Positions 1 through 64,000 of a stretch of DNA of 64,000 nt are shown in pieces; within the stretch, counting starts at the first letter, position 1, and the number at the start of each line of letters is the position of its first letter. The notes beneath the pieces are model-generated. The model ran no database searches and was not told the origin of the DNA. It saw nothing but the letters and a program-made list of their open reading frames with translations. This stretch comes from Rhizobium oryzihabitans (GTDB lineage Bacteria; Pseudomonadota; Alphaproteobacteria; Rhizobiales; Rhizobiaceae), in NCBI RefSeq assembly GCF_010669145.1, contig NZ_CP048635.1, positions 1,806,501 to 1,870,500 on the forward strand. The letters run 5' to 3'. The translations under genes were made by a program, and so were the position numbers.

Positions 1-309
1 AAGGCCGTTGCGGGTTGTGGCCTGCATGATGGCGCCGGCAATGCCGAGCATGGCCCCGGCCACCATCGCAAGCGCCAGTCGCGAGAGCCGGAAGTCGAGA
101 ACCACGTGTGCGTCGGTCATGGCGGCATCGGTATCGGTTGTGGTGATAAGCGACCACAGGGCGGAGGCGGGGATATGCTGGCTGCCGGCGGTGAGCGACC
201 ACAGGGCGACAAGCATGAGGCAGAGGAAAAGCGCCAGCAGAATGATGAGCCGCGACGGCATGACGCGGACGGAAAAGCGCCCCAGTCGGAGAACCCGGTA
301 ACGGTTCAT
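1..309 (-). CDS. Iron-siderophore ABC transporter permease, FecCD family (partial, cut by window edge)
   Basis: First 103 codons of a FecCD-type inner-membrane permease that continues past base 1. The start is the ATG at 309, which overlaps the stop of the upstream permease gene as ATGA, the usual sign of translational coupling. The translation begins MNRYRVLRLGRFSVRVMPSR, then a hydrophobic helix (residues about 20-42), then the family stretch FRLSRLALAMVAGAMLGIAG. It should form the membrane channel with the permease at 306-1352 and be powered by the ATPase at 1349-2182. The matching periplasmic binding protein is not in the window and may lie beyond the left edge. Family is clear; the ferric-siderophore substrate is inferred from the operon and the divergent TonB receptor. 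Confidence 0.85.
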   Translation of the reverse strand, partial: MNRYRVLRLGRFSVRVMPSRLIILLALFLCLMLVALWSLTAGSQHIPASALWSLITTTDTDAAMTDAHVVLDFRLSRLALAMVAGAMLGIAGAIMQATTRNGL

Positions 310-1352
310 TTCAGCACCCTGCGCACCAGCCAGAGAAAGACCGGCGCGCCGACAAGGCCGGTCATCGCGCCGGTGGGCAGTTCTTTCGGCAGGAGAATGA
401 GGCGGGCGGCAAGATCGGCGGCGATCAATAGAGCAGCGCCGCCGAGTGCTGCGATGGGTATGGCAAGCAGAAGCCGCCCCGTTTTCAGGCGCGCGACGAG
501 CGGCGGCACCACCAGGCCGACGAAACCGATGGGACCGACGATGGCGATGGCCGCGCCGCAGAGCAGCGATATGGAGACAAGCGCCAGAATCCGGGTCGAA
601 CGGACCGGCACACCGAGTGCTGCGGCAGCGCTGTCGCCCAGCCCCAGAAGATCGAGCCGGGGAGCGACGGCGAAAGCGAGGAGAAGCGCTATCGCGGCCG
701 CGGGCAGGGCGGCGGCGATGGCTGCCATGGAAACGCCGGCCGTATCGCCCACCAGCCAGAAACGCATCTGCTGCAATGTTTCTTCATTGAGAATGAGGAT
801 GGCGGAGGTGAGGGTTCCGGCAAGCGTGGAAAGCGCAATGCCGCAAAAGACGAGTTTTGCCGGTGTCAGCCCCTGCCGTCCGGCCGAAGCAAGGAGAAGC
901 ACGAGCGAAAAGCTGATGCCCGCGCCCGTGGCCGCCAGCAATGGGCGGAACAGCGGCGTTGCGATCAGCCCGAGCGGCATCACTGTCGCCAGAACGACGG
1001 CAAGGCTTGCCCCGGCATTCAGGCCCAGAATATGTGGCTCGCCGAGCGGATTTCGAAGCAGGGTCTGCAGTAGAAGCCCCGCTGTTCCAAGGCAGGCCCC
1101 GGCCTGCATCGCAGCCAAAAGACGCGGCAGGCGCAGGCGCATCAAAACCTGCTGGTCGAAATTGCGGGCGTCATAAGCGAATATCAGGTCTTGCAGAACG
1201 TGCGGCGCGATGGGGCGCGGGCCGGTGGCCATATGCGCCAGCACCAGAAGCAGCAGGGCAAGCAGCAGGAGAAGTGCTGCCGCAAGTGTGCGGCCATAGG
1301 CTCGCTCTCTAAGGACAAGGGTGCTTGCGCTGCTGGTGCCGGTAGGGTTCAT
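306..1352 (-). CDS. Iron-siderophore ABC transporter permease, FecCD family
   Basis: A 348-residue integral membrane protein of the FecCD/BtuC family, with about nine to ten hydrophobic segments and the usual length for the family. Family features are visible: a long N-terminal helix (about residues 22-42), the RLPRLLAAMQAGACLGTAG stretch near residue 75, the NPLGEPHILGLNAGASLAVV segment near 100, and the C-terminal GPIGFVGLVVPPLVARL near 265, which includes the loop contacting the ATPase. It overlaps the ATPase gene by 4 bp upstream and the next permease gene by 4 bp downstream, so it is the middle gene of one operon. Role: passage of ferric-siderophore from periplasm to cytoplasm. Substrate specificity cannot be read from the sequence. 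Confidence 0.92.
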   Translation of the reverse strand: MNPTGTSSASTLVLRERAYGRTLAAALLLLLALLLLVLAHMATGPRPIAPHVLQDLIFAYDARNFDQQVLMRLRLPRLLAAMQAGACLGTAGLLLQTLLRNPLGEPHILGLNAGASLAVVLATVMPLGLIATPLFRPLLAATGAGISFSLVLLLASAGRQGLTPAKLVFCGIALSTLAGTLTSAILILNEETLQQMRFWLVGDTAGVSMAAIAAALPAAAIALLLAFAVAPRLDLLGLGDSAAAALGVPVRSTRILALVSISLLCGAAIAIVGPIGFVGLVVPPLVARLKTGRLLLAIPIAALGGAALLIAADLAARLILLPKELPTGAMTGLVGAPVFLWLVRRVLK

Positions 1353-2182
1353 GCCGCGCCGGCCCGTCCGGGCAGGGGAAGAAATACCGGCCGCGCCGTG
1401 ACCGGATGTGTGAGCTGGGCAACTGCCATGTCGAACACATCGGCAATGATGCCGACATCGCAGGCCGCCGCCGTTTCCAGCCGGTGCCGCAGCCGTCCGT
1501 CTTTCAGGAAGATCAGGTGATCGGCATATTGCAGGGCAAGATTGATGTCATGCAGCACCGCCACGATCGTGCGGTTGTGGCGGCTGACGAGGCCAGCCAG
1601 CATGTCCAGCACCTCTATCTGGTGGTGCAGATCGAGAAAGGTCGTAGGCTCGTCGAGAAGAATTATATCCGTCTGCTGCGCCAGCGCCATGGCGATCCAG
1701 GCGCGCTGGCGCTGGCCGCCTGAAAGGCTGTCGACCGCTCTTTCCGCCAGTCCGGACATGCCCGTCACGGAAAGCGCCTCTTCCACCGCGCGGGCGTCTT
1801 CCTCGCTCCATTGCTTCAGAAATCCCTGATGCGGGTAACGACCCCGGGAGACGAGGTCGAAAACCGAAAGCCCTTCCGGCGTATGGTTCTGCTGCGCCAG
1901 CATGCCGAGCTTTTTCGCCACCTCCTTGGTCGGGTGGCGGAAGATATCGCTGCCGTTGAGAAGAATATGGCCCCTCGCGGGCCGGTGCAGGCGGGCAAGC
2001 GCGCTGAGAAGCGTGGATTTTCCGGAGCCGTTGGGGCCAAGCAGAACGGTGAAGCGGTTCGGTGCGACATCGATGGACATATCCGCAAGCACCGGCGTGT
2101 CGCCATAGGCAAGCTCGATTGCCTGCGCCGCAAGGCCTGTATCCGTGCTTATGGGTCTCATGCCGTCGTTCAAATTCGTCAC
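1349..2182 (-). CDS. Iron-siderophore ABC transporter ATP-binding protein (FepC/FhuC type)
   Basis: A 277-residue cytoplasmic ABC ATPase. Walker A GPNGSGKST is at residues 49-57, the signature LSGGQ at 153-157, Walker B with LLDEP at 175-179, and the switch histidine lies in VLHDINLAL shortly after. The LGMLAQQNHTPEGLSVFDLV Q-loop stretch and the PTTFLDLHHQ motif are typical of the FepC/FhuC/BtuD group. It is the first gene of a minus-strand operon (ATPase, permease, permease), each joined by a 4-bp overlap. The promoter region carries a RirA-type box at 2210-2229, so iron repression is likely. Energises import of ferric siderophore; substrate unknown. Confidence 0.93.
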   Translation of the reverse strand: MTNLNDGMRPISTDTGLAAQAIELAYGDTPVLADMSIDVAPNRFTVLLGPNGSGKSTLLSALARLHRPARGHILLNGSDIFRHPTKEVAKKLGMLAQQNHTPEGLSVFDLVSRGRYPHQGFLKQWSEEDARAVEEALSVTGMSGLAERAVDSLSGGQRQRAWIAMALAQQTDIILLDEPTTFLDLHHQIEVLDMLAGLVSRHNRTIVAVLHDINLALQYADHLIFLKDGRLRHRLETAAACDVGIIADVFDMAVAQLTHPVTARPVFLPLPGRAGAA

Positions 2183-2209
2183 CGTCTGAATGCGTTGCCA
2201 CCAGAATTA

Positions 2210-2229
2210 TTGATGACTGTAGTAGTCAA
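2210..2229 (-). promoter_or_regulatory. RirA-type iron-responsive operator (IRO box), for the ABC operon
   Basis: Read on the minus strand the site is TTGACTACTACAGTCATCAA and contains TGA-N9-TCA (bases 2214-2228), the IRO-box pattern described for RirA in rhizobia. It lies 28 bases upstream of the ATPase start. A near-identical box in the opposite orientation lies upstream of the divergent TonB receptor gene. RirA binding is inferred from the motif. Confidence 0.7.
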
Positions 2230-2366
2230 GTATATAGCGTTCGAAAAAGCGGTTTTTGCCGGTCGATTTGAACAAAAAGCGGCTGTCATGGGCTGAAATG
2301 ACACGTCAGGAAGCGCGAATGCACCCTTCGGTACCGACGTTTCACCGCGCTGAAGCGGAAATAAAG

Positions 2367-2386
2367 TTGACTACTACATTCATCAA
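2367..2386 (+). promoter_or_regulatory. RirA-type iron-responsive operator (IRO box), for the TonB receptor gene
   Basis: TTGACTACTACATTCATCAA on the plus strand contains TGA-N9-TCA at 2368-2382 and matches the box at 2210-2229 at 19 of 20 positions in opposite orientation. It ends directly before a TTG at 2387, which argues that translation starts further down, at 2447. The leading TTGACT could also serve as a -35 element, so RirA would block RNA polymerase. Confidence 0.7.
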
Positions 2387-2446
2387 TTGAAAGAGCGGTG
2401 CATCATCGTCGCGATGACGATTTGGGACAGCCGGGGACAAGACACG

Positions 2447-4618
2447 ATGCATGACGGTTCGATGATCATTGGGGTGCGCTCGCGGGCGCTGCTGGCGTTT
2501 CTTCTGGCCGGGGTCGCCCTGCCTGCTTATGCGCAGGAGAGTGCAGCACCGAAGAAAAATGCTGATGGAACGACGGTGCTCGAAACCATAACCGTTAATG
2601 CCGAGGTCAAAAAAGGCGCGCGCGGTTATCAGCCGGTGACGACGGGCACGGCGACACGTACCGAAACGCCGATCCTCGATATTCCGCAATCGGTCAATGT
2701 GGTGACGGCCGAGGTGCTGCGCGACCAGCAGGCGCGCTCGCTGGACGAAGCGCTGGCCAATGTCAGCGGCGTCACCCAGGCAAATACGCTAGGCGGTACG
2801 CAGGATGCGGTCATCCGCCGCGGTTTCGGCGATAATCGCGACGGCTCCATCCTCGTCAACGGGCTGAAGACGGCCTTGCCGCATTCCTTCAACGATACGG
2901 TCGAGCGGGTGGAAGTGCTGAAGGGACCTGCCTCCACGCTTTACGGCATTCTCGATCCCGGCGGCATGGTGAATGTCGTGACGAAGAAGCCGGAAGACAC
3001 GTTCACGGCGGAAGCCTATTCGCGCTTTTCCGCCTATGGGGCGGGCAAGTATGGCACATCAGGCGGTTTCGATGTGACCGGCCCGATTGCGGGTACGGAT
3101 TTCTCCTATCGCCTGATCGGCGAGGGGGAAAACAGCGATTATTGGCGCAATTTCGGTGAGAAGAAGAACTGGCTGATCGCGCCGTCGCTGAAATGGAGCG
3201 GCGAGGACACCGATATTACGGTTTCCTATATGCATGAGGATTACAGCGTGCCGTTCGATCGCGGCACGATCTTCGATCCGGCGACCGGCAGGGCGATCAA
3301 TGTCAGCCGCCGCCTGCGCCTCGATGAAGCCTATAACATCACCGACGGCAAATCCGATCTGGCAAGCATCGCGATAGATCGCCAACTCTCCGATGACTGG
3401 AAGCTGTCGCTGAATTACGCCTATAGCCGCAACGAATATTCGGACAATCAGGCGCGCGTGATGGGTTATAACTCCCGCACGGGACAGGTGACGCGACGGG
3501 CCGATGCGACGCAATATTCCACGATCTACAATCACGCGGTGCGGGCGGATCTGACGGGCGAGGCCGAAATCGGCGGGCTGCGCAACGACCTGCTGTTCGG
3601 TGCGTCCTACGATTACAGCGATACCCTGCGCACCGACATGCTGCGATGCGCGAATTCCACGAACTTCAACGTTAACAGTCCGGTTTATGGCCGCCTGCCG
3701 GTCTGCACCACGGTGAGGGCGGTCGACAGCGACCAGACGGAAGAGCTCTCCACCGCCTCGATCTATATGCAGGACGCCCTGCATCTTAACGATCAATGGA
3801 TCGCGGTCGGCGGCTTGCGTTACCAATATTACGACATCTATGCCGGCAAGGGCCGTCCCTTCGTCGTTAATACCGAGAAGGATGGCGGCGAACTCATTCC
3901 CAATGCCGGCCTCGTCTACAAGCTCACTCCGAATGCCTCGCTTTACGCCAATGTGGCCAAAACCTTCCGCCCGCAATCTTCCATCGGCGCCTATTATGGC
4001 GGGCTCGATCCGGAAGAGGGCATTTCCTACGAAGTGGGTGCGAAGTTCGATCTTTTCGCTGGGCTCAACGCCAATATCGCCCTGTTCAATGCACGCAAGC
4101 GCAATGTCGCCTATTCGGAAGATGTCGGCGGCGTCTCGACGGTGAAGGCCGCCGGCCTCGTCCGTTCGCGCGGCGTAGAGGTCGATATTGCCGGCAGCCT
4201 GACCAACGATCTCGATCTCATCGCGAGTTATGCCTATACGGATGCGCTGGTGCTCGAGGATCCCACCTATGCCGGCAAGCGCCTGCCGAATGTGGCGCGC
4301 CACACCGGCTCGCTCTTCCTTGCCTATGATGTCGGCGAGGTCGGTCCGAACGGCAATACACTGCGCATCGGCGGCGGCGTCCGGGCGGTGGGTGAGCGCG
4401 CCGGCATCAACGACAATTCCTATAATCTGCCGGGCTATGCGGTCTTCGACGCCTTCGCCACCTACACGCTTCAGTTCGAAAAGCCGGTGACGCTGCAGCT
4501 CAATCTGAAGAATATCTTCGACAAGACCTATTACACCTCGTCCATCGGCTCCACCAGCTATGCCAATGCCGTGGGCGAGCCCTTCAACGTCAGCCTGACG
4601 GCCAGCGTGAAATTCTGA
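2447..4618 (+). CDS. TonB-dependent siderophore receptor
   Basis: Outer-membrane receptor of the FhuA/FpvA class, 723 residues from this start. A signal peptide is visible (MIIGVRSRALLAFLLAGVAL, then PAYA before QE). A short TonB-box-like stretch LETITVNA follows, then the plug domain (about residues 60-190, with DIPQSVNVVTAEVLRDQQAR and ERVEVLKGPASTLYGILDPGG), then a 22-strand-type barrel ending in phenylalanine (NVSLTASVKF). The reading frame stays open up to a TTG at 2387, but that codon abuts the iron box, so ATG 2447 is preferred; ATG 2462 is also possible. Divergent from the siderophore ABC operon and probably co-repressed by RirA. Siderophore type unknown. Confidence 0.9.
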   Translation: MHDGSMIIGVRSRALLAFLLAGVALPAYAQESAAPKKNADGTTVLETITVNAEVKKGARGYQPVTTGTATRTETPILDIPQSVNVVTAEVLRDQQARSLDEALANVSGVTQANTLGGTQDAVIRRGFGDNRDGSILVNGLKTALPHSFNDTVERVEVLKGPASTLYGILDPGGMVNVVTKKPEDTFTAEAYSRFSAYGAGKYGTSGGFDVTGPIAGTDFSYRLIGEGENSDYWRNFGEKKNWLIAPSLKWSGEDTDITVSYMHEDYSVPFDRGTIFDPATGRAINVSRRLRLDEAYNITDGKSDLASIAIDRQLSDDWKLSLNYAYSRNEYSDNQARVMGYNSRTGQVTRRADATQYSTIYNHAVRADLTGEAEIGGLRNDLLFGASYDYSDTLRTDMLRCANSTNFNVNSPVYGRLPVCTTVRAVDSDQTEELSTASIYMQDALHLNDQWIAVGGLRYQYYDIYAGKGRPFVVNTEKDGGELIPNAGLVYKLTPNASLYANVAKTFRPQSSIGAYYGGLDPEEGISYEVGAKFDLFAGLNANIALFNARKRNVAYSEDVGGVSTVKAAGLVRSRGVEVDIAGSLTNDLDLIASYAYTDALVLEDPTYAGKRLPNVARHTGSLFLAYDVGEVGPNGNTLRIGGGVRAVGERAGINDNSYNLPGYAVFDAFATYTLQFEKPVTLQLNLKNIFDKTYYTSSIGSTSYANAVGEPFNVSLTASVKF

Positions 4619-4744
4619 CGGAGACGGGCGGCGCAAGCCATTTGCCTTGAAATATATCGCTCGTGCAAATCAGCCCCTGCGTTTCTTGCATGGCTGCGCT
4701 GCGATAAAGCCTATTTAATATGCGGCGAAATCGGGTATCGTGGT

Positions 4745-4901
4745 CTTCATCGAAGTGATGCACCTCCTCCCGCAGAGCTTCGAACTGAGGTGACCCTATC
4801 CTCCTCCCAAGGGTTATCTCGTGAACAATGGCACTCCTCCTCCCAGCCGTTGTTCGAGTTTTCGAAAAGCCTGCCGCACCTTCTCCCGCGGCGGGCTTTT
4901 T
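4745..4901 (+). ncRNA. Small RNA with three CCUCCUCCC hairpin loops (alpha-r14 / 'cuckoo' type)
   Basis: Three copies of CCTCCTCCC (4763-4771, 4800-4808, 4836-4844) recur every 36-37 bases, each in a hairpin loop. Stems are TCGAAG/CTTCGA (4750-4755 with 4778-4783), ACCCT/AGGGT (4793-4797 with 4810-4814) and GAACAATGGC/GCCGTTGTTC (4823-4832 with 4846-4855). A rho-independent terminator follows at 4865-4901. Exposed anti-Shine-Dalgarno loops in tandem hairpins are the hallmark of the alpha-proteobacterial cuckoo/CcsR-like family, known as stress-induced RNAs. The 5' end and promoter are not resolved. A role in binding Shine-Dalgarno sequences or a protein is inferred from the family. Confidence 0.72.
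4865..4901 (+). terminator. Rho-independent terminator of the small RNA (may also serve dinB)
   Basis: Stem AAAAGCCTGCCGC (4865-4877) pairs with GCGGCGGGCTTTTT (4888-4901) with one G-T wobble around a 10-base loop. The 3' arm ends in a T run on the plus strand. The minus strand also ends in T residues (GCTTTT), so it could stop dinB transcription arriving from the right. Confidence 0.75.
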
Positions 4902-4920
4902 CGTTTTCGGAACAGGGGCA

Positions 4921-6000
4921 TCAGAGGCCAAGGGCGAGCTGTGGTTCCTCATCGCTCTCTTCTCCACTCAGCGATGAAAGAGTAACACCCAGCAGCCGCA
5001 CCGGACGTTTGAATGGAAAGACGGAGGCAAGCAGGGTCTCGGCCATTTCCTGGATCGTCGCAAGGTCAGGCACAGCTCCCGAGACGGTCCTGCTGCGTGT
5101 CGCCTGGGTGAAATCCGAATATTTGATTTTCACCGTCACTGTCTTTCCGGTGATGTCGTGGGCCTCGCAATACCGCCAGACTTTCTGAGCCAAAGGGCCG
5201 AGCTCAGCCTTGGCCAGATCGAGATCGTCGATGTCTTCGACGAATGTATCCTCGGCGCCGACGGACTTGCGGATGCGATCGGGTACTACCTGCCGTTCAT
5301 CGATGCCGCGGGCGATGTTGTAGAAATAAGGGCCGGACTTTCCGAAATGCTGCTGCAGAAAACCGAGTGATTTCGATTTGAGATCGAGCCCGGTTTCGAT
5401 GCCGTGCCGTCTCATCCGCTCGGCCGTGGCCGGTCCCACGCCGTGAAATTTCTTGACCGCCAGGGCCTCAACAAAGCCAGGGCCATTCTTGGGCGTGATG
5501 ACGGCCTGGCCATTCGGCTTGTTCAGGTCGCTTGCCATCTTGGCGAGAAATTTGTTGTAGGAGATGCCGGCGGAGGCATTGAGGCCGGTGACCGCCTTGA
5601 TCCTTGCGCGAATTTCCAGCGCGATTTCGGTGGCGATCTCCATGCCTTTCAGGTTTTCGGTCACGTCGAGATAGGCTTCGTCGAGCGATAGCGGCTCGAT
5701 CAGCGGGGTATATTCGGCGAATATTTCGCGGATCTGTTGCGACACCTGCCGATATACGTCAAATCGCGGCGGCACGAAGATCAGATCCGGGCATTTCCGC
5801 CTGGCAGTGACTGACGGCATAGCAGAACGCACGCCGAAGGTTCTTGCCTCGTAACTCGCCGCAGCCACCACGCCCCGCGCTGCCGATCCGCCGACGGCGA
5901 CCGGCAGGCCGCGAAGTGCGGGATTGTCGCGTTGCTCCACCGATGCATAAAAGGCATCCATGTCGATATGGATGATCTTTCGAACAGCCGTGCTATCCAT
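4921..6000 (-). CDS. dinB: DNA polymerase IV (Y-family translesion polymerase)
   Basis: Y-family polymerase of 359 residues from ATG 6000. The palm motif HIDMDAFYASVEQRDNP near the N-terminus and SLDEAYLDVT near residue 100 carry the catalytic acidic residues. The LAKMASDLNKPNGQ and GVGPATAERMRRHGIETGLDL stretches are the usual palm/thumb helix-hairpin-helix region, and a little-finger domain follows. It copies damaged DNA with low fidelity in the cytoplasm. A GTG at 6033 would add 11 residues and overlap the helicase gene; ATG 6000 fits the family N-terminus better. It follows the UvrD-like helicase gene closely on the same strand, so the two may form a DNA-repair transcription unit. The C-terminal beta-clamp motif is not obvious to me. 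Confidence 0.93.
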   Translation of the reverse strand: MDSTAVRKIIHIDMDAFYASVEQRDNPALRGLPVAVGGSAARGVVAAASYEARTFGVRSAMPSVTARRKCPDLIFVPPRFDVYRQVSQQIREIFAEYTPLIEPLSLDEAYLDVTENLKGMEIATEIALEIRARIKAVTGLNASAGISYNKFLAKMASDLNKPNGQAVITPKNGPGFVEALAVKKFHGVGPATAERMRRHGIETGLDLKSKSLGFLQQHFGKSGPYFYNIARGIDERQVVPDRIRKSVGAEDTFVEDIDDLDLAKAELGPLAQKVWRYCEAHDITGKTVTVKIKYSDFTQATRSRTVSGAVPDLATIQEMAETLLASVFPFKRPVRLLGVTLSSLSGEESDEEPQLALGL

Positions 6001-6023
6001 CGTTTCAGCCCGTACGATCGTCC

Positions 6024-8090
6024 TTACTTCCACATTGCTCGCATCCGCGCGCCGACATCGATGCGGATCTGCTGCGCGCTGCGCTCGGAGGCAGCGGCCG
6101 AAACCAGCGGCCAGGTGGCGGTTTCGAAGAATTGCAACAGAGTTGCCGGTATGAAGCGGGTTCTTGCCGCGTAAACATGCCGGTCTCCCTGCGCATTCTG
6201 GCCATGGGTGAAGAACCGTTGCGGCGTTATCAGCGACAGGCTGTCCTTGGCGCGTGTCATGGCGACATAAAGCAGCCGGCGTTCTTCCTCGACTTCATGC
6301 GTGGAGCCGACGCCGAGATCAGAGGGGATGCAGCCATCGACCACATTCAGGATGAAGACGGAACGCCATTCCTGGCCTTTGGCCGAATGAATGGTTGAAA
6401 GGGTCAGGTAATCCTCATCGAGAAGCGGCACGCCCGCCTGGTCGCTGGTGGCATCCGGCGGATCGAGGGTCAGTTCGGTCAGGAAACGTTCACGGGAGGG
6501 GTAGCCGCCGGCAATCTGCTCAAGTTGCAGCAAATCGGCCTTGCGGGTCTCCGCATCCTCATGGATGCGCTCAAGATGAGGCTCGTACCAGAGCCGCGCG
6601 TGCTCGATATCCGATGGCCAGCCACCGTGCGATTTTCGCAGGTTCGCCAGCAATTGAACGAAGGATACCCAGTCATCGCCGGTTTTGGGTGGTGGCGGAA
6701 TTTCGGCAAGGGCGAGCAATGGCTCGGGGTCTGCTGCGATCGTATCGAGAATACTGCCGGCTTTTTTCGGGCCGATACCCGGCAGCATCTGGAGAAGCCG
6801 GAAACCGGCAACCCGGTCGCGCGGGTTCTGCGCGAACCGCAATACCGCCAGCATGTCCTTCACATGGGCGCTGTCGAGAAACTTCAGGCCGCCAAATTTG
6901 ACGAAGGGAATGTTGCGGCGTGTCAGCTCGATCTCGAGCGGGCCGCTGTGACTGGAGGTGCGAAACAGCACCGCCTGCTGCTTCAGTGTCATGCCGGTCT
7001 CACGATTGGCCAGCACCTGGTCGATGATGAAGTTCGCCTGCTCGGTTTCGTCCTTTACCGTCACGAGCTTCGGTCGCTCGAGTGACTGTCGTTCGGTCCA
7101 GAGGTTTTTGGTGAACCGCTCACGGGCAAGGTCGATGACGCTGTTGGCCGCAGCCAGTATCGGCTGCGTTGAGCGATAGTTGCGATCAAGGGTGATAATG
7201 TCGGCGGCCGGGCTGAAGGATGCCGGGAAATCCAGGATATTGCGTACCGTCGCTGCCCGGAAGGAATAGATCGACTGGGCGTCGTCACCCACCACGGTCA
7301 GCCCGCGACCGCCCGGTTTCAACGCCATCAGCACCGAGGCCTGCAGCCGGTTGGTATCCTGATATTCGTCGACCATCACATGGTCGAAACGATCGCCGAT
7401 ATCGCCGGCCAGGTCGGGATCGCTGACCATCTGGGCCCAGTAAAGCAGAAGATCGTCATAATCGAGCACGTTCTGGGCCTGCTTGGCCTCCACATAGGCG
7501 GCGAATAATTGCTTGAGCTCGGCTTCCCAGCTGGAGACCCATGGATAATGCTGGCGCAGGATTTCCTTCAACGGCGTCTGCGAGTTGACGGCGCGCGAAT
7601 AGATCGCAAGACAGGTTCCCTTGGTTGGAAAACGGCTCTCGGTCTTGGAGAAGCCCAGCTCGTGACGGGCAAGGTTCATCAGATCGGCGCTGTCTTCGCG
7701 GTCATGGATGGTGAAGTCCACGTTCAGCCCGACCTGTTCCGCATAAATCCGCAGGAGGCGCGCGCCGATCCCGTGAAACGTGCCGGACCAGGCCAGCGCA
7801 TCCGTCAGGGTTCCGGCATTGGTGCCGATGACCTGTTTGCATATCCGCTCGACACGGCGCGACATTTCGGAAGCGGCGCGGCGTGAAAAGGTCATCAGCA
7901 GGATTCGGCGGGGATCGGCGCCATTGACGATCAGATGCGCCACCCGGTGCGCCAGCGTGTTGGTCTTGCCCGAACCGGCGCCGGCGATGATCAGCAATGG
8001 TCCGGCCGTGTGCCCGTCTGAAAGTCCAACGCCATGTTCCACGGCCTTGCGCTGCTGCTCGTTCAGTTTGTCCAGATAGGCAACCGCCAT
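6024..8090 (-). CDS. UvrD/Rep-family ATP-dependent DNA helicase
   Basis: Superfamily 1A helicase of 688 residues. Motifs in order: LNEQQRKAV (Q motif) at residue 9, IIAGAGSGKTNTLAHRVA (Walker A) near 35, TFSRRAASEM (Ia), MVDEYQDTNRLQ (Walker B, DEYQD), VGDDAQSIYSFRAA (III), LDRNYRS (IV), STIHSAKGQEWRSVFI (V) and EEERRLLYVAMTRAKDSL (VI). All catalytic motifs are intact. It unwinds DNA 3' to 5' in repair or replication restart. At 688 residues it is a little shorter than typical UvrD (about 720) and lacks an obvious C-terminal extension, so it is best called UvrD-like. Upstream of dinB on the same strand. Confidence 0.92.
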   Translation of the reverse strand: MAVAYLDKLNEQQRKAVEHGVGLSDGHTAGPLLIIAGAGSGKTNTLAHRVAHLIVNGADPRRILLMTFSRRAASEMSRRVERICKQVIGTNAGTLTDALAWSGTFHGIGARLLRIYAEQVGLNVDFTIHDREDSADLMNLARHELGFSKTESRFPTKGTCLAIYSRAVNSQTPLKEILRQHYPWVSSWEAELKQLFAAYVEAKQAQNVLDYDDLLLYWAQMVSDPDLAGDIGDRFDHVMVDEYQDTNRLQASVLMALKPGGRGLTVVGDDAQSIYSFRAATVRNILDFPASFSPAADIITLDRNYRSTQPILAAANSVIDLARERFTKNLWTERQSLERPKLVTVKDETEQANFIIDQVLANRETGMTLKQQAVLFRTSSHSGPLEIELTRRNIPFVKFGGLKFLDSAHVKDMLAVLRFAQNPRDRVAGFRLLQMLPGIGPKKAGSILDTIAADPEPLLALAEIPPPPKTGDDWVSFVQLLANLRKSHGGWPSDIEHARLWYEPHLERIHEDAETRKADLLQLEQIAGGYPSRERFLTELTLDPPDATSDQAGVPLLDEDYLTLSTIHSAKGQEWRSVFILNVVDGCIPSDLGVGSTHEVEEERRLLYVAMTRAKDSLSLITPQRFFTHGQNAQGDRHVYAARTRFIPATLLQFFETATWPLVSAAASERSAQQIRIDVGARMRAMWK

Positions 8091-8137
8091 GCCTGCATCC
8101 TTGATATTTGCCTATCCGCACGACGACGGCCTTATTC

Positions 8138-8163
8138 AAAAATGCCAGCCGTCTGATGACGGC
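8138..8163 (-). terminator. Possible terminator downstream of the Dpp-type operon
   Basis: Inverted repeat GCCGTC-TGAT-GACGGC (8148-8163). On the minus strand it is followed after five bases by a T5 run (8138-8142). It lies about 158 bases past the last gene of the peptide-type ABC operon and just upstream of the helicase gene. The rest of 8091-8320 holds nothing I recognise. Confidence 0.4.
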
Positions 8164-8320
8164 CGGTCATTTTTGCACTCTTGTCGCAATGATTAGCAAA
8201 AACTCAAACAGCAGGCCAGAACAAATAATGAACGGGCGTTCCTGTCTTCCACATCACCTTGGATAAGGTTGCTGGAGCGGTCTTCTTGGTCCAATCGTGG
8301 CTCGCCGCTCCATCACGGTT

Positions 8321-9058
8321 TCAGAGGAAGCTGCTTTCGAAGAGCTCGCCAGAATAGGCTGCGTGTGTGATGCCGGCTTCAAGATCAGCCTTGGTCAACT
8401 CATCGACAAAAACGCCATTCTGCATGACCAGAACACGGTCGCACATATGGGCAATGACCGACAGGTCGTGGCTGACGAGAACGAAGGTGAGGTTCTGGTC
8501 TTCACGCTGATCGGCCAGCAGGTTCAGGATTTCCGCCTGAATGGAGACGTCGAGCGCGGATGTCGGCTCGTCGAGCAGCAGGATCGGCGGCTCGAGGATA
8601 AGCGCGCGGGCAATCGCCACACGCTGACGCTGGCCGCCGGACAGCTCATGCGGGAAGCGCTCGGCAAAATGCGCGGGCAGGCCGACCTGCTGCAGCGCGG
8701 CCGGCACTTTCGACCAGCCATCGCCAAGCCCCATCGAGCGGATCGGTTCGGCCAGAGCCCGGCCGATGCGGTGGCGTGGGTGCAGGGAACCGTAGGGATC
8801 CTGAAACACCATCTGCGCCAGCTTCAGCTCCTCGCGGCTGCGAACCTTGCCGACCGGCTTGCCGTCGAAGCTGATCGATCCGGTCCAGCCGGCTTCCAGC
8901 CCCGCCAGTGACCGCAGCAATGTCGACTTGCCGCAGCCGCTTTCGCCGACGATGCCGAGTGTCTCGCCTTTATTGACGCGAAAACTGATGTCGCGCACGA
9001 CGTGGTTGCGGTTTTCTTTCGTGCCGTAGACGACATCGAGCTTGTCTACCGTGATCAT
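8321..9058 (-). CDS. Dpp/Opp-type ABC transporter ATP-binding protein (DppF-like)
   Basis: A 245-residue ABC ATPase of the oligopeptide/nickel (PepT) class. Walker A GESGCGKST is near residue 38, the signature [15 protein letters not shown] near 138 and LLLDEPTSALD near 160; FQDPYGSLHPRHRIG is the class-typical Q-loop region. The ATG overlaps the TGA of the other ATPase gene (ATGA at 9055-9058). It is somewhat short, lacking the usual C-terminal oligopeptide-binding extension of DppF proteins (family about 320 residues). It is the last gene of a permease, permease, ATPase, ATPase operon. The neighbouring mannonate dehydratase suggests the cargo is a sugar-acid oligomer and not a peptide; that is inference. 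Confidence 0.9.
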   Translation of the reverse strand: MITVDKLDVVYGTKENRNHVVRDISFRVNKGETLGIVGESGCGKSTLLRSLAGLEAGWTGSISFDGKPVGKVRSREELKLAQMVFQDPYGSLHPRHRIGRALAEPIRSMGLGDGWSKVPAALQQVGLPAHFAERFPHELSGGQRQRVAIARALILEPPILLLDEPTSALDVSIQAEILNLLADQREDQNLTFVLVSHDLSVIAHMCDRVLVMQNGVFVDELTKADLEAGITHAAYSGELFESSFL

Positions 9059-9900
9059 CGCATCACCTCCGCATCGATTGCCTGGCGATCCAGCACCTTG
9101 AGGCGCCGGACCGGGTTGCGGGGATCGGGCATCGCCGCGATCAGGCCCCGCGTATAGGGATGTTGCGCATCTTCGAGCTTCGAAAGCGTCTCCACGACGC
9201 GTCCGCCATACATGACCAGCACGCGTTCGCAGAAGGCGGCGACCATGCGGATATCGTGGCTGATGAGGATGAGGCCGGAATTATTCTCGCGCACCATCTC
9301 GTCCAGCAGCAGAAGGACATCCTTGCGGACACTGACATCGAGGGCCGAGGTCGGTTCGTCGGCAATCACCAGCTTGGGTTTCGCAAGCAGCATCATGGCG
9401 ATCATCACGCGCTGTCCCATGCCGCCCGAAATCTGGTGCGGATAAAGCCCCATCACGCGGTCAGGATCGTTGATGCGCACGCGCAAGAGCATGTCGCGCG
9501 CGGCATTTCTGGCGGCTTTGCCGGTCAGCGCCAGATGCAGCTCGGCCGCCTCCGCCACCTGCTTTCCAATCGGCAGGACCGGATTGAGCGAATAACGCGG
9601 GTCCTGCATGATGAGCGCCATCTCGCTGCCGCGGATCGCACCCATCTGGCGCTCGGATTTTTCAAGCAGGGGTTCGGCGAGGAAATCCATGCGCTCCGCC
9701 GTTACGGTGGCGCTTTTGGGCAGAAGCCGCATGGCGGCGCGCCCGGTCGTGGACTTTCCGGAGCCGGACTCGCCGACAATACCGACCCTTTCACGGCCGA
9801 CGTCGAAATTGACATTGGAGACGGCCGGAATGGTGTTACGGCCGAAACGGACATTGAGGTCGCGGACCGAGAGAATGGGTGAGCTATCAGGAACGGGCAT
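9055..9900 (-). CDS. Dpp/Opp-type ABC transporter ATP-binding protein (DppD-like)
   Basis: A 281-residue ATPase from ATG 9900 (MPVPDSSPILSVRDLNVRFG). The reading frame runs up to 9951 but the extra part is unlike the family and lies inside the permease gene, so the 14-bp overlap at 9887-9900 is the better start. Walker A GESGSGKST, QDPRYSLNPVLPIG Q-loop, SGGMGQRVMIAMMLL signature (an SGGM variant common in DppD) and VIADEPTSALD Walker B are all visible. Near the C-terminus the class-specific YTRGLIAAMPD appears. It pairs with the DppF-like ATPase below it as a heterodimer. Confidence 0.9.
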   Translation of the reverse strand: MPVPDSSPILSVRDLNVRFGRNTIPAVSNVNFDVGRERVGIVGESGSGKSTTGRAAMRLLPKSATVTAERMDFLAEPLLEKSERQMGAIRGSEMALIMQDPRYSLNPVLPIGKQVAEAAELHLALTGKAARNAARDMLLRVRINDPDRVMGLYPHQISGGMGQRVMIAMMLLAKPKLVIADEPTSALDVSVRKDVLLLLDEMVRENNSGLILISHDIRMVAAFCERVLVMYGGRVVETLSKLEDAQHPYTRGLIAAMPDPRNPVRRLKVLDRQAIDAEVMR

Positions 9901-10786
9901 GACGCGGATCCAGCAGGTCGCGCAGCGTATCGCCGGCGATGTTGAAGGCAAGGCTCGTCAAAAGGATCGCGATGCCGGGCATGACGGCGACCCACCAGTA
10001 ATCGAGCATGAATTTACGGCCGCTGGAGATCATCGCGCCCCATTCGGGAAGCGGCGGCTGCGCGCCGAGACCGAGGAAGCCAAGTGAGGCGGCCGTCAGG
10101 ATGATGCCGGCCATGTTCAACGTCAGTCTGACGATGACCGAGGGAATGCACATTGGTGCGATATAAAGAAACAGGATGCGCAGCGGCGATGCCCCGTAAA
10201 GGCGTGCGGCAGCGACATAATCCGTGTTTCGCACCACCAGCGCTTCGGCACGCGCCAGACGCGCGATAGGCGGCCAGGCGGTCAGCGAGATTGCGATGAT
10301 GGCCGTGCCAAGACCCGCCCCCATCGCAGCGGCAAAGGCAAGCGCCAGGACGAGCGAAGGGAAGGAAAGGACAATATCGGTCGCACGCATCAGAATGGCA
10401 TCAGTGCGGCCGCCGAAAAAACCGGCCATGACGCCGATTGCAAGCCCGATCGGGCCGACGATGACCGAGACCGACAAAACAGTCTGGATGGTGATGCGCG
10501 TGCCATAGACGAGGCGGCTGAAAATATCGCGGCCAAATTCGTCGGTTCCGGCCAGATGCGCCCAGCTGGGAGGTTGAAGCGCGTTGTCGAGCGCCTGACT
10601 TACCGGATCGTAGGGCGCAATGAGCGGCGCGAAAATGGCGACGATGACCAGAATGGCGAGAATGGCAAAGCCGAACATTCCAAGCGGCTCGTCACCAAGC
10701 TTTTGCAGTGTCCGCACCGTTGTGGCTGATAGACGTGACAAGGCACTGCGGCTCTGCACGGGATTGTTCTGTGTGATATCGGTCAT
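9887..10786 (-). CDS. Dpp/Opp-type ABC transporter permease (DppC-like)
   Basis: A 299-residue inner-membrane permease with an N-terminal cytoplasmic tail, a first helix at about residues 35-57, the DppC-type periplasmic segment APLIAPYDPVSQALDNALQP and HLAGTDEFGRDIFSRLVYGTRI, and five further helices. The EAA loop is ARLARAEALVVRNTDYVAAARLYGASPLRILF. It overlaps the DppB-like gene by 4 bp (ATGA at 10783-10786). It forms the heterodimeric channel with the DppB-like permease. Confidence 0.92.
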   Translation of the reverse strand: MTDITQNNPVQSRSALSRLSATTVRTLQKLGDEPLGMFGFAILAILVIVAIFAPLIAPYDPVSQALDNALQPPSWAHLAGTDEFGRDIFSRLVYGTRITIQTVLSVSVIVGPIGLAIGVMAGFFGGRTDAILMRATDIVLSFPSLVLALAFAAAMGAGLGTAIIAISLTAWPPIARLARAEALVVRNTDYVAAARLYGASPLRILFLYIAPMCIPSVIVRLTLNMAGIILTAASLGFLGLGAQPPLPEWGAMISSGRKFMLDYWWVAVMPGIAILLTSLAFNIAGDTLRDLLDPRHARS

Positions 10787-11811
10787 CGAGCGACCTCCCG
10801 TGTCCGCGGGTCGAGTGTGGTATAGGCCACGTCTGCAAGGAAGTTCAGCATCATGAAGATGAAGCCGATGACGATCGTGGCTGCGAGGATCGCGTTCATG
10901 TCGCCGATAAGCAGGGCATTCGTCATATATTGTCCGATACCAGGCCAGGAAAAGACGATTTCGGTGACCACGGCGCCTTCCAGCAGGTTGCCATAGGAGA
11001 TGGCGAGAACGGTGATCAGCTGCACCGCAATGTTCGGCAGTACGTGGCGGGTTATGGTCCGCGCGGGGCTGACGCCCTTGGCACGCGCCGCAATCACATA
11101 GTCCTGGCTGAGCTGCTCCAGGGTGAAGGCGCGTGTCATGCGGGTGATGTAGGCCATGGCCATATAGGCAAGGATGACCGCCGGCAGCATGATATGTGCG
11201 AGCGCGTTCCAGAAGATTTCCGTCTCACCCGCAAGGAGGCTGTCGACCAGCATCAGTCCTGTCTTCGGTTCGACGAGGCCTTCATAAAAGACGTCCACGC
11301 GACCGGGCCCGGCGACAAGGTTGAGGTTGGCATAAAAAATCACGAGCCCGACGATACCGAACCAGAAGACGGGTATCGAATGCCCCACCAGCGCAAAGAC
11401 ACGCGCGAACTTGTCGATGAACGTATCGCGGAAAAGGGCGGCGGCGAGACCGAGCGGCACGCCGATCACCGTGGAGATGATGATTGCCAGCGTCGCCAGT
11501 TCCAGCGTGGCCGGGAAGGCCTGCGCCAGGTCCCGCGTTACCGGGTTTCCGGTCAGGATAGCGATGCCGAAATCGCCGTGAAGCAGGCCGCGCAGATAGA
11601 TGAAGAACTGCTGGTAAAGCGGCAGATCAAGTCCAAGCCGGGTCCGCATGGCTTCATAGGCCTTGGGATCTGCAAGCTCACCGACGATCGCCCCGACCGG
11701 GTCGGTCGGCATCACCCGGCCAATGATGAAGGTGATGCAGAGCAGGATGAAGAGGCTGACGACAAGTTGCAGGAAGCGATGTCCGAGCCCGCGCAGTGAA
11801 ATTTCAGTCAT
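10783..11811 (-). CDS. Dpp/Opp-type ABC transporter permease (DppB-like)
   Basis: A 342-residue six-helix permease. The first helix is at about residues 12-30 (VVSLFILLCITFIIG), followed by the family motif MPTDPVGAIVG, the long periplasmic loop with LDLPLYQQFFIYLRGLLHGDFGIAILTGNPV, and the EAA loop YVIAARAKGVSPARTITRHVLPNI. An in-frame TGA lies three codons upstream, so ATG 11811 is firm. That start has no strong Shine-Dalgarno sequence of its own and overlaps the stop of a short upstream frame (11804-11917) that does have one, so it may depend on translational coupling. Divergent from the GntR regulator gene. Confidence 0.92.
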   Translation of the reverse strand: MTEISLRGLGHRFLQLVVSLFILLCITFIIGRVMPTDPVGAIVGELADPKAYEAMRTRLGLDLPLYQQFFIYLRGLLHGDFGIAILTGNPVTRDLAQAFPATLELATLAIIISTVIGVPLGLAAALFRDTFIDKFARVFALVGHSIPVFWFGIVGLVIFYANLNLVAGPGRVDVFYEGLVEPKTGLMLVDSLLAGETEIFWNALAHIMLPAVILAYMAMAYITRMTRAFTLEQLSQDYVIAARAKGVSPARTITRHVLPNIAVQLITVLAISYGNLLEGAVVTEIVFSWPGIGQYMTNALLIGDMNAILAATIVIGFIFMMLNFLADVAYTTLDPRTREVAR

Positions 11812-11917
11812 CGCAGGTCACACTTCCACCGGAAGACGCTGTCAGCGATGCCACGTTTTGAACCGCTCGCCGCAGACGCGCAATTCTACCTTGCAAAAAC
11901 TTTTGATGGTACTTCAT
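11804..11917 (-). CDS. Possible 37-residue leader peptide upstream of the DppB-like permease
   Basis: On the minus strand AGGAGGAG lies seven bases before ATG 11917, the best ribosome site in this operon. The frame runs MKYHQKFLQGRIARLRRAVQ to a TGA at 11804-11806, inside the first codons of the permease gene, an overlap of 8 bp. The peptide is basic and has no membrane segment or known family. It may be a leader peptide whose translation is coupled to the permease, or a real small protein. Nothing shows it is made beyond the ribosome site and the overlap. Confidence 0.45.
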   Translation of the reverse strand: MKYHQKFLQGRIARLRRAVQNVASLTASSGGSVTCDD

Positions 11918-11945
11918 CCCAACTCCTCCTGAGCTAACATGAAAA

Positions 11946-11975
11946 CATATGACGTAACGCCACGTCATCATATGA
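11946..11975. promoter_or_regulatory. Probable GntR operator between the Dpp-type operon and the regulator gene
   Basis: Inverted repeat: CATATGACGT (11946-11955) and ACGTCATCATATG (11962-11974). It contains the 12-mer GTCATCATATGA at 11964-11975, whose reverse complement recurs at 12760-12771, upstream of the mannonate dehydratase gene. Sharing of this motif by both promoters of the locus points to the neighbouring FadR-type regulator. Confidence 0.55.
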
Positions 11976-12015
11976 GTAGCGAAGGGATTCGTTTTCTGCA
12001 AGAGGGAAGAGTGGC

Positions 12016-12729
12016 ATGATGGGCGACAGGGAAAAGCCGCGGGAGCGGCGGGCACAGCAGATCATCGATAATCTCAGTGCAGAAATTCGCAGTGGAAAAC
12101 TGAAGAGCGGCGATCAGCTTCCCACGGAACCGCAGCTTGAGCGCACCTATGGCGTAAGCCGCACGGTGGTTCGCGAAGCGATCGCGGACCTGCGTTCTTC
12201 CGGTTATGTCATTCCCATCCAGGGCAAAGGCGTTTTCGTCAGCAATGCCGGCGAGTGGGCGGGTGTGAAGCTGACGCAATCCGAAGTGGGTACGATTGCG
12301 GAAACTCTGGAAATGCTCGAGTTTCGGCTCGCAACCGAAGGGGAGGCGGCGGCAATCGCCGCTTATCGCCGCACAGCCCAGCAGGAGGCGGCAATTTCCG
12401 CAGCCCATCGGAAAATGGCCCGGGCCATCGATGCGGGCGAAACCACGGTTGAGGCCGATTACGAATTCCACACGGCGATTGCGGTGGCAACCAACAATCG
12501 TTTCTATCTGGAGGCGCTGCGCCAGTTCGGCTCACGGTCTATACCGCGCGGGCAGTTTCCGACGCTGCCGGAAACGGGCAATGCGGATTATCTTCGCAAG
12601 GTGCAGGCCGAGCATGAGGCAATCCTGCGCGCCATCGTCGAGCAGGATCCGGATGCCGCGCGCAAAGCCATGCGCGATCACATGCTTGCAAGCCAGCGTC
12701 GGTACAGGTTGCTTTCCGAGGCGCAATAG
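12016..12729 (+). CDS. GntR-family (FadR/FCD subfamily) transcriptional regulator
   Basis: A 237-residue regulator. The N-terminal winged helix-turn-helix spans about residues 10-77 (QIIDNLSAEIRSGKLKSGDQ, then TYGVSRTVVREAIADLRSSG). The C-terminal FCD domain carries the acidic and histidine residues that usually bind a metal and an acid ligand (EADYEFHTAIAVATNNRFYL, EHEAILRAIVEQDPDAA, MRDHMLAS). Regulators of this subfamily often respond to sugar acids, consistent with the adjacent mannonate dehydratase. It is divergent from the transporter operon and lies upstream of the enzyme and binding-protein genes. Two shared palindromic sites (11946-11975 and 12760-12772) are the likely operators. A second ATG at 12019 is possible. 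Confidence 0.9.
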   Translation: MMGDREKPRERRAQQIIDNLSAEIRSGKLKSGDQLPTEPQLERTYGVSRTVVREAIADLRSSGYVIPIQGKGVFVSNAGEWAGVKLTQSEVGTIAETLEMLEFRLATEGEAAAIAAYRRTAQQEAAISAAHRKMARAIDAGETTVEADYEFHTAIAVATNNRFYLEALRQFGSRSIPRGQFPTLPETGNADYLRKVQAEHEAILRAIVEQDPDAARKAMRDHMLASQRRYRLLSEAQ

Positions 12730-12759
12730 CATCTCGACACTCATCTTATTTCATGCGAT

Positions 12760-12772
12760 GTCATATGATGAC
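12760..12772. promoter_or_regulatory. Second copy of the probable GntR operator motif
   Basis: GTCATATGATGAC; its first 12 bases are the reverse complement of GTCATCATATGA at 11964-11975. It lies 24 bases upstream of the mannonate dehydratase start, where a repressor would act. Confidence 0.5.
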
Positions 12773-12795
12773 TAGCATGGAGAGGGAGAGAATCG

Positions 12796-13775
12796 ATGTA
12801 TGTCGGCACTCAGGTGGCAGCACGCGACGACGAGGATTACAGGGTTTGGGCGCAGCTTGGCGTCAGGAATATCAACGCCGATCCGCCTGGAGCGCCCGCG
12901 AGCTGGACCTTTGAGGATTTTGAGCGTCACCGTGACAAGGTCGAAAGCTTTGGTCTTGTCCTTGACATGGTGCAGCTGCCGCTGCCGTCCCGGCCCATCG
13001 AACAGGCGTCGTTTCCCGATATCCTGCTTGCGGGGCCAGAGCGAGACAGGCAGATCGATGCCGTCTGCAGGATGATAGAGGATATCGCCCGGGCCGGCAT
13101 TCCGGCGGCGAAATACAATCTCAACCTCATCGGCATTCCGCGCACGGAAATGGAGCGCGGCCGCGGCGGTTCGCTCAATGAAGCCTGGCGCTGGGACAGG
13201 GCGGACCATGACGCCGCTCCGGGCCTTGCCGGTGTTCTGTCCGAAGACGAGAACTGGGAGCGTATCGATTATTTCCTCGAGCGCGTGGTTCCGGTTGCCG
13301 AAAGCAACAAGGTCCGCTTGGCGTGCCATCCGCATGATCCCTATACCCCGCCGGGTTACAAGGGTGTCACCCGGGTGCTCGGCACCGTCGAGGGCCTGAA
13401 GAAATTCGTACAGATGCGGGAAAGCCCTATCACGGACTGAATTTCTGCCAGGGATCGATCGGCGAGATGCTCGACAATCCGCGTGAGGAGATCGACGAGA
13501 TCATCCGCTGGTTCGGCAGCCGCGACAAGATTTTCAACGTCCACTTCCGCAACATCAGCGGCGGCAAGCTGTCGTTCATGGAGACATTCCCCGATGAGGG
13601 CGACATGGACATGGTGCGTTCGCTGAAGCTCTACCATGAACTTGGCTATCGCTACATGATCATGCCCGATCATGTGCCGACGATTGCGGGCCGCGATCCC
13701 GTCGGTGTCGCCTTCGGGTTCTGCTACGGCTATATCGCCGCGCTGATCGAGGCGCTCAATAACAATCATCTTTGA
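12796..13775 (+). pseudogene. uxuA: Mannonate dehydratase (UxuA-like), disrupted by a single-base frameshift
   Basis: The first frame (12796-13440) encodes a TIM-barrel mannonate dehydratase N-terminus and ends at a TGA after LKKFVQMRESPITD. The protein continues in another frame: reading through as ESPYHGLNFCQGSIGEML joins the C-terminal part (HFRNISGGKL, IMPDHVPTIAGRDP, GYIAALIEAL) that ends at 13775. One extra C in the CCC at 13425-13427 restores about 326 residues with no other lesion. The enzyme would dehydrate D-mannonate to 2-keto-3-deoxygluconate in hexuronate breakdown. Strong ribosome site (GGAGAGGGAGAG) before ATG 12796. Its place between the GntR gene and the binding-protein gene fits a glucuronide/uronate uptake locus. 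Sequencing error is more likely than true decay because the rest is intact. Confidence 0.8.
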
Positions 13776-13850
13776 CTGTTTCAGCCGGTTGGTGCGTCGT
13801 GGCGCTGCCGGCTTCACCAATGCAATTACCGATCTGTAGGAGGAGCAGGT

Positions 13851-15437
13851 ATGAAAAAATCAATGATCCGTCTCGCATTCACCACCGTTCTGGGCGCCAT
13901 GCTGGTGCAGGCGTCCCCGATCGCGGCCAAGACACCCAACGACCAGCTCGTCGTCGGGACGTCGCTCGCCCAGGTGCTGTCACTTGACCCGCATCAGGCG
14001 ACGGAAGCCAAAGCCAATGAAATCATGGCCAATCTTTATGATCGGCTGATCTCGGTCGATGGTTCGGGAAAAGTTTCACCGCAGCTGGCGGAGCGCTGGG
14101 AGACGGATGACAAGGGCATCACCTTTCATCTTCGCGAGGCCAATTTCGCGTCGGGCAATCCCGTGACCTCGGCGGATGTCGTTTATTCGTTCAGCCGTCT
14201 TTTGAAAATGAACCAGGCGGCTGCCGCCAACCTCAAGCGTGTTGGTTACAACGCTGAAAATGTCGACAAGCTGGTGAGCGCCCCGGACGAAAAGACGGTT
14301 CGCATCGAACTGTCAGGCGAAACGACGTCCGAATTGCTGCTCTATCGTCTGGCCATGGTCATTGCCAGTATCGTCGACAGCAAGGAACTCAAGTCCCATG
14401 AAGTTGATGGTGATTGGGGAAATGCATGGCTGCGGACAAATTCCGCCGGCTCCGGCCCCTTCACGCTCAATCGCTGGTCGCCCAATGAAATCATCATCCT
14501 TGAAGCCAACAAGGATTATGTCGCCGGCGAACCGAAGATGCGTCGCGTCATCGTGCGGCATGTGCCGGAAAGCCAGGTGGAGCGCCTGATGCTGGAGCGA
14601 GGCGATATCGACATCGCCAGCGCGTTGACGGCCGCCGACCTTGCGACCTTCAACAACAAGGAAGGTTTCCAGATCCAGCGCGTGCCGACGGGCGGTTTCT
14701 ATGTCCTGTCGATGAATGCCGGCAAGGAGCCTTTGTCCAACCCCAAGGTCCGCGAAGCGATTGCTTATGGCATCGACTACAAGGGCATGGAAAAGACCAT
14801 CATGGGTCCATATGGCCGGGCGCGCACGGTGCCGGTGCCGGAGAATTTCGAATATGCCATTCCGAGCCCGGACTGGAAGCTTGACGTTCCGAAGGCGAAG
14901 GCTCTTCTGAAGGAGGCGGGTTACGAGAACGGCTTCACGCTCAATCTGAAGACAATTGCCCAAACGCCACGTATCGATCTCGCCACCGCCATCCAGGCAT
15001 CGCTCAGCCAGGTCGGCATCAAGGTGAACATCCAGCAGGGCAACGGTTCGGACGTGATTGCCGCTCACCGCGCGCGGGATTTCGATCTGCTCATTCCGCA
15101 GACGGGCGCCTATATGCCCAACGTGCTCGGCTCGATGGAGCAGTTCTCCAGCAACCCCGACAACTCGCTTGCTGCCAACAATGCCGGCAATTTCGTCTGG
15201 CGCTCGGCCTGGGACATTCCGGAACTGACGGCTCTGACCGCAAAGGCCTCCCTTGAGCCGGATGCCAAGAAGCGCGGGGAAATCTACACTGAGATGCAGG
15301 AAATGTTCGTGGCGCAGAAGCCTGCGGTTCTGCCTCTCTTCGAGAGATACGAACCGATCGTATTGAATGCGCGTGTCAAGGACTATGTCGGTCACCCCAG
15401 CCAGACGACGCGGCTGGAAAACGTGACGAAGCAGTGA
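13851..15437 (+). CDS. Dpp/Opp-type ABC transporter substrate-binding protein
   Basis: A 528-residue periplasmic binding protein of family 5 (DppA/OppA). Signal peptide at residues 1-26 (MKKSMIRLAFTTVLGAMLVQ, cut after PIAA). Family features: LSLDPHQATEAKANEIMANL, DRLISVDGSGKVSPQLAERW, VTSADVVYSFSRL and NPKVREAIAYGIDYKGM. GGAGGAGCAGGT precedes the ATG at good spacing. It supplies substrate to the divergent DppBCDF-like complex (8321-11811). It follows the mannonate dehydratase by about 75 bases and is probably co-transcribed. A strong terminator follows at 15468-15494. Substrate may be an oligosaccharide with uronic acid; this rests on context only. Confidence 0.9.
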   Translation: MKKSMIRLAFTTVLGAMLVQASPIAAKTPNDQLVVGTSLAQVLSLDPHQATEAKANEIMANLYDRLISVDGSGKVSPQLAERWETDDKGITFHLREANFASGNPVTSADVVYSFSRLLKMNQAAAANLKRVGYNAENVDKLVSAPDEKTVRIELSGETTSELLLYRLAMVIASIVDSKELKSHEVDGDWGNAWLRTNSAGSGPFTLNRWSPNEIIILEANKDYVAGEPKMRRVIVRHVPESQVERLMLERGDIDIASALTAADLATFNNKEGFQIQRVPTGGFYVLSMNAGKEPLSNPKVREAIAYGIDYKGMEKTIMGPYGRARTVPVPENFEYAIPSPDWKLDVPKAKALLKEAGYENGFTLNLKTIAQTPRIDLATAIQASLSQVGIKVNIQQGNGSDVIAAHRARDFDLLIPQTGAYMPNVLGSMEQFSSNPDNSLAANNAGNFVWRSAWDIPELTALTAKASLEPDAKKRGEIYTEMQEMFVAQKPAVLPLFERYEPIVLNARVKDYVGHPSQTTRLENVTKQ

Positions 15438-15467
15438 CGGCGCATCACCAAGCGGAAAAGATGAGAC

Positions 15468-15494
15468 GGGCGGTTATTCAACCGCCCTTTTTTT
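15468..15494 (+). terminator. Rho-independent terminator after the binding-protein gene
   Basis: Perfect 8-bp stem GGGCGGTT (15468-15475) with AACCGCCC (15480-15487), a 4-base loop and then T7. Confidence 0.9.
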
Positions 15495-15677
15495 GTGCTT
15501 CCCTCGACGGCCTGTCGGCTAGTGGAACAGGACCGGCTTGCGAATGATTAGGCCGGCATCCTTGAAATCTTGGGGTTTTCGCGATGGCTTCAGCGGGTTA
15601 GACCGTCCGGTGATCGTCCTTCCCTGAGAGCGGGATTCCCAGACTCCGCTCGCGTTCCCCCAAATACGTTGGCCACC

Positions 15678-16781
15678 ATGAGCTTCCCACAGATAAAACT
15701 TCCCGCAAGGCCGCTCAGCTTGAAGCGCGGCGTCATTTCGGTGCCGACGGCCTATTATTTTTCTATCCCGGTGCTGTTGGTGATTACGGCCGTCATGCTC
15801 GTGGCCGAGGGCCCGGGCGTGTTGCGCGACTATCAGATCAGCCGCGACCCGCTGGAGATTGAAAGCGGCGATATCAACGGCAGCTGCAAAACCCGCAAGG
15901 CGATTTTCACGACCTGCGAGGCGGATCTTTCCTACGACCATGCCGGCGTGAGTTACAGGAAGGATGTCGAGGTCATGTTCGTCGATTTCCATTCCGGCGA
16001 CTATGAAACCGGCCTCGTCATTTCCGCGAAGAACCCGGAACTTGCAACGATTTCGCTTGGCCTCGATATGCTCTGGAACCGGATCATAACCCTTGGCGTG
16101 TTCGTTGCCCTGCTCGGTTTCGGCAGTATCGCCATGCTGTTTACCCTTATCCGCAGTTTGCGGGCCGGGCTGCGGTTACGGCACCCTGCGCCATTGACCG
16201 TCATTCCCGTCGCGCTGACGGCGGTTGCCGAAAAACGCAGCCGTCTTTTCGTGACCTATGCCGATACGGTCAGGGAAGGGAAGACGAAGAGGCAGTCCTT
16301 TACGCATCTGGAAAGGGGACGAATTCCCGTCGTCGTCGGCCACACCGGAAAATACGATGTCGCGCTGGCGGTCTGGCACGGTGAAACCCCGCTGCCCGTT
16401 CTGCTTGACGATCAGCTGCAGCGGATTGAGCTTACGGAAAAGGAAAGAGCGGAAGCGCTTGCTTCTCTCGGCCCAGTGGTTGCGAGCCGTGAGCAGGAGG
16501 GCATATCCGACCCCGGTGCGGCGGTGACAAAAGCCCCGAGCCTTGTGCGAAGACTGGCAATGTTCCTTGCAATCGTCGCCTTTATCGTCGTTGCAACGTT
16601 CGGATACTGGCTGTGGTACGTGACCAGCGCCCCCTCGCAATTCAACTCTCCGGGCATGGACCTCAACAACATGATGCCCGCAGCGCTCAACGACTGGGGC
16701 TGCGCGCGCCTGCAGGAGCGTTTTGCCGATGGCCCGGCACCTTTCGGTTGCGCCGGGGATGACTATCGAAGCTGGAAATAA
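15678..16781 (+). CDS. Hypothetical membrane protein with two soluble segments
   Basis: A 367-residue protein I do not recognise. The start at ATG 15678 (MSFPQIKLPARPLSLKRGVI) is preferred; the frame is open to 15570 but the upstream part is not protein-like. Three hydrophobic segments are visible: about residues 23-43 (YYFSIPVLLVITAVMLVAEG), about 138-160 (IITLGVFVALLGFGSIAMLF) and about 297-316 (LAMFLAIVAFIVVATFGYWL). A 90-residue segment with cysteines (NGSCKTRKAIFTTCEADLSY) lies between the first two and is probably periplasmic. A soluble segment of about 130 residues lies between the second and third, and a short C-terminal tail with two cysteines follows. It stands alone between a terminator and the next gene. 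Confidence 0.7.
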   Translation: MSFPQIKLPARPLSLKRGVISVPTAYYFSIPVLLVITAVMLVAEGPGVLRDYQISRDPLEIESGDINGSCKTRKAIFTTCEADLSYDHAGVSYRKDVEVMFVDFHSGDYETGLVISAKNPELATISLGLDMLWNRIITLGVFVALLGFGSIAMLFTLIRSLRAGLRLRHPAPLTVIPVALTAVAEKRSRLFVTYADTVREGKTKRQSFTHLERGRIPVVVGHTGKYDVALAVWHGETPLPVLLDDQLQRIELTEKERAEALASLGPVVASREQEGISDPGAAVTKAPSLVRRLAMFLAIVAFIVVATFGYWLWYVTSAPSQFNSPGMDLNNMMPAALNDWGCARLQERFADGPAPFGCAGDDYRSWK

Positions 16782-16967
16782 AGGCGTTTTCTCTTGGCGT
16801 TCGTTGCGCCGATCGCAAAAGCCCGATGGGCTGACGCGTCGGCTCAACGCATTTCGGCTCGTTGTCGATGAGATCAATCAATTATCCAAAGTTGCATTAG
16901 AGATTTATAAATAAACCAACTCCATAGTGCGATCGTGGGCGGTTCTCACAGGCTGGGAGAGTGCATC

Positions 16968-19310
16968 ATGTTCACGGTTCTGGAATGCGTTGCCGTACAA
17001 CACGATCGGGCGATCGTCCTTCTTGCGGCATCTATCTGCCTGCTCGGAATGCTTGCCTTTTTTCACCTTTTATTGCGCGCGGAAGAAAGTCCGGCTGGCC
17101 GCAAACCCTATTGGGTGCTGGTTGCCGCCTTTGCTGCGGGGCTCAGCGTCTGGGCCACGCATTTCGTCGCCATGCTTGCCTATGAGGGGGCAGTCCCCAT
17201 CGGTTTTGATTTTCAGTTCACGGCGCTCTCGGCGGTTCTGGCCGTCCTGGGGTTCTGGCTGGCGCTCAATGTCCGCACGCGGGCAAGCTACAGCCCTGTC
17301 GTCGTCGGAACGCTCGTAACCTTGTCGGTCGCCGTCATGCACTTCGTGGGCATGGCGGGAATGGATGTGGCCGCAACGATCAGCTACCGCTGGGGGCCGA
17401 TCTTCGGCGGTTTTGCCGTTGCCTGGGTGTTCTTTCTTCTGGCCTTCTTCCTTTTCCGTCGTTCCGGTTCGTGGAAACAGCGCATCATCGTTCCGGCGGC
17501 ATCATCCATCCTGGCGATCTGCGCGCTGCATTTTACCGCCATGTCGGCCACTGTCCTGTCGCCTGATCCCTCCGTTTCCGGTCCCGATCCCGACAACCTC
17601 GCCAGACTGATCATGATCGGCGCCGTTTCCGGCGTGACCTTCCTCATCCTGTCGACGACAGCCACCGCCGCGCTGGTGGATCGCTATCTTGTCGACCTCA
17701 AGGGTCTTGTCGATGCCACGCTGGATGGCCTTGCTGTTGTGCGTGACGGTCGTATCGTCGAGCTGAACACCCGTTTTGCCGGACTTCTCGGCAGCGACGA
17801 GGTGTCCCTGATCGGCAAAAATCCCGATGACCTCTTCAGGGCTATCGATGGGCAGCCGACCTATCTGCCGCGCCACGCGCCGGTGGAGGCAATCCGCGAA
17901 CGTGGGGAGCGGGCGCAGGTATTTGAACTTGCCGTGCGCACCATCGAATATCGCGGCCATCCCTGCGAAGTTCTGGCCATTCGCGACCTGACGGAAAAGC
18001 GGGAAGCGCAGCGGGAAATCGAATATCTCGCGCGGCACGATGTGCTGACGGGCCTTTCGAACCGGACCATGTTCCAGACGCGGCTTCGCCAGCAGATCGA
18101 ACATTGCAGCGAAGAGGACGAGTTTGCGCTGCTGGCGCTCGATCTCGACCGGTTCAAGGCTGTCAACGACATATTCGGCCATGCCGAGGGTGACCGCGTG
18201 CTGAAAAGGGTCGCTTCCATTCTCGACGAATGCGCAAGGGCAGGCGATGTCGTCGCGCGTCTCGGCGGCGATGAATTCGTCATCCTGACTGCCCGGAACA
18301 CCAAGTCGGAGGAGGCCCGTCTGCTCGCTGAAACGATCCTTGCCATGTTCGGGTTGAAAATGAATGCCGCCAACGACCCGACCGCCGTCGGCGTCAGCAT
18401 CGGCATTGCCGTCTTCCCGCGGGACGGTGATAGCGACGAAAGCATCATGCACGCCGCCGATCTGGCGCTCTATCGTGCCAAGATGGGCGGGCGCGGAATA
18501 TTGTCCTTCTACGATCCGCTGATGGATCAGGAGGCGCGCGAGCGCCGCCAGCTCGAGACGGATCTGCGGCTTGCCATCAACCGCAACGAGTTGCTCCTCA
18601 ATTACCAGCCGGTCCTTTCCGTCGAATGCGGGCAGGTTGTCGGTTATGAGGCGCTGGTGCGCTGGCAACATCCGACAAGGGGCGTGGTGCCGCCGGATGT
18701 CTTCATTCCGATTGCCGAGGAAAGCGGGATCATCATCTCGCTCGGCGAATGGGTGCTGCGCGAGGCCTGCCGTCAGGCGAGCACCTGGGCGCCACATCTG
18801 AAGATCGCGGTCAATGTCTCGCCACTCCAGTTTTCACTCGCAAATCTCGGCCATGTCGTCTGCACCGTGCTGATGCAGACCGGGCTTTCCCCAAACCGGC
18901 TGGAACTGGAAATCACCGAAGCCGCCCTCCTGAAGGACCGCAAGGCGACGCTGATCATCCTCAACCAGCTGAAGGCGCTGGGCGTTGCGATCGTCATGGA
19001 TGATTTCGGCACCGGTTACTCCTCGCTCAGCAATCTGCAGAGCTTCCCCTTCGACAAGATCAAGATCGACCGCAGCTTCATCGCCGCCATGAGCGAGGAT
19101 GACAATGCCCGCGCCATCGTGCGTGCGGTGATCGGCCTTGGCCGCAGCCTCGATCTGCCGGTGACGGCGGAGGGTATCGAAACGGATGCGCAATATCGCA
19201 TGGTTGTTGATGAGGGTTGCGCACAGGCGCAGGGTTATCTCTTCGGCAAACCCGATGTTGCGCCTTCCGGAGCGGCAAGCACCCCCAATAGAAAGAAATA
19301 TTCCGTTTGA
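16968..19310 (+). CDS. MHYT-GGDEF-EAL membrane protein, cyclic-di-GMP synthase/phosphodiesterase
   Basis: A 780-residue protein from ATG 16968 (GGGAGAG ribosome site). The N-terminal MHYT sensor has about seven helices (residues 10-245) and three copies of the H-F-x-x-M variant (THFVAM, MHFVGM, LHFTAM). A PAS-like segment follows at about 255-345, then GGDEF (about 355-520) with intact RLGGDEF and a product-inhibition I-site RAGD five residues before it. The EAL domain (about 530-775) keeps EALVRW, NVSP, ITEAALL and DDFGTGYSS. Both activities look possible; the net output cannot be predicted. MHYT domains are proposed to bind copper and sense small gases. Alone in its transcription unit; a GGCGGC/GCCGCC hairpin without T run follows at 19324-19342. 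Confidence 0.92.
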   Translation: MFTVLECVAVQHDRAIVLLAASICLLGMLAFFHLLLRAEESPAGRKPYWVLVAAFAAGLSVWATHFVAMLAYEGAVPIGFDFQFTALSAVLAVLGFWLALNVRTRASYSPVVVGTLVTLSVAVMHFVGMAGMDVAATISYRWGPIFGGFAVAWVFFLLAFFLFRRSGSWKQRIIVPAASSILAICALHFTAMSATVLSPDPSVSGPDPDNLARLIMIGAVSGVTFLILSTTATAALVDRYLVDLKGLVDATLDGLAVVRDGRIVELNTRFAGLLGSDEVSLIGKNPDDLFRAIDGQPTYLPRHAPVEAIRERGERAQVFELAVRTIEYRGHPCEVLAIRDLTEKREAQREIEYLARHDVLTGLSNRTMFQTRLRQQIEHCSEEDEFALLALDLDRFKAVNDIFGHAEGDRVLKRVASILDECARAGDVVARLGGDEFVILTARNTKSEEARLLAETILAMFGLKMNAANDPTAVGVSIGIAVFPRDGDSDESIMHAADLALYRAKMGGRGILSFYDPLMDQEARERRQLETDLRLAINRNELLLNYQPVLSVECGQVVGYEALVRWQHPTRGVVPPDVFIPIAEESGIIISLGEWVLREACRQASTWAPHLKIAVNVSPLQFSLANLGHVVCTVLMQTGLSPNRLELEITEAALLKDRKATLIILNQLKALGVAIVMDDFGTGYSSLSNLQSFPFDKIKIDRSFIAAMSEDDNARAIVRAVIGLGRSLDLPVTAEGIETDAQYRMVVDEGCAQAQGYLFGKPDVAPSGAASTPNRKKYSV

Positions 19311-19514
19311 GGTAGGGCGAGGCGGCGGCTTGTGATGCCGCCGGCCCACCGTCCTGCCATGCCAGCCTAAGGTCGGGCCGTCACAGGACTTGCCCATCCG
19401 CGTGTCGGATGGAACGAGGGGCGATCCGAATCGTTAGAGTCGCATATGGCGTCTTCCGCCAGGCCGAGGCGGGGTCCAAGTGTCCTATCGTTTGAGGCGC
19501 CTCGGGGATTTGAC

Positions 19515-19799
19515 ATGAAACGGCAGGCAGAACGTTCAGACAGAGATGTAAAACCCTTCGATGTCCGCGACCGGCTGATACTGGCGCTTTATGCGCAGCT
19601 GAAGGCCGAACGGCAAACCCGCGAGGCAATGGAGTGGGTCATCCGCAATGGCGGCCTTTCGCCCGAGGTGCTGGAGGCGATGGCATCCGACCCCGTGCCG
19701 GTGCTGGCGGAGGCGGACTTGCCCGCCATCGAACGTATTCTTGCTGCGGACCGGGGTAGAGAGCGATCCTCCCACGATGATCATGGGCGGCGATCATGA
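19515..19799 (+). CDS. Small hypothetical protein coupled to ku
   Basis: A 94-residue protein from ATG 19515 (MKRQAERSDRDVKPFDVRDR); the frame is open to 19446, but a start there would add low-complexity basic sequence. It is highly charged with a predicted helical middle (LILALYAQLKAERQTREAME) and no signal or membrane segment. Its stop overlaps the Ku start as ATGA (19796-19799), so it is probably translated together with the end-joining genes. I know no function for it. Confidence 0.6.
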   Translation: MKRQAERSDRDVKPFDVRDRLILALYAQLKAERQTREAMEWVIRNGGLSPEVLEAMASDPVPVLAEADLPAIERILAADRGRERSSHDDHGRRS

Positions 19800-20797
19800 A
19801 CCGGAGAGCGAGCTGGAAGGGTCATCTGAAATTTGCCGATTTCAGCTGTGAAATCGGCCTTTATGCCGCGCTCACCGCATCGGAGAAGATTTCCTTCAAC
19901 ATCGTCAACCGCAAGACCGGCCATCGCGTCGAACGGCAATATGTCGACAGCGATACCGGCGATGCAGTCGAGCGTGAGGATCAGGTCAAGGGATACGAGC
20001 TCGACAATGGCGATCACATCGTCATCGAGGGAGACGAGATTGCGAAGTTGATGCCGGAAAACGACAAGGTCATCCGCATCCGGCATTTCCTCGGGCGCAG
20101 CGAGATCGACAAGCTCTATTTCGACAAGTCCTATTATCTTGCACCGACGCAGGAGGACGGGGAGGAGGCCCTGACGCTGCTGGCGAAGGCGATGGACGAC
20201 GAGAATGTCGCGGCACTCGGCGAGGCGGTGCTTTTCCGCCGCAACCGCATTGTGCTGATCCGGCCAAGCGGCAAGGCGCTCGTCGCGACGACACTGAATT
20301 TCAGCTATGAGGTGCGCTCGCAAACCACCGTCTTCAAGTCCATTCCGGATATACAGTTCGATGACGAGATGCTGGAGCTTGCGGGCCATATCATCAAGAC
20401 GCGCGCAGGCACCTTCAATCCGGCTGACTATAGCGACCGCTACAATGACGCCTTGGCGGAACTGGTAAAAGCCAAGATCGAGGGCCGGGAAATCGCCAAA
20501 CAGGCGCCGCGCAGGCAGGACAACATCATCGATCTCAAGGAAGCACTGCGTCGCAGCGCCGGGGCAGCCGGCGACAAGAAGGCTGCGGGCGCGGCACGCA
20601 AATCCCCCGGAAAGCGAGCTGATCCATGGGGTTGCAGACCTACAATGCCAAACGCAGTTTCGACAAGACGCCGGAGCCGAAAGGCGCGAAGGCCGAGGCT
20701 CAAGGATCGAGTTTCGTCATACAGAAGCATGATGCCCGCCGCCTGCATTACGATTTCCGACTGGAAATGGACGGCGTCCTTAAAAGCTGGGCGGTAA
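19796..20797 (+). CDS. ku: Ku protein of non-homologous end joining (C-terminus probably frameshifted)
   Basis: Bacterial Ku: SWKGHLKFADFSCEIGLYAA at the N-terminus, then LNIVNRKTGHRV-type sequence (here FNIVNRKTGHRVERQYVDSD), DGDHIVIEGDEI region, IRHFLGRSEIDKLYFDKSYYL and AGTFNPADYSDRYNDALAEL near residue 220. It binds DNA ends as a homodimer ring and recruits LigD. As read, the frame runs to 20797, 333 residues, overlapping ligD by 172 bp with a tail unlike Ku. One extra C in the C5 run at 20604-20608 would end the protein at TGA 20620-20622 with RKSPRKAS, about 275 residues and four bases before ligD. I think that is the true end. Confidence 0.88.
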   Translation: MNRRASWKGHLKFADFSCEIGLYAALTASEKISFNIVNRKTGHRVERQYVDSDTGDAVEREDQVKGYELDNGDHIVIEGDEIAKLMPENDKVIRIRHFLGRSEIDKLYFDKSYYLAPTQEDGEEALTLLAKAMDDENVAALGEAVLFRRNRIVLIRPSGKALVATTLNFSYEVRSQTTVFKSIPDIQFDDEMLELAGHIIKTRAGTFNPADYSDRYNDALAELVKAKIEGREIAKQAPRRQDNIIDLKEALRRSAGAAGDKKAAGAARKSPGKRADPWGCRPTMPNAVSTRRRSRKARRPRLKDRVSSYRSMMPAACITISDWKWTASLKAGR

Positions 20798-23118
20798 CGC
20801 GGGGGCCGAGCCTCGACCCGGAAGACAAGCGCCTTGCCGTGCATGTCGAGGACCATCCCTTAAGTTATGGCGATTTCGAGGGTGTCATCCCGAAAGGACA
20901 ATATGGCGGCGGCACCGTCATTGTCTGGGATCGCGGGATATGGCACCCGATCGGCGACGCGAAGAAGGGCTACCGCAAAGGCCATCTCGAATTCGAACTG
21001 GAAGGCGAAAAGCTCAAAGGCCGCTGGCATCTGGTGCGCATGCATGGAAAGCCCGGCGAAAGCCGCGAGAACTGGCTGCTGATCAAAGGCGACGACGAGG
21101 AGGCAAGGCATGATGCCGGTGTGGATATACTGGAGGAGCGGCCGGAATCGGTAAAGACCGGGCGCAGCGTCGAGGAGGTTGCGGCCAGTCCGAAGGACAC
21201 CTGGAATTCCAAACCCGTATCGAAAAAAGCCGCAAGCTCTTCCTCGGGGCAAAAGCAGGCTCACGCCCTGCCCAAAGGCGCGCGCAAACAGGCGCTGCCG
21301 TCCTTCGTGCCGCCGGCGCTGGCGACGCTGAAACCCCGGCCACCCGAAGGTTCGCGCTGGCTGCATGAAATCAAGTTCGATGGTTATCGCCTTCAGGCCC
21401 GTATCGACCACGGCAAACTGCAGCTTTTGACCCGCACCGGATTGGATTGGACCGAGAAGTTCGGTGACACCGTGGCAGGCGCGCTCAAGGCGCTGCCGGC
21501 GGAAACGCTGCTGATCGACGGCGAAATCGTGGTTGAGCGGGAGAGCGGCGCTTCCGATTTTTCGGCCTTGCAGCAGGATTTGAGCGAAGGGCGCAGCGAC
21601 CGCTTCGTTTTTTATGCCTTCGACCTGATCTATCTGGATGGCACCGATCTGCGCGGGGCGGCGCTGATGGATCGCAAGGCGCTGCTCGAAAAGCTGCTGC
21701 CCGCCGGCAACCGTCATCTTCGCTACAGCGAACATTTCGAGGAAAACGGTGGGCTTGTGCTCGACCATGCCTGCCGCCTCAGCCTTGAGGGTGTCATCTC
21801 CAAGGTCAGGGACAGCAAATATGTCTCGGGCCGCAAGGGCAACTGGGTGAAATCCAAGTGCTCGAAGCGGCAGGAATTCGTGATCGGCGGCTATACCCTG
21901 TCTTCCAGTTCGGACCATGCCATCGGCTCGCTGGCGCTAGGGGTCTATGAGGACGGCAAGCTGCGGCATGTCGGGCGCGTCGGCACCGGCTACACCGCTG
22001 AAGTCGCCGAAATGCTGCTTGGCCGCCTGACGCCGTTGGAGAGTAAGGAAAGCCCTTTTTCCGAAAAGCTGACGGCACTTGCCCGCCGCGACCTCCATTT
22101 CGTCCGGCCGGAACTGGTGGCCGAAGTGGAGTTTCGGGCATGGTCCGCGGATGGCAATCTGCGCCATGCATCTTTCCGGGGCCTGCGGGAGGATAAACCG
22201 GCGGGGGAAATCGAACGGGAGGAAAAAGCAGTGTCGGAACAAGGGACGCCGCAGTCAAAGATCAAGTTCACCCATCCGGACCGGCTTTATTGGCCGGATG
22301 ACGGCGTGACCAAGGAAGGGCTTGCCGATTATTATACGCAGGTCTGGCGGTATATGGCTCCCTTCGTCGGCAACCGCCCTCTGGCATTACTGCGTTGTCC
22401 CGAAGGGATAGACGGGCAGCGTTTTTTCCAGAAACATGCCTGGCGCGGTGTCAACAAGGCGATCGAACAGATCAGGGATCCGAAGGACAAGGCTGGCGAA
22501 CCGCTGATCCGGATTACCGATTTCGACGGCATGATGGCGCTGGTGCAATCCGCTGCGCTTGAAATTCATCCATGGGGCGCGACCACCGCGAACTGGGAAA
22601 AGCCCGACATGATCACCATGGATATCGACCCCGGCGAGGATGTGTCGTGGCAGGAGGTGATCGATTCCGCACTGGAACTGAAACGGCGTTTCGAAGAGGC
22701 CGGCCTTGCCGCCTTCGTGAAAACCTCCGGCGGCAAGGGACTGCATGTCGTCGCACCGTTGAAACCGGAAGCGGGATGGCCAGCCCTGAAGGCCTTTGCG
22801 AAGGCCATGGCGGATGACATGGCCATGGCAGAGCCCGAAAAATACCTCTCGGTGGCAACCAAGGCGAAACGCCAGGGCCGCATCTTCCTCGATTATCTGC
22901 GCAATGGCAGGGGCAATACGGCTGTCGCGCCCTATTCGACGCGCGCCCGGCCGGGAGCCGCCATTTCAGCGCCGATCGAATGGGCGGAACTCTCCGGCGA
23001 GATCGGTCCGGCTTACTTCACCGTCAACAATATCGGGGCAAGACTTTCCGCTCTGAAGAAGGACCCGTGGGACGGCTTTTTCGCCGCCGCCCGGCCGCTC
23101 CCAAAAAAGGCGCGCTGA
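20626..23118 (+). CDS. ligD: ATP-dependent DNA ligase D (phosphoesterase-ligase-polymerase)
   Basis: An 830-residue multidomain end-joining enzyme. The 3'-phosphoesterase domain lies at about residues 30-160 (KHDARRLHYDFRLEMDGVLK, HVEDHPLSYGDFEGVIPKGQ). The ligase domain is at about 225-530, with the adenylated lysine in HEIKFDGYR (K250), then DGEIVVERE, and EGVISKVRDSKYVSGRKGNW. The primase-like polymerase domain is at about 545-830 (THPDRLYWPDDGVTKEGLAD, TMDIDPGEDVSWQEV, KTSGGKGLHVVAPL). The order PE-Lig-Pol matches the Pseudomonas/rhizobial type and not the mycobacterial one. All catalytic motifs look intact. It is downstream of ku and convergent with the second ku gene, four bases apart. 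Confidence 0.95.
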   Translation: MGLQTYNAKRSFDKTPEPKGAKAEAQGSSFVIQKHDARRLHYDFRLEMDGVLKSWAVTRGPSLDPEDKRLAVHVEDHPLSYGDFEGVIPKGQYGGGTVIVWDRGIWHPIGDAKKGYRKGHLEFELEGEKLKGRWHLVRMHGKPGESRENWLLIKGDDEEARHDAGVDILEERPESVKTGRSVEEVAASPKDTWNSKPVSKKAASSSSGQKQAHALPKGARKQALPSFVPPALATLKPRPPEGSRWLHEIKFDGYRLQARIDHGKLQLLTRTGLDWTEKFGDTVAGALKALPAETLLIDGEIVVERESGASDFSALQQDLSEGRSDRFVFYAFDLIYLDGTDLRGAALMDRKALLEKLLPAGNRHLRYSEHFEENGGLVLDHACRLSLEGVISKVRDSKYVSGRKGNWVKSKCSKRQEFVIGGYTLSSSSDHAIGSLALGVYEDGKLRHVGRVGTGYTAEVAEMLLGRLTPLESKESPFSEKLTALARRDLHFVRPELVAEVEFRAWSADGNLRHASFRGLREDKPAGEIEREEKAVSEQGTPQSKIKFTHPDRLYWPDDGVTKEGLADYYTQVWRYMAPFVGNRPLALLRCPEGIDGQRFFQKHAWRGVNKAIEQIRDPKDKAGEPLIRITDFDGMMALVQSAALEIHPWGATTANWEKPDMITMDIDPGEDVSWQEVIDSALELKRRFEEAGLAAFVKTSGGKGLHVVAPLKPEAGWPALKAFAKAMADDMAMAEPEKYLSVATKAKRQGRIFLDYLRNGRGNTAVAPYSTRARPGAAISAPIEWAELSGEIGPAYFTVNNIGARLSALKKDPWDGFFAAARPLPKKAR

Positions 23119-23122
23119 AGCC

Positions 23123-23914
23123 TCAGTGTCTTTTGTCCGCGGCGAGGCTTTTCTTCAACGCATCCATGATGTTGATGACGTTGCCGCCGGTACGCGCTTT
23201 CGCGCCGGTCTTCTTTTCCGGGGAGGGAGCAGCCTTGCTCTTGGTTTTCAGCAGGGCGCTGATCTTTTTCTGGATCGGATCCTGCACCAGTGTCGGTTTC
23301 CACCCGGTCATCTGCTTGTCGATGCGTTTTTCCATCGCGTCCAGCAGCGGCTTTTCGATCTTCATCTTCGGGTCCAGCGCGTCGATGCTTTCGCGCACTT
23401 CCTCGCCATAATGCAGCGTCCAGAGGATGATGCCCTTGCCGGAGGGCTCCAGCAGCACCGCCCTTTCATGGCGATAGAGAACGAGCCGGGCGATGCCGAC
23501 AACACCATTCGCCGACATGGCTTCCCGGATCACGCTGAAGGCTTCCGCGCCGATCTTGTCCTCCGGGCGCAGGAAGTGGGGACGGTCGTACCAGATCCAG
23601 TCGATGGAACCCGTGGGAACGAAGGTCTTAATGTCGATGGTGCGGGTGCTTTCGAGCGCAACCGCGTCGATCTCGTCATCCTCCAGCAGCACATAGTCGT
23701 CCTCGGCGCGGGGGAAACCCTTCACCTGGTTTTTTGCAGCTACCGGCTTGTGGGTGACGCTGTCGACATAGCGGCTTTCGACGCGATTGCCGGTCTTGCG
23801 ATTGAGAATATGGAAGCGGTATTTGTTGCTGTCGGTGGTGGCGGGCGTCAGCGAAACGGAGGCCGTCACCAGCGACAGCTTCAGATAACCCTTCCAGAAA
23901 ACCTGCCGTGCCAT
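23123..23914 (-). CDS. ku: Second Ku protein of non-homologous end joining
   Basis: A 263-residue Ku homologue: MARQVFWKGYLKLSLVTASV, RFHILNRKTGNRVESRYVDS, RTIDIKTFVPTGSIDWIWYD, VLYRHERAVLLEPSGKGIIL and a lysine-rich C-terminal tail (KTKSKAAPSPEKKTGAK) ending in NVINIMDALKKSL. The tail resembles other rhizobial Ku proteins. It is convergent with ligD (4-bp gap) and has its own promoter on the other side. It differs clearly from the Ku at 19796, so it is not a recent duplicate. Rhizobia often carry several ku genes that form distinct Ku-LigD pairs. Confidence 0.94.
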   Translation of the reverse strand: MARQVFWKGYLKLSLVTASVSLTPATTDSNKYRFHILNRKTGNRVESRYVDSVTHKPVAAKNQVKGFPRAEDDYVLLEDDEIDAVALESTRTIDIKTFVPTGSIDWIWYDRPHFLRPEDKIGAEAFSVIREAMSANGVVGIARLVLYRHERAVLLEPSGKGIILWTLHYGEEVRESIDALDPKMKIEKPLLDAMEKRIDKQMTGWKPTLVQDPIQKKISALLKTKSKAAPSPEKKTGAKARTGGNVINIMDALKKSLAADKRH

Positions 23915-23944
23915 GATCCGCGATCCGCTTTGTCGCCCTCGTCT

Positions 23945-23982
23945 CCCGGATCAAACAGCCACAGGGTGGCTTTTGTTCCGGG
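23945..23982 (-). terminator. Long hairpin, likely terminator of the orfA-pit operon
   Basis: CCCGGA (23945-23950) pairs with TCCGGG (23977-23982), and GCCAC/GTGGC form an inner stem (23958-23962 with 23966-23970), joined by A-rich and T-rich arms. It begins 31 bases past the pit stop. The T content is weak on both strands, so this is tentative. Confidence 0.5.
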
Positions 23983-24012
23983 AGCCTTGGCAAATCGCAA
24001 GCGGCTCAGGTG

Positions 24013-25017
24013 TCAGCCGAACAGCGATGTCAGCCCATAGACGGCTGCGGATATGAGGGCGGCGGCCGGCATGGTCACGACCCAGGCAATGACGATGTTG
24101 CCGGCAAGGCCCCAACGCACCGCCGAGACGCGGCGGGCGGCGCCGACGCCGATGATGGCACCCGTGATCGTATGGGTGGTCGACACCGGAATGCCGAGCC
24201 ACGTCGCACCGAACAAAGTCAGCGCACCACCGGTTTCGGCGCAGAATCCCTGCATCGGGTTCAGCCGGGTGATTTTCGACCCCATGGTGTGCACGATGCG
24301 CCAGCCGCCGAACAGCGTGCCGAGCGCCATGGCCGACTGGCAGGAGATGACCACCCAGAACGGCACATAGAAGCTGTCGCCCAGATGCCCCTGGCTGAAC
24401 AGCAGCACGGCGATGATGCCCATGGTCTTCTGCGCATCGTTGCCGCCGTGGCCGAGAGAGTAGAGCGAGGCGGAGATGAACTGCATGACGCGGAACGTGC
24501 GATCCACCGCAAAGGGCGTCTGGCGTACGAACAGCCAGGACACGGCGAGAACCAGCAAGAGGGCCAGGAAGAAGCCGATGGCGGGCGACATGAAGATCGC
24601 GCCCACGGTTTTCAGCAGACCCGACCAGACGATGGAATTGAAACCGACCTTGGCAAATCCCGCGCCGACGAGACCGCCGATCAGCGCATGCGACGAGCTG
24701 GAGGGAATTCCGAAAATCCAGGTGACGATGTTCCAGACGATGGCGCCCATCAGCGCCGCGAAGATGACCTGCGGCGAAACGATGCCGGGATCGATGATGC
24801 CGGTGCCGAGCGTTTCGGCCACATGCAGGCCGAAGAACAGGAAGGCGATGAAATTGAAGAAGGCCGCCCATGCCACCGCATATTGCGGGCGCAGCACGCG
24901 GGTGGAGACGATGGTGGCGATGGAATTTGCGGCGTCGTGGAGACCGTTCAGAAAATCGAAGAACAGCGCGATGGCGATGAGGCCGACAAGCAGCGGCAGT
25001 GCAAGCGCGACTTCCAT
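24013..25017 (-). CDS. pit: Low-affinity inorganic phosphate transporter (PiT family)
   Basis: A 334-residue membrane protein with about ten helices. The PiT signature appears twice: FDFLNGLHDAANSIATIVSTRVL (N-terminal repeat, about residue 20) and GHGGNDAQKTMGIIAVLL in the second half (about 195); the motif GIPSSSSHALIGGLVGAGFA is also typical. It moves phosphate with protons or metal-phosphate into the cell. The ATG overlaps the stop of the upstream orfA gene by one base (25017), so the two are translated together, as in the orfA-pit operon of Sinorhizobium meliloti. A Pho box upstream of orfA suggests PhoB control. Confidence 0.94.
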   Translation of the reverse strand: MEVALALPLLVGLIAIALFFDFLNGLHDAANSIATIVSTRVLRPQYAVAWAAFFNFIAFLFFGLHVAETLGTGIIDPGIVSPQVIFAALMGAIVWNIVTWIFGIPSSSSHALIGGLVGAGFAKVGFNSIVWSGLLKTVGAIFMSPAIGFFLALLLVLAVSWLFVRQTPFAVDRTFRVMQFISASLYSLGHGGNDAQKTMGIIAVLLFSQGHLGDSFYVPFWVVISCQSAMALGTLFGGWRIVHTMGSKITRLNPMQGFCAETGGALTLFGATWLGIPVSTTHTITGAIIGVGAARRVSAVRWGLAGNIVIAWVVTMPAAALISAAVYGLTSLFG

Positions 25018-25661
25018 CAGACGTTCTCGATAACGATGCCGCTGATCTCGTTGGCCACATCCTCGAAGCGGTCAACGACCTTTTCGAGTTCGCCGTAGAT
25101 CTCGCTGCCGATCATATAGGCCATGGCATCGCCGGCCGCGCCATGGCGCCGGAAGAGGTCTTTGAGACCCTGATCGTGAAGTTCGTCGGAGCGGCCTTCG
25201 ACACGGGTCACCTCTTCGGCAATCGCCGACAGGCGCTGGGCATTGGTGCCGACCTTTTCCAGAAGCGGAAGGGCTTCGGCAATCAGGTTTGCCGCGCGCA
25301 CGATTTCATGGCCCATCTCGCGCATCAGCGGGTCGAACTGCGTTTGTTCGAAAAGGCGGATGGTCTTGACGGTCTTGTGCATCATGTCGATGGCGTCATC
25401 CATCGACTGGATCAGGTCCTTGATATCGCCACGATCAAAGGGCGTTATGAAGCTGCGGCGCACCGCAAGCAGCACATCGCGGGTAATATCATCCGCCTGG
25501 TCTTCGAGGGCGACGATGAGGTCGCAGTTTTTCTCGACGTCGACGCCGCTCAAAAGGTGGTCCAGAGCTGCTGCCGCTTTGACGACGGTTTCCGAATGTT
25601 TGCTAAACAGGTCGAAGAAACGGTCCTCGCGCGGCATCAGCTTGCGAAAAATGCTCATCAT
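25017..25661 (-). CDS. DUF47 / PhoU-like protein (OrfA of orfA-pit)
   Basis: A 214-residue, all-helical, PhoU-like protein of the DUF47 family (FRKLMPREDRFFDLFSKHSE at the N-terminus; LIVALEDQADDITRDVL, SFITPFDRGDIKDLIQSMDD and ARRVE-like VTRVEGRSDELHDQGLKDLF later). The conserved E/D-x-x-x-D patches bind metals in PhoU proteins. It probably controls the partner Pit transporter. One-base overlap with pit. In S. meliloti the orthologous operon is reported to be repressed by PhoB under phosphate limitation, and a Pho box lies 43 bases upstream here. Confidence 0.9.
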   Translation of the reverse strand: MMSIFRKLMPREDRFFDLFSKHSETVVKAAAALDHLLSGVDVEKNCDLIVALEDQADDITRDVLLAVRRSFITPFDRGDIKDLIQSMDDAIDMMHKTVKTIRLFEQTQFDPLMREMGHEIVRAANLIAEALPLLEKVGTNAQRLSAIAEEVTRVEGRSDELHDQGLKDLFRRHGAAGDAMAYMIGSEIYGELEKVVDRFEDVANEISGIVIENV

Positions 25662-25703
25662 GCGAATTGGCCCTCAATGGCGCTTTATTAGTTGTGGGGG
25701 GTG

Positions 25704-25725
25704 ATTGTCATAAAACTGTCATAAA
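25704..25725. promoter_or_regulatory. Pho box upstream of orfA-pit (and near the NUDIX gene)
   Basis: TTGTCATAAAACTGTCATAA at 25705-25724 is two 11-base direct repeats of TGTCATAAA, the PhoB-box pattern. It lies 43-63 bases upstream of orfA on the minus strand, overlapping the likely promoter, and about 50 bases upstream of the NUDIX start on the plus strand. Repression of orfA-pit by PhoB is known in S. meliloti; here it is inferred. Confidence 0.75.
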
Positions 25726-25774
25726 TGCACGCAGGGCATTGATGCAACCCGGAAAATCAGCACTATCAACGGAT

Positions 25775-26317
25775 ATGAAATCCACGAAGAAAAGCCGGAA
25801 AGCCCGTCCGGCGCGTCCCCTGACATTGCTCCAGCAGCTCGCTGCGGTTCCCGAAAAGCTCTTCACCGGCGCTTTCCGGCAGCAATATGCCGCCCTGTGC
25901 TTCCGTTATGCCGGCAGCGGCGAAGAGATCGAAATCCTCGTTGTCACCTCCCGCGTCACGGCGCGCTGGATCATTCCGCGCGGCTGGCCGATGAAACGCA
26001 AGAAGCCGCACCAGGCCGCCGCAATCGAGGCATGGGAGGAGGCGGGCGTGCGCGGCCGGGTCAAAAAAGAGGCGGTCGGCCGCTACACCTATCTCAAGAT
26101 GCTCGACAATGGTGATGTCGTTCCCTGCGTCGTCGATGTCTTCCAGATCGAGGTGACCGGGGAGGAAGCGAGTTTCAAGGAGCGCGGCGAACGCCTCGTC
26201 GAATGGGTTCGCCCGGACGAGGCGGCAAGACGCGTCCGGGAAATCGAGCTGAAGTCGCTCCTGGTCGATTTTCGCCCGAAGGGCAAAAAGAAGCGCCAGG
26301 CAGAGGACAGGCCCTGA
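25775..26317 (+). CDS. NUDIX hydrolase (diphosphoinositol-polyphosphate phosphohydrolase type)
   Basis: A 180-residue protein from ATG 25775 (MKSTKKSRKARPARPLTLLQ); ATG 25742 or 25667 are alternatives in an open frame. The NUDIX box is GWPMKRKKPHQAAAIEAWEE followed by AGV, a variant with A replacing R before the EAxEE core, as in the DIPP-like subgroup common in rhizobia. It would hydrolyse a nucleoside-diphosphate-linked or polyphosphate compound. The C-terminal region is basic (RPKGKKKRQAEDRP). It may share the Pho box at 25704-25725 with the divergent orfA-pit operon. It ends 15 bases before the convergent RND gene. The actual substrate is unknown. Confidence 0.85.
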   Translation: MKSTKKSRKARPARPLTLLQQLAAVPEKLFTGAFRQQYAALCFRYAGSGEEIEILVVTSRVTARWIIPRGWPMKRKKPHQAAAIEAWEEAGVRGRVKKEAVGRYTYLKMLDNGDVVPCVVDVFQIEVTGEEASFKERGERLVEWVRPDEAARRVREIELKSLLVDFRPKGKKKRQAEDRP

Positions 26318-26332
26318 CCGCAAATCCCGTGG

Positions 26333-29300
26333 TCAAGTCTGCGACGGTGATGCCGGATGGTCTGCCAATCCGGTTTCGCCCGTCTCATCCGGCGCTTTCG
26401 GCAGCAGGCGGGCGAAACGCCGGGTGATGCTGTCGATATAGGACAGGATCACCGGCACGACGATCAGGGTGAGCAGGGTGGAGCTGATGAGGCCGCCGAC
26501 CACCGCATGCGCCATCGGTGCGCGCTGTGCGCCGCCACCGCCAATGGCGAGCCCAAGCGGGATCATGCCGGCGATCATTGCAAGCGTCGTCATGACGATC
26601 GGACGGAAGCGGATGACGCCGGCGCTTGCCAGCGCCTCGTTCAACGACAGCCCCCGTTTTCTTTCGCGATTGGCAAAATCGACCAGCAATATGCCGTTCT
26701 TGGTAACTAGGCCCATCAACATGATGAAACCGATCAGTGAGAACATGTTGATCGTGCTGCCGGCCACCATCAATCCGAGGATGACGCCGATGAGCGACAG
26801 CGGTAGCGACGCCATGATGGCGAGTGGTTGCAGGAAGCTGCCGAATTGCGAGGCGAGCACGATGTAGATGAAGATGACCGCCATGACGAGCGCCTTGACC
26901 ATGTGCCCAACCGTTTCCTGCATGGTTTCGGCTTCGCCTCCGAAGCGGATGCGGTAACCGTCAGGCAGATCGCGGGAGGCGGTCAGGCTCTGCAACGCAT
27001 TTGTCACGTCCCCAAGCGTGCGGCCGCTGACATTGGCCGAAACAAGCACTTCGCGGCGGTTCTCGATGCGGCGGATTTCGGCGGGCGCCGGCACGGTGGC
27101 GATATCGGCGACCTGATCGAGACGCACCATGAGGGGCGCGCCGTTCGCTGCCGTGCGGCTGGTCGCGATCATCAGTTCACCCAGCGCCGTCGTATCGGAA
27201 CGCCGCTCACCGGGCAGGCGCACGACGATGTCGTAGCTCGTGCCGTCCGTATCCGTCCATTTCGAGACGTCCTCGCCCCCGACGAGAGGAGAGAGTGCGG
27301 CGGCAAGATCGGATCTGGCAATGCCGAGATCGCTGGCCGCATCGCGTTTGAGGCGGATGGACAGGATCGAGGTCACGTTCTTGGCGCTGGACGTGACATC
27401 CACAAGACCGGGGATTTTTTTCATGTCCTGCACGAGACCGGCGGCGATTTTTTCGAGGATCGCCCGGTCGTCGCCGAGGATGCTGAGCTGCACCGGACTT
27501 TCGCCACCGCCTAGGCCGTTCTGCTGGATTGCGACGTCGATGCCGGGTATGGCCGACAGGCGCTTTCGGACGGGATCGGCGAGCGTCACCGGGGTTCGCG
27601 TGCGCGCCGAAAGCGGCACCAGCCCGACCTGAACGGCGGCGCGATGTTTGCCGGCGGCACCACCGGTATTGACGGTGGAATAAAGCATTTCGACCTCCGG
27701 GAATTCCCTGAGCGCCTTCTCGACCTGTCGTACCTTCGCCGTCGTGTAGTCCAGCGAGGAGCCGACCGGTGCCGTAATGCTGACCTGGAAGCGGCCTTCA
27801 TCCGTATCTGGCACAAATTCCGCGCCGACCAGCGGCACCATGAACAGGCTGCCGACAAAGATGCCGATCGTTGATAACAGGGTGACGAGCCGGTGGCGTA
27901 ATGTCCAGCCGATCGCAAGCCGGTAGCGCTCGGCCAGCCACTCGAAACCGCGGTCGAAACGGGCGATCAGCCGGCCGATTGGGCCACGCCGGGCGTCGGG
28001 TTGCGAATCCGGATCGTACCAGAGGCTGGACAGCATCGGATCGAGCGTGAAGGCGACGAAGAGCGAGATCAGCACGGCGGCCGATACGGTGACGCCGAAC
28101 TCGTAGAAGAAACGGCCGATAATGCCGTCCATGAAGGCGACCGGTAGGAAGACCGCCACGATGGTTGCCGTTGTCGCGATCACCGCAAGCCCGATTTCAT
28201 TCGTGCCGTCGAGTGCCGCGCGGATATGGGATTTCCCCATGTGCAGGTGGCGGGTGATGTTTTCACGCACGACGATAGCGTCGTCCACCAGAATGCCGAT
28301 GGAAAGCGTGAGCGCCAGGAGGCTCAGCGTATTGAGCGTGAAGCCGAGAAGATCGATGACCGCGAGCGTGCCGATGATGGCGATCGGCAACGTCAGTCCG
28401 GTGATGACCGTGCTGCGCCAGGAATTGAGAAACAGGAAGACGATGGCGACGGCGAGCGCGGCTCCTTCGATCAGGGTCATCTGCACCTGGGTGACCGACT
28501 CCCTGATGGGAACGGAAGAGTCGGTAACGATGCGCAATTGCACGTTTTTCGGGGCGAGCTCGGCATTGAGCATTTCGAGGCGCTGCCTCACATCCGTCAC
28601 GACCTGAGCCGTATTGGCGTCCTGAACCTTGACGATGTCGATCGCCAGCGCCGTCTGGCCATTATAGAGGGCGCGGTTTTCAGGATCGGCGGCGCCTTCG
28701 GAAATCGAGGCGACATCGCGAAGGTAGATGGCCGCGCCGCCACGCCTTGCGACCACCATGTCCAGCAGCGCCTGCGGGTCCTCGATGCGGCCCCGCACCT
28801 GCACCGTGCGTTCTGAAACAGTGTCGATGACGCTTCCGGCCGGGCTGTTGCCGTTGCCGGTGCGCAGCGCGCTCACCACGTCATTGATGCCCACCTTGAG
28901 CGCGCGCATGCGCGTGTCGTCGATCGTGACATCGATCTGCCGCTTGCGGGCGCCGACCAGCGTTGCCTGCCCGACGCCGGCAACGGTCGTCAGTTGCCGT
29001 AATACCTTCTGGTCGGCAAGGGTGCTGAGCGCGGGTACATCAAGCGATGTCGAACTGATCGCCAAAGACAGGATCGGCTCGGCGGCGGGATCGAACCGCG
29101 AGATGACCGGTTTTTTGACATCCTCGGGGAAATTCGCCTCGATGGCGGCGACCTTGTCGCGCACGTCCTGTGCGGCCGCGGCACTTTTAACCTCGAGCTT
29201 GAATTTCGCGACGACGACGGAGCGCCCTTCGTAAGAGGTGGAGTTGATCTCGTCGAGGCCGCCTATGGCATTCAGCGCATCCTCGACCGGTCGCGTCACT

Positions 29301-29485
29301 TCCGTCTCCACCGTTTCCGGCGTGGCACCGGGATAGGCGGTGACTACCACCACGACCGGAACGTCGACATTGGGATATTGATCGAGCCCCAGCCGCTGCA
29401 GCGAAAAGGCGCCGATGACCAGAAGCGCCACCATCATCATGGTTGCGAAAACGGGATGGGCGACGGATATGCGGGTCAAGAACAT
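26333..29485 (-). CDS. RND-family efflux transporter, inner-membrane pump (HAE1/AcrB type)
   Basis: A 1050-residue resistance-nodulation-division pump with twelve helices and two large periplasmic loops. The N-terminus MFLTRISVAHPVFATMMMVA, the PYPGATPETVETEVTRPVED-like stretch (here AYPGATPETVETEVTRPVED), helix 4 with GILVDDAIVVRENITRHLHM, and helix 10-11 with GLVTKNGILLVDFANRERKR are typical; the proton-relay acidic pair DD in helix 4 is intact. It sits one base below its periplasmic adaptor gene. No outer-membrane TolC-type gene is present, so a TolC encoded elsewhere is probably used. It is divergent from a two-component system that likely controls it. Drug range unknown. Confidence 0.94.
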   Translation of the reverse strand: MFLTRISVAHPVFATMMMVALLVIGAFSLQRLGLDQYPNVDVPVVVVVTAYPGATPETVETEVTRPVEDALNAIGGLDEINSTSYEGRSVVVAKFKLEVKSAAAAQDVRDKVAAIEANFPEDVKKPVISRFDPAAEPILSLAISSTSLDVPALSTLADQKVLRQLTTVAGVGQATLVGARKRQIDVTIDDTRMRALKVGINDVVSALRTGNGNSPAGSVIDTVSERTVQVRGRIEDPQALLDMVVARRGGAAIYLRDVASISEGAADPENRALYNGQTALAIDIVKVQDANTAQVVTDVRQRLEMLNAELAPKNVQLRIVTDSSVPIRESVTQVQMTLIEGAALAVAIVFLFLNSWRSTVITGLTLPIAIIGTLAVIDLLGFTLNTLSLLALTLSIGILVDDAIVVRENITRHLHMGKSHIRAALDGTNEIGLAVIATTATIVAVFLPVAFMDGIIGRFFYEFGVTVSAAVLISLFVAFTLDPMLSSLWYDPDSQPDARRGPIGRLIARFDRGFEWLAERYRLAIGWTLRHRLVTLLSTIGIFVGSLFMVPLVGAEFVPDTDEGRFQVSITAPVGSSLDYTTAKVRQVEKALREFPEVEMLYSTVNTGGAAGKHRAAVQVGLVPLSARTRTPVTLADPVRKRLSAIPGIDVAIQQNGLGGGESPVQLSILGDDRAILEKIAAGLVQDMKKIPGLVDVTSSAKNVTSILSIRLKRDAASDLGIARSDLAAALSPLVGGEDVSKWTDTDGTSYDIVVRLPGERRSDTTALGELMIATSRTAANGAPLMVRLDQVADIATVPAPAEIRRIENRREVLVSANVSGRTLGDVTNALQSLTASRDLPDGYRIRFGGEAETMQETVGHMVKALVMAVIFIYIVLASQFGSFLQPLAIMASLPLSLIGVILGLMVAGSTINMFSLIGFIMLMGLVTKNGILLVDFANRERKRGLSLNEALASAGVIRFRPIVMTTLAMIAGMIPLGLAIGGGGAQRAPMAHAVVGGLISSTLLTLIVVPVILSYIDSITRRFARLLPKAPDETGETGLADHPASPSQT

Positions 29486-29486
29486 G

Positions 29487-30635
29487 TCAGCCTGCCTTCT
29501 CGACGGTGACGGCCATATCGGGCTGCAATTCGGGAAGCGGCGCTGTCAGGATGGTTTCACCATCGGTAAGCCCCGCGCCGATCTCGATCAGGCTGCCGCC
29601 GTTCCAGCGCGGTCCCACCGCCACCGTCTGGCGACGAAGATGGCCGTTCTGGACCTTGAGCACATGATAGCCGGTCTCATCCTTGCGCAACGCGATTGCG
29701 GGAACGACGAGGGCATCGTTTTTTTCGCGCACGAGGATCGATCCGCTTGCGAACATGCCACCCCATAATTGCCCGTCGCGATTGGCAAGCCGCAGATAGA
29801 CGGCGACGAAGCGCGTACCATCCTCGGCAACCGGGCTGATACGCTCGACGGTGCTTTTGACGGTCTGGCCACCGAGCCCGTCAATCTCCAGCTCCGCCGT
29901 CTGGCCAAGGGCGACGCGCGGAATATCCCGTGTAGCAACGAGGACCTTCGCCTCCAGCGCGCTGGTATCGACCAGCGTGAGCAGTTCGCCATCACTTCCA
30001 ACGCGAGACCCCGGTTCGGCCAGCCTGCGGGTGACGGTGCCATCGAAAGGCGCGCGGATTTCGGCGTTGCGCAGGGCAAGGCGGGCGATATCCACCTGCG
30101 CCGAAAGGCTCTGGACCCTTGCCGTCTTGACCACGACATCGCTTTTCGCCTTGTCGAGCTGCTCTGCCGACGCGATGTTTTTCGAGGCGAGCTGTTCGGT
30201 TCGGGCGAGCGCCTGCATCGCCAGCGTCAGCTCGGCCTCGGCTGCATCCCGATCGCTTTGGCGCAAGAGCAGCGTCGATTGCAGTTCGTCAGTTTCGAAA
30301 CGCACGAGCACGTCGCCCGCATGCACCGCCTGTCCTTCCCGGACGCTCACCCCTAGAATTTTTCCGGGCTCGCGGGCGCGCATCACCACACGGTTGACCG
30401 GCTGAAGCTCGCCGCTGATGCTGAGCCGCTCCACCATTACGCGGGTGCCGATCTTGGCTATTTCCGCTGCCGTCAGTTCGAACGGGATACCGGCCGGGCT
30501 CATCGATGCGGCTGCGACGATACCCTTGACGCGCTCATTCGCATCGACGCTGCCGCGCGCCGGATCGAGAGCGGTGACAACGAGAGCGCAGCCTGCAAGC
30601 GCTATCCCCGCCTTGATCGTTCTCTTCATCCACAT
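29487..30635 (-). CDS. RND efflux periplasmic adaptor (membrane fusion protein)
   Basis: A 382-residue adaptor from ATG 30635 (MWMKRTIKAGIALAGCALVV); GGAGG seven bases upstream decides this start over 30659. An N-terminal membrane or signal segment spans residues 6-24. The lipoyl/hairpin region is at about 65-180 (REPGKILGVSVREGQAVHAG, DVLVRFETDELQSTLLLRQS) with a short coiled coil (DRDAAEAELTLAMQALARTE). A beta-barrel follows with APFDGTVTRRLAEPGSRVGS. It bridges the pump and an outer-membrane channel. Part of a two-gene operon with the pump. Confidence 0.92.
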   Translation of the reverse strand: MWMKRTIKAGIALAGCALVVTALDPARGSVDANERVKGIVAAASMSPAGIPFELTAAEIAKIGTRVMVERLSISGELQPVNRVVMRAREPGKILGVSVREGQAVHAGDVLVRFETDELQSTLLLRQSDRDAAEAELTLAMQALARTEQLASKNIASAEQLDKAKSDVVVKTARVQSLSAQVDIARLALRNAEIRAPFDGTVTRRLAEPGSRVGSDGELLTLVDTSALEAKVLVATRDIPRVALGQTAELEIDGLGGQTVKSTVERISPVAEDGTRFVAVYLRLANRDGQLWGGMFASGSILVREKNDALVVPAIALRKDETGYHVLKVQNGHLRRQTVAVGPRWNGGSLIEIGAGLTDGETILTAPLPELQPDMAVTVEKAG

Positions 30636-30761
30636 ATCGTAATCCTCCAGGCAAAACACATCCTGCGACCGCCCGTCTGGCGGTCATGTCGCCTGTCTCT
30701 CAGGCTGATGGATGACGAATAGCCCCCACAATTGCAGCAGCATTACCCTGCTGCGCGGTCT

Positions 30762-30781
30762 CTGCCGCAATACTGCCGCAA
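30762..30781. promoter_or_regulatory. Direct repeats likely bound by the adjacent OmpR-type response regulator
   Basis: CTGCCGCAA occurs at 30762-30770 and again at 30773-30781, an 11-base period, the spacing typical of OmpR/PhoB-type regulator sites. It lies between the RND operon and the regulator gene. A third copy of the 9-mer is at 32871-32879, upstream of the DUF3313-like gene. An inverted repeat GCAGCAG/CTGCTGC (30734-30740, 30748-30754) lies just upstream. Confidence 0.5.
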
Positions 30782-30821
30782 CCTTTCTGGCAGACAAGGG
30801 ATGGCGAAGGGACGGTGATGC

Positions 30822-31496
30822 ATGAGACTTCTGCTAATCGAAGACGAACAGGAAATGGCGGATGCGCTGACGGCAACGCTCGGCAGGCAGGGCATCGTCA
30901 TCGACCATACGATGTGGCTTGGCGACGCGATGGAGCTGACGCGCCAGCATGTCTATGACGCCATCCTGCTCGACCGTCGTCTGCCTGACGGGGAGGGGCT
31001 CACCTTCATCCCGCAGCTGCGCCGTGCCGGCATAGATACGCCGATCATCCTGTTGACGGCGATGAACGAGCCGGAAGAGCGGATTGCCGGACTGGACGGC
31101 GGCGCCGATGACTATCTGGGCAAGCCGTTTCTCATCGGTGAGCTTCTGGCGCGGGTACGTGCGGTCCTGAGAAGGCCGGCAAGTGTGGCCCCAACGCAGG
31201 TCGCGGCCGGCCGGATCGTGATCGATCCGCTTCACCTCAGCGTCACGATCAATTCGATGCCGTTTGACCTGCCAAGGCGCGAGCTCATGATACTGGTCGC
31301 GCTGGCGAAACGAAAAGGCAAATCCGTGCTGCGTTCGACGCTGGAGGCCGCGGTCTACAATTACGAGGAGGAAATCCAGTCCAATGCGCTCGACGCGCAT
31401 ATATCGCGGCTGCGAAAACGCCTGCTCGACGCCTCGGCCGGCGTGAGCGTTCACAATATTCGCGGCGTCGGTTATCTCCTGAAGGAAGAGGCATGA
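30822..31496 (+). CDS. Two-component response regulator, OmpR/PhoB family
   Basis: A 224-residue regulator. The receiver domain (1-115) has the acidic pocket IEDEQ, the phospho-acceptor D51 in AILLDRRLPDG, T in LLTAMNEP and the conserved lysine in YLGKPF. The C-terminal winged helix (about 130-222) shows PRRELMILVALAKRKGKSVL, SNALDAHISRLRKRLLDA and IRGVGYLLKEE. The gene overlaps the histidine kinase gene as ATGA (31493-31496). Divergent from the RND pump operon, which is its likely target; CTGCCGCAA repeats lie between them. Confidence 0.94.
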   Translation: MRLLLIEDEQEMADALTATLGRQGIVIDHTMWLGDAMELTRQHVYDAILLDRRLPDGEGLTFIPQLRRAGIDTPIILLTAMNEPEERIAGLDGGADDYLGKPFLIGELLARVRAVLRRPASVAPTQVAAGRIVIDPLHLSVTINSMPFDLPRRELMILVALAKRKGKSVLRSTLEAAVYNYEEEIQSNALDAHISRLRKRLLDASAGVSVHNIRGVGYLLKEEA

Positions 31497-32833
31497 GAGC
31501 GCAGGGCAAGTCCAATCCGTCACTATGGTGGCAATTGAGCTGGCAGCTCAGCATTGTCGTTGCCGCCATGATCGCCGTGGTCATCATCGGTCTTTGCATT
31601 TACGGTGTGACGGTCGTCTCACCCGGCATAGGGCTCTTGGACAACCTGCCGGCAACGCTTGACGAGTCGCTTTCACTCGATCCACAGAAGGGGCTCATCA
31701 TTACCGAGGGGCCGGCGCTGCGCGCCTTGCAGGCGGAAAATCAAAAGCTCTGGTTCGTGGCCTCCACGCTTGACGGACGGGCTGTGACCTATGGCAACGT
31801 GCCGGCGGTCTATGCCGAACTGTCACGCTACGTTCATATGATGACAGACGCCGATATTCGCGGCGGTACCGGCATTTCCGAGGTTGCTCTGGCGGAAACC
31901 ATCGACACCGCGTTGGGACCCATCAGAGTGATGTTCGGTGGAAGCTCGCATGTAAGAGCGTCGTTTCTGACACTTCTTGTAGGGACTGCGCCGATTTACA
32001 TTCCGCTGCTGGCGGTCATCCTGCCTGCGGTTTTCTTCTCCGTGCCGCGCATCGTGCGCCGGGCGCTCGCCGGCCTCAGTTCCGTCGTCAAAAAAGCGCC
32101 GGAGATCGACCCGCGGCAGCCGGGCTCGAAACTTCCCGTCGAGGACGTGCCGCGGGAAGTCGTGCCCTTGATCCTCTCCTTTAACAGCATCCTCGAGCGG
32201 CTTGAAGAGCAGTTCCGGGCGCGACAGCGTTTCCTCATCGACGCCGCGCATGAGCTCAGAACGCCGATTGCCATCATGCAGACCCGGATAGAGGGTCTGC
32301 CGGGACCGGAGCAGCAACGCCTGATGGAGGATGTCGCCCGGCTTGGCGAAACCGCCGAACAGCTTCTGGCCTTCGAGCGCAACGATCAGGTGAACGACCG
32401 GCGCGAGACGGTGGACCTGGTCGAGATCGCCCGCACCGTGGTTGCGGATCTTGCGCCTCTCGCGATTTCGGCGGGTTACGATATCTCCTTCGAAACACAG
32501 GTCTCGCATCATGAGATGCAGGGCAACCCCTTCGCGCTGCCGCGCGCCATCAGCAACATCGTGCGCAACGCCATCGATCATGGTGGAAACAGAGGGATGA
32601 TCCACGTGGCGGTTCTCGCAAGCGGCGAGATCGCCATTTCCGACGAGGGGCAGGGAATAGCCGAAGATCAGCAGGAGCGGATATTCGAGCCATTCTATCG
32701 CGTTACGCCGCGTAGCACAGGAGCGGGGCTCGGTCTCAGCCTCGTCAAGCAGATCATCGCGAACCACAACGGTGAGATCATTCTGGAAAGCACGGCTTTC
32801 GGAAGCACCTTCCGGCTCCGTTTCTCACCGTAA
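31493..32833 (+). CDS. Two-component sensor histidine kinase
   Basis: A 446-residue membrane kinase. Two helices (about residues 18-42 and 163-185) flank a periplasmic sensor of about 120 residues. A HAMP-like linker follows, then the H-box FLIDAAHELRTPIAIMQTRI near residue 256. The catalytic domain has N-box NIVRNAIDHGG, G1 ISDEGQGIAEDQQERIFEPF and G2 GAGLGLSLVKQI. All catalytic motifs are intact. It overlaps the regulator gene by 4 bp. The signal is unknown; linkage to an RND pump suggests a membrane or toxic-compound stress. Confidence 0.93.
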   Translation: MRAQGKSNPSLWWQLSWQLSIVVAAMIAVVIIGLCIYGVTVVSPGIGLLDNLPATLDESLSLDPQKGLIITEGPALRALQAENQKLWFVASTLDGRAVTYGNVPAVYAELSRYVHMMTDADIRGGTGISEVALAETIDTALGPIRVMFGGSSHVRASFLTLLVGTAPIYIPLLAVILPAVFFSVPRIVRRALAGLSSVVKKAPEIDPRQPGSKLPVEDVPREVVPLILSFNSILERLEEQFRARQRFLIDAAHELRTPIAIMQTRIEGLPGPEQQRLMEDVARLGETAEQLLAFERNDQVNDRRETVDLVEIARTVVADLAPLAISAGYDISFETQVSHHEMQGNPFALPRAISNIVRNAIDHGGNRGMIHVAVLASGEIAISDEGQGIAEDQQERIFEPFYRVTPRSTGAGLGLSLVKQIIANHNGEIILESTAFGSTFRLRFSP

Positions 32834-32870
32834 TTTTGCGCACCGGTTTTCGCGGGGCGCACATGTAATG

Positions 32871-32879
32871 CTGCCGCAA
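32871..32879. promoter_or_regulatory. Third copy of the CTGCCGCAA motif, upstream of the DUF3313-like gene
   Basis: The same 9-mer that forms the direct repeat at 30762-30781. It lies 57 bases before the GTG start of the DUF3313-like gene, so that gene may belong to the same regulon. Only one clear half-site is seen, so this is weak. Confidence 0.3.
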
Positions 32880-32935
32880 TTTTAGCTGTCGTAGGGTGTG
32901 GGCACAGGGGCAATCATGCCAAGCGGAGTAATGCA

Positions 32936-33812
32936 GTGAGCCACCAGCGGAATCTCTTCCCCGGCCTTCAGGCGACAAGACGGCGCGCAGCCGCAATATC
33001 GCTTTTGCCACCTTGCCATTCGCCATCATCATGTCCGGCTGCACATCCGTGCCGCTCAAGGAAGGGGGACACTCACCTCCTACGCGCAGCTCAGCCCGGC
33101 CAAGGGCAAGTTCACCAAGTCACGGATATTCGTGGATGCCAAGGGGCTGGCGGCCGTCAAAACGGTCGCCATCGTGCCGACCACCTTTTCCTTCGCCGCC
33201 GCCGCGCGCGTGACATCGGAAAAGGACCGGACGCTTGTTTCAAATGCGCTGGATCGCGCCGTCTGCGTGGCTTTGAGCGATAAATACCGGATCGCCGCCC
33301 TTGGTCAGCCGGCGGATATGACGGTGCGAACCGTCATTACCGATCTGGTGCCGACCGACAAGACCATGGCCGGCGTATCGACAGCCGTTTCGCTCGGCAG
33401 CAATTTCGTGCTGCCGGTTGGCGTGCCGCGCCTGCCCGTCGGTCTCGGCGGCCTCGCCGTCGAAGCGGAGGCGGTGGACAATGCCGGCGTTCAGCGTGCG
33501 GCGGCCGTCTGGTCGAAGGGTGCGAACTCCTTCACCGACAGCGCCCGCGTTTCGCAAATCGGTGATGCCTACGGGCTTGCGGCCGATTTTGCCAACCACT
33601 TCGCGCGCATTCTGGTTACCGGCAAAGAATCCGAGGGCCTGGACATGTCACTCCCGTCCGGCCACCGCATCAAATCGGCGCTGGGCGGAAAGCCCAAATA
33701 TGCCGAATGCGATGCTTACGGCCGCTCGCGCGGTTTGCAGGGCATGGTGGCCGACCAGTTCGGTGCGCCGCCCGAATGGACCGAAAAAGACGCAAAGCCG
33801 CGACCTCAATAG
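32936..33812 (+). pseudogene. DUF3313-like lipoprotein, broken by two single-base frameshifts
   Basis: Three frames join into one sensible protein. The GTG at 32936 starts SHQRNLFP; one extra C in the C4 at 32959-32962 leads to KTARSRNIAFATLPFAIIMSG and CTS, a lipoprotein signal with the cysteine after MSG. One extra G in the G5 at 33064-33068 then leads to GTLTSYAQLSPAKGKFTKSR and on through the long frame to 33812 (YRIAALGQPADMTVRTVITD, LPSGHRIKSALGGKP). Restored length is about 290 residues. The first cysteine would be lipidated and the protein held in a membrane. Function of the family is unknown. Both lesions are homopolymer contractions, like those elsewhere in the window. It follows the kinase gene after about 100 bases. 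Confidence 0.65.
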
Positions 33813-33939
33813 GACGACCGGTCTCTGCCGGGCTGGAACTCGCGCCATAAATCGGTGTCGTGCGACCACGCTCGGCGGAGTCATGATCCAAATTCTCATG
33901 AAACTTATATAAATTACTAATATAATTCGGAATTATTAA

Positions 33940-34930
33940 ATGCAGCATATAGATATTTCCGCCTTGGAGGCGGAGAAATCCCTTTCCGGATCAGAATTGA
34001 TTTCCCTCGCTTCAGAGATGGCATCCGTCGATTGCCCGGAGCCGCACCGGTTTTCAATGGGATGGAATATCGCCACCTTCATCCTGCGCGCCCATTGGAA
34101 ACGAGGCCTGCTTTTCTGGATGCGCTTTGCTGCGCATCCCTTCACGACCTTTCGATGGTGGCGGTATCTCGAGCGGTTTTCAGTCGAGCGAAACCTGCCT
34201 TTACCGCATGACGCGCTTCTTCAAAAACCCCTGTCGAAATTCCTCATGGGCAGAATCTCCTACCGAAAGCGACTTGATTTCCTGATGGATAATTTCGTGC
34301 TCGCCAGCGAGTGTTTCGCAGCGGACACCATGGCCGCGCTTTGGGCTGGGAAGACGATGGAGATTGGCACCGTAAGCGGCCGTGGCGACGTGTATCGCTG
34401 CACTCTGGCCCTGGCGGATCTCTGCGGCGGCCGGCACGAGGGCGCTTTCGCGGTGAGACTGATCCGCGCGCGCGACGACACCATCCTCTGGACGGTCAAG
34501 TTCATTTTCGCAGCACAGCGCCAGGGGAAGACTGGACGGTTGTGGTCGGGGGATGCAGGGACCGCGCGCCGCAAAACATGAGATGGTGGCTGTCACCCGC
34601 GACCTGTCGGGCCTTCGCCCGAAGGAGGCGGTGCTGATGGTCCTGCAAGGGTTTTTGCCGGGGAATGCAGGCGCGTATTTTGCAATCGACCACGCCAGGC
34701 ATCCGATCATGCGCCGTCGCGCGAAGCGGCAAAAAATGTTGCTGGCGGATATCGACGCCTTCTGGCGGGAACGCTGCGCCGAACCGGATGACATTTTCGG
34801 TTTCAAGGTGCCTGTCTCCGCGCTTGGCGGTGCGGACAAGCGCAGCCACATGAAGCTCGCATTCTTCAGCCTCGCTGAGAGATTTTGCGAGAGCAGGTCC
34901 AGCGACACTCTAGGTTTCGGGCGCGACTGA
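33940..34930 (+). pseudogene. VirK/YbjX-like (DUF535) protein, broken by two single-base frameshifts
   Basis: The first frame (33940 onward, MQHIDISALEAEKSLSGSEL) holds the DUF535 N-terminus. It is good to VKFIFAAQRQG at about 34523. One extra G in the G4 at 34524-34527 gives GEDWTVVVGG, and another in the G5 at 34548-34552 gives GMQGPRAAKHEMVAVTRDLS, GLRPKEAVLMVLQGFL and the rest to TGA 34928-34930. The Q-G-P and T-x-x-x-GLRPK stretches are conserved in DUF535/VirK. Restored length is about 330 residues, with no other stops. It is a cytoplasmic protein linked to virulence and membrane stress in other bacteria; no activity is known. The end overlaps the 3' end of oxyR by 21 bp. Confidence 0.7.
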
Positions 34931-35830
34931 GAGGCCCAGTTTCTGCAAGCCGCATTCCCGCACGATTTCGGCGATGTGGGTAAATTGCGCCGAAAGCGGA
35001 TTGCTCTTGCGCCACACCATGCCGATGGTTCGCGAGGGCCGCGGTTCCGCCAGCCGGAACACCGAAACGGTGGATTGCCGGGTTTCCATATCGACGGCCA
35101 TCTGCGGGATGAGCGTGACGCCGATGCCGGCGCCGACCATCTGCACCAGCGTCGAAAGGGAGCTGCCCTCCATCAGCACCCGCGGCGGCGCATTGGTGGT
35201 GCTGCAGAAAGACAGCGCCTGATTGCGGAAACAATGGCCTTCCTCCAGTAGCAGCAGGCGCATTTCGCCAAGTTTGTCGGCACTGGGCACCGGCATGCCC
35301 GCATCCTCCATCGGCCGCACCAGAATGAATTCCTCTGAAAACAGCGGGACCTCTTCCAGCGACGCTTCGGACACCGGAAGGGCGACGATTGCCATATCCA
35401 GCCGGGCTTCCAGAAGGTCCTCGATGAGTTTCTGCGTCACCGCCTCACGCGGGCGCGCCTCCAGTCCGGGATAATGCCGGGTGAGTGTCTTGATGACCTG
35501 TGGTAAAAGATAGGGTGCTACGGTTGGAATGACGCCGATGCGCAGGCGGCCGCTGAGAGGACCATGTCGCGCCCGTGCCAGATCCTGCAACTCATCCACC
35601 GAGCGCAGGATTGAACGGGTGCGCTCGGCAAATTCTTCGCCAAGAGCGGTGAGCCTGATCTGCCGGCTGCCGCGTTCGACGAGCGGCGCGCCGATCAATT
35701 CCTCAAGTTCCCGGATCTGCAGCGAAAGGGCTGGCTGGGAAATGGCGCAGGCTTCCGCCGCCCGACCGAAATGGCCGATCTTGGCCAGAGCGTCGAAATA
35801 GCGGAGGTGTTTCATGGAAAGAGCAATCAT
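34910..35830 (-). CDS. oxyR: OxyR, hydrogen-peroxide-sensing LysR-type regulator
   Basis: A 306-residue LysR-family protein. The helix-turn-helix is at about residues 10-65 (FDALAKIGHFGRAAEACAIS, QPALSLQIRELEELIGAPLV). The effector domain carries the two OxyR redox cysteines in EEGHCFRNQALSFCSTTNAP, nine residues apart. Oxidised OxyR activates peroxide defence genes. It is divergent from katG, its usual target in Rhizobiaceae. ATG 35815 is an alternative start. The 215-base intergenic region is AT-rich near oxyR; I could not pick out an OxyR box with confidence. Its 3' end overlaps the VirK-like gene on the other strand. Confidence 0.92.
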   Translation of the reverse strand: MIALSMKHLRYFDALAKIGHFGRAAEACAISQPALSLQIRELEELIGAPLVERGSRQIRLTALGEEFAERTRSILRSVDELQDLARARHGPLSGRLRIGVIPTVAPYLLPQVIKTLTRHYPGLEARPREAVTQKLIEDLLEARLDMAIVALPVSEASLEEVPLFSEEFILVRPMEDAGMPVPSADKLGEMRLLLLEEGHCFRNQALSFCSTTNAPPRVLMEGSSLSTLVQMVGAGIGVTLIPQMAVDMETRQSTVSVFRLAEPRPSRTIGMVWRKSNPLSAQFTHIAEIVRECGLQKLGLSVAPET

Positions 35831-36021
35831 AAGCTCAGCATATCGCAGCCTTTAGAATATACAATTGGAAATTATGGAACCCGGCTGTTAGTCATCTTCA
35901 TGACAGAAACAGGATGTAGCGATGAAGGATCGCCAAACCCGCTATGCGGTGTTCATCGGATGGCCTGCTGCGGGTTCTGGCGCCAACATGCTGCACATGT
36001 CGCAATGATTATTTTGTTTAA

Positions 36022-38217
<2,196 letters not shown>

Positions 38218-38244
38218 TCGGAAGTGAAACGAACCCGATAAAAA

Positions 38245-38272
38245 GCACCTTCCTGAGCAATCAGGGAGGTGC
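38245..38272 (-). terminator. Rho-independent terminator, minus strand
   Basis: GCACCTTCCTGA (38245-38256) pairs with TCAGGGAGGTGC (38261-38272) with one G-T wobble. On the minus strand it is followed by T5. It could stop transcription from the small gene at 38445-38621; on the plus strand it may form the 3' end of the katG message. Confidence 0.65.
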
Positions 38273-38300
38273 AAGTAGATAGATTGTTGCCCGAACTCGA

Positions 38301-38387
38301 CGTCATCCTCGGGCTTGACCAGAGGATCCATCCCCGTCAAATCGCTTGAGACATTTGTGGACCCCCGGAACAAACCCGAGGATGACG
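38301..38387. repeat. Intergenic palindromic repeat element
   Basis: Near-perfect terminal inverted repeats CGTCATCCTCGGGCTTG (38301-38317) and CAAACCCGAGGATGACG (38371-38387) enclose an internal 53 bases with GAGGATCCATCC. This matches the dispersed palindromic intergenic elements seen in rhizobial genomes (RIME-like). No coding sense. Copy number elsewhere cannot be seen from this window. Confidence 0.6.
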
Positions 38388-38444
38388 GAGGAGAAGGATT
38401 CAGAAGTTTTTGGCTTGAATGTAAAGCCGCGCAACCTCACCAAC

Positions 38445-38621
38445 TTATCTACGGTCCGAGGACTTTATCGGTTTGTCCGGGGATGATTTTTCGGCTTTCC
38501 CCGACGGCGCTTTGCCGCCCTTTTCATTTTCATGGGCAGCCGGCCCCGCGACGATGACGCCGCGGCCCTGTTCTTGGCGCTTCTTGTCGGCGAAATCGCC
38601 CGGTTCCTTTTTGTCGTTCAT
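38445..38621 (-). CDS. Small charged hypothetical protein
   Basis: A 58-residue, very hydrophilic protein (MNDKKEPGDFADKKRQEQGR, lysine-rich, ending KPIKSSDRR). AAGGAG lies six bases before ATG 38621, which decides this start over 38648. The sequence looks disordered and like small rhizobial proteins of unknown role. Followed by a T-run hairpin at 38245-38272, which could be its terminator. Confidence 0.6.
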   Translation of the reverse strand: MNDKKEPGDFADKKRQEQGRGVIVAGPAAHENEKGGKAPSGKAEKSSPDKPIKSSDRR

Positions 38622-38750
38622 TGTCATCTCCTTCGTGATTTCATTCATCTGGAGATCAACGGATGGCCGGTGCGGAGGTTCCAGGGCTTACTTTGTTGCG
38701 GGATCGCATGGCAACATGACAATGCTTGCATTCCAATCATGGAACAGAAC

Positions 38751-39626
38751 TCACGGCCATGCCGCATAGGACGGCGGCGGTATGGTCTGCATGCGCATCC
38801 CCATTCGCCGGAAACGTCCGGGTGAGGTGCCCTCGTTGCGGGTGAAGAAGCGGTTGAAATATCCCGGGTCCTGAAATCCCAATCGAAACGCGATTTCAGC
38901 AACTTGCAGTGAAGAGTTGAGAAGAAGGTCGCGGGCTTCGGAAAGCAGTTCGCGGTGAATATAGGCCTGTGGTGAAAGCCCTGTCGCCTTGCGCACCGCA
39001 AATCCGAGGCGTTCACGGTTGACGCCGAGTTGCCCCGCATAGTCTTCCACGTCCCATTGGTCGCGCTTGTGCTGGCTGACCAGCAGCACAAACCGCTCGG
39101 TAAGGCTGCCCGCCGTGGAAGCCGCACCTGCAACGTCGGCCATGGCGCGCTGGCAGATGCGGATAAGGGTGACGGATAACAGGCTGGCGATGATCGTATC
39201 CGAGCCGGTTGTCGACCGGAAATTTTCATCCGCGATGGTGTCGAGATAACCCGCCAGTTCCTTCCGATCCTTTTCCGTCAGCGTTTGTGTCAGGACGCGC
39301 TGCAATGTGCTTCGCACCGTCATGGCGCTCGTTCCGGTCGGCATGGCGTGCGCAAGGCCGATTTCGGTCGTTTTCAGCAGCGATCCGCGACTGCCGGCAT
39401 GGAGCCTCAGGCGGCCGACTGGACCGGCGGAGGGCAACCAGGCAAGCCCCGGTGCGGTAATGACAAGTGTCCTTTCTCCCTGAACGATCTCCGCTTCCCC
39501 GGCAGAGAGGAGGACAAGATGGGCTCCGCCGCGTTCCAGTTTGAACTCAGACACGCGTAGCGACGAGGTGAGCATGCGCGCCGTCGTCTCAATCCTGTTT
39601 GCAGCTATCTGGCTGTGAAGCGGCAT
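38751..39626 (-). CDS. AraC-family transcriptional regulator
   Basis: A 291-residue regulator. The C-terminal AraC/XylS domain (about residues 185-285) has two helix-turn-helix motifs: WDVEDYAGQLGVNRERLGFA with RKATGLSPQAYI, and LQVAEIAFRLGFQDPGYFNR followed by TSPGRFRRM. The N-terminal ligand part (about 1-170) looks cupin-like but weakly conserved. It is divergent from the Liv-type ABC operon with the aldehyde dehydrogenase, so it probably activates that operon. A perfect 9-bp inverted repeat lies between them at 39647-39667. Inducer unknown. Confidence 0.9.
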   Translation of the reverse strand: MPLHSQIAANRIETTARMLTSSLRVSEFKLERGGAHLVLLSAGEAEIVQGERTLVITAPGLAWLPSAGPVGRLRLHAGSRGSLLKTTEIGLAHAMPTGTSAMTVRSTLQRVLTQTLTEKDRKELAGYLDTIADENFRSTTGSDTIIASLLSVTLIRICQRAMADVAGAASTAGSLTERFVLLVSQHKRDQWDVEDYAGQLGVNRERLGFAVRKATGLSPQAYIHRELLSEARDLLLNSSLQVAEIAFRLGFQDPGYFNRFFTRNEGTSPGRFRRMGMRMQTIPPPSYAAWP

Positions 39627-39646
39627 TCATCCCCCAAAAGTACAAT

Positions 39647-39667
39647 AATGCACTACACTAGTGCATT
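39647..39667. promoter_or_regulatory. Perfect inverted repeat between the AraC gene and the Liv-type operon
   Basis: AATGCACTA (39647-39655) and TAGTGCATT (39659-39667), perfect arms with a 3-base spacer. It lies 20 bases upstream of the AraC gene start. It looks like a dimer operator; AraC proteins more often use direct repeats, so another regulator may bind. Confidence 0.5.
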
Positions 39668-39759
39668 TTATATGCGCCTGTCGTTGCTAAACTTTCATCA
39701 GCGCAGGGAAAGCCTTGAGGAGAACGGCCACCCCACTAACGCGCCTTGGGAGGAAAATC

Positions 39760-40974
39760 ATGAATAATCTGAAGCGCAGAACGCTGTTCTGCCTGCTCTC
39801 CGGTGCTGCCCTGTCGGCAGTGTCGCTCGGCCATGTCCATGCACAGGACCGTACATCGGTGAAGATCGGTTACGCCGTTTCCAAAAGCGGCGCCAATGCC
39901 ACGGGCGCGGGCATCACCACCATTCCGAACTACAAATTATGGGTGAAGGAAGTCAACGATGCCGGCGGCCTCACCTTGCCGGACGGAAAGCGGCTGCCGG
40001 TGGACGTGGTCGAATATGACGACCGCTCGTCTGCCGAAGACGCGGTGCGGTTTACCGAGCGCCTGGCAAGCCAGGACAAGGTCGATTTCATCCTGCCGCC
40101 CTGGGGCACGGGGTTCAACCTCGCCGTCGCGCCGCTTTACGACCGTTTCGGGTATCCGCAGCTGGCCGTGACCGGCGTGACAGACAAGGCGCCCGATTTT
40201 GCGGCGCGCTGGAAAAAGAGCTTCTGGATGCTGGGCGGCGGCCATGACTATGCCAATGCGCTTGCCGACGTTCTGAAAGCCGCGCGCGCTGCCGGCCAGA
40301 TCAATGACAAGGTCGCGGTGATTTCCGTGGCCGACGGTTTCGGCATCGATCTCATCAAGGCGGCGCGGCCGGCGCTGAAGGAAGCGGGCTTTACGCTTGC
40401 CTATGACAAGACTTATCCGGTCGGCACCTCCGATTTCGCAGCGCTGGTCAATGAGGCGGCGGCGAGCGGGGCCGACAGCTTCATCGCGTTTTCCTATCCG
40501 CCTGACAGTTTCGCGGTGACGAAACAGGCGCAGACGGCAAAGTTCAACCCGAAGGTGCTCTATGTCGGCGTCGGCGGTGCTTTCCCGATCTTCCCGAAAG
40601 TGTCGGATGGCAAACATGAGGGCGTGATCAGCATCGGCGGTGTCGATGGCAGCAGCGCAAAGATCGAGGACTATTTCAAGCGCCACGAGGCCTTCATCGG
40701 CGTAAAGCCGGACAGCTGGGCAAGCGCCATCACCTATGCGAGCCTCGAAATGCTCGCCCAGTCCATCCAGCGCGTCGGCCTCGACAAGGCGGCGGTTGCG
40801 GGCGAGCTTTCGACGGGAAGTTTCGAAACCGTCATCGGCCCGGTGAAGCTCGAGGACAACCAGCTTCGCCAGCTCTGGTGGGCGGGGCAATGGCAGGGCG
40901 ATCGTTTCGTGGCGATTGCCCCCGCAGACCGGCCGGGTGCGGCAAAGCCAGTCGTTCCGAAGCCGCAATGGTAA
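39760..40974 (+). CDS. Branched-chain-amino-acid-type (HAAT) ABC transporter substrate-binding protein
   Basis: A 404-residue periplasmic binding protein of the LivK type. Start at ATG 39760 after GGGAGGAAAATC. Signal peptide of about 28 residues (MNNLKRRTLFCLLSGAALSA, cut after VHAQ). Then VKIGYAVSKSGANATGAGIT and DDRSSAEDAVRFTERLASQD, typical of the two-lobed fold. LivK-type proteins of rhizobia bind many ligands (amino acids, amides, aromatic acids), so the substrate is open. The aldehyde dehydrogenase at the end of the operon suggests an aromatic or aldehyde-yielding compound. Confidence 0.9.
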   Translation: MNNLKRRTLFCLLSGAALSAVSLGHVHAQDRTSVKIGYAVSKSGANATGAGITTIPNYKLWVKEVNDAGGLTLPDGKRLPVDVVEYDDRSSAEDAVRFTERLASQDKVDFILPPWGTGFNLAVAPLYDRFGYPQLAVTGVTDKAPDFAARWKKSFWMLGGGHDYANALADVLKAARAAGQINDKVAVISVADGFGIDLIKAARPALKEAGFTLAYDKTYPVGTSDFAALVNEAAASGADSFIAFSYPPDSFAVTKQAQTAKFNPKVLYVGVGGAFPIFPKVSDGKHEGVISIGGVDGSSAKIEDYFKRHEAFIGVKPDSWASAITYASLEMLAQSIQRVGLDKAAVAGELSTGSFETVIGPVKLEDNQLRQLWWAGQWQGDRFVAIAPADRPGAAKPVVPKPQW

Positions 40975-41044
40975 GTCCTTGCGAGCCGGGGTGGTAAACC
41001 CCGGCCCGCAGGCTTCGGTCACTTCCCATACTGGAGAGATCCCC

Positions 41045-41917
41045 TTGTTTTTATCCACCCTCATCTTCGGCTTGATGCTGGGAGGGACCTACGCGCTGAT
41101 CGCGCTTGGACTTTCGCTGCAATATGGCATCGCCCGCATCATGAACCTCGCCTATGGCGAGGTCTTGATTGCCGCTGCCTTCATCACCTTTGTGCTGTTT
41201 TCCAGTTACGGCCTCTCGCCGCTCTGGTCGCTCTTCATCATCGTGCCGCTCGGCTACGGCCTGTCATTCCTGATCTACCGTGTCATGATGCGGCCGCTGG
41301 TGCGCCGTTCGGGCGGTTCCGGCCGTCTGGAAGTCGATTCCATTCTGGCGACCTTCGGCCTGCTCTTCGTCATTCAGGGCATCATGCTCGTGGTCTTCGG
41401 CGGCAATTATCACTCCTATTCCTATCTTGCCGATGGCGTCGATATCTTCGGCACGACCGTGGCATTGAACCGGCTCCTGTCCTTCTGCCTCTCGGTTGCA
41501 ATCGGCGGTGGCCTTTATCTCGCTCTCACCCATAGCCGCTGGGGTCTCAACCTGCGCGCGGTGGCGCTTGCGCCCCAGTCTGCGCCGCTGGTCGGCATTG
41601 ACGTCAATCGTGTGGCCTCAATCGGCTTTGCCCTTGGCGGTGCGCTTGCCGTCGCGGGTGGGGTGATGATCTCGATGTATCAGACCTTCTCCGCCTCTTA
41701 CGGCGTGGTCTTTACCATGAAGGCGCTCGTCGTCGTCATCATGGGCGGTGTCGGCAATCTGCTCGGCGCGCTGGTGGCCGGCCTGCTGCTCGGTCTCGTG
41801 GAAACCTTCGTCCTTGTTTATGTCGATCCCGGCCTCACACTTGCCGCCACCTATCTGCTCTTCCTCGTGGTGCTGCTGTGGCGGCCGGAAGGCATCTTCG
41901 CAAGGAGGGGCAAATGA
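41045..41917 (+). CDS. Liv-type ABC transporter permease (LivH-like)
   Basis: A 290-residue permease with about eight helices. The start is TTG 41045 after GGAGAGATCCCC; no ATG gives a better family N-terminus, and the longer frame from 40916 is not protein-like. Family features: LMLGGTYALIALGLSLQYGI, MNLAYGEVLIAAAFITFVLF, and the C-terminal MKALVVVIMGGVGNLLGALV. It overlaps the LivM-like gene by 4 bp (ATGA). Confidence 0.88.
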   Translation: MFLSTLIFGLMLGGTYALIALGLSLQYGIARIMNLAYGEVLIAAAFITFVLFSSYGLSPLWSLFIIVPLGYGLSFLIYRVMMRPLVRRSGGSGRLEVDSILATFGLLFVIQGIMLVVFGGNYHSYSYLADGVDIFGTTVALNRLLSFCLSVAIGGGLYLALTHSRWGLNLRAVALAPQSAPLVGIDVNRVASIGFALGGALAVAGGVMISMYQTFSASYGVVFTMKALVVVIMGGVGNLLGALVAGLLLGLVETFVLVYVDPGLTLAATYLLFLVVLLWRPEGIFARRGK

Positions 41918-42822
41918 TCCCCGTTCTTCTCGGCCTTGCAGCGGTTGCGCTGCTGGCGCTTTCCCCTTGGTTTTTCGATGCCTATGGCGTGGGCGTCATC
42001 ATCGGCCTTCTCGGTTATGCGACGCTCGCCTCCGCCTGGGCGATGTTTTCCGGTCCGACACGTTATATTTCGCTCGCCACCGTCGCCTTCTTCGGTGTCG
42101 GGGCCTATACGGTCGCGGTGCTGAGCGAGGTTTTGCCATGGCCGCTGGTGCTGTTGTGCGCGGCTCTCGTCGGCGCGGGGCTGGCGCTTGTCGTCGGGCT
42201 TTCGACGCTCAGGGTTGCGGGCATTTATTTCGTGATCTTCTCCTTCGGTCTTGCCGAACTCATCCGCCAGCTCATCACGTGGTACGAGGTGAATGTGACG
42301 GGCACGCTCGGGCGCTACATTTTTCTGCCGCTGGAGCCGCAACACGTGCTGTGGCAATTGCTGGCGCTGGCTGTCGTGACACTTCTTCTGGCGATCCTGA
42401 TCGATCGCAGCAAGCTGGGGCTGGCGCTGAAGGCGATCGGCGATGACGAGGTCGTGGCTGCGCATGCGGGCATCAATCTTGCCCGCACCAAGCTGACGCT
42501 GTTCGTGCTCTCGTCCACCATCATCACGATTGTCGGGGCCATCCAGGCGCCGCGCTGGGTCTATATCGAGCCGGCGATCGTGTTCAACCCGCAGGTATCG
42601 TTCTTGACCGTCATCATGGCTCTGCTTGGCGGGGCAACCCGGCGGTGGGGACCGATCCTCGGAGCAGTGCCGCTCTTCCTGCTGTTTGAATGGCTGGGCG
42701 CCAATTTCCCCAACCATTTTTCCATCATCCTCGGCGGCCTTTTCATTCTCATCGTCTTCGTCCTGCCGGATGGTGTGCTGGCGGCGCTGGAGAAGTTGCG
42801 CGGGAAGGAGAAAACCGCATGA
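41914..42822 (+). CDS. Liv-type ABC transporter permease (LivM-like)
   Basis: A 302-residue permease. Start at ATG 41914 (MIPVLLGLAAVALLALSPWF) with AAGGAGGGG upstream, overlapping the LivH-like stop. Family features: GLLGYATLASAWAMFSGPTR, YISLATVAFFGVGAYTVAVL, KAIGDDEVVAAHAGINLART (EAA-type loop) and ALLGGATRRWGPILGAVPLF. About nine helices. Overlaps the LivG-like gene by 4 bp. Confidence 0.9.
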   Translation: MIPVLLGLAAVALLALSPWFFDAYGVGVIIGLLGYATLASAWAMFSGPTRYISLATVAFFGVGAYTVAVLSEVLPWPLVLLCAALVGAGLALVVGLSTLRVAGIYFVIFSFGLAELIRQLITWYEVNVTGTLGRYIFLPLEPQHVLWQLLALAVVTLLLAILIDRSKLGLALKAIGDDEVVAAHAGINLARTKLTLFVLSSTIITIVGAIQAPRWVYIEPAIVFNPQVSFLTVIMALLGGATRRWGPILGAVPLFLLFEWLGANFPNHFSIILGGLFILIVFVLPDGVLAALEKLRGKEKTA

Positions 42823-43547
42823 GCACGGTTCTTGAAATCACCGATATCCGCAAGACTTTCGGCGGGCTGAAGGCGGTCGATGGTCTTGGCCTCACCATCA
42901 AGGCGGGCGAGGTCGTCGGGCTGCTCGGGCCGAACGGTTCCGGCAAGACCACGCTGATGAACCTGATTTCCGGTGCGTTGAAGCCGACCGATGGTTCGAT
43001 CCGCCTCAAGGGGCAGGAGATAGCGGGCAGGCGGCCGGATGTTATCGCGCGTGCCGGCGTGGCGCGCACTTTCCAGCTCGTGCGGCTGCTGCCCTCGCTT
43101 TCCCTGCTTGAAAATGTCGCTGTGTCGGCCATGTTCGGCCCGCAGCGGCTGGCCCGGCTCGAGGCGGAGAGGGTTGCCCGCGCCTGCCTTGAAAGGATCG
43201 GACTTGCCGGGCGAGAGACCATGCCGGCCGGTGATCTCACCTATATCGACCAGAAGCGGCTTGAGCTGGCGCGGGCGCTGGCAGGTGAGCCAAAGCTTCT
43301 GTTGCTGGACGAATGGCTGGCCGGCCTCAATCCCACCGAGCTTCAGGAAGGAATTGCGCTGATCCGTCGTCTGGCGTCCGAGGGCACGACGATCCTGCTC
43401 GTTGAACACATCATGGCTGCCGTTCGCGCGCTCTGCCCGCGTTCGGTGGTCATGGCCGCCGGCCGCAAGATCGCCGACGGGCCGACTTCGGAGGTTCTTG
43501 ACGATCCGCAGGTCATTTCCGCCTATCTGGGAGCGGCACATGCTTGA
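42819..43547 (+). CDS. Liv-type ABC transporter ATP-binding protein (LivG-like)
   Basis: A 242-residue ATPase from ATG 42819. Walker A GPNGSGKTT near residue 38; ARTFQLVRLLPSLSLLENVA Q-loop; Walker B LLLLDEWLAGLNPTE (DEW in place of the common DEP). The signature region reads DLTYIDQKRLELARALAGEP, where the usual SYGQQR is replaced by TYIDQKR, a variant seen in some LivG proteins. The switch histidine is in VEHIM. It overlaps the LivF-like gene by 8 bp. Confidence 0.9.
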   Translation: MSTVLEITDIRKTFGGLKAVDGLGLTIKAGEVVGLLGPNGSGKTTLMNLISGALKPTDGSIRLKGQEIAGRRPDVIARAGVARTFQLVRLLPSLSLLENVAVSAMFGPQRLARLEAERVARACLERIGLAGRETMPAGDLTYIDQKRLELARALAGEPKLLLLDEWLAGLNPTELQEGIALIRRLASEGTTILLVEHIMAAVRALCPRSVVMAAGRKIADGPTSEVLDDPQVISAYLGAAHA

Positions 43548-44262
43548 AATAGACGCGCTTACAATCCGTTACGGCAAACATCTCGCGGTTGACGGCATTT
43601 CTCTCAATGTCGCGCCGGGTGAGACGGTCGTGCTTCTCGGCGCCAATGGCGCTGGCAAGTCGTCGCTGCTGAAAGCAGTCGGGGGGCTCGTCGCATCGGC
43701 CTCGGGAGAGGTGCGTGTCAATGGCGCCTCCCTCGCCAAAGTTCCCGCCCACCAGATCGTGGAGCGCGGCGTGGCGCTGGTGCCGGAGGGGCGCGGAATT
43801 TTTGCGGCGCTGACGGTTGCGGAAAATCTGCGTCTCGGCGCGAACCCCCGTCACGCTCGTGCGGCGGAAAAGGCGACACGCGAGCATATCTTTTCATTGT
43901 TTCCGCGCCTGGCGGAGCGGCGGCAGCAGATTGCCGGAACCATGTCCGGCGGAGAGCAGCAGATGGTCGCCATCGGCCGTGCTCTGATGTCGGCACCGGA
44001 TTATCTGCTGCTGGACGAGCCGAGCCTTGGTCTTGCACCCATCGTCACGCAGGAGCTGTTTGCCGCTTTGGCGCAGATCAAAAGGAGCGGCCTCTCCATC
44101 CTGCTGGTGGAGCAGAATGTGCGCGAAAGCCTCGCACTTGCCGATCGCGGTTATTTGCTGGAAGCAGGAAGGATCGTGGGTGCGGGCACGGCTGAAGCCC
44201 TCTCCGCCGATCCCGCCGTGCAACGGGCGTTTCTCGGCGGCACCACCGCCGCCATTGTCTGA
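43540..44262 (+). CDS. Liv-type ABC transporter ATP-binding protein (LivF-like)
   Basis: A 240-residue ATPase from ATG 43540 (MLEIDALTIRYGKHLAVDGI). Walker A GANGAGKSS near residue 36; GVALVPEGRGIFAALTVAEN and signature MSGGEQQMVAIGRALMSAPD are typical of LivF; Walker B LLLDEPSLGLAPI; LLVEQNVRESLALADRGYLL near the end. Completes the ABC module with LivK/H/M/G-like genes. Gap of 16 bases to the dehydrogenase gene. Confidence 0.92.
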   Translation: MLEIDALTIRYGKHLAVDGISLNVAPGETVVLLGANGAGKSSLLKAVGGLVASASGEVRVNGASLAKVPAHQIVERGVALVPEGRGIFAALTVAENLRLGANPRHARAAEKATREHIFSLFPRLAERRQQIAGTMSGGEQQMVAIGRALMSAPDYLLLDEPSLGLAPIVTQELFAALAQIKRSGLSILLVEQNVRESLALADRGYLLEAGRIVGAGTAEALSADPAVQRAFLGGTTAAIV

Positions 44263-44278
44263 ATTCAGGAGGAAGACC

Positions 44279-45730
44279 ATGCAGACTGTCAATCTTTTCA
44301 TCGGCGGCGACCATTGCCCGGCCGCAAACGGCAAACGTTTCGAGCGCAACAACCCGATCACCGGAGACGTGGCGACCAGTGCGGCGGCGGCAACGCTGGA
44401 GGATGCCACGCGTGCGGCGGATGCCGCAGCGGCCGCCTTTCCCGTCTGGTCGGCAACGTCACCCGGTGAGCGCCGCCGCCTGCTTCTGGCGGCGGCGCAA
44501 GCGCTTCTCGCTGCCGGGCCTGAGATTACCCAGGCGATGAAGGAGGAGATCGGCGCGACGGATGCCTGGGCCGGTTTTAACGTGAAGCTGGCAAGCGACA
44601 TGCTGGTTGAGGCGGCGAGCCTTACCACGCAGATCAAGGGCGAGATCATCCCCTCCAACCGTCCGGGAACAATGGCGATGGCGCTTCGCCAGCCAGCCGG
44701 CGTCGTTTTGTCCATGGCGCCGTGGAATGCGCCGGTCATTCTCGGCGTTCGCTCCATCGCCACGCCGCTTGCCTGCGGCAATACCGTGGTGATGAAGACG
44801 TCGGAGCTTTGCCCGCGCACCCATGCGCTGATCATCGAGGCGGTCGCCTCCGCCGGTCTGCCCAAAGGAGTGCTCAATGCGGTTTCCAATGCGCCGGAAG
44901 ATGCGGCGAAGATCGTCGATGCGCTGATTGCCCATCCTGCCGTCAGACGGGTGAATTTCACCGGTTCCACCCGCGTCGGCCGCGTGATTGCCGAAACGGC
45001 GGGCCGTTACCTGAAGCCCGCATTGCTGGAGCTTGGCGGCAAGGCCCCCTTCATCGTGCTTGATGATGCCGATATCGATGCGGCAGTGGCTGCCGCGGCC
45101 TTCGGCGCCTACATGAACCAGGGCCAGATCTGCATGTCGACGGAACGTATCATCGTGCTCGACAGCGTTGCGGACACGTTCGTGGAAGCCTTTGCCAAAA
45201 AAGCGGCGAGCCTGAAGGCCGGCGATCCGCGCGAGGGCAAAACGCCGCTTGGCTCGCTGGTCAGCGCCGAGGCCGCCTCCCGCATCCGGGCGCTGGTGGA
45301 TGATGCCGTTTCCAAGGGCGCTCGTCTGGTGGCCGGCGGCAGCGGAAGCGGCACGATGATCGATGCGCTTGCCGTCGATGGCGTCACACCGGCCATGCGG
45401 CTTTATTCGGAGGAGAGTTTCGGTCCGGTCGTTTCCATCATCCGGGCCGCAAGCATCGATGAGGCCGTGAGCATCGCCAACGAAACCGAGTTCGGTCTCT
45501 CCGCTGCCATTTTCGGCAGGGATCAGGCGCGGGCGCTTTCCATCGCCGGACGGATCGAAAGCGGCATTTGCCACATTAACGGCCCCACTGTTCACGACGA
45601 AGCGCAGATGCCCTTTGGCGGGGTGAAGGCCTCGGGTTACGGCCGTTTCGGGGGAACGGCGGGCATTGCGGAATTCACCGAATTGCGCTGGGTCACGCTT
45701 CAGGACGGTCCGCTGCATTATCCGATCTGA
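44279..45730 (+). CDS. NAD(P)-dependent aldehyde dehydrogenase
   Basis: A 483-residue aldehyde dehydrogenase from ATG 44279 (AGGAGGAAGACC upstream). Cofactor-site MAPWNAPVILGVRSIATPLA; glutamate in LELGGKAPFIVLDDADID; catalytic cysteine in NQGQICMSTERIIV; C-terminal MPFGGVKASGYGRFGG. Best match by eye is the vanillin/salicylaldehyde dehydrogenase group. It oxidises an aldehyde to the acid in the cytoplasm. Last gene of the Liv-type operon, so it probably handles a product of the imported compound; the exact substrate is not known. Confidence 0.9.
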   Translation: MQTVNLFIGGDHCPAANGKRFERNNPITGDVATSAAAATLEDATRAADAAAAAFPVWSATSPGERRRLLLAAAQALLAAGPEITQAMKEEIGATDAWAGFNVKLASDMLVEAASLTTQIKGEIIPSNRPGTMAMALRQPAGVVLSMAPWNAPVILGVRSIATPLACGNTVVMKTSELCPRTHALIIEAVASAGLPKGVLNAVSNAPEDAAKIVDALIAHPAVRRVNFTGSTRVGRVIAETAGRYLKPALLELGGKAPFIVLDDADIDAAVAAAAFGAYMNQGQICMSTERIIVLDSVADTFVEAFAKKAASLKAGDPREGKTPLGSLVSAEAASRIRALVDDAVSKGARLVAGGSGSGTMIDALAVDGVTPAMRLYSEESFGPVVSIIRAASIDEAVSIANETEFGLSAAIFGRDQARALSIAGRIESGICHINGPTVHDEAQMPFGGVKASGYGRFGGTAGIAEFTELRWVTLQDGPLHYPI

Positions 45731-45760
45731 ACCGGAAGCGAAGCACGCTGGCGGGCGGCG

Positions 45761-46657
45761 TCATCGCCGCTCGTCAATCAGCCAGCCGGTAAGTTTCCGG
45801 ACCGCGCTATCATTATTTTTCGGCCTCATCAGCCAGTAACCACGTCCCGGCGCATCAAGGCTCGGGCCGGCGGTCACCAGCACGCCCGCCTCGACCAGCG
45901 GATCGACCAGCCCGGCCCAGCCGAGCGCGAAACCCTGTTCGCCGATCGTTGCCTGAACCACCATGGTGTAATTGTTGAAGCTGATGTCGCCGCCATCGTT
46001 TTCCGGGCTTCTCGGCACGCCGAAATGCTTGAAATAGGAAGGCCAGTCGAACCAGTGGGTCTGCGAGGTGTTTTCAAGGTGGATGAGTTTCAGCCGTGAA
46101 AAATCCGCCACGCTTGCCGGTGCCGGTGTCTCCGCCAGAAGCGCCGGCGAACAGACGGGCGTGACCTTCTCGGAAAGCAGCAGCACCGCACCGTCGCCCG
46201 CATCCTGCCGCGTGCCGAAAATGATCATCACGTCGCTGTCATGTTTGCCCTGTCCGAGCGGATCCTGCGTGGCGACGATCTGGATGTTGATATCGGGGTT
46301 GAGCGCGCGAAAACCATGCATGCGCGGGATCAACCAGAGGGACGAGAAGGCGTAGTCGGTATGCAGCCGTATCGTCTGCCGTTCTTCCGTCCGGCGAAGC
46401 TGCTGCGCGAGAAGATCGATGGCATCGACGTTGCGCGAGACGATGTCGAACAGTTTTCGCCCCTCGGCTGTCAGTTCGATGCCGCGATGTTTACGCCGGA
46501 CAAGCGCGACGCCCAATTCGTCTTCCAGCCGTCGGATCTGATAGCTGACCGCAGGCTGGGTCAGCCGCAATGATGCTGCCGCCGCCGTCAGGCTGCCACG
46601 CCGGGCGATCTCGGTAAAAATGCGCATCCATCCAAGGTCGAGCGGCCTGTCTATCAT
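45761..46657 (-). CDS. LysR-type regulator of choline-sulfate utilisation
   Basis: A 298-residue LysR protein. Helix-turn-helix at about residues 10-65 (FTEIARRGSLTAAAASLRLT, QPAVSYQIRRLEDELGVALV). The effector domain reads HTDYAFSSLWLIPRMHGFRA and is GcvA-like. Position is the main clue: it is divergent from a choline-binding protein and choline sulfatase, the same arrangement as the choline-sulfate regulator in Pseudomonas and rhizobia. It likely activates choX-betC when choline sulfate or choline is present. A 10-bp palindrome at 46666-46675 is a candidate site. Confidence 0.88.
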   Translation of the reverse strand: MIDRPLDLGWMRIFTEIARRGSLTAAAASLRLTQPAVSYQIRRLEDELGVALVRRKHRGIELTAEGRKLFDIVSRNVDAIDLLAQQLRRTEERQTIRLHTDYAFSSLWLIPRMHGFRALNPDINIQIVATQDPLGQGKHDSDVMIIFGTRQDAGDGAVLLLSEKVTPVCSPALLAETPAPASVADFSRLKLIHLENTSQTHWFDWPSYFKHFGVPRSPENDGGDISFNNYTMVVQATIGEQGFALGWAGLVDPLVEAGVLVTAGPSLDAPGRGYWLMRPKNNDSAVRKLTGWLIDERR

Positions 46658-46665
46658 AAAAAATC

Positions 46666-46675
46666 CTTATATAAG
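46666..46675. promoter_or_regulatory. Palindrome between the LysR gene and choX, candidate operator
   Basis: Perfect 10-bp palindrome CTTATATAAG in the 94-base divergent region, 9 bases upstream of the regulator start and 77 upstream of choX. LysR sites are usually T-N11-A palindromes; this is consistent but short. Confidence 0.35.
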
Positions 46676-46751
46676 ACATCGAAAAATACCCGCTTCACAG
46701 GCGAAAACAATGTGGTGTTCAATAAATTGGACTAATAAAAGGGGAGCCGCA

Positions 46752-47705
46752 ATGAAAACCGTTTCTCATCTGCACCGCATCGCCGCCAGCCTGTTTCTGT
46801 CCGTGGCGGCCTTCTCCACCCCGCTTCATGCGGCCGATGACGCCGCCTGCAAGGCCATCCGCCTCAGCGATCCCGGCTGGACCGACATCACCGCCACCAA
46901 TGGCGTCGCTTCGGTGCTGCTGGATGCGCTGGGTTATGAGGCCGACGTGAAGACGCTGTCGGTGCCGATCGGTTATCAGGCCATGAAGAACGGCGAGATC
47001 GACGTCTTTCTCGGCAACTGGATGCCCGCCCAGAAATCCTTCGTTGATGATCTGAGCGCGGCGAAGGCGGCCGAGGTGATGACGAAGAACCTCGAAGGCG
47101 CCAAGTTCACGCTGGCGGTGCCTTCCTATATGGCGGAAAAGGGCGTGAAGGATTTTTCCGATCTTGCCAAACACGCCGACGAATTTGAAAGCAAGATTTA
47201 CGGCATCGAGCCGGGCGCACCTGCCAATCAGAATATTCAGAAGATCATCGACGCCGATGATTTCGGCCTGAAGGGCTGGCAGCTCGTCGAATCCGGCGAA
47301 CAGGCCATGCTGGCGCAGGTGGAACGGGCGGGCAGGGACAAGAAAGCGGTGGTCTTTCTCGCCTGGGCGCCGCATCCGATGAACGAGAAGATCGATATCG
47401 CCTATCTCTCGGGTGGCGACGCCTATTTCGGTCCGAATTTCGGCGGCGCGGAAGTCTATACGCTCGCCCGCACCGGCTGGCCGCAGCAATGCCCGAATGC
47501 GGCGACGCTGTTCAAGAACCTCAAATTCGATATCGGCATGGAAAACGCCCTGATGGGCTCCATTCTCGGCGGCGAGGATTCCAAGACGGCGGCAACGGCG
47601 TGGCTGAAGGCCAATCCGGCATCGCTGGATGGCTGGCTGCAGGGCGTGACCACGCTGGATGGCAAGCCGGGTGCGGATGCCGTCAAAGGCAAACTTGGCC
47701 TTTGA
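46752..47705 (+). CDS. choX: Choline/betaine ABC transporter substrate-binding protein (ChoX-like)
   Basis: A 317-residue periplasmic protein of the OpuAC/ProX family. Start at ATG 46752 gives a signal peptide (MKTVSHLHRIAASLFLSVAA, cut after LHAA). RLSDPGWTDITATNGVASVL, VPIGYQAMKNGEIDVFLGNW and VVFLAWAPHPMNEKIDIAYL carry aromatic residues that box the trimethylammonium group in ChoX. It precedes betC by 14 bases, so the two are one operon. No permease or ATPase genes (choW, choV) are present in the window, so they lie elsewhere or another transporter is used. Confidence 0.9.
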   Translation: MKTVSHLHRIAASLFLSVAAFSTPLHAADDAACKAIRLSDPGWTDITATNGVASVLLDALGYEADVKTLSVPIGYQAMKNGEIDVFLGNWMPAQKSFVDDLSAAKAAEVMTKNLEGAKFTLAVPSYMAEKGVKDFSDLAKHADEFESKIYGIEPGAPANQNIQKIIDADDFGLKGWQLVESGEQAMLAQVERAGRDKKAVVFLAWAPHPMNEKIDIAYLSGGDAYFGPNFGGAEVYTLARTGWPQQCPNAATLFKNLKFDIGMENALMGSILGGEDSKTAATAWLKANPASLDGWLQGVTTLDGKPGADAVKGKLGL

Positions 47706-47719
47706 GACTGTAGGGTGAA

Positions 47720-49234
47720 ATGCCGCGTCCCAATATTTTGATTTTAATGGCCGACCAGTTCAACGGGACGTTTTTTCCCGATGGTCCGGCCGATTTTCTC
47801 CACACGCCACATCTGAAAGCGTTGGCGGAGCGGTCCGTCCGTTTCGCCAATAGCTATACGGCGAGCCCGCTCTGCGCACCGGCCCGGGCTTCCTTCATGT
47901 CCGGGCAATTGCCAAGCCGGACGCGGGTTTACGACAATGCCGCCGAATTCGCCTCCGACATTCCAACCTATGCGCATCATCTGCGGGCGGCGGGTTACTA
48001 CACCGGCCTTTCGGGAAAGATGCATTTCGTCGGTCCGGATCAGTTGCACGGCTTCGAGGAACGCCTGACGACGGATATCTATCCGGCGGATTTCGGCTGG
48101 ACGCCTGACTATGCCAAGCCGGGCGAGCGGATCGACTGGTGGTATCACAATCTCGGTTCGGTGACCGGCGCGGGCGTTGCCGAAATCACCAACCAGATGG
48201 AATACGACGACGAAGTCGCCTATCACGCCACCCGCAAACTATATGACCTGTCGCGTCGCCTCGATGACCGGCCCTGGTGCCTGACCGTCAGCTTCACCCA
48301 CCCCCATGACCCCTATGTGGCGCGGCGGAAATTCTGGGATCTCTATGAGGATTGCACGGCGCTCGACCCGCAGGTGCAAGCGCTTCCCTTCGAGGAGCAG
48401 GACCCGCATTCGAGGCGGTTGCTGGAAGCCTGCGACCATCGGGCCTTCGATATCTCGCCGGAAGAGATACGCCGGGCACGGCGCGGTTATTTCGCCAATA
48501 TCTCCTATATCGACGAAAAGGTCGGCGAAATTCTCGACGTGCTGAAGGCGACGCGCATGGAGGAGGACACGATCATCCTTTTCCTGTCCGACCATGGTGA
48601 TATGCTGGGCGAGCGCGGCCTATGGTTCAAGATGTGCTTTTTCGAGGGCTCGGCCCGTGTCCCCCTGATGATCGCAGCACCCGGCTGGCAACCGGCGCTC
48701 ATCGACGCGCCGGTCTCGACGCTGGATGTCACGCCGACACTCTGCGGGTTGGCCGGGCTCGATATTACCTCTCTCAAACGCTGGACGGATGGGGAAGACC
48801 TGTCGGCTTTGGCTGCTGGTACTGGCGAGCGCGGTCCGGTGCCGATGGAATATGCGGCCGAGGGTTCGATCGCGCCGCTCGTCGCCATCAGGGACGGCCG
48901 CTACAAGCTCTCGGTCTGCGAGGCCGATCCGCCGCTGCTCTATGATCTTGAGGCTGATCCTCAGGAGCGCACGAACCTTGCCGACAATCCCGAGTTTGCC
49001 GACGTGCTGTCATCGCTTTCCGCCGAGATCGGCCAGCGCTGGCAACTGCCCGTTTTCGACGCATCGGTGCGGGAAAGCCAGGCGCGGCGCTGGGTGGTCT
49101 ACAAGGCGCTGCGTAACGGCGCTTATTATCCGTGGGATTATCAGCCTTTGCAGAAGGCGTCGGAGCGCTACATGCGCAACCACATGGATCTGAATGTTCT
49201 GGAAGAGAACCAGCGTTACCCGCGCGGCGAGTAA
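47720..49234 (+). CDS. betC: Choline sulfatase
   Basis: A 504-residue sulfatase, the usual BetC size. The signature SPLCAPARASFMSGQLPSR has the cysteine (C52) that is converted to formylglycine. Metal ligands: LILMADQFNGTFF at the N-terminus and LFLSDHGDMLGERGLWFKMC near 295. Further features are HPHDPYVARRKFWDLYEDC near residue 195 and the C-terminal sulfatase-C stretch SERYMRNHMDLNVLEENQRY. It cleaves choline-O-sulfate to choline and sulfate in the cytoplasm; choline is then oxidised to glycine betaine. BetA and BetB genes are not in the window. Convergent with the PfkB kinase gene after 12 bases. Confidence 0.95.
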   Translation: MPRPNILILMADQFNGTFFPDGPADFLHTPHLKALAERSVRFANSYTASPLCAPARASFMSGQLPSRTRVYDNAAEFASDIPTYAHHLRAAGYYTGLSGKMHFVGPDQLHGFEERLTTDIYPADFGWTPDYAKPGERIDWWYHNLGSVTGAGVAEITNQMEYDDEVAYHATRKLYDLSRRLDDRPWCLTVSFTHPHDPYVARRKFWDLYEDCTALDPQVQALPFEEQDPHSRRLLEACDHRAFDISPEEIRRARRGYFANISYIDEKVGEILDVLKATRMEEDTIILFLSDHGDMLGERGLWFKMCFFEGSARVPLMIAAPGWQPALIDAPVSTLDVTPTLCGLAGLDITSLKRWTDGEDLSALAAGTGERGPVPMEYAAEGSIAPLVAIRDGRYKLSVCEADPPLLYDLEADPQERTNLADNPEFADVLSSLSAEIGQRWQLPVFDASVRESQARRWVVYKALRNGAYYPWDYQPLQKASERYMRNHMDLNVLEENQRYPRGE

Positions 49235-49240
49235 CGCTGG
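49210..49240. terminator. Hairpin spanning the betC stop codon
   Basis: Perfect 10-bp arms CCAGCGTTAC (49210-49219) and GTAACGCTGG (49231-49240) with an 11-base loop; the betC TAA (49232-49234) lies in the right arm. It sits between two convergent genes. No T run follows, so a role as a bidirectional terminator is only plausible. Confidence 0.4.
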
Positions 49241-49246
49241 TAGGGA

Positions 49247-50146
49247 TTATGCGGCGGCGTTGGCTCGCGGCGCGCCGCCCGTGGCCTGCACGGCAAGGCT
49301 GCCCGCCGCCACACCGGCCTCCAGGCATTGCTTCTCGCCCTCGCGCCGAAGCCAGGCATCGATGAAACCGGCATTGAACGCGTCACCCGCGCCGGTCGTA
49401 TCGATGACCGGGACGCTCTTCGCCGCCGCATGGTGCAGTCCTGCCTGCGCGGAAACCCACGCGCCCTGCGCGCCGCCTTTCAGGGCGACGACAGGAAATG
49501 CATCGGAAAGCGCCCTGATAGCCGCCTCGGGGTCGGAATGGCCCGTGATCGCTTCGGCTTCTTCGAGGTTGGGCAAAAACACGTCGACGCCTTCGCAGGC
49601 TTTGAGCAGGCCCTTGTCGTAAATAAGCGAGGCATCCCAGCTAGGGTCGAGCGAGACGGACAGTCCGCTATGCTTCGCACGCGAAACGAGATCGGGGATT
49701 TCGTGAAGCGTGGCGAATTCGGCGATGTGCAGATGGCAGGCCCTTTTCCAGCCAAAGGCGGCATCAAGGGTCGATGGGCGAGCGGCACCGGCACGCCGGG
49801 TCAGGAACGCCCTGTCCTGGCCAACCACGGTTGCGACGGTGACCTGAGGCCCCGCATCCGCCGAATGCTCCAGGAATTGCAGGTCCACACCGCTCTGCTG
49901 CATCTTCTCGCCGATGGCCCGCGAGAATGTGTCGGTGCCGAGCCTTGCCAGCAGCGTGGCCGTGCGACCGATATGGGCGAAATGGGCCGCCGCAATGAAA
50001 GCCCCGCCGCCAGCGGCGATTTCCATGTCGCTGGCAAACAGTTCCCGGCCAAGCACCGGCAATTCGTCAAGCCCGGTGAAAATGAGGTCGCAATAGATGC
50101 GGCCAACACTGATGACCGCTGATTTATCCGTGACTGTCGTCATCAT
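49247..50146 (-). CDS. PfkB-family carbohydrate kinase
   Basis: A 299-residue kinase from ATG 50146, which overlaps the ATPase gene stop (ATGA). The N-terminal [20 protein letters not shown], the glycine pair in [20 protein letters not shown] and the C-terminal anion-hole/catalytic [20 protein letters not shown] (catalytic aspartate in GAGD) are intact. It phosphorylates a sugar or sugar acid with ATP. It is the last gene of the minus-strand operon (binding protein, two permeases, lyase, ATPase, kinase), so it likely acts on the sugar part of the imported compound. Substrate not readable from motifs. Confidence 0.9.
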
Positions 50147-51183
50147 GCGCGGCCCAGAAGCTTTTCCGTCTTGGCATCGAAAACATAGAGCGCGCCTGCC
50201 TGCGCCTGGCATTGCAACCGGCTGCCCACAGTTGGAATGGACTTGCCTCTTGCCGTCGCGATCACGGACGTCGTGGCCGTATCGAGGTGAACCAGCGTTT
50301 CGGGGCCGAGCGGCTCCACGGCGGTGACCGTCCCTTCGAGGGAGAAGGACCCTTGATTGGTCTCGCCTTCTCCAACAAGCAGATCATGCGGGCGAATGCC
50401 GATCAGCAGATCGCCCGTGGCCGACTGCGCAACACTGTTATCTGTTCTCGTGCCGCGCAGCAGGTTCATCGAGGGACTGCCGATGAACCGCGCGGTGAAG
50501 ACATCCACCGGCGTCTCGTAAAGCTCCGAGGGCGTGCCGACCTGCAGGATATGGCCGTCCTTCATGACGACGATCCGGTCCGCCATGGTCATGGCTTCCA
50601 CCTGATCGTGGGTGACGTATACGGTTGTCGTCTTAAGACGTTGATGCAAGCGCTTGATTTCAATGCGCATCTGCGATCTCAATTGTGCATCGAGATTGGA
50701 GAGAGGCTCATCGAAAAGGAAAGCTGAGGGATCGCGCACCATGGCGCGGCCGATGGCGACGCGCTGTCTCTGGCCGCCCGAGAGGGCCGCGGGGCGACGG
50801 TCGAGCAATGCCTCAAGTCCGAGCACCCGACCGGCCTCTTCGATACGCCGGTTCTTTTCCGCCTTGTCGAGCTTTGAGGTATAGAGCCCGAAGCCGATGT
50901 TCTGGCGAACCGTCATATGCGGGTAGATCGCATAGTTCTGGAAGACCATGGCGATGTTGCGCTGTTTCGGTTCTTTCTCGTTGACGACGTTCCCGGCGAT
51001 TCTCAGCGTCCCGCCGGAAATCTCCTCCAGACCCGCGATCATTCTCAGCGTCGTGGATTTGCCGCAGCCGGAGGGACCGACGAAAACGACGAATTCGCCG
51101 TCTTCAATGGCAAGGTCGATGCCTTTGACCGCCTCCACCTTGCCGTAGCGCTTTACGAGTTTATTGAGTTCGATTGTCGCCAT
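50143..51183 (-). CDS. Sugar ABC transporter ATP-binding protein (MalK/UgpC type)
   Basis: A 346-residue ATPase. Walker [21 protein letters not shown] at about residue 35; [20 protein letters not shown] signature at about 135; [15 protein letters not shown]alker B; switch H in [16 protein letters not shown]. The C-terminal TOBE regulatory domain (about 240-346) is present. One-base overlap (TAATG) with the lyase gene upstream and four with the kinase gene downstream, so it is embedded in the operon. Drives the permeases at 52702-54482. Confidence 0.93.
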
Positions 51184-52697
51184 TATCGCGCTCCCGTCAG
51201 GGCGGTAAATTTCTCTGCAAGCTCTGCGGCTTTCGCCGCTTCGTGGTCAGCGGATCTTTGTGCCTCGGCTTCAAGCGTTCCAAGCTTGTCGCGATAGGCC
51301 GCAATCGCCTCCCGCATCGGTTCGGGGGCAGGGCCGCCGAAGCGGCTGCGCACGGCGACGAAGTGCTCGGGCGAGACGATCTGCCTGAACTTTTCCTCGT
51401 CAACGCCGGTCTCGCGTCCGGTCAGTTCCTGGAACGCCTTGCGGAACGGCTGGTAACCGTCGTTTGGCAGGTCACCCTTCAGCGCGACAACGCTCTTGGC
51501 GACGGTCGCGGCAATTTCATGGGCCTGCCGGAATGACAGGTCTTCGATGCGCACGAGGGAATCCGCCAGTTCCGTGATGGTGATGCAGGACCGGCGAATA
51601 TTCTGGTCGACCCTTTCCGGATCGATGCTGATCTTGCCGACGAGGCTGGCAAGGAGATCGAGCATCCGGCCGGCAGAGGCGAAGGCTTCGTAACCCATGC
51701 CCTGGGTTTCACCCTCGCTGTCGTTCATGTCGGTGAAGGGCGTGTTGTGCATCACGTCGAGCATAGTCCGTGCCCGCCCGAATGTCTGGCTGGCAAGGTG
51801 GCGCAGATGTTCGATCGGGACCGGATTTCGTTTCTGCGGCATGATCGACGAGATTTGCACCAGCGAATTCGGCACATAGATTTGCCCGACTTCGAAGCTC
51901 GTCCAGAACTGGAAGTCCTGAATGAGCCTGCCGAGATGCAGGAACATCAGTTCGATGGCGCCATAGGTCGCCGTCGTATAATCGACGGCGGCGATGCAGG
52001 AATAGGAATTGCGCAAGGGTGCCGCAAAGCCGAGAAGTTCTGCAACACGCGCCCGATCAATCGGAAAGCCCGAGGTGGTAATGGCGGCAGCACCCATCGG
52101 CGACAGATCGACGATACGCCGCGCTTCAGTGAAACGGTCGATATCTCGGATCAGCACTTCGATGGCGGCAGAAAGATAGTGGCCGAAGGTGGTGGGCTGG
52201 GCCGGTTGCCCGTGCGTATAGGCGACGATGAGCGTCTTTTCATTGCGCTCGGCAGCGTCGATCAGGGCCGCCAGCAGAAGCCGCGCCTTGGCGGTGAGCG
52301 TGTCGATCTTCTCTTTCAGACCGATCTTGAAAAGCGTGTGGTCGATGTCGTTGCGCGAGCGGGCCGTGTGCAGGCGGCCGGCGATATCGACACCGATGCG
52401 GGCTTTCAGTTCCTTTTCAATGAGGAAGAAGAAATCCTCGACCTCGCCGGTATAGACCAGTTCCGACGGGTTGATGGTCCTGTCGATGTCATCAAGCGCT
52501 CCGGCGATTTTCGCTGCCGTGTCCGCATCGAGAATGCCGGTTTCGCGCAGCATGACCAGATGGGCGCGGTCGATGCGGCGGAAACCGTCGACATGGTGGT
52601 TCTTGGCGCCGTCGAAAAGCGGACGCAGCACGGTTTCCTTGTAGACAGGATCGGGAAACTTGCTGGTGTCGGACAGGCGCGGGTTCATATCGGCCAT
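51183..52697 (-). CDS. Argininosuccinate-lyase-like C-N lyase of unknown substrate
   Basis: A 504-residue member of the fumarase/aspartase superfamily, ArgH branch, longer than ArgH (about 460). The flexible signature loop [11 protein letters not shown] is at residues 283-293. [10 protein letters not shown] (110-119) replaces the ArgH form TGRSRNDQ, and [10 protein letters not shown] (161-170) replaces THLQ-type sequence, so the substrate pocket is altered. Members eliminate fumarate from N-substituted aspartates by beta-elimination. Its place inside a sugar transport operon, not an arginine operon, argues against ordinary arginine synthesis. It may split an aspartate conjugate of an amino sugar or an EDDS-like compound. 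Substrate is inference. Confidence 0.82.
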
Positions 52698-52701
52698 GGT
52701 G

Positions 52702-53544
52702 TTATCCTTTCAGGCCTGCCAGCATCACACCGCGAACGATGTAGCGTTGCAGGACGATGAAGACGATAAGGGTTGGGATGGTCGCAATGGCAGCGCCCGT
52801 CATGATCATTTCCCACTGGATCTGCTGTTCCACGGCAAAGCTCGAGAGGCCGACCGGCAGGGTGTAGAGTTCCTTGCTGGTGGTGACGATGAGCGGCCAG
52901 AAGAATGCAGTCCAGTTGCCGAGGAAGGTGAAGATTGCCAGTGCGGAGAGCGCGGGCGTCACCAGCGGCAGGGCGACCTTCCACCAAATCTGGAATTCGT
53001 TCAGCCCGTCGACGCGCGCTGCCTCGATGAAGTCGTTCGGAACCGTCTCGAAGAACTGTTTCATCAGGAAGGTGCCGAAGGCCGTCATCATTCCAGGGAA
53101 CATGATGCCCCAGTAGCTGTCGAGCCAGCCAAGCTGGCTGGACATCAGATACCACGGGATGACGAGCATCTCCGTCGGGATCATCAGCGTCGAAAGGATC
53201 GCGAGGAAGATGAAGTAGCGACCGCGGAACTCGAATTTTGCGAGCGTATAACCAACCAGGCTGTCAAAGAAGCAGTTGGAAAGGGTGACGATGACCGCAA
53301 CGAAGATCGAGTTGAAGAACCAGCGGAGGAAACGGCCGTCGGCCATCACCGTTATGTAGTTTGCAAGCGTCGGTGCTGCGGGAATGAGCCGGAGGTCATA
53401 GACCTGGTCCGCCGTCTTGAACGAGGTGGAAAACATGAAGAGCAGCGGCGAGACCATGATCAGGCCGCCGATGAACAACAGCGTCCAGGCAAGGATGCGG
53501 CCGGGGCGGATGCGGGCGTGGGAGAGTGGCAGCGCTTCGCTCAT
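52702..53544 (-). CDS. Sugar ABC transporter permease (MalG/UgpE type)
   Basis: A 280-residue permease from ATG 53544, which overlaps the stop of the other permease gene (ATGA). The longer frame to 53829 lies inside that gene and is not used. Six helices. The EAA loop is EAARVDGLNEFQIWWKVALP, and MSPLLFMFSTSFKTADQVYD-like sequence at the N-terminus is typical. A lyase gene follows after four bases. Confidence 0.92.
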   Translation of the reverse strand: MSEALPLSHARIRPGRILAWTLLFIGGLIMVSPLLFMFSTSFKTADQVYDLRLIPAAPTLANYITVMADGRFLRWFFNSIFVAVIVTLSNCFFDSLVGYTLAKFEFRGRYFIFLAILSTLMIPTEMLVIPWYLMSSQLGWLDSYWGIMFPGMMTAFGTFLMKQFFETVPNDFIEAARVDGLNEFQIWWKVALPLVTPALSALAIFTFLGNWTAFFWPLIVTTSKELYTLPVGLSSFAVEQQIQWEMIMTGAAIATIPTLIVFIVLQRYIVRGVMLAGLKG

Positions 53545-54482
53545 TTCTTTTCCCTCAGGACCCAGAGCTGGACCAGCGATACGACAAGAAGAATGGTGAA
53601 CAGGACGACCGTCTGCGCGGCGGCATAACCCATCGCATAGGAATTGAACGCAGTCTGGTAGATCATCAGCACCAGCGGTTTGGTTGAGCCGAGCGGGCCG
53701 CCCGGATCGTTCGTGGTCATGTTGTAGACCTGATCGAAAATCCGCAGGAAGCCGATCGAGGAGAAGACCACGAGGAAGACGGTGGTTGGTTTCAGGAGAG
53801 GCAGCGTGATCTTTCGAAGGATCGCCCACTCGCCAAGACCGTCGATGCGCGCGGCTTCATAAAATGTCGACGGAATGGAGCGCAGGCCCGCCATGAAGAT
53901 GATGATCTGGAAACCGAGGCCCGCCCAGATGGCTGTCACCATGACCGAATAAAGCGCCTGATCGGTGGAGCGGATGAACGGCTGCTGCGGAATTCCGATC
54001 ATCCCGAATACGTCGTTGATGATGCCGATCGGCGGCGGCTGATAGAACCAGCGCCAGACCCAGGCCATCGCCGCTGCCGTCGTCAGATAGGGCAGGAAAT
54101 AGAGCGCGCGGATGAAGCCGTGGAGGATACGCACCCGATCAAGATAAAAGGCGATGACAAAAGCCAGAACGAGGCTGATGGGCGTGCCGATGATGAGATA
54201 GGTGAAGGTGTTCCTGAAGACCTTCCAGAATTGCGGGTCCTTGAACAGCTTGACGTAATTGGCGACGCCGATGAATTTTGCCGGCCGCAGCAGGTCCCAG
54301 TTGGTGAAGGACAGCCAGAAGGCCTGCAGTGTCGGGTAAAAACGGATGATGCTGTAGAACAGGATCGGGATAGCCAGAAAGCTCCAGATCCACACAAGCC
54401 GTTTCGTGCGCATGGAAAAGCGATCCCCGAAGGAGCCGCCGGGGCGGCCGGATGCCGCCCCCTGTTGATCGATCGCTGTCAT
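53541..54482 (-). CDS. Sugar ABC transporter permease (MalF/UgpA type)
   Basis: A 313-residue permease with six helices. An N-terminal cytoplasmic tail precedes RLVWIWSFLAIPILFYSIIR; then FTNWDLLRPAKFIGVANYVK, a typical MalF-type signature. The EAA loop is YEAARIDGLGEWAILRKITL. It forms the channel with the MalG-type permease. It follows the binding-protein gene after 15 bases. Confidence 0.93.
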   Translation of the reverse strand: MTAIDQQGAASGRPGGSFGDRFSMRTKRLVWIWSFLAIPILFYSIIRFYPTLQAFWLSFTNWDLLRPAKFIGVANYVKLFKDPQFWKVFRNTFTYLIIGTPISLVLAFVIAFYLDRVRILHGFIRALYFLPYLTTAAAMAWVWRWFYQPPPIGIINDVFGMIGIPQQPFIRSTDQALYSVMVTAIWAGLGFQIIIFMAGLRSIPSTFYEAARIDGLGEWAILRKITLPLLKPTTVFLVVFSSIGFLRIFDQVYNMTTNDPGGPLGSTKPLVLMIYQTAFNSYAMGYAAAQTVVLFTILLVVSLVQLWVLREKK

Positions 54483-54497
54483 GTCTGGACCTGGGTT

Positions 54498-55751
54498 TTA
54501 GGGTTTGGCCGCGTCGATGATTTCCTGCTCGGCCCCGGCGGCCTGCTTGATGGAGTCTTCGACGGATTGGCCCTCGAGCAAAATCCGGTTCGTCATGTCG
54601 ATGGCGTTCTGCCGCTGGGCGGCCTCGTCCATGAACAGGGTGGTGTGGGCGTATTCGAGACCCTTCAGGAACGGTGCGTAGACCGGGTCCTTCAGGTTCT
54701 CTTCGGTCAGAGCTGCCGCACGCCGTGCCGGCAATTCGCCCACGGTCTTCAGCCAGATCGCCATGGCTTCCGGTGAGGAGATGTAGGCGAGGAATTTCTT
54801 CGACGCTTCAAGCTCTTCGCCGCTCGTCTTGGCGCTGATGCCGTTGGCAAAATAGCTGGCATAGTTGGAGCGGATATTCTTGTCATTGGTGGGAAGCTCG
54901 GTCACGCCCCACTCGAAGTCCTTGATGGTTCTGAACGATCCCAGCCGGAACGTGCCGTCGATGGTCATACCCGCCTTGCCGGCGCGGAAGGCGGCCTGGC
55001 CTTCATCCATGAAGCCCACCTGACCGATCTTCTTTTCAAGCTGCAGGCTGGTGTAGAACTTCAGGGCCTGAACACCCGCCTCGCTGTCATAGGCGACTTT
55101 CTGGTCGTTATCGGTGTAGGGCTCGCCGCCATATTGGCGGATGAGAACCTCGCGCCACCATTGGTGGTCCTGGCCACCCATATCGAGTGTGGAGCCTGCG
55201 ACGGTGAGGTTTCCAGCGGCGTCGTGCTTGGCGATCTTTTCTGCGGCAGCGACGAATTCGTCCAGCGTCTTCGGCGGGTTGGCGGGATCGAGGCCCGCTT
55301 CGGTGAAGAGCTTCTTGTTGTAGAAAAGTGCAAGCGAACGAACCGCCGTCGGCAGGCCGTAATAATCGTCGCCGCGCTTCATGGCGCTGACGATCGGGAA
55401 GAAATCGCTTTCGATCTTGTCATGCGGGAAAGCGTCGGTCGGCAGCGGCTGCAAGATGCCGCCGGCTGCAAACTTATCCAGCCAGCCGTAAAACAGCTGC
55501 ATGACGTCAGGGCCCTTGCCGGACATGTTGGCGGCAATGACGCGCGTCTGGTAGTCGGCGTAAGGGAAGGTCACCTGTTTGACGGTAATGTCAGGATTGG
55601 CCTTCTGAAACTCCGCAATAAGCTCGTCCATCGCTTTGACGCGTGTGTCGAAGACATATTGCCAATATTCGATTTCAACCGCCTGAGCGGCGTTGAACGC
55701 AAATGTGCTGAAGCCGGCGACCAAGCCGGCGAACAAAGTTGCCCTGCGCAT
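54498..55751 (-). CDS. Sugar ABC transporter substrate-binding protein (family 1, UgpB/MalE type)
   Basis: A 417-residue periplasmic protein from ATG 55751 (GGAGG seven bases upstream; 55763 is an alternative). Signal peptide MRRATLFAGLVAGFSTFAFN, cut after NAAQA. Family 1 features: YWQYVFDTRVKAMDELIAEF, ITVKQVTFPYADYQTRVIAA, GKGPDVMQLFYGWLDKFAAG and YYGLPTAVRSLALFYNKKLF. First gene of the minus-strand operon. The divergent ROK repressor gene starts about 255 bases away, with a palindrome at 55930-55947 between them. Confidence 0.92.
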   Translation of the reverse strand: MRRATLFAGLVAGFSTFAFNAAQAVEIEYWQYVFDTRVKAMDELIAEFQKANPDITVKQVTFPYADYQTRVIAANMSGKGPDVMQLFYGWLDKFAAGGILQPLPTDAFPHDKIESDFFPIVSAMKRGDDYYGLPTAVRSLALFYNKKLFTEAGLDPANPPKTLDEFVAAAEKIAKHDAAGNLTVAGSTLDMGGQDHQWWREVLIRQYGGEPYTDNDQKVAYDSEAGVQALKFYTSLQLEKKIGQVGFMDEGQAAFRAGKAGMTIDGTFRLGSFRTIKDFEWGVTELPTNDKNIRSNYASYFANGISAKTSGEELEASKKFLAYISSPEAMAIWLKTVGELPARRAAALTEENLKDPVYAPFLKGLEYAHTTLFMDEAAQRQNAIDMTNRILLEGQSVEDSIKQAAGAEQEIIDAAKP

Positions 55752-55929
55752 GTAAGCCTCCATTTTCCCCGCCCGGTCTTCCGGATGCGGAGTGATCGTT
55801 CCCTTTATCCGCGCTTTCGCGCGCTCTCATCGATTTGCCGGCAGCGGGATTTTCCGTGTTCCACCCCCATGCAAGCCTGACCCCCGGTCGCTCTCTACGG
55901 TTCTCTGAAGGCGGGCATTTGTCAATAAG

Positions 55930-55947
55930 ATAATTTACTTGAATTAT
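55930..55947. promoter_or_regulatory. Palindrome between the sugar transporter operon and the ROK repressor, candidate operator
   Basis: ATAATT (55930-55935) and AATTAT (55942-55947) with a six-base spacer, in an AT-rich stretch unlike its surroundings, 61 bases upstream of the ROK start. ROK repressors bind AT-rich palindromes, so this is a good candidate for self- and operon control. Confidence 0.5.
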
Positions 55948-56008
55948 TATATTGCGCTTATCGTCATTTCAACGCTATGAATTTTCTAACGGACGGGAAG
56001 TTGAAGAG

Positions 56009-57235
56009 ATGACGGTGCACACGGTGGATGCCTATCCCGTAGCAATCGGAAAAAATCCTGAGCGCAGCCGCGAGCACAACCGGCGAGTCGTCCTCGACAT
56101 CGTCCGGCGGCACGGATCGCTCGGGCGTGCTCAGATCGCCAAGATCACGCATCTGACACCTCAGGCGGTTGCCAATATCGTCGATGAGCTGGTGGGGGAG
56201 GAGCTTCTGAAGGAGCTTGGCCGCCGCCGCACCGGCAGGGGCCAGCCGCCGATCCAGTTTGCCGTCAACCCGGATGGCGGCGCGACGATCGGGGTGGAGA
56301 TCGCCGCCGACCACATGGTCACCGTCGGCCTCGATCTCGCCGGTGTGCTGCGCACCCATCGTGTCACGCCGCTCAAGGACACGACGCCGGAAGCCATATT
56401 CAAGACCTTTGCGGCAGAGCATGCCGCGGTTGCCAAAAATGTCGGTTGCAGGCTGCTCGGCACCGGCGTCGTCATGCCCGGACCTTTCGAGATCGACGGC
56501 ATGACCTCAGTCGGCCCGACGACGCTCTCCGGCTGGGTGGGTATCGACGCCCGCCAGATGCTGAGCGAGGCCTGCGGCCAACCGGTCGTGGTTGAAAACG
56601 ATGCGACGGCCGCCGCCGTCGGCGAGCGCCTGTTCGGCGCGGGCCTGGCGATCCCGAATTTCTGCATGATCTATTTTGGTGTCGGCATCGGTCTCGGCAT
56701 CATTCAGGATGGCTCGCCCTATCGTGGCGCGTTCGGCAATGCCGGCGAAATCGGCCATGTGACCGTCTCGCCGAAGGGAAGGCCTTGCCCTTCCTGCGGG
56801 CAAATGGGCTGCCTGGAGGCCTATGCTTCCGTTTATGTGCTCAAGGAAAAGCTCGTCTGCGCCGGTGTGGCGGATACGGAGCTTGACGATCTGGAAGCCC
56901 TGTTCAAGGCCAATAATCCGGTGGTGATGGAGTGGATCGACGAGGCCGCCGTCCATCTGGCGCCGATGGTTGCGATGCTCGAGAACATTCTCGATCCACA
57001 GACGGTCATTCTCGGTGGAGCGCTGCCGGAAATCATTATCAGCGAGATCATTGCGCGGATGGGGCATCTGCCGACTTCGGTCGCAAGCCGGCGGCAAAGG
57101 GAGTTGCCGCGCGTCATCCACGGCAAATCAGGACAGTTGACGGCGGCGCTTGGTGCCGCCGCCCTGCCGCTGTTCGACATCGTCACACCAAAACTTGAGA
57201 CGTCCTTGGGCGCCGCAGCGCAGGTGCCCGGCTGA
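56009..57235 (+). CDS. ROK-family transcriptional repressor
   Basis: A 408-residue protein from ATG 56009 (GAAGAG upstream); the earlier TTG at 55952 is less likely. N-terminal winged helix-turn-helix (about 20-80): RRVVLDIVRRHGSLGRAQIA then THLTPQAVANIVDELVGEEL. The ROK sugar-kinase-like domain follows, with VVENDATAAAVGERLFGAG and the zinc site PCPSCGQMGCLEAYAS. Such repressors are released by a sugar or sugar phosphate. It is the first gene of a plus-strand unit with the PIG-L deacetylase and DMT permease, and is divergent from the ABC operon; it probably controls both. Confidence 0.92.
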   Translation: MTVHTVDAYPVAIGKNPERSREHNRRVVLDIVRRHGSLGRAQIAKITHLTPQAVANIVDELVGEELLKELGRRRTGRGQPPIQFAVNPDGGATIGVEIAADHMVTVGLDLAGVLRTHRVTPLKDTTPEAIFKTFAAEHAAVAKNVGCRLLGTGVVMPGPFEIDGMTSVGPTTLSGWVGIDARQMLSEACGQPVVVENDATAAAVGERLFGAGLAIPNFCMIYFGVGIGLGIIQDGSPYRGAFGNAGEIGHVTVSPKGRPCPSCGQMGCLEAYASVYVLKEKLVCAGVADTELDDLEALFKANNPVVMEWIDEAAVHLAPMVAMLENILDPQTVILGGALPEIIISEIIARMGHLPTSVASRRQRELPRVIHGKSGQLTAALGAAALPLFDIVTPKLETSLGAAAQVPG

Positions 57236-57254
57236 ATATTGGAGGAGACCACCC

Positions 57255-59657
57255 ATGCTTAACCCCCGGGAGCGCATCGAACGGCAGATGGCCGATCCAT
57301 GGCTCGTGCGCCTGCATCGCAAACTGAGCGCACTGAAATCTGCTGTCACCGTCATGCACACCGGCGCGCATCCGGATGACGAGCAGAACGGGCTTCTCGC
57401 CTATTTCCGGATGGAGCTGGGCATGCGGACCATCATCGCCTGCTCGACGCGCGGCGAGGGCGGGCAGAATGCGCTGGGGCCGGAGCGGCTGGGCGCGCTC
57501 GGTGTCATCCGGTCGCGGGAGCTGGAGGAGGCTGCCCGCGTCATCGATGCGGATGTAAGCTGGCTTGGCCATGGCCCGGCGGATATCATTCACGACTTCG
57601 GTTTCTCCAAGGATGGTGACCAGACCTTCGGTCGATGGGGGCAGCAGCGCATCGTCGAGCGCTTGGTGCGCGCCTATCGCAAGGAACGGCCCGATATCGT
57701 CATCCCCACATTTCTCGATGTGCCGGGACAACATGGACATCACCGCGCCATGACGCGCGCGGCGAAAACCGCGATCACGCTGGCGGCCGATCCTGCCGCT
57801 TATCCCGAACATTTCTCCGAGGGGCTGAAACCCTGGAAGGTGGCCAAATATTATCTTCCCGCATGGTCGGGCGGTGGCGACACCTATGATGACGAAGTGC
57901 CTCCGCCGGAGACAACGCTGATAGTCAATGCTCCGGGCAAGGAGGAGGCCACCGGTGCGCAATATGACCGTATCGGCGAATGGTCGCGTTATTACCATGC
58001 ATCGCAGGGAATGGGGCATTGGCCGAAGCGGGCGCAGGAAGTCTGGCCGCTGCATCTTGAGCTCTCCAACGTTGCGGGCGGCGGGGAAAGCTCGATCCTC
58101 GACAGGCTGCCGTCGTCGCTGACCGATCTCTCGGATTTTCCCGGGCTAGACGCCGAATCGGCAAAGGCGCTGGTTGAGGCCGAACGGGAAATCATCGACG
58201 CAATCGCAGCCTTTCCCGACACGCAGCGGATCACGGCGTCACTTCTTTCGGCGGCAACTCTTTTGCAGAAGGTCGACGAGGCCGCAGCCCAGGATTTCAA
58301 GGCGTTGCACGGGCACCGGATCGCGCGCAAACGGGCGCAGGTCGATGCCGCTATCCTGACGGCCCTTGATCTTTTCGAGCGGGCTTATGCCCAGCCGGCA
58401 GAGATCGTTCCGGGCGGAACATCCGCTCTTTATGTGGAACTTGCTGACAAGGCGGGTGAATTTCAGGTCGAAGTTACCCCGGTCCTTCCGGCTGGCGTTT
58501 CCTCATCCGTTCAGTCGCTTGGCCAGACGCGGGTCTTTTCACTTGTCGCCGATCAGGACGCCACTGTTTCCGGTCTCTATCAGCCCGACTGGAAAGCGTC
58601 AGGCGGCAATGGCCATGCCTCGGTGCGCCTTTCCGCAAGGGTCGAAGGCCGGGACGTTTCGGCTAACTTCGATCTGGAGGAGCCGTTTTTCGTAACGCCC
58701 GCGCAGTCGCTGACGATCGCGCCCGATGCGCTTCTGGTTCCGCTTGGACAGGGGCAGGACGCCCATGTTTTTCAGGCGCATATAAGGGGTGCCGATGCGC
58801 CGCTGTCGTTCAGGAGTGCGGGCGGCTGGAACCTGCGCAAGAGCGGCAGCGACTGGATTGCCGAACGCACCGGCGACGCTACGACGGGCCTTGCCCAGAT
58901 CGAAGCGACTGTCGGTTCGCAGCCGGCTTTCCAGATCACGCCGATCGCCTATCCGCATATCGGCCGGACGCGGTTTCTCGCACCTTCCGCTCTGAAAATC
59001 CTCTCGCTGGACCTCAAACTTCCGGAGGGCGCGCGTGTCGGTTATGTCGGTGGCGGTGCCGACCGGGTCGGGTCATGGCTTTCTCGCATGGGTCTTGATG
59101 TCACCGAACTGGATGCGCAGGCGCTTGGCGGTGATCTCTCGTCGTTTACGACGATTGTTGTCGGCATCTTCGCCTTCGGCATCAGAAAGGATCTGGCTGC
59201 GGCAACAGAGCGGCTCCACCGATTCGTCGAAGAGGGCGGCCATCTTGTCACGCTCTATCACCGGCCGACGGATGGATGGAACCCGGAGACGACGCCGGTG
59301 AGGCGGCTCGAGATCGGCAAACCTTCCCTGCGCTGGCGTGTGACCGACCCGAATGCCGAGGTGACGGTGCTGTTGCCCGATCATCCATTGCTTGTCGGGC
59401 CCAACACGATCAGTGCTGCTGACTGGACGGGCTGGGACAAGGAGCGCGGGCTCTATTTCGCCTCGCGCTGGGATGATGTCTATGAGCCCCTGCTTGCCAT
59501 GCATGATGTCGATGAACAGCCCCTGAAGGGTGCGCTGGTCTCGGCGGCGATTGGCAAGGGCCGGCACACGCATACGAGCCTCGTCCTTCACCACCAGATG
59601 GACAAGCTGGTGCCGGGGGCGTTCCGCCTCATGGCAAACCTTGTGCAACCCGCGTGA
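57255..59657 (+). CDS. Three-part PIG-L (LmbE-type) deacetylase
   Basis: An 800-residue protein from ATG 57255 (GGAGGAGACCACCC). The N-terminal PIG-L domain (about 30-260) has the zinc ligands AHPDDE (residues 38-43) and HGHH (160-163). Typical PIG-L proteins have about 230 residues; here a helical linker, a beta-sandwich segment (about 390-560) and a C-terminal GATase-like Rossmann segment (about 600-800, GYVGGGADRVGSWLSRMGLD, GGHLVTLYHRPTDGWNPETT) follow. No signal peptide, so it acts in the cytoplasm. PIG-L enzymes remove N-acyl groups from amino sugars such as GlcNAc conjugates. Co-transcribed with the ROK and DMT genes. Substrate is unknown. Confidence 0.88.
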   Translation: MLNPRERIERQMADPWLVRLHRKLSALKSAVTVMHTGAHPDDEQNGLLAYFRMELGMRTIIACSTRGEGGQNALGPERLGALGVIRSRELEEAARVIDADVSWLGHGPADIIHDFGFSKDGDQTFGRWGQQRIVERLVRAYRKERPDIVIPTFLDVPGQHGHHRAMTRAAKTAITLAADPAAYPEHFSEGLKPWKVAKYYLPAWSGGGDTYDDEVPPPETTLIVNAPGKEEATGAQYDRIGEWSRYYHASQGMGHWPKRAQEVWPLHLELSNVAGGGESSILDRLPSSLTDLSDFPGLDAESAKALVEAEREIIDAIAAFPDTQRITASLLSAATLLQKVDEAAAQDFKALHGHRIARKRAQVDAAILTALDLFERAYAQPAEIVPGGTSALYVELADKAGEFQVEVTPVLPAGVSSSVQSLGQTRVFSLVADQDATVSGLYQPDWKASGGNGHASVRLSARVEGRDVSANFDLEEPFFVTPAQSLTIAPDALLVPLGQGQDAHVFQAHIRGADAPLSFRSAGGWNLRKSGSDWIAERTGDATTGLAQIEATVGSQPAFQITPIAYPHIGRTRFLAPSALKILSLDLKLPEGARVGYVGGGADRVGSWLSRMGLDVTELDAQALGGDLSSFTTIVVGIFAFGIRKDLAAATERLHRFVEEGGHLVTLYHRPTDGWNPETTPVRRLEIGKPSLRWRVTDPNAEVTVLLPDHPLLVGPNTISAADWTGWDKERGLYFASRWDDVYEPLLAMHDVDEQPLKGALVSAAIGKGRHTHTSLVLHHQMDKLVPGAFRLMANLVQPA

Positions 59658-60565
59658 ATGGCCAGAGCCAGAGTGAAAAACAGGAAAACCCGCGCGAAAC
59701 CGATGCTCGCGCGGGCATCGGCTGGCTATTGCTGGATATGGCCCTCGTTTCGGGCGGAATGACAGCCCTCGTCAAGGCGCAGGGCGTTACCTATCCGGCC
59801 TTTCAACTCGTCTTCATCAGGGCGATGATCGGCCTGATCTTCATCCTGCCGCTCATCTGGCGGCACCGGATGGAAATGGTGAACGTCAAATATCCCTGGC
59901 GCAATCTTTTCCGAATCTGCTGCAACGCCATTGCACTCACCAGCAACTTCGTCGCCATCACACTGTTGCCGCTCGCCACCGTCAATGCCGTGGGCTTCTC
60001 CCGCCCGCTGGTGACGATGGCGATGGCGGTCGCCGTTCTCGGCGAAAGGGTGAGCCGATATCGCTGGGCTGGGGCCTGCCTTGCATTTGTCGGCGTTCTC
60101 GTCGTCATCGGACCGGGCGGCGCCGAATTCAACGCAGGCGTGCTCGTCGTCCTCGTCTCGGTGGTGTTCGGTGCTCTTGCGGTGATCCAGACCCGGGCGC
60201 TGCGGCAGGAAAACACCACGGTGATGATGGTGTTCTATACGGTTGGCCTTGCCGTCATTACCGCGGTTCCGGCGATCTGGACATGGAAGCCGATCGCGCC
60301 GCTCGACTGGGGGCCGCTGCTCGCCATCGGCCTGCTTGCGCAAATGGGGCAATATTGTTTCCTGCGGGCCTATCGCATTGCCGATGCAAGCGTGCTCGCA
60401 CCCGTCGGCTATCTGTCGATCCTGTTTGTGACGGCTGTGGGATATTTCCTGTTTGACGAGGTGCCCGAGGCCCGCGTCGTCTTCGGCATCGCCATCATTC
60501 TCGTCTCTCTGCAGGCAACGGCCTTTGCGGAGTATCTCCTGAAGACGTTGCGCCGCCGACGGTGA
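59654..60565 (+). CDS. DMT-family transporter (EamA domains)
   Basis: A 303-residue membrane protein with ten helices and two EamA repeats. The start is GTG 59654, which overlaps the TGA of the deacetylase gene; this frame has no closer ATG. Sequence includes VKAQGVTYPAFQLVFIRAMI, GFSRPLVTMAMAVAVLGERV and APVGYLSILFVTAVGYFLFD. EamA proteins export or exchange small metabolites. Here it may export a product of the catabolic pathway; that is a guess from position. Confidence 0.88.
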   Translation: MNGQSQSEKQENPRETDARAGIGWLLLDMALVSGGMTALVKAQGVTYPAFQLVFIRAMIGLIFILPLIWRHRMEMVNVKYPWRNLFRICCNAIALTSNFVAITLLPLATVNAVGFSRPLVTMAMAVAVLGERVSRYRWAGACLAFVGVLVVIGPGGAEFNAGVLVVLVSVVFGALAVIQTRALRQENTTVMMVFYTVGLAVITAVPAIWTWKPIAPLDWGPLLAIGLLAQMGQYCFLRAYRIADASVLAPVGYLSILFVTAVGYFLFDEVPEARVVFGIAIILVSLQATAFAEYLLKTLRRRR

Positions 60566-60577
60566 CAGGTCCCGCAG

Positions 60578-61078
60578 CTATCTCTGGTGCGCCAGAACCC
60601 TGAGGCGGATCCAGTTCAATGCGGCAAGCTTGAAGCGATCATAGAAGGACCGCGCGAAACGCACATATCGCATGATCCATGCGAACCAGGCATAGGTGAG
60701 GAGCTTCTCCCGACCCGCGTGATAAATGCGCTCGACAATCAGGAAGGTGGCGAGATGGGCAAGGATCGTCACCGCAACGCCCGTCTTGACGGTACCGTGG
60801 GCGATGAGAAGCAGGCCGATGATTTTCATCGGCTCGGCAATGGCAAATGGCACCGCAAGCAGAAGAAGAATGGCAAGGCGCGGCAATCCGCCAATCCGGC
60901 TTTCCAGTTTCCTGATGAATGTCAGTCTCGATATGGCCCTGATGATCGGCCGGTAAAGAGGGCGGAAAATGCCGTCGAGGACCAAGGCAAGCACGATGAG
61001 CGCTCGAATCGGAAAGATGAGGATCATCCGGATTCTGTTCTTCACCTCAGTCGGTCTCCAAAAAGGGCGTAACGTCAT
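60578..61078 (-). CDS. Hypothetical membrane protein
   Basis: A 166-residue basic protein with about three hydrophobic segments (about residues 18-38, 66-92 and 98-115). I do not recognise the family beyond a general resemblance to small rhizobial membrane proteins. ATG 61078 gives the full length; ATG 61027 (MILIFPIRALIVLALVLDGI) is an alternative that begins at the first helix. It is on its own, convergent with the DMT gene after 12 bases and 43 bases past the AraC gene. Confidence 0.6.
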   Translation of the reverse strand: MTLRPFWRPTEVKNRIRMILIFPIRALIVLALVLDGIFRPLYRPIIRAISRLTFIRKLESRIGGLPRLAILLLLAVPFAIAEPMKIIGLLLIAHGTVKTGVAVTILAHLATFLIVERIYHAGREKLLTYAWFAWIMRYVRFARSFYDRFKLAALNWIRLRVLAHQR

Positions 61079-61121
61079 TCATCCTTAATCGCCTGAAACA
61101 TGGCAAAACGAAGTTGTTTTT

Positions 61122-62015
61122 TCACGATCTGTTCTGCTGAACGCTCGCATACATGCCGGTGGTGCGAAATTCGCTCGGATTGGTGCCGTAAAGCCTGCGG
61201 AAGACCTTGGAGAAGTAGTTCGGATCCTCGAAGCCGCACAGCACGGAAACCTCCTTGATGGGAATGTTGCCGGCCGTGGTGAGAAGCTTCGCCGCCCGCC
61301 GCAATCGTCGCTGCAGCACGAATTCCGCCGGCGGCAGGCCTTCGCTTGCCGTGAAGATGCGGGAAAAATGCGCGCGGCTGAGGCCGGCGACGGCGGCGAG
61401 GTCACTGACGGAAAGCCGCTCGCCGAGATGGCTGTCTATGTAGCTCAGCACCTGCTGCAGGGTGCGATATTCACCGCCGAAAGAGGGATGCGAGCCGAAA
61501 ACGTCGTCATAAAGCGTCATCGCCGCCTCATAGGCAACGGCGGAGGCCGCTCCCGGCGTTTCCGCGCCGTTGACGAGACGCGAACAGCAATAAGCGAGAT
61601 GATCGATGGTTTCCGGCTGAAGCTTGAGGATAGGGCCGGTGACGGAGAGAATATTGCGGTGAATGCGCAGGGCTTCCTCGCCATTCATGGAAATCCAGAA
61701 GAATTCCCATTCCTTGCCCTCTTCCAGCCAGTAGCGATGGTTGTGGGGAATGAGCAGCAGCAGGGTTTCACCCGGTTTCACCACATAATGTCGGTTTTCG
61801 TAGCGCAGATTGCCCTGTCCGCCGATGCAATATTGCAGCACGGTGAACGGCGTCTGGCCGCGCCTTCGCCCGTCCCAATCATAGTTGCCGCTGCTGCGGA
61901 TTTCATAGCCGCTGCTGGTGGGCATGGTGTGCAGGGTCTGGCGTCCGCGCGGCAGCGAGACGGTTCGCATGCCGGGTCCCTGATCGATCAAATCACGCAG
62001 CACAAAATTACCCAT
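61122..62015 (-). CDS. AraC-family regulator of alpha-galactoside use (AgpT-like)
   Basis: A 297-residue AraC protein. N-terminal cupin ligand domain (about 1-150; FTVLQYCIGGQGNLRYENRH, KPGETLLLLIPHNHRYWLEE). C-terminal domain (about 190-290) with ERLSVSDLAAVAGLSRAHFS and then IKEVSVLCGFEDPNYFSKVF followed by GTNPSEFR. Divergent from the GH4 alpha-galactosidase, the same position as the AraC activator of agp genes in S. meliloti. It likely activates the genes at 62213 onward in response to melibiose or raffinose-type sugars. Confidence 0.87.
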   Translation of the reverse strand: MGNFVLRDLIDQGPGMRTVSLPRGRQTLHTMPTSSGYEIRSSGNYDWDGRRRGQTPFTVLQYCIGGQGNLRYENRHYVVKPGETLLLLIPHNHRYWLEEGKEWEFFWISMNGEEALRIHRNILSVTGPILKLQPETIDHLAYCCSRLVNGAETPGAASAVAYEAAMTLYDDVFGSHPSFGGEYRTLQQVLSYIDSHLGERLSVSDLAAVAGLSRAHFSRIFTASEGLPPAEFVLQRRLRRAAKLLTTAGNIPIKEVSVLCGFEDPNYFSKVFRRLYGTNPSEFRTTGMYASVQQNRS

Positions 62016-62212
62016 GAAAGCATAATCCTTCTCTGGTCCTGTCTCTTATTATACGCATAATCCCGATCCGAGGAGACAGCCAGCGGGATATTGCTGCTGA
62101 AAAATTGGGAGGAAGGCCGGTTTTCCGGGATTCTTACGGGTATTTTTCTGTAGCGCCATTTTATGATCCTTCGGCCCGTTTCACCCGTTCGATTTGCAAC
62201 AGAGGTGGCGTT

Positions 62213-63679
62213 ATGAGTTTCAAAATCGCTATTATTGGCGCGGGCAGCGTCGGTTTCACGAAAAAACTGTTCACCGATCTCCTGTGCGTGCCGGAGTTTC
62301 GCGACATCGAAGTCGCGCTGACGGATATCAGCCAGCACAATCTGGATATGATCAAGGCGATCCTCGAAAAGATCGTTGAGGCCAATGGTTTCCCGGTGAA
62401 GGTGACCGCTGATACCGACCGGCGGCGGGCGCTGGAAGGCGCGAAATATATCATCAGCTGCGTGCGGGTCGGCGGGCTGGAAGCCTATGCGGACGACATC
62501 CGCATTCCGCTGAAATACGGGATCGATCAGTGCGTGGGCGATACGATCTGCGCCGGCGGCATCCTCTATGGCCAGCGCAACATTCCGGTCATTCTGGATT
62601 TCTGCAAGGATATTCGCGAGGTTGCCGCGCCGGGCGCGAAATTCCTAAACTATGCCAACCCCATGGCCATGAACACATGGGCGGCCATCGAATATGGCAA
62701 GGTCGATACGGTTGGTCTCTGCCATGGCGTGCAGCACGGTGCCGAACAGATCGCCGAAATTCTCGGTGCGAAAAGCTTGTCCGAACTGGATTACATCTGC
62801 TCCGGCATCAACCATCAGACATGGTTCATCGATCTGAGACTGAACGGCCGCAAGATCGGCAAGGAAGAGCTGATTGCCGCCTTCGAGGCGCATCCGGTTT
62901 TCTCGCAGCAGGAGAAGCTGCGCATCGATGTGCTGAAGCGTTTCGGCGTCTATTCGACGGAAAGCAACGGCCATCTCTCCGAATATCTGCCGTGGTATCG
63001 CAAGCGGCCGGAGGAAATCGCCCGCTGGATCGACATGTCCGACTGGATTCACGGCGAAACCGGCGGTTACCTGCGCCACTCCACCGAGACGCGGAACTGG
63101 TTTGAAACGGAGTTTCCGCAGTTCCTGGCGTCCGCCGCCAAGCCGATCGATCCGGAAAAGCGCTCCAACGAACATGCGAGCCACATTCTGGAAGCGCTGG
63201 AAACCGGGCGCGTCTATCGCGGTCATTTCAACGTCAGGAACAATGGCGTCATCACCAATCTGCCTTCCGATGCCATCATTGAATCCCCCGGTTTCGTCGA
63301 CCGTTTCGGCATCAACATGGTCTCGGGCGTGACGCTGCCGGAAGCCTGTGCGGCCACCTGCATGGCCTCCATCAACGTGCAGCGCATGTCGGTGCATGCG
63401 GCGGTCAGCGGCGATATCGATCTGCTGAAGCTGGCTGTACTGCACGATCCGCTGGTCGGCGCCGTCGCCACGCCGGAGGAGGTCTGGCAGATGGTGGATG
63501 AGATGGTCGTCGCGCAGGCGCGCTGGCTGCCGCAATATGCGGATGCAGTACCGGCGGCGAAGGAGCGGCTTGCGAAATCCAGCGTCAAGACCCGCGACTG
63601 GGCCGGTGCCGCCCGCCGCAATGTGCGTTCCATTGAAGAACTGCGCGCCGAAAAATCGGCGCTGAAAAAGGCTGTTTGA
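62213..63679 (+). CDS. melA: Glycoside hydrolase family 4 alpha-galactosidase
   Basis: A 488-residue GH4 enzyme. Start at ATG 62213 with AGAGGTGGCGTT upstream. The NAD-binding motif IAIIGAGSVGFTKKLF is at residues 5-20; the metal-binding cysteine and histidine are in TVGLCHGVQHGAEQI near residue 175, and NYANPMAMNTWAA just before. GH4 enzymes use NAD and a divalent metal through an oxidation-elimination path. It removes alpha-1,6-galactose from melibiose, raffinose and related sugars in the cytoplasm. It precedes an AgpA-like binding-protein gene, so uptake and cleavage are in one locus. Confidence 0.93.
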   Translation: MSFKIAIIGAGSVGFTKKLFTDLLCVPEFRDIEVALTDISQHNLDMIKAILEKIVEANGFPVKVTADTDRRRALEGAKYIISCVRVGGLEAYADDIRIPLKYGIDQCVGDTICAGGILYGQRNIPVILDFCKDIREVAAPGAKFLNYANPMAMNTWAAIEYGKVDTVGLCHGVQHGAEQIAEILGAKSLSELDYICSGINHQTWFIDLRLNGRKIGKEELIAAFEAHPVFSQQEKLRIDVLKRFGVYSTESNGHLSEYLPWYRKRPEEIARWIDMSDWIHGETGGYLRHSTETRNWFETEFPQFLASAAKPIDPEKRSNEHASHILEALETGRVYRGHFNVRNNGVITNLPSDAIIESPGFVDRFGINMVSGVTLPEACAATCMASINVQRMSVHAAVSGDIDLLKLAVLHDPLVGAVATPEEVWQMVDEMVVAQARWLPQYADAVPAAKERLAKSSVKTRDWAGAARRNVRSIEELRAEKSALKKAV

Positions 63680-63787
63680 AGGAAATGGCATGGGAACAGG
63701 CCGGGCGGCGGAAGGGAGTTCGTCGCCACGGCCAGAACGATCACAGAGGGTGGGCGGTCGAAGAGCTGCCATTTGGGAGGAATGACG

Positions 63788-64000
63788 ATGTTACTTCAAC
63801 GCAGGATCGGTATCATCTCGGCACTGGGTCTCGGTGTTTCGATGATCGCACTCAATGCGAATGCCTTCGAGACCACCACGCCGCCCGAGCCGCCGCAATT
63901 TCCGGCCGAAGGCAAGATCAATTATGTGGCGCGCGACTCGATCCTCGAATTCAAGGCGCTGCCTGATTACAGCGAGCCTGACTGGGTCAGCGAGAAATTC
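63788..64000 (+). CDS. agpA: Alpha-galactoside ABC transporter substrate-binding protein (AgpA-like, partial)
   Basis: First 71 codons, continuing past base 64000. Signal peptide MLLQRRIGIISALGLGVSMI, cut after LNANA. Then PEPPQFPAEGKINYVARDSI and LEFKALPDYSEPDWV, a stretch I associate with AgpA/AgaE-type family 5 binding proteins of rhizobia. GGAGG ends seven bases before ATG 63788, which is why this ATG and not the one at 63782 is chosen. It follows the alpha-galactosidase after 108 bases, probably in the same operon. Confidence 0.82.
   Translation, partial: MLLQRRIGIISALGLGVSMIALNANAFETTTPPEPPQFPAEGKINYVARDSILEFKALPDYSEPDWVSEKF

Follow-up and report, generated by a model that had tools for sequence, protein, structure and literature searches.

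A divergent nine-gene locus in an Agrobacterium-type bacterium

The window, which is the whole stretch of DNA analyzed here, comprises 64,000 nucleotides (G000:C4:1806501-1870500) of the 5.86-Mb genome of an Agrobacterium-type soil bacterium. Within it, nine genes form two divergent operons, six on the minus strand and three on the plus strand, that flank one AT-rich palindrome. The minus-strand operon encodes a binding protein, two permeases, an ArgH-like lyase, an ATPase, and a PfkB kinase, while the plus-strand operon encodes a ROK regulator, a PIG-L protein, and an EamA permease. Family scans confirmed the coordinates and families that a first-pass annotation had given for all nine genes, and the palindrome that it had placed between the operons is present there as ATAATTCAAGTAAATTAT. 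The features are as follows.

49247..50143, minus strand: PfkB-family kinase, predicted glucosamine (amino-sugar) kinase (PF00294, 136.1 bits)
50143..51183, minus strand: ABC transporter ATPase, UgpC/MalK type (NF008653, 467.5 bits; cutoff, 432)
51183..52697, minus strand: ArgH-like lyase, predicted fumarate-forming glucosaminyl-malate lyase (Lyase_1, 135.7 bits; ASL_C2, 34.5 bits)
52702..53562, minus strand: ABC permease, UgpE/MalG type (PF00528, 76.1 bits)
53541..54482, minus strand: ABC permease, UgpA/MalF type (PF00528, 58.5 bits)
54498..55751, minus strand: extracellular solute-binding protein, SBP_bac_1 (PF01547, 137.7 bits)
55931..55946, no strand: predicted ROK operator, core of ATAATTCAAGTAAATTAT (intergenic pattern matches)
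56009..57235, plus strand: ROK-family transcriptional regulator, predicted repressor (PF00480, 151 bits)
57255..59657, plus strand: three-part PIG-L/LmbE protein, predicted N-acylglucosaminide deacylase (deacetylase or Cys-amidase)
59654..60565, plus strand: DMT/EamA permease, predicted by-product exporter (PF00892, 95.3 bits)

The nearest solved relatives of the binding protein are named sugar or maltose binders, with E values of 5.2e-26 or weaker. Family scans of the nine genes revealed neither a NagA nor a glucosamine-6-phosphate deaminase.

The two operons are co-conserved

To collect relatives, genome contigs were scanned with an alignment of the lyase subfamily, and the best 80 of at least 506 confirmed relatives were kept; these 80 loci represent the nearest relatives rather than a random sample. 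Without a distance limit, all nine genes were present in 41 of these best 80 of at least 506 loci, and the eight other than the DMT permease were present in 65. When homologues of at least 40% identity within 9.5 kb were counted gene by gene in the same best 80 of at least 506, the lyase was found in 80 (by construction), the ATPase in 79, each of the two permeases in 79, the binding protein in 78, ROK in 76, PIG-L in 74, PfkB in 71, and DMT in 46. Moreover, the lyase adjoined the ATPase gene in 79 and a permease gene in 79 of these best 80 of at least 506, the exceptions being L081, at a contig end, and L057, on a 3.5-kb contig. Thus, as proposed in the first-pass annotation, the two operons form one dedicated unit. 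Several loci with missing genes are short contigs, and in L066 and L091 the PIG-L match lies on the opposite strand. Lack of co-conservation had been named beforehand as the outcome that would speak against a single system; the check was run, and the operons were found together.

In a plasmid collection, the PIG-L protein was matched in 31 records. All 21 records in which one place covered at least 80% of this protein carried the lyase 4.4 to 4.7 kb away, and 27 records carried a lyase of >50% identity; in these records, the lyase therefore occurs without this PIG-L protein, but not vice versa. In all 13 of the 27 lyase plasmids whose annotation was examined, the lyase and ATPase genes stand together with those for the binding protein and the two permeases (13/13). 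In Terrarubrum, the binding-protein gene is inverted and an MBL-fold gene is inserted. The distribution of the lyase subfamily is patchy, with matches below 1e-200 in 6 of 398 phylum-sample genomes (next best, 2e-93) and below 1e-110 in 12 of 385 class-sample genomes, the window's genome being included in both counts. Relatives of the lyase were seen in Hyphomicrobiales, Rhodobacterales, Rhodospirillales, and Deinococcus. Minimal versions exist in Shinella and Bosea, with no kinase, PIG-L, or deaminase gene within 9 kb of the lyase.

We then considered the palindrome. When at most 1 mismatch was allowed, the pattern TAATTNAANTNAATTA was matched at a single place in the 5.86-Mb genome, window positions 55931 to 55946; because the reversed-pattern control also gave 1 match per strand, this count alone is not above chance. 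A second pattern, TAAYTNAANTRAATTA, composed after inspection of the very regions searched and allowed at most 2 mismatches, was found between the ROK and binding-protein genes in 75 of the 79 intergenic regions (76 of the 80 genome-contig loci plus 3 plasmid loci); the remainder of these loci, 3,131,888 strand-bases, gave 5 matches. It was absent from the regions of L010, L026, L083, and L092, three of which are cut short or empty. These patterns suggest that the palindrome is the site of a local regulator that would control both operons.

The lyase is probably not an argininosuccinate lyase

The lyase has the fold, the SSxMPxKxNP signature, and the SRN and TH residues of the fumarate-forming Lyase_1 superfamily. 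It also passes the curated argH model TIGR00838 (304.8 bits; cutoff, 279.5), which would explain the name "argininosuccinate lyase" in public records. To compare residues, we set 10 alphaproteobacterial and 7 Deinococcus members against 5 argininosuccinate lyases (ASLs). S114, R115, N116, D117, H162, Q164, S283, S284, K289, and N291 are common to all 17 members and all 5 ASLs, and T161 is common to all compared sequences except one Deinococcus member. On the other hand, Q118, D293, Y323, K325, and Q328, present in all five ASLs, are replaced in 17/17 members. The Asp that follows NP in ASLs and in ethylenediamine-disuccinate (EDDS) lyase is Val in each of the 17. The replaced Tyr, Lys, and Gln of the ASL loop and the Asp after NP presumably bind the arginine part in ASLs. 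In the lyase, the arginine-side loop reads HNxPFxDxND, and H317, N318, F321, D323, and D326 are common to all 17 members, D326 also occurring in ASLs.

The first-pass annotation had pointed to the stretch HTARSRND as an altered ASL motif. This argument fails, since the ASLs of Arabidopsis and Thermus carry identical letters; what does differ from ASLs is the arginine-side loop and the residue immediately after HTARSRND, which is Gln in 5/5 ASLs and Ile, Met, or Leu in 17/17 members. The broader claim that the enzyme is no ordinary ASL is borne out by the replaced arginine-side residues, and the lyase is probably misnamed with regard to its function. The genome has a likely true argH at another place (G000:C4:674101-675387), and the loop of that gene product is of the ordinary ASL kind.

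In a phylogenetic tree, the alphaproteobacterial and Deinococcus lyases fell on one side and the ASLs and three other lyases on the other (support, 100/98), with a long-branch warning for this join. The AlphaFold model of the lyase (pLDDT, 78.9) matched the fold of EDDS lyase best (E = 6.1e-23), followed by ASLs. Nothing was read from the pocket, because residues 162 to 165 and 202 to 209 and the active-site loop, 321 to 327, have a pLDDT of <50.

Neighboring deaminases and kinases point to glucosamine

Of 107 alphaproteobacterial loci, 17 have a glucosamine-6-phosphate deaminase gene within the operon or close to it (10 NagB and 7 NagB-II), compared with 1 of 40 control stretches, each 20 kb long and taken from eight family-carrying genomes (L195, suggested to be GlmS); as Loktanella, Paroceanicella, and Roseomonas supplied the queries, 3 of the 17 are there by construction, the remaining 14 were recognized by phmmer to those three queries only, and, as the 107 loci are kin to one another, the 17 cases are not independent events. 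The fetched stretches of the other 90 loci contained no deaminase. NagB occurs in seven Devosia loci and in Skermanella, Loktanella, and Paroceanicella, and NagB-II occurs in three Brucella/Ochrobactrum loci, in Roseomonas, and in genomes G382, G598, and G339. In G598 the NagB-II gene is divergent from the binding-protein gene, and in G339 it is on the opposite strand, some 2 kb outside the operon. The Loktanella and Paroceanicella NagB proteins passed the TIGR00502 cutoff of 236.9 (249.1 and 242.1 bits, respectively), while the Roseomonas SIS protein matched NagB-II best, with 313.4 bits, below the cutoff of 430. The window's genome has a NagB-II homologue at C1:2492226-2493241, matched in two pieces.

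In Loktanella, Paroceanicella, Roseomonas, and the Skermanella locus L079, a ROK kinase replaces PfkB. The presence of two nonhomologous deaminases and two unrelated kinase families (PfkB and ROK) is a stronger point than the count of 17 in 107. Since we take NagB and NagB-II to act on glucosamine 6-phosphate, their recurrence beside the operon makes glucosamine the likeliest sugar to be set free.

The PIG-L protein

The domain and fold of the PIG-L family were both recognized in the product of 57255..59657. The three-part architecture given in the first-pass annotation is broadly right: the model predicts a PIG-L fold at residues 29 to 288, a helical stretch, a beta-sandwich region at 372 to 587, and a C-terminal part. 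Prediction of the C-terminal part is too poor for a name. Scores to Mca, MshB, and BshB2 were weak (24.7 to 32.2 bits) and far below the cutoffs. Of the models for the bacillithiol deacetylase BshB, BshB2 was not passed (24.7 bits; cutoff, 195.25) and BshB1 was not listed. The LmbE-like enzymes known by 2014 act on an N-acetyl- or N-acylglucosamine core, according to passages of a review (PMC4101496). GalB, a hydratase, appeared in the same list of fold matches, and hence the PIG-L family is not restricted to GlcNAc. The window's genome gave no BshC match, with positive controls in B. subtilis, Thermus, and Deinobacterium, and no other PIG-L match, which indicates that the system does not serve thiol biosynthesis.

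A putative route for a glucosamine conjugate

Taken together, the data make it likely that the system serves the catabolism of a glucosamine conjugate. From gene content and context, we infer the reactions, substrate, order of steps, regulation, and direction of DMT transport as follows. The ABC importer would take up the conjugate, and the PIG-L protein would cleave its N-acyl group to give GlcN-malate. The ArgH-like lyase would then catalyze beta-elimination at the malyl C-O bond, yielding fumarate and free glucosamine, which the PfkB kinase would convert to glucosamine 6-phosphate. NagB or NagB-II, located beside the operon in some species, would deliver fructose 6-phosphate and ammonia, with fructose 6-phosphate entering glycolysis. 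The ROK regulator would bind the palindrome and control both operons. The DMT permease may export a by-product, which could be cysteine or the acyl part set free, although its direction and cargo are guesses. Loci without an adjoining PIG-L gene (Paroceanicella and Roseomonas) would take up a deacylated substrate or use a deacylase encoded elsewhere.

A pathway that calls for deacylation of an N-acylglucosamine, a lyase step yielding fumarate, a sugar kinase, and, at some loci, a deaminase is most simply one for N-acylglucosamine-malate. Known compounds of this type, as described in parts of PMC4360819, are GlcNAc-malate, GlcN-malate, and bacillithiol (Cys-GlcN-malate). We give about an even chance to salvage of one of these three as the function of the system. 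O-linked malate is likelier than N-linked aspartate, because GlcN-malate is the known metabolite that fits and because the Asp after NP has become Val in 17/17 members. Fumarase, a member of the same superfamily, performs a C-O elimination, and by analogy the lyase may do likewise. Several observations run against the malate reading: the argH model TIGR00838 is passed, the nearest solved structures of the lyase are C-N lyases, the PIG-L family reaches beyond GlcNAc, the minimal versions of Shinella and Bosea have no kinase, PIG-L, or deaminase gene near the lyase, deaminases were found in only 17 of the 107 (mutually related) loci, and the NagB-II homologue of the window's genome matches in two pieces. 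The first-pass annotation had envisaged an N-acylated amino-sugar conjugate undergoing deacylation, fumarate release, and sugar phosphorylation, a scheme that the present data support as a predicted series of reactions. Its amino sugar stands and can now be specified as glucosamine through the NagB/NagB-II neighbors, while its aspartate-like acid gives way to malate as the likelier partner. GlcN-malate handling, which it had set aside as a partial parallel only, is in our view the best explanation.

A further, rather doubtful version is complete consumption of bacillithiol, in which the PIG-L protein would be an amidase releasing cysteine and GlcN-malate, the lyase would represent a new class (a glucosaminyl-malate lyase cleaving C-O), and the DMT permease or a neighboring thiol dioxygenase, class V enzyme, or persulfide dioxygenase would handle the cysteine sulfur.

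Among substrates other than malate conjugates, another N-acylglucosamine conjugate, such as GlcNAc-asparagine from N-glycans or a glycoside of plant or microbial origin, in which the lyase would attack a nonmalate part, seems unlikely. GlcNAc-Asn is common in nature, and glucosamine-6-phosphate deaminase and PIG-L would suit any GlcNAc conjugate; however, it is hard to see what a fumarate-forming lyase would do in the breakdown of GlcNAc-Asn, and no aspartylglucosaminidase or asparaginase was found by gene name in the annotated plasmid regions examined. We regard as fairly improbable a glucosamine N-linked to aspartate or succinate (an N-substituted aspartate), in which the lyase would cut a C-N bond in the manner of ASL and EDDS lyase. 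Such a compound is equally compatible with the genomic evidence for glucosamine, and the closest solved structures of the lyase are of that type; the Val after NP argues against it, and we know of no natural glucosamine compound N-linked to aspartate. An Amadori or glycosylamine compound, such as fructosyl-aspartate, handled as in fructoselysine pathways, is very improbable: the PfkB kinase does match fructoselysine 6-kinase, weakly (50.6 bits; cutoff, 247), but NagB and NagB-II presumably use glucosamine 6-phosphate, PIG-L would be without a role, and the match of the Roseomonas SIS protein to NagB-II (313.4 bits) far exceeds that to fructoselysine 6-phosphate deglycase (26.9 bits). Finally, a second argininosuccinate lyase placed in a sugar operon by chance, despite the public-record name and the TIGR00838 pass, can be largely dismissed in view of its position beside transporter genes (79/80 for either neighbor, best 80 of at least 506), its changed arginine-side residues (17/17), and the likely true argH elsewhere.

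Relation to known systems

N-Acylglucosamine-malate salvage, the favored reading, was compared with the closest known systems. With ArgH (TIGR00838), the lyase shares the fold, the superfamily, the HTARSRND, THxQ, and SSIMPQKxNP motifs, and a pass of the NCBI model; it differs in that the ASL loop LPLAYxKDMQEDK, Q118, and D293 are replaced and in its context of sugar uptake. EDDS lyase, a fumarate-forming enzyme that serves the breakdown of a conjugate, is the best structural match (PDB 6g3d), yet it is only 26% identical to the window lyase. In our own reading of the alignment, the altered Asp and Tyr of its D290M/Y320M variant (6rx8) align with Val and about Met here. Unlike BshB/Bca and MshB/Mca of the LmbE/PIG-L family, the window protein has 800 residues, with two further regions and weak model scores, in a genome without BshC. 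GlcNAc utilization (NagK, NagB, and NagC) resembles the system in its ROK regulator and, in related loci, in the kinase and glucosamine-6-phosphate deaminase; it differs in that no NagA is found among the nine genes, deacylation would precede phosphorylation, and a lyase step would be added.

In open-access papers on the gene set, GlcN-malate breakdown, and bacillithiol catabolism, we found no described pathway; the enzyme families are known, while the reaction and the pathway are probably new. If correct, the scheme provides a breakdown route for the GlcN-malate core of bacillithiol, with a new lyase reaction, and a better name for a group of genes now called argH. It would also imply a testable nutrient link from thiol-making bacteria to rhizobia-type bacteria. 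The full bacillithiol pathway is reported for 1,466 Bacillota and 2,111 Bacteroidota species in sections of PMC12719100.

Deinococcus and other variants

The gene set recurs in another phylum in a different gene order. Seven Deinococcus plasmids carry a lyase 33 to 37% identical to the window lyase; in 7/7 records, genes for a binding protein and two permeases come next, either immediately or with a PIG-L gene in between. ROK, a short PIG-L protein (276 to 281 residues), and a carbohydrate kinase were present in 4/7. The kinase of L137, the one tested, is PfkB by Pfam. The three short PIG-L proteins tested matched MshB best, with 145 to 161 bits against a cutoff of 224, and three plasmids encode a long PIG-L protein that also contains NEW3 and CBM9 domains. 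D. radiodurans is named as a bacillithiol producer in parts of PMC4360819. In L167, the lyase and PIG-L genes adjoin peptide-type (family 5) binding proteins and a permease, and no sugar importer was matched in that locus; this peptide-type context would suit the peptide-like bacillithiol.

Sulfur-related genes adjoin some loci. In Roseinatronobacter, a gene beside DMT is annotated as cysteine dioxygenase family; its product matched solved thiol dioxygenases (E = 9.2e-14) and no Pfam or NCBIfam model. In Aminobacter, a persulfide-dioxygenase-like protein (561.4 bits; cutoff, 625) and a class V enzyme adjoin the operon. Class V enzymes were counted in 5 of 107 loci versus 1 of 40 controls, persulfide dioxygenases (SDO) in 3 of 107 versus 0 of 40, and the thiol dioxygenase in 1 of 107 versus 0 of 40; these genes fit release of cysteine from bacillithiol, yet counts without clear enrichment do not prove it. 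Class V enzymes are also encoded in Loktanella and Devosia loci.

Gene neighborhoods of the nine-gene system

Two regions flank the nine-gene system in the window:

46620-49234, choline-sulfatase-type sulfatase (Sulfatase and Choline_sulf_C domains in a family scan) and the apparent binding protein preceding it
61122-63679, AraC-like regulator and an adjoining GH4 alpha-galactosidase-like gene (by sequence appearance)

The sulfatase region is a separate system that adjoins the nine-gene one; its binding protein is, by its look, of the glycine-betaine type. On the other flank, the gene beside the regulator looks like a GH4 alpha-galactosidase, and the region is probably a galactoside system with no relation to the nine-gene finding.

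Among related loci, genes resembling class V aminotransferases, persulfide dioxygenases, or thiol dioxygenases lie near the system in L138, L181, L132, L045, L066, L088, L092, and L010, and an Lrp regulator accompanies the class V aminotransferase-like gene in L132 and L181. Compared to 40 control stretches of 20 kb, these sulfur-type neighbors showed no clear excess. In three loci of genus g352 (L165, L167, and L168), PIG-L adjoins the lyase, and the sugar ABC importer had no match there. Scanning of the neighbors in L165 and L167 revealed family-5 (peptide-type) binding proteins near the lyase and PIG-L, together with a permease in L167. On a Terrarubrum plasmid (L011), the lyase operon is closely followed downstream by nadA, a gene for L-aspartate oxidase, and nadC, and it contains an inserted MBL-fold gene that matches AidB lactonase weakly (96.3 bits versus a cutoff of 360).

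Anomalous copies

A record titled Bacillus subtilis SK6B4 (L056) holds a Brucellaceae-type copy of the system, with a lyase 76% identical to that of the window and the same neighboring gene clusters as in Pseudochrobactrum (L054); this assembly is probably contaminated or mislabeled. In the window's own genome, the homologue of the glucosamine-6-phosphate deaminase NagB-II (G000:C1:2492226-2493241; L176 and L177) shows up as two overlapping matches in different open frames, which points to either a disrupted gene or a fault in the assembly.
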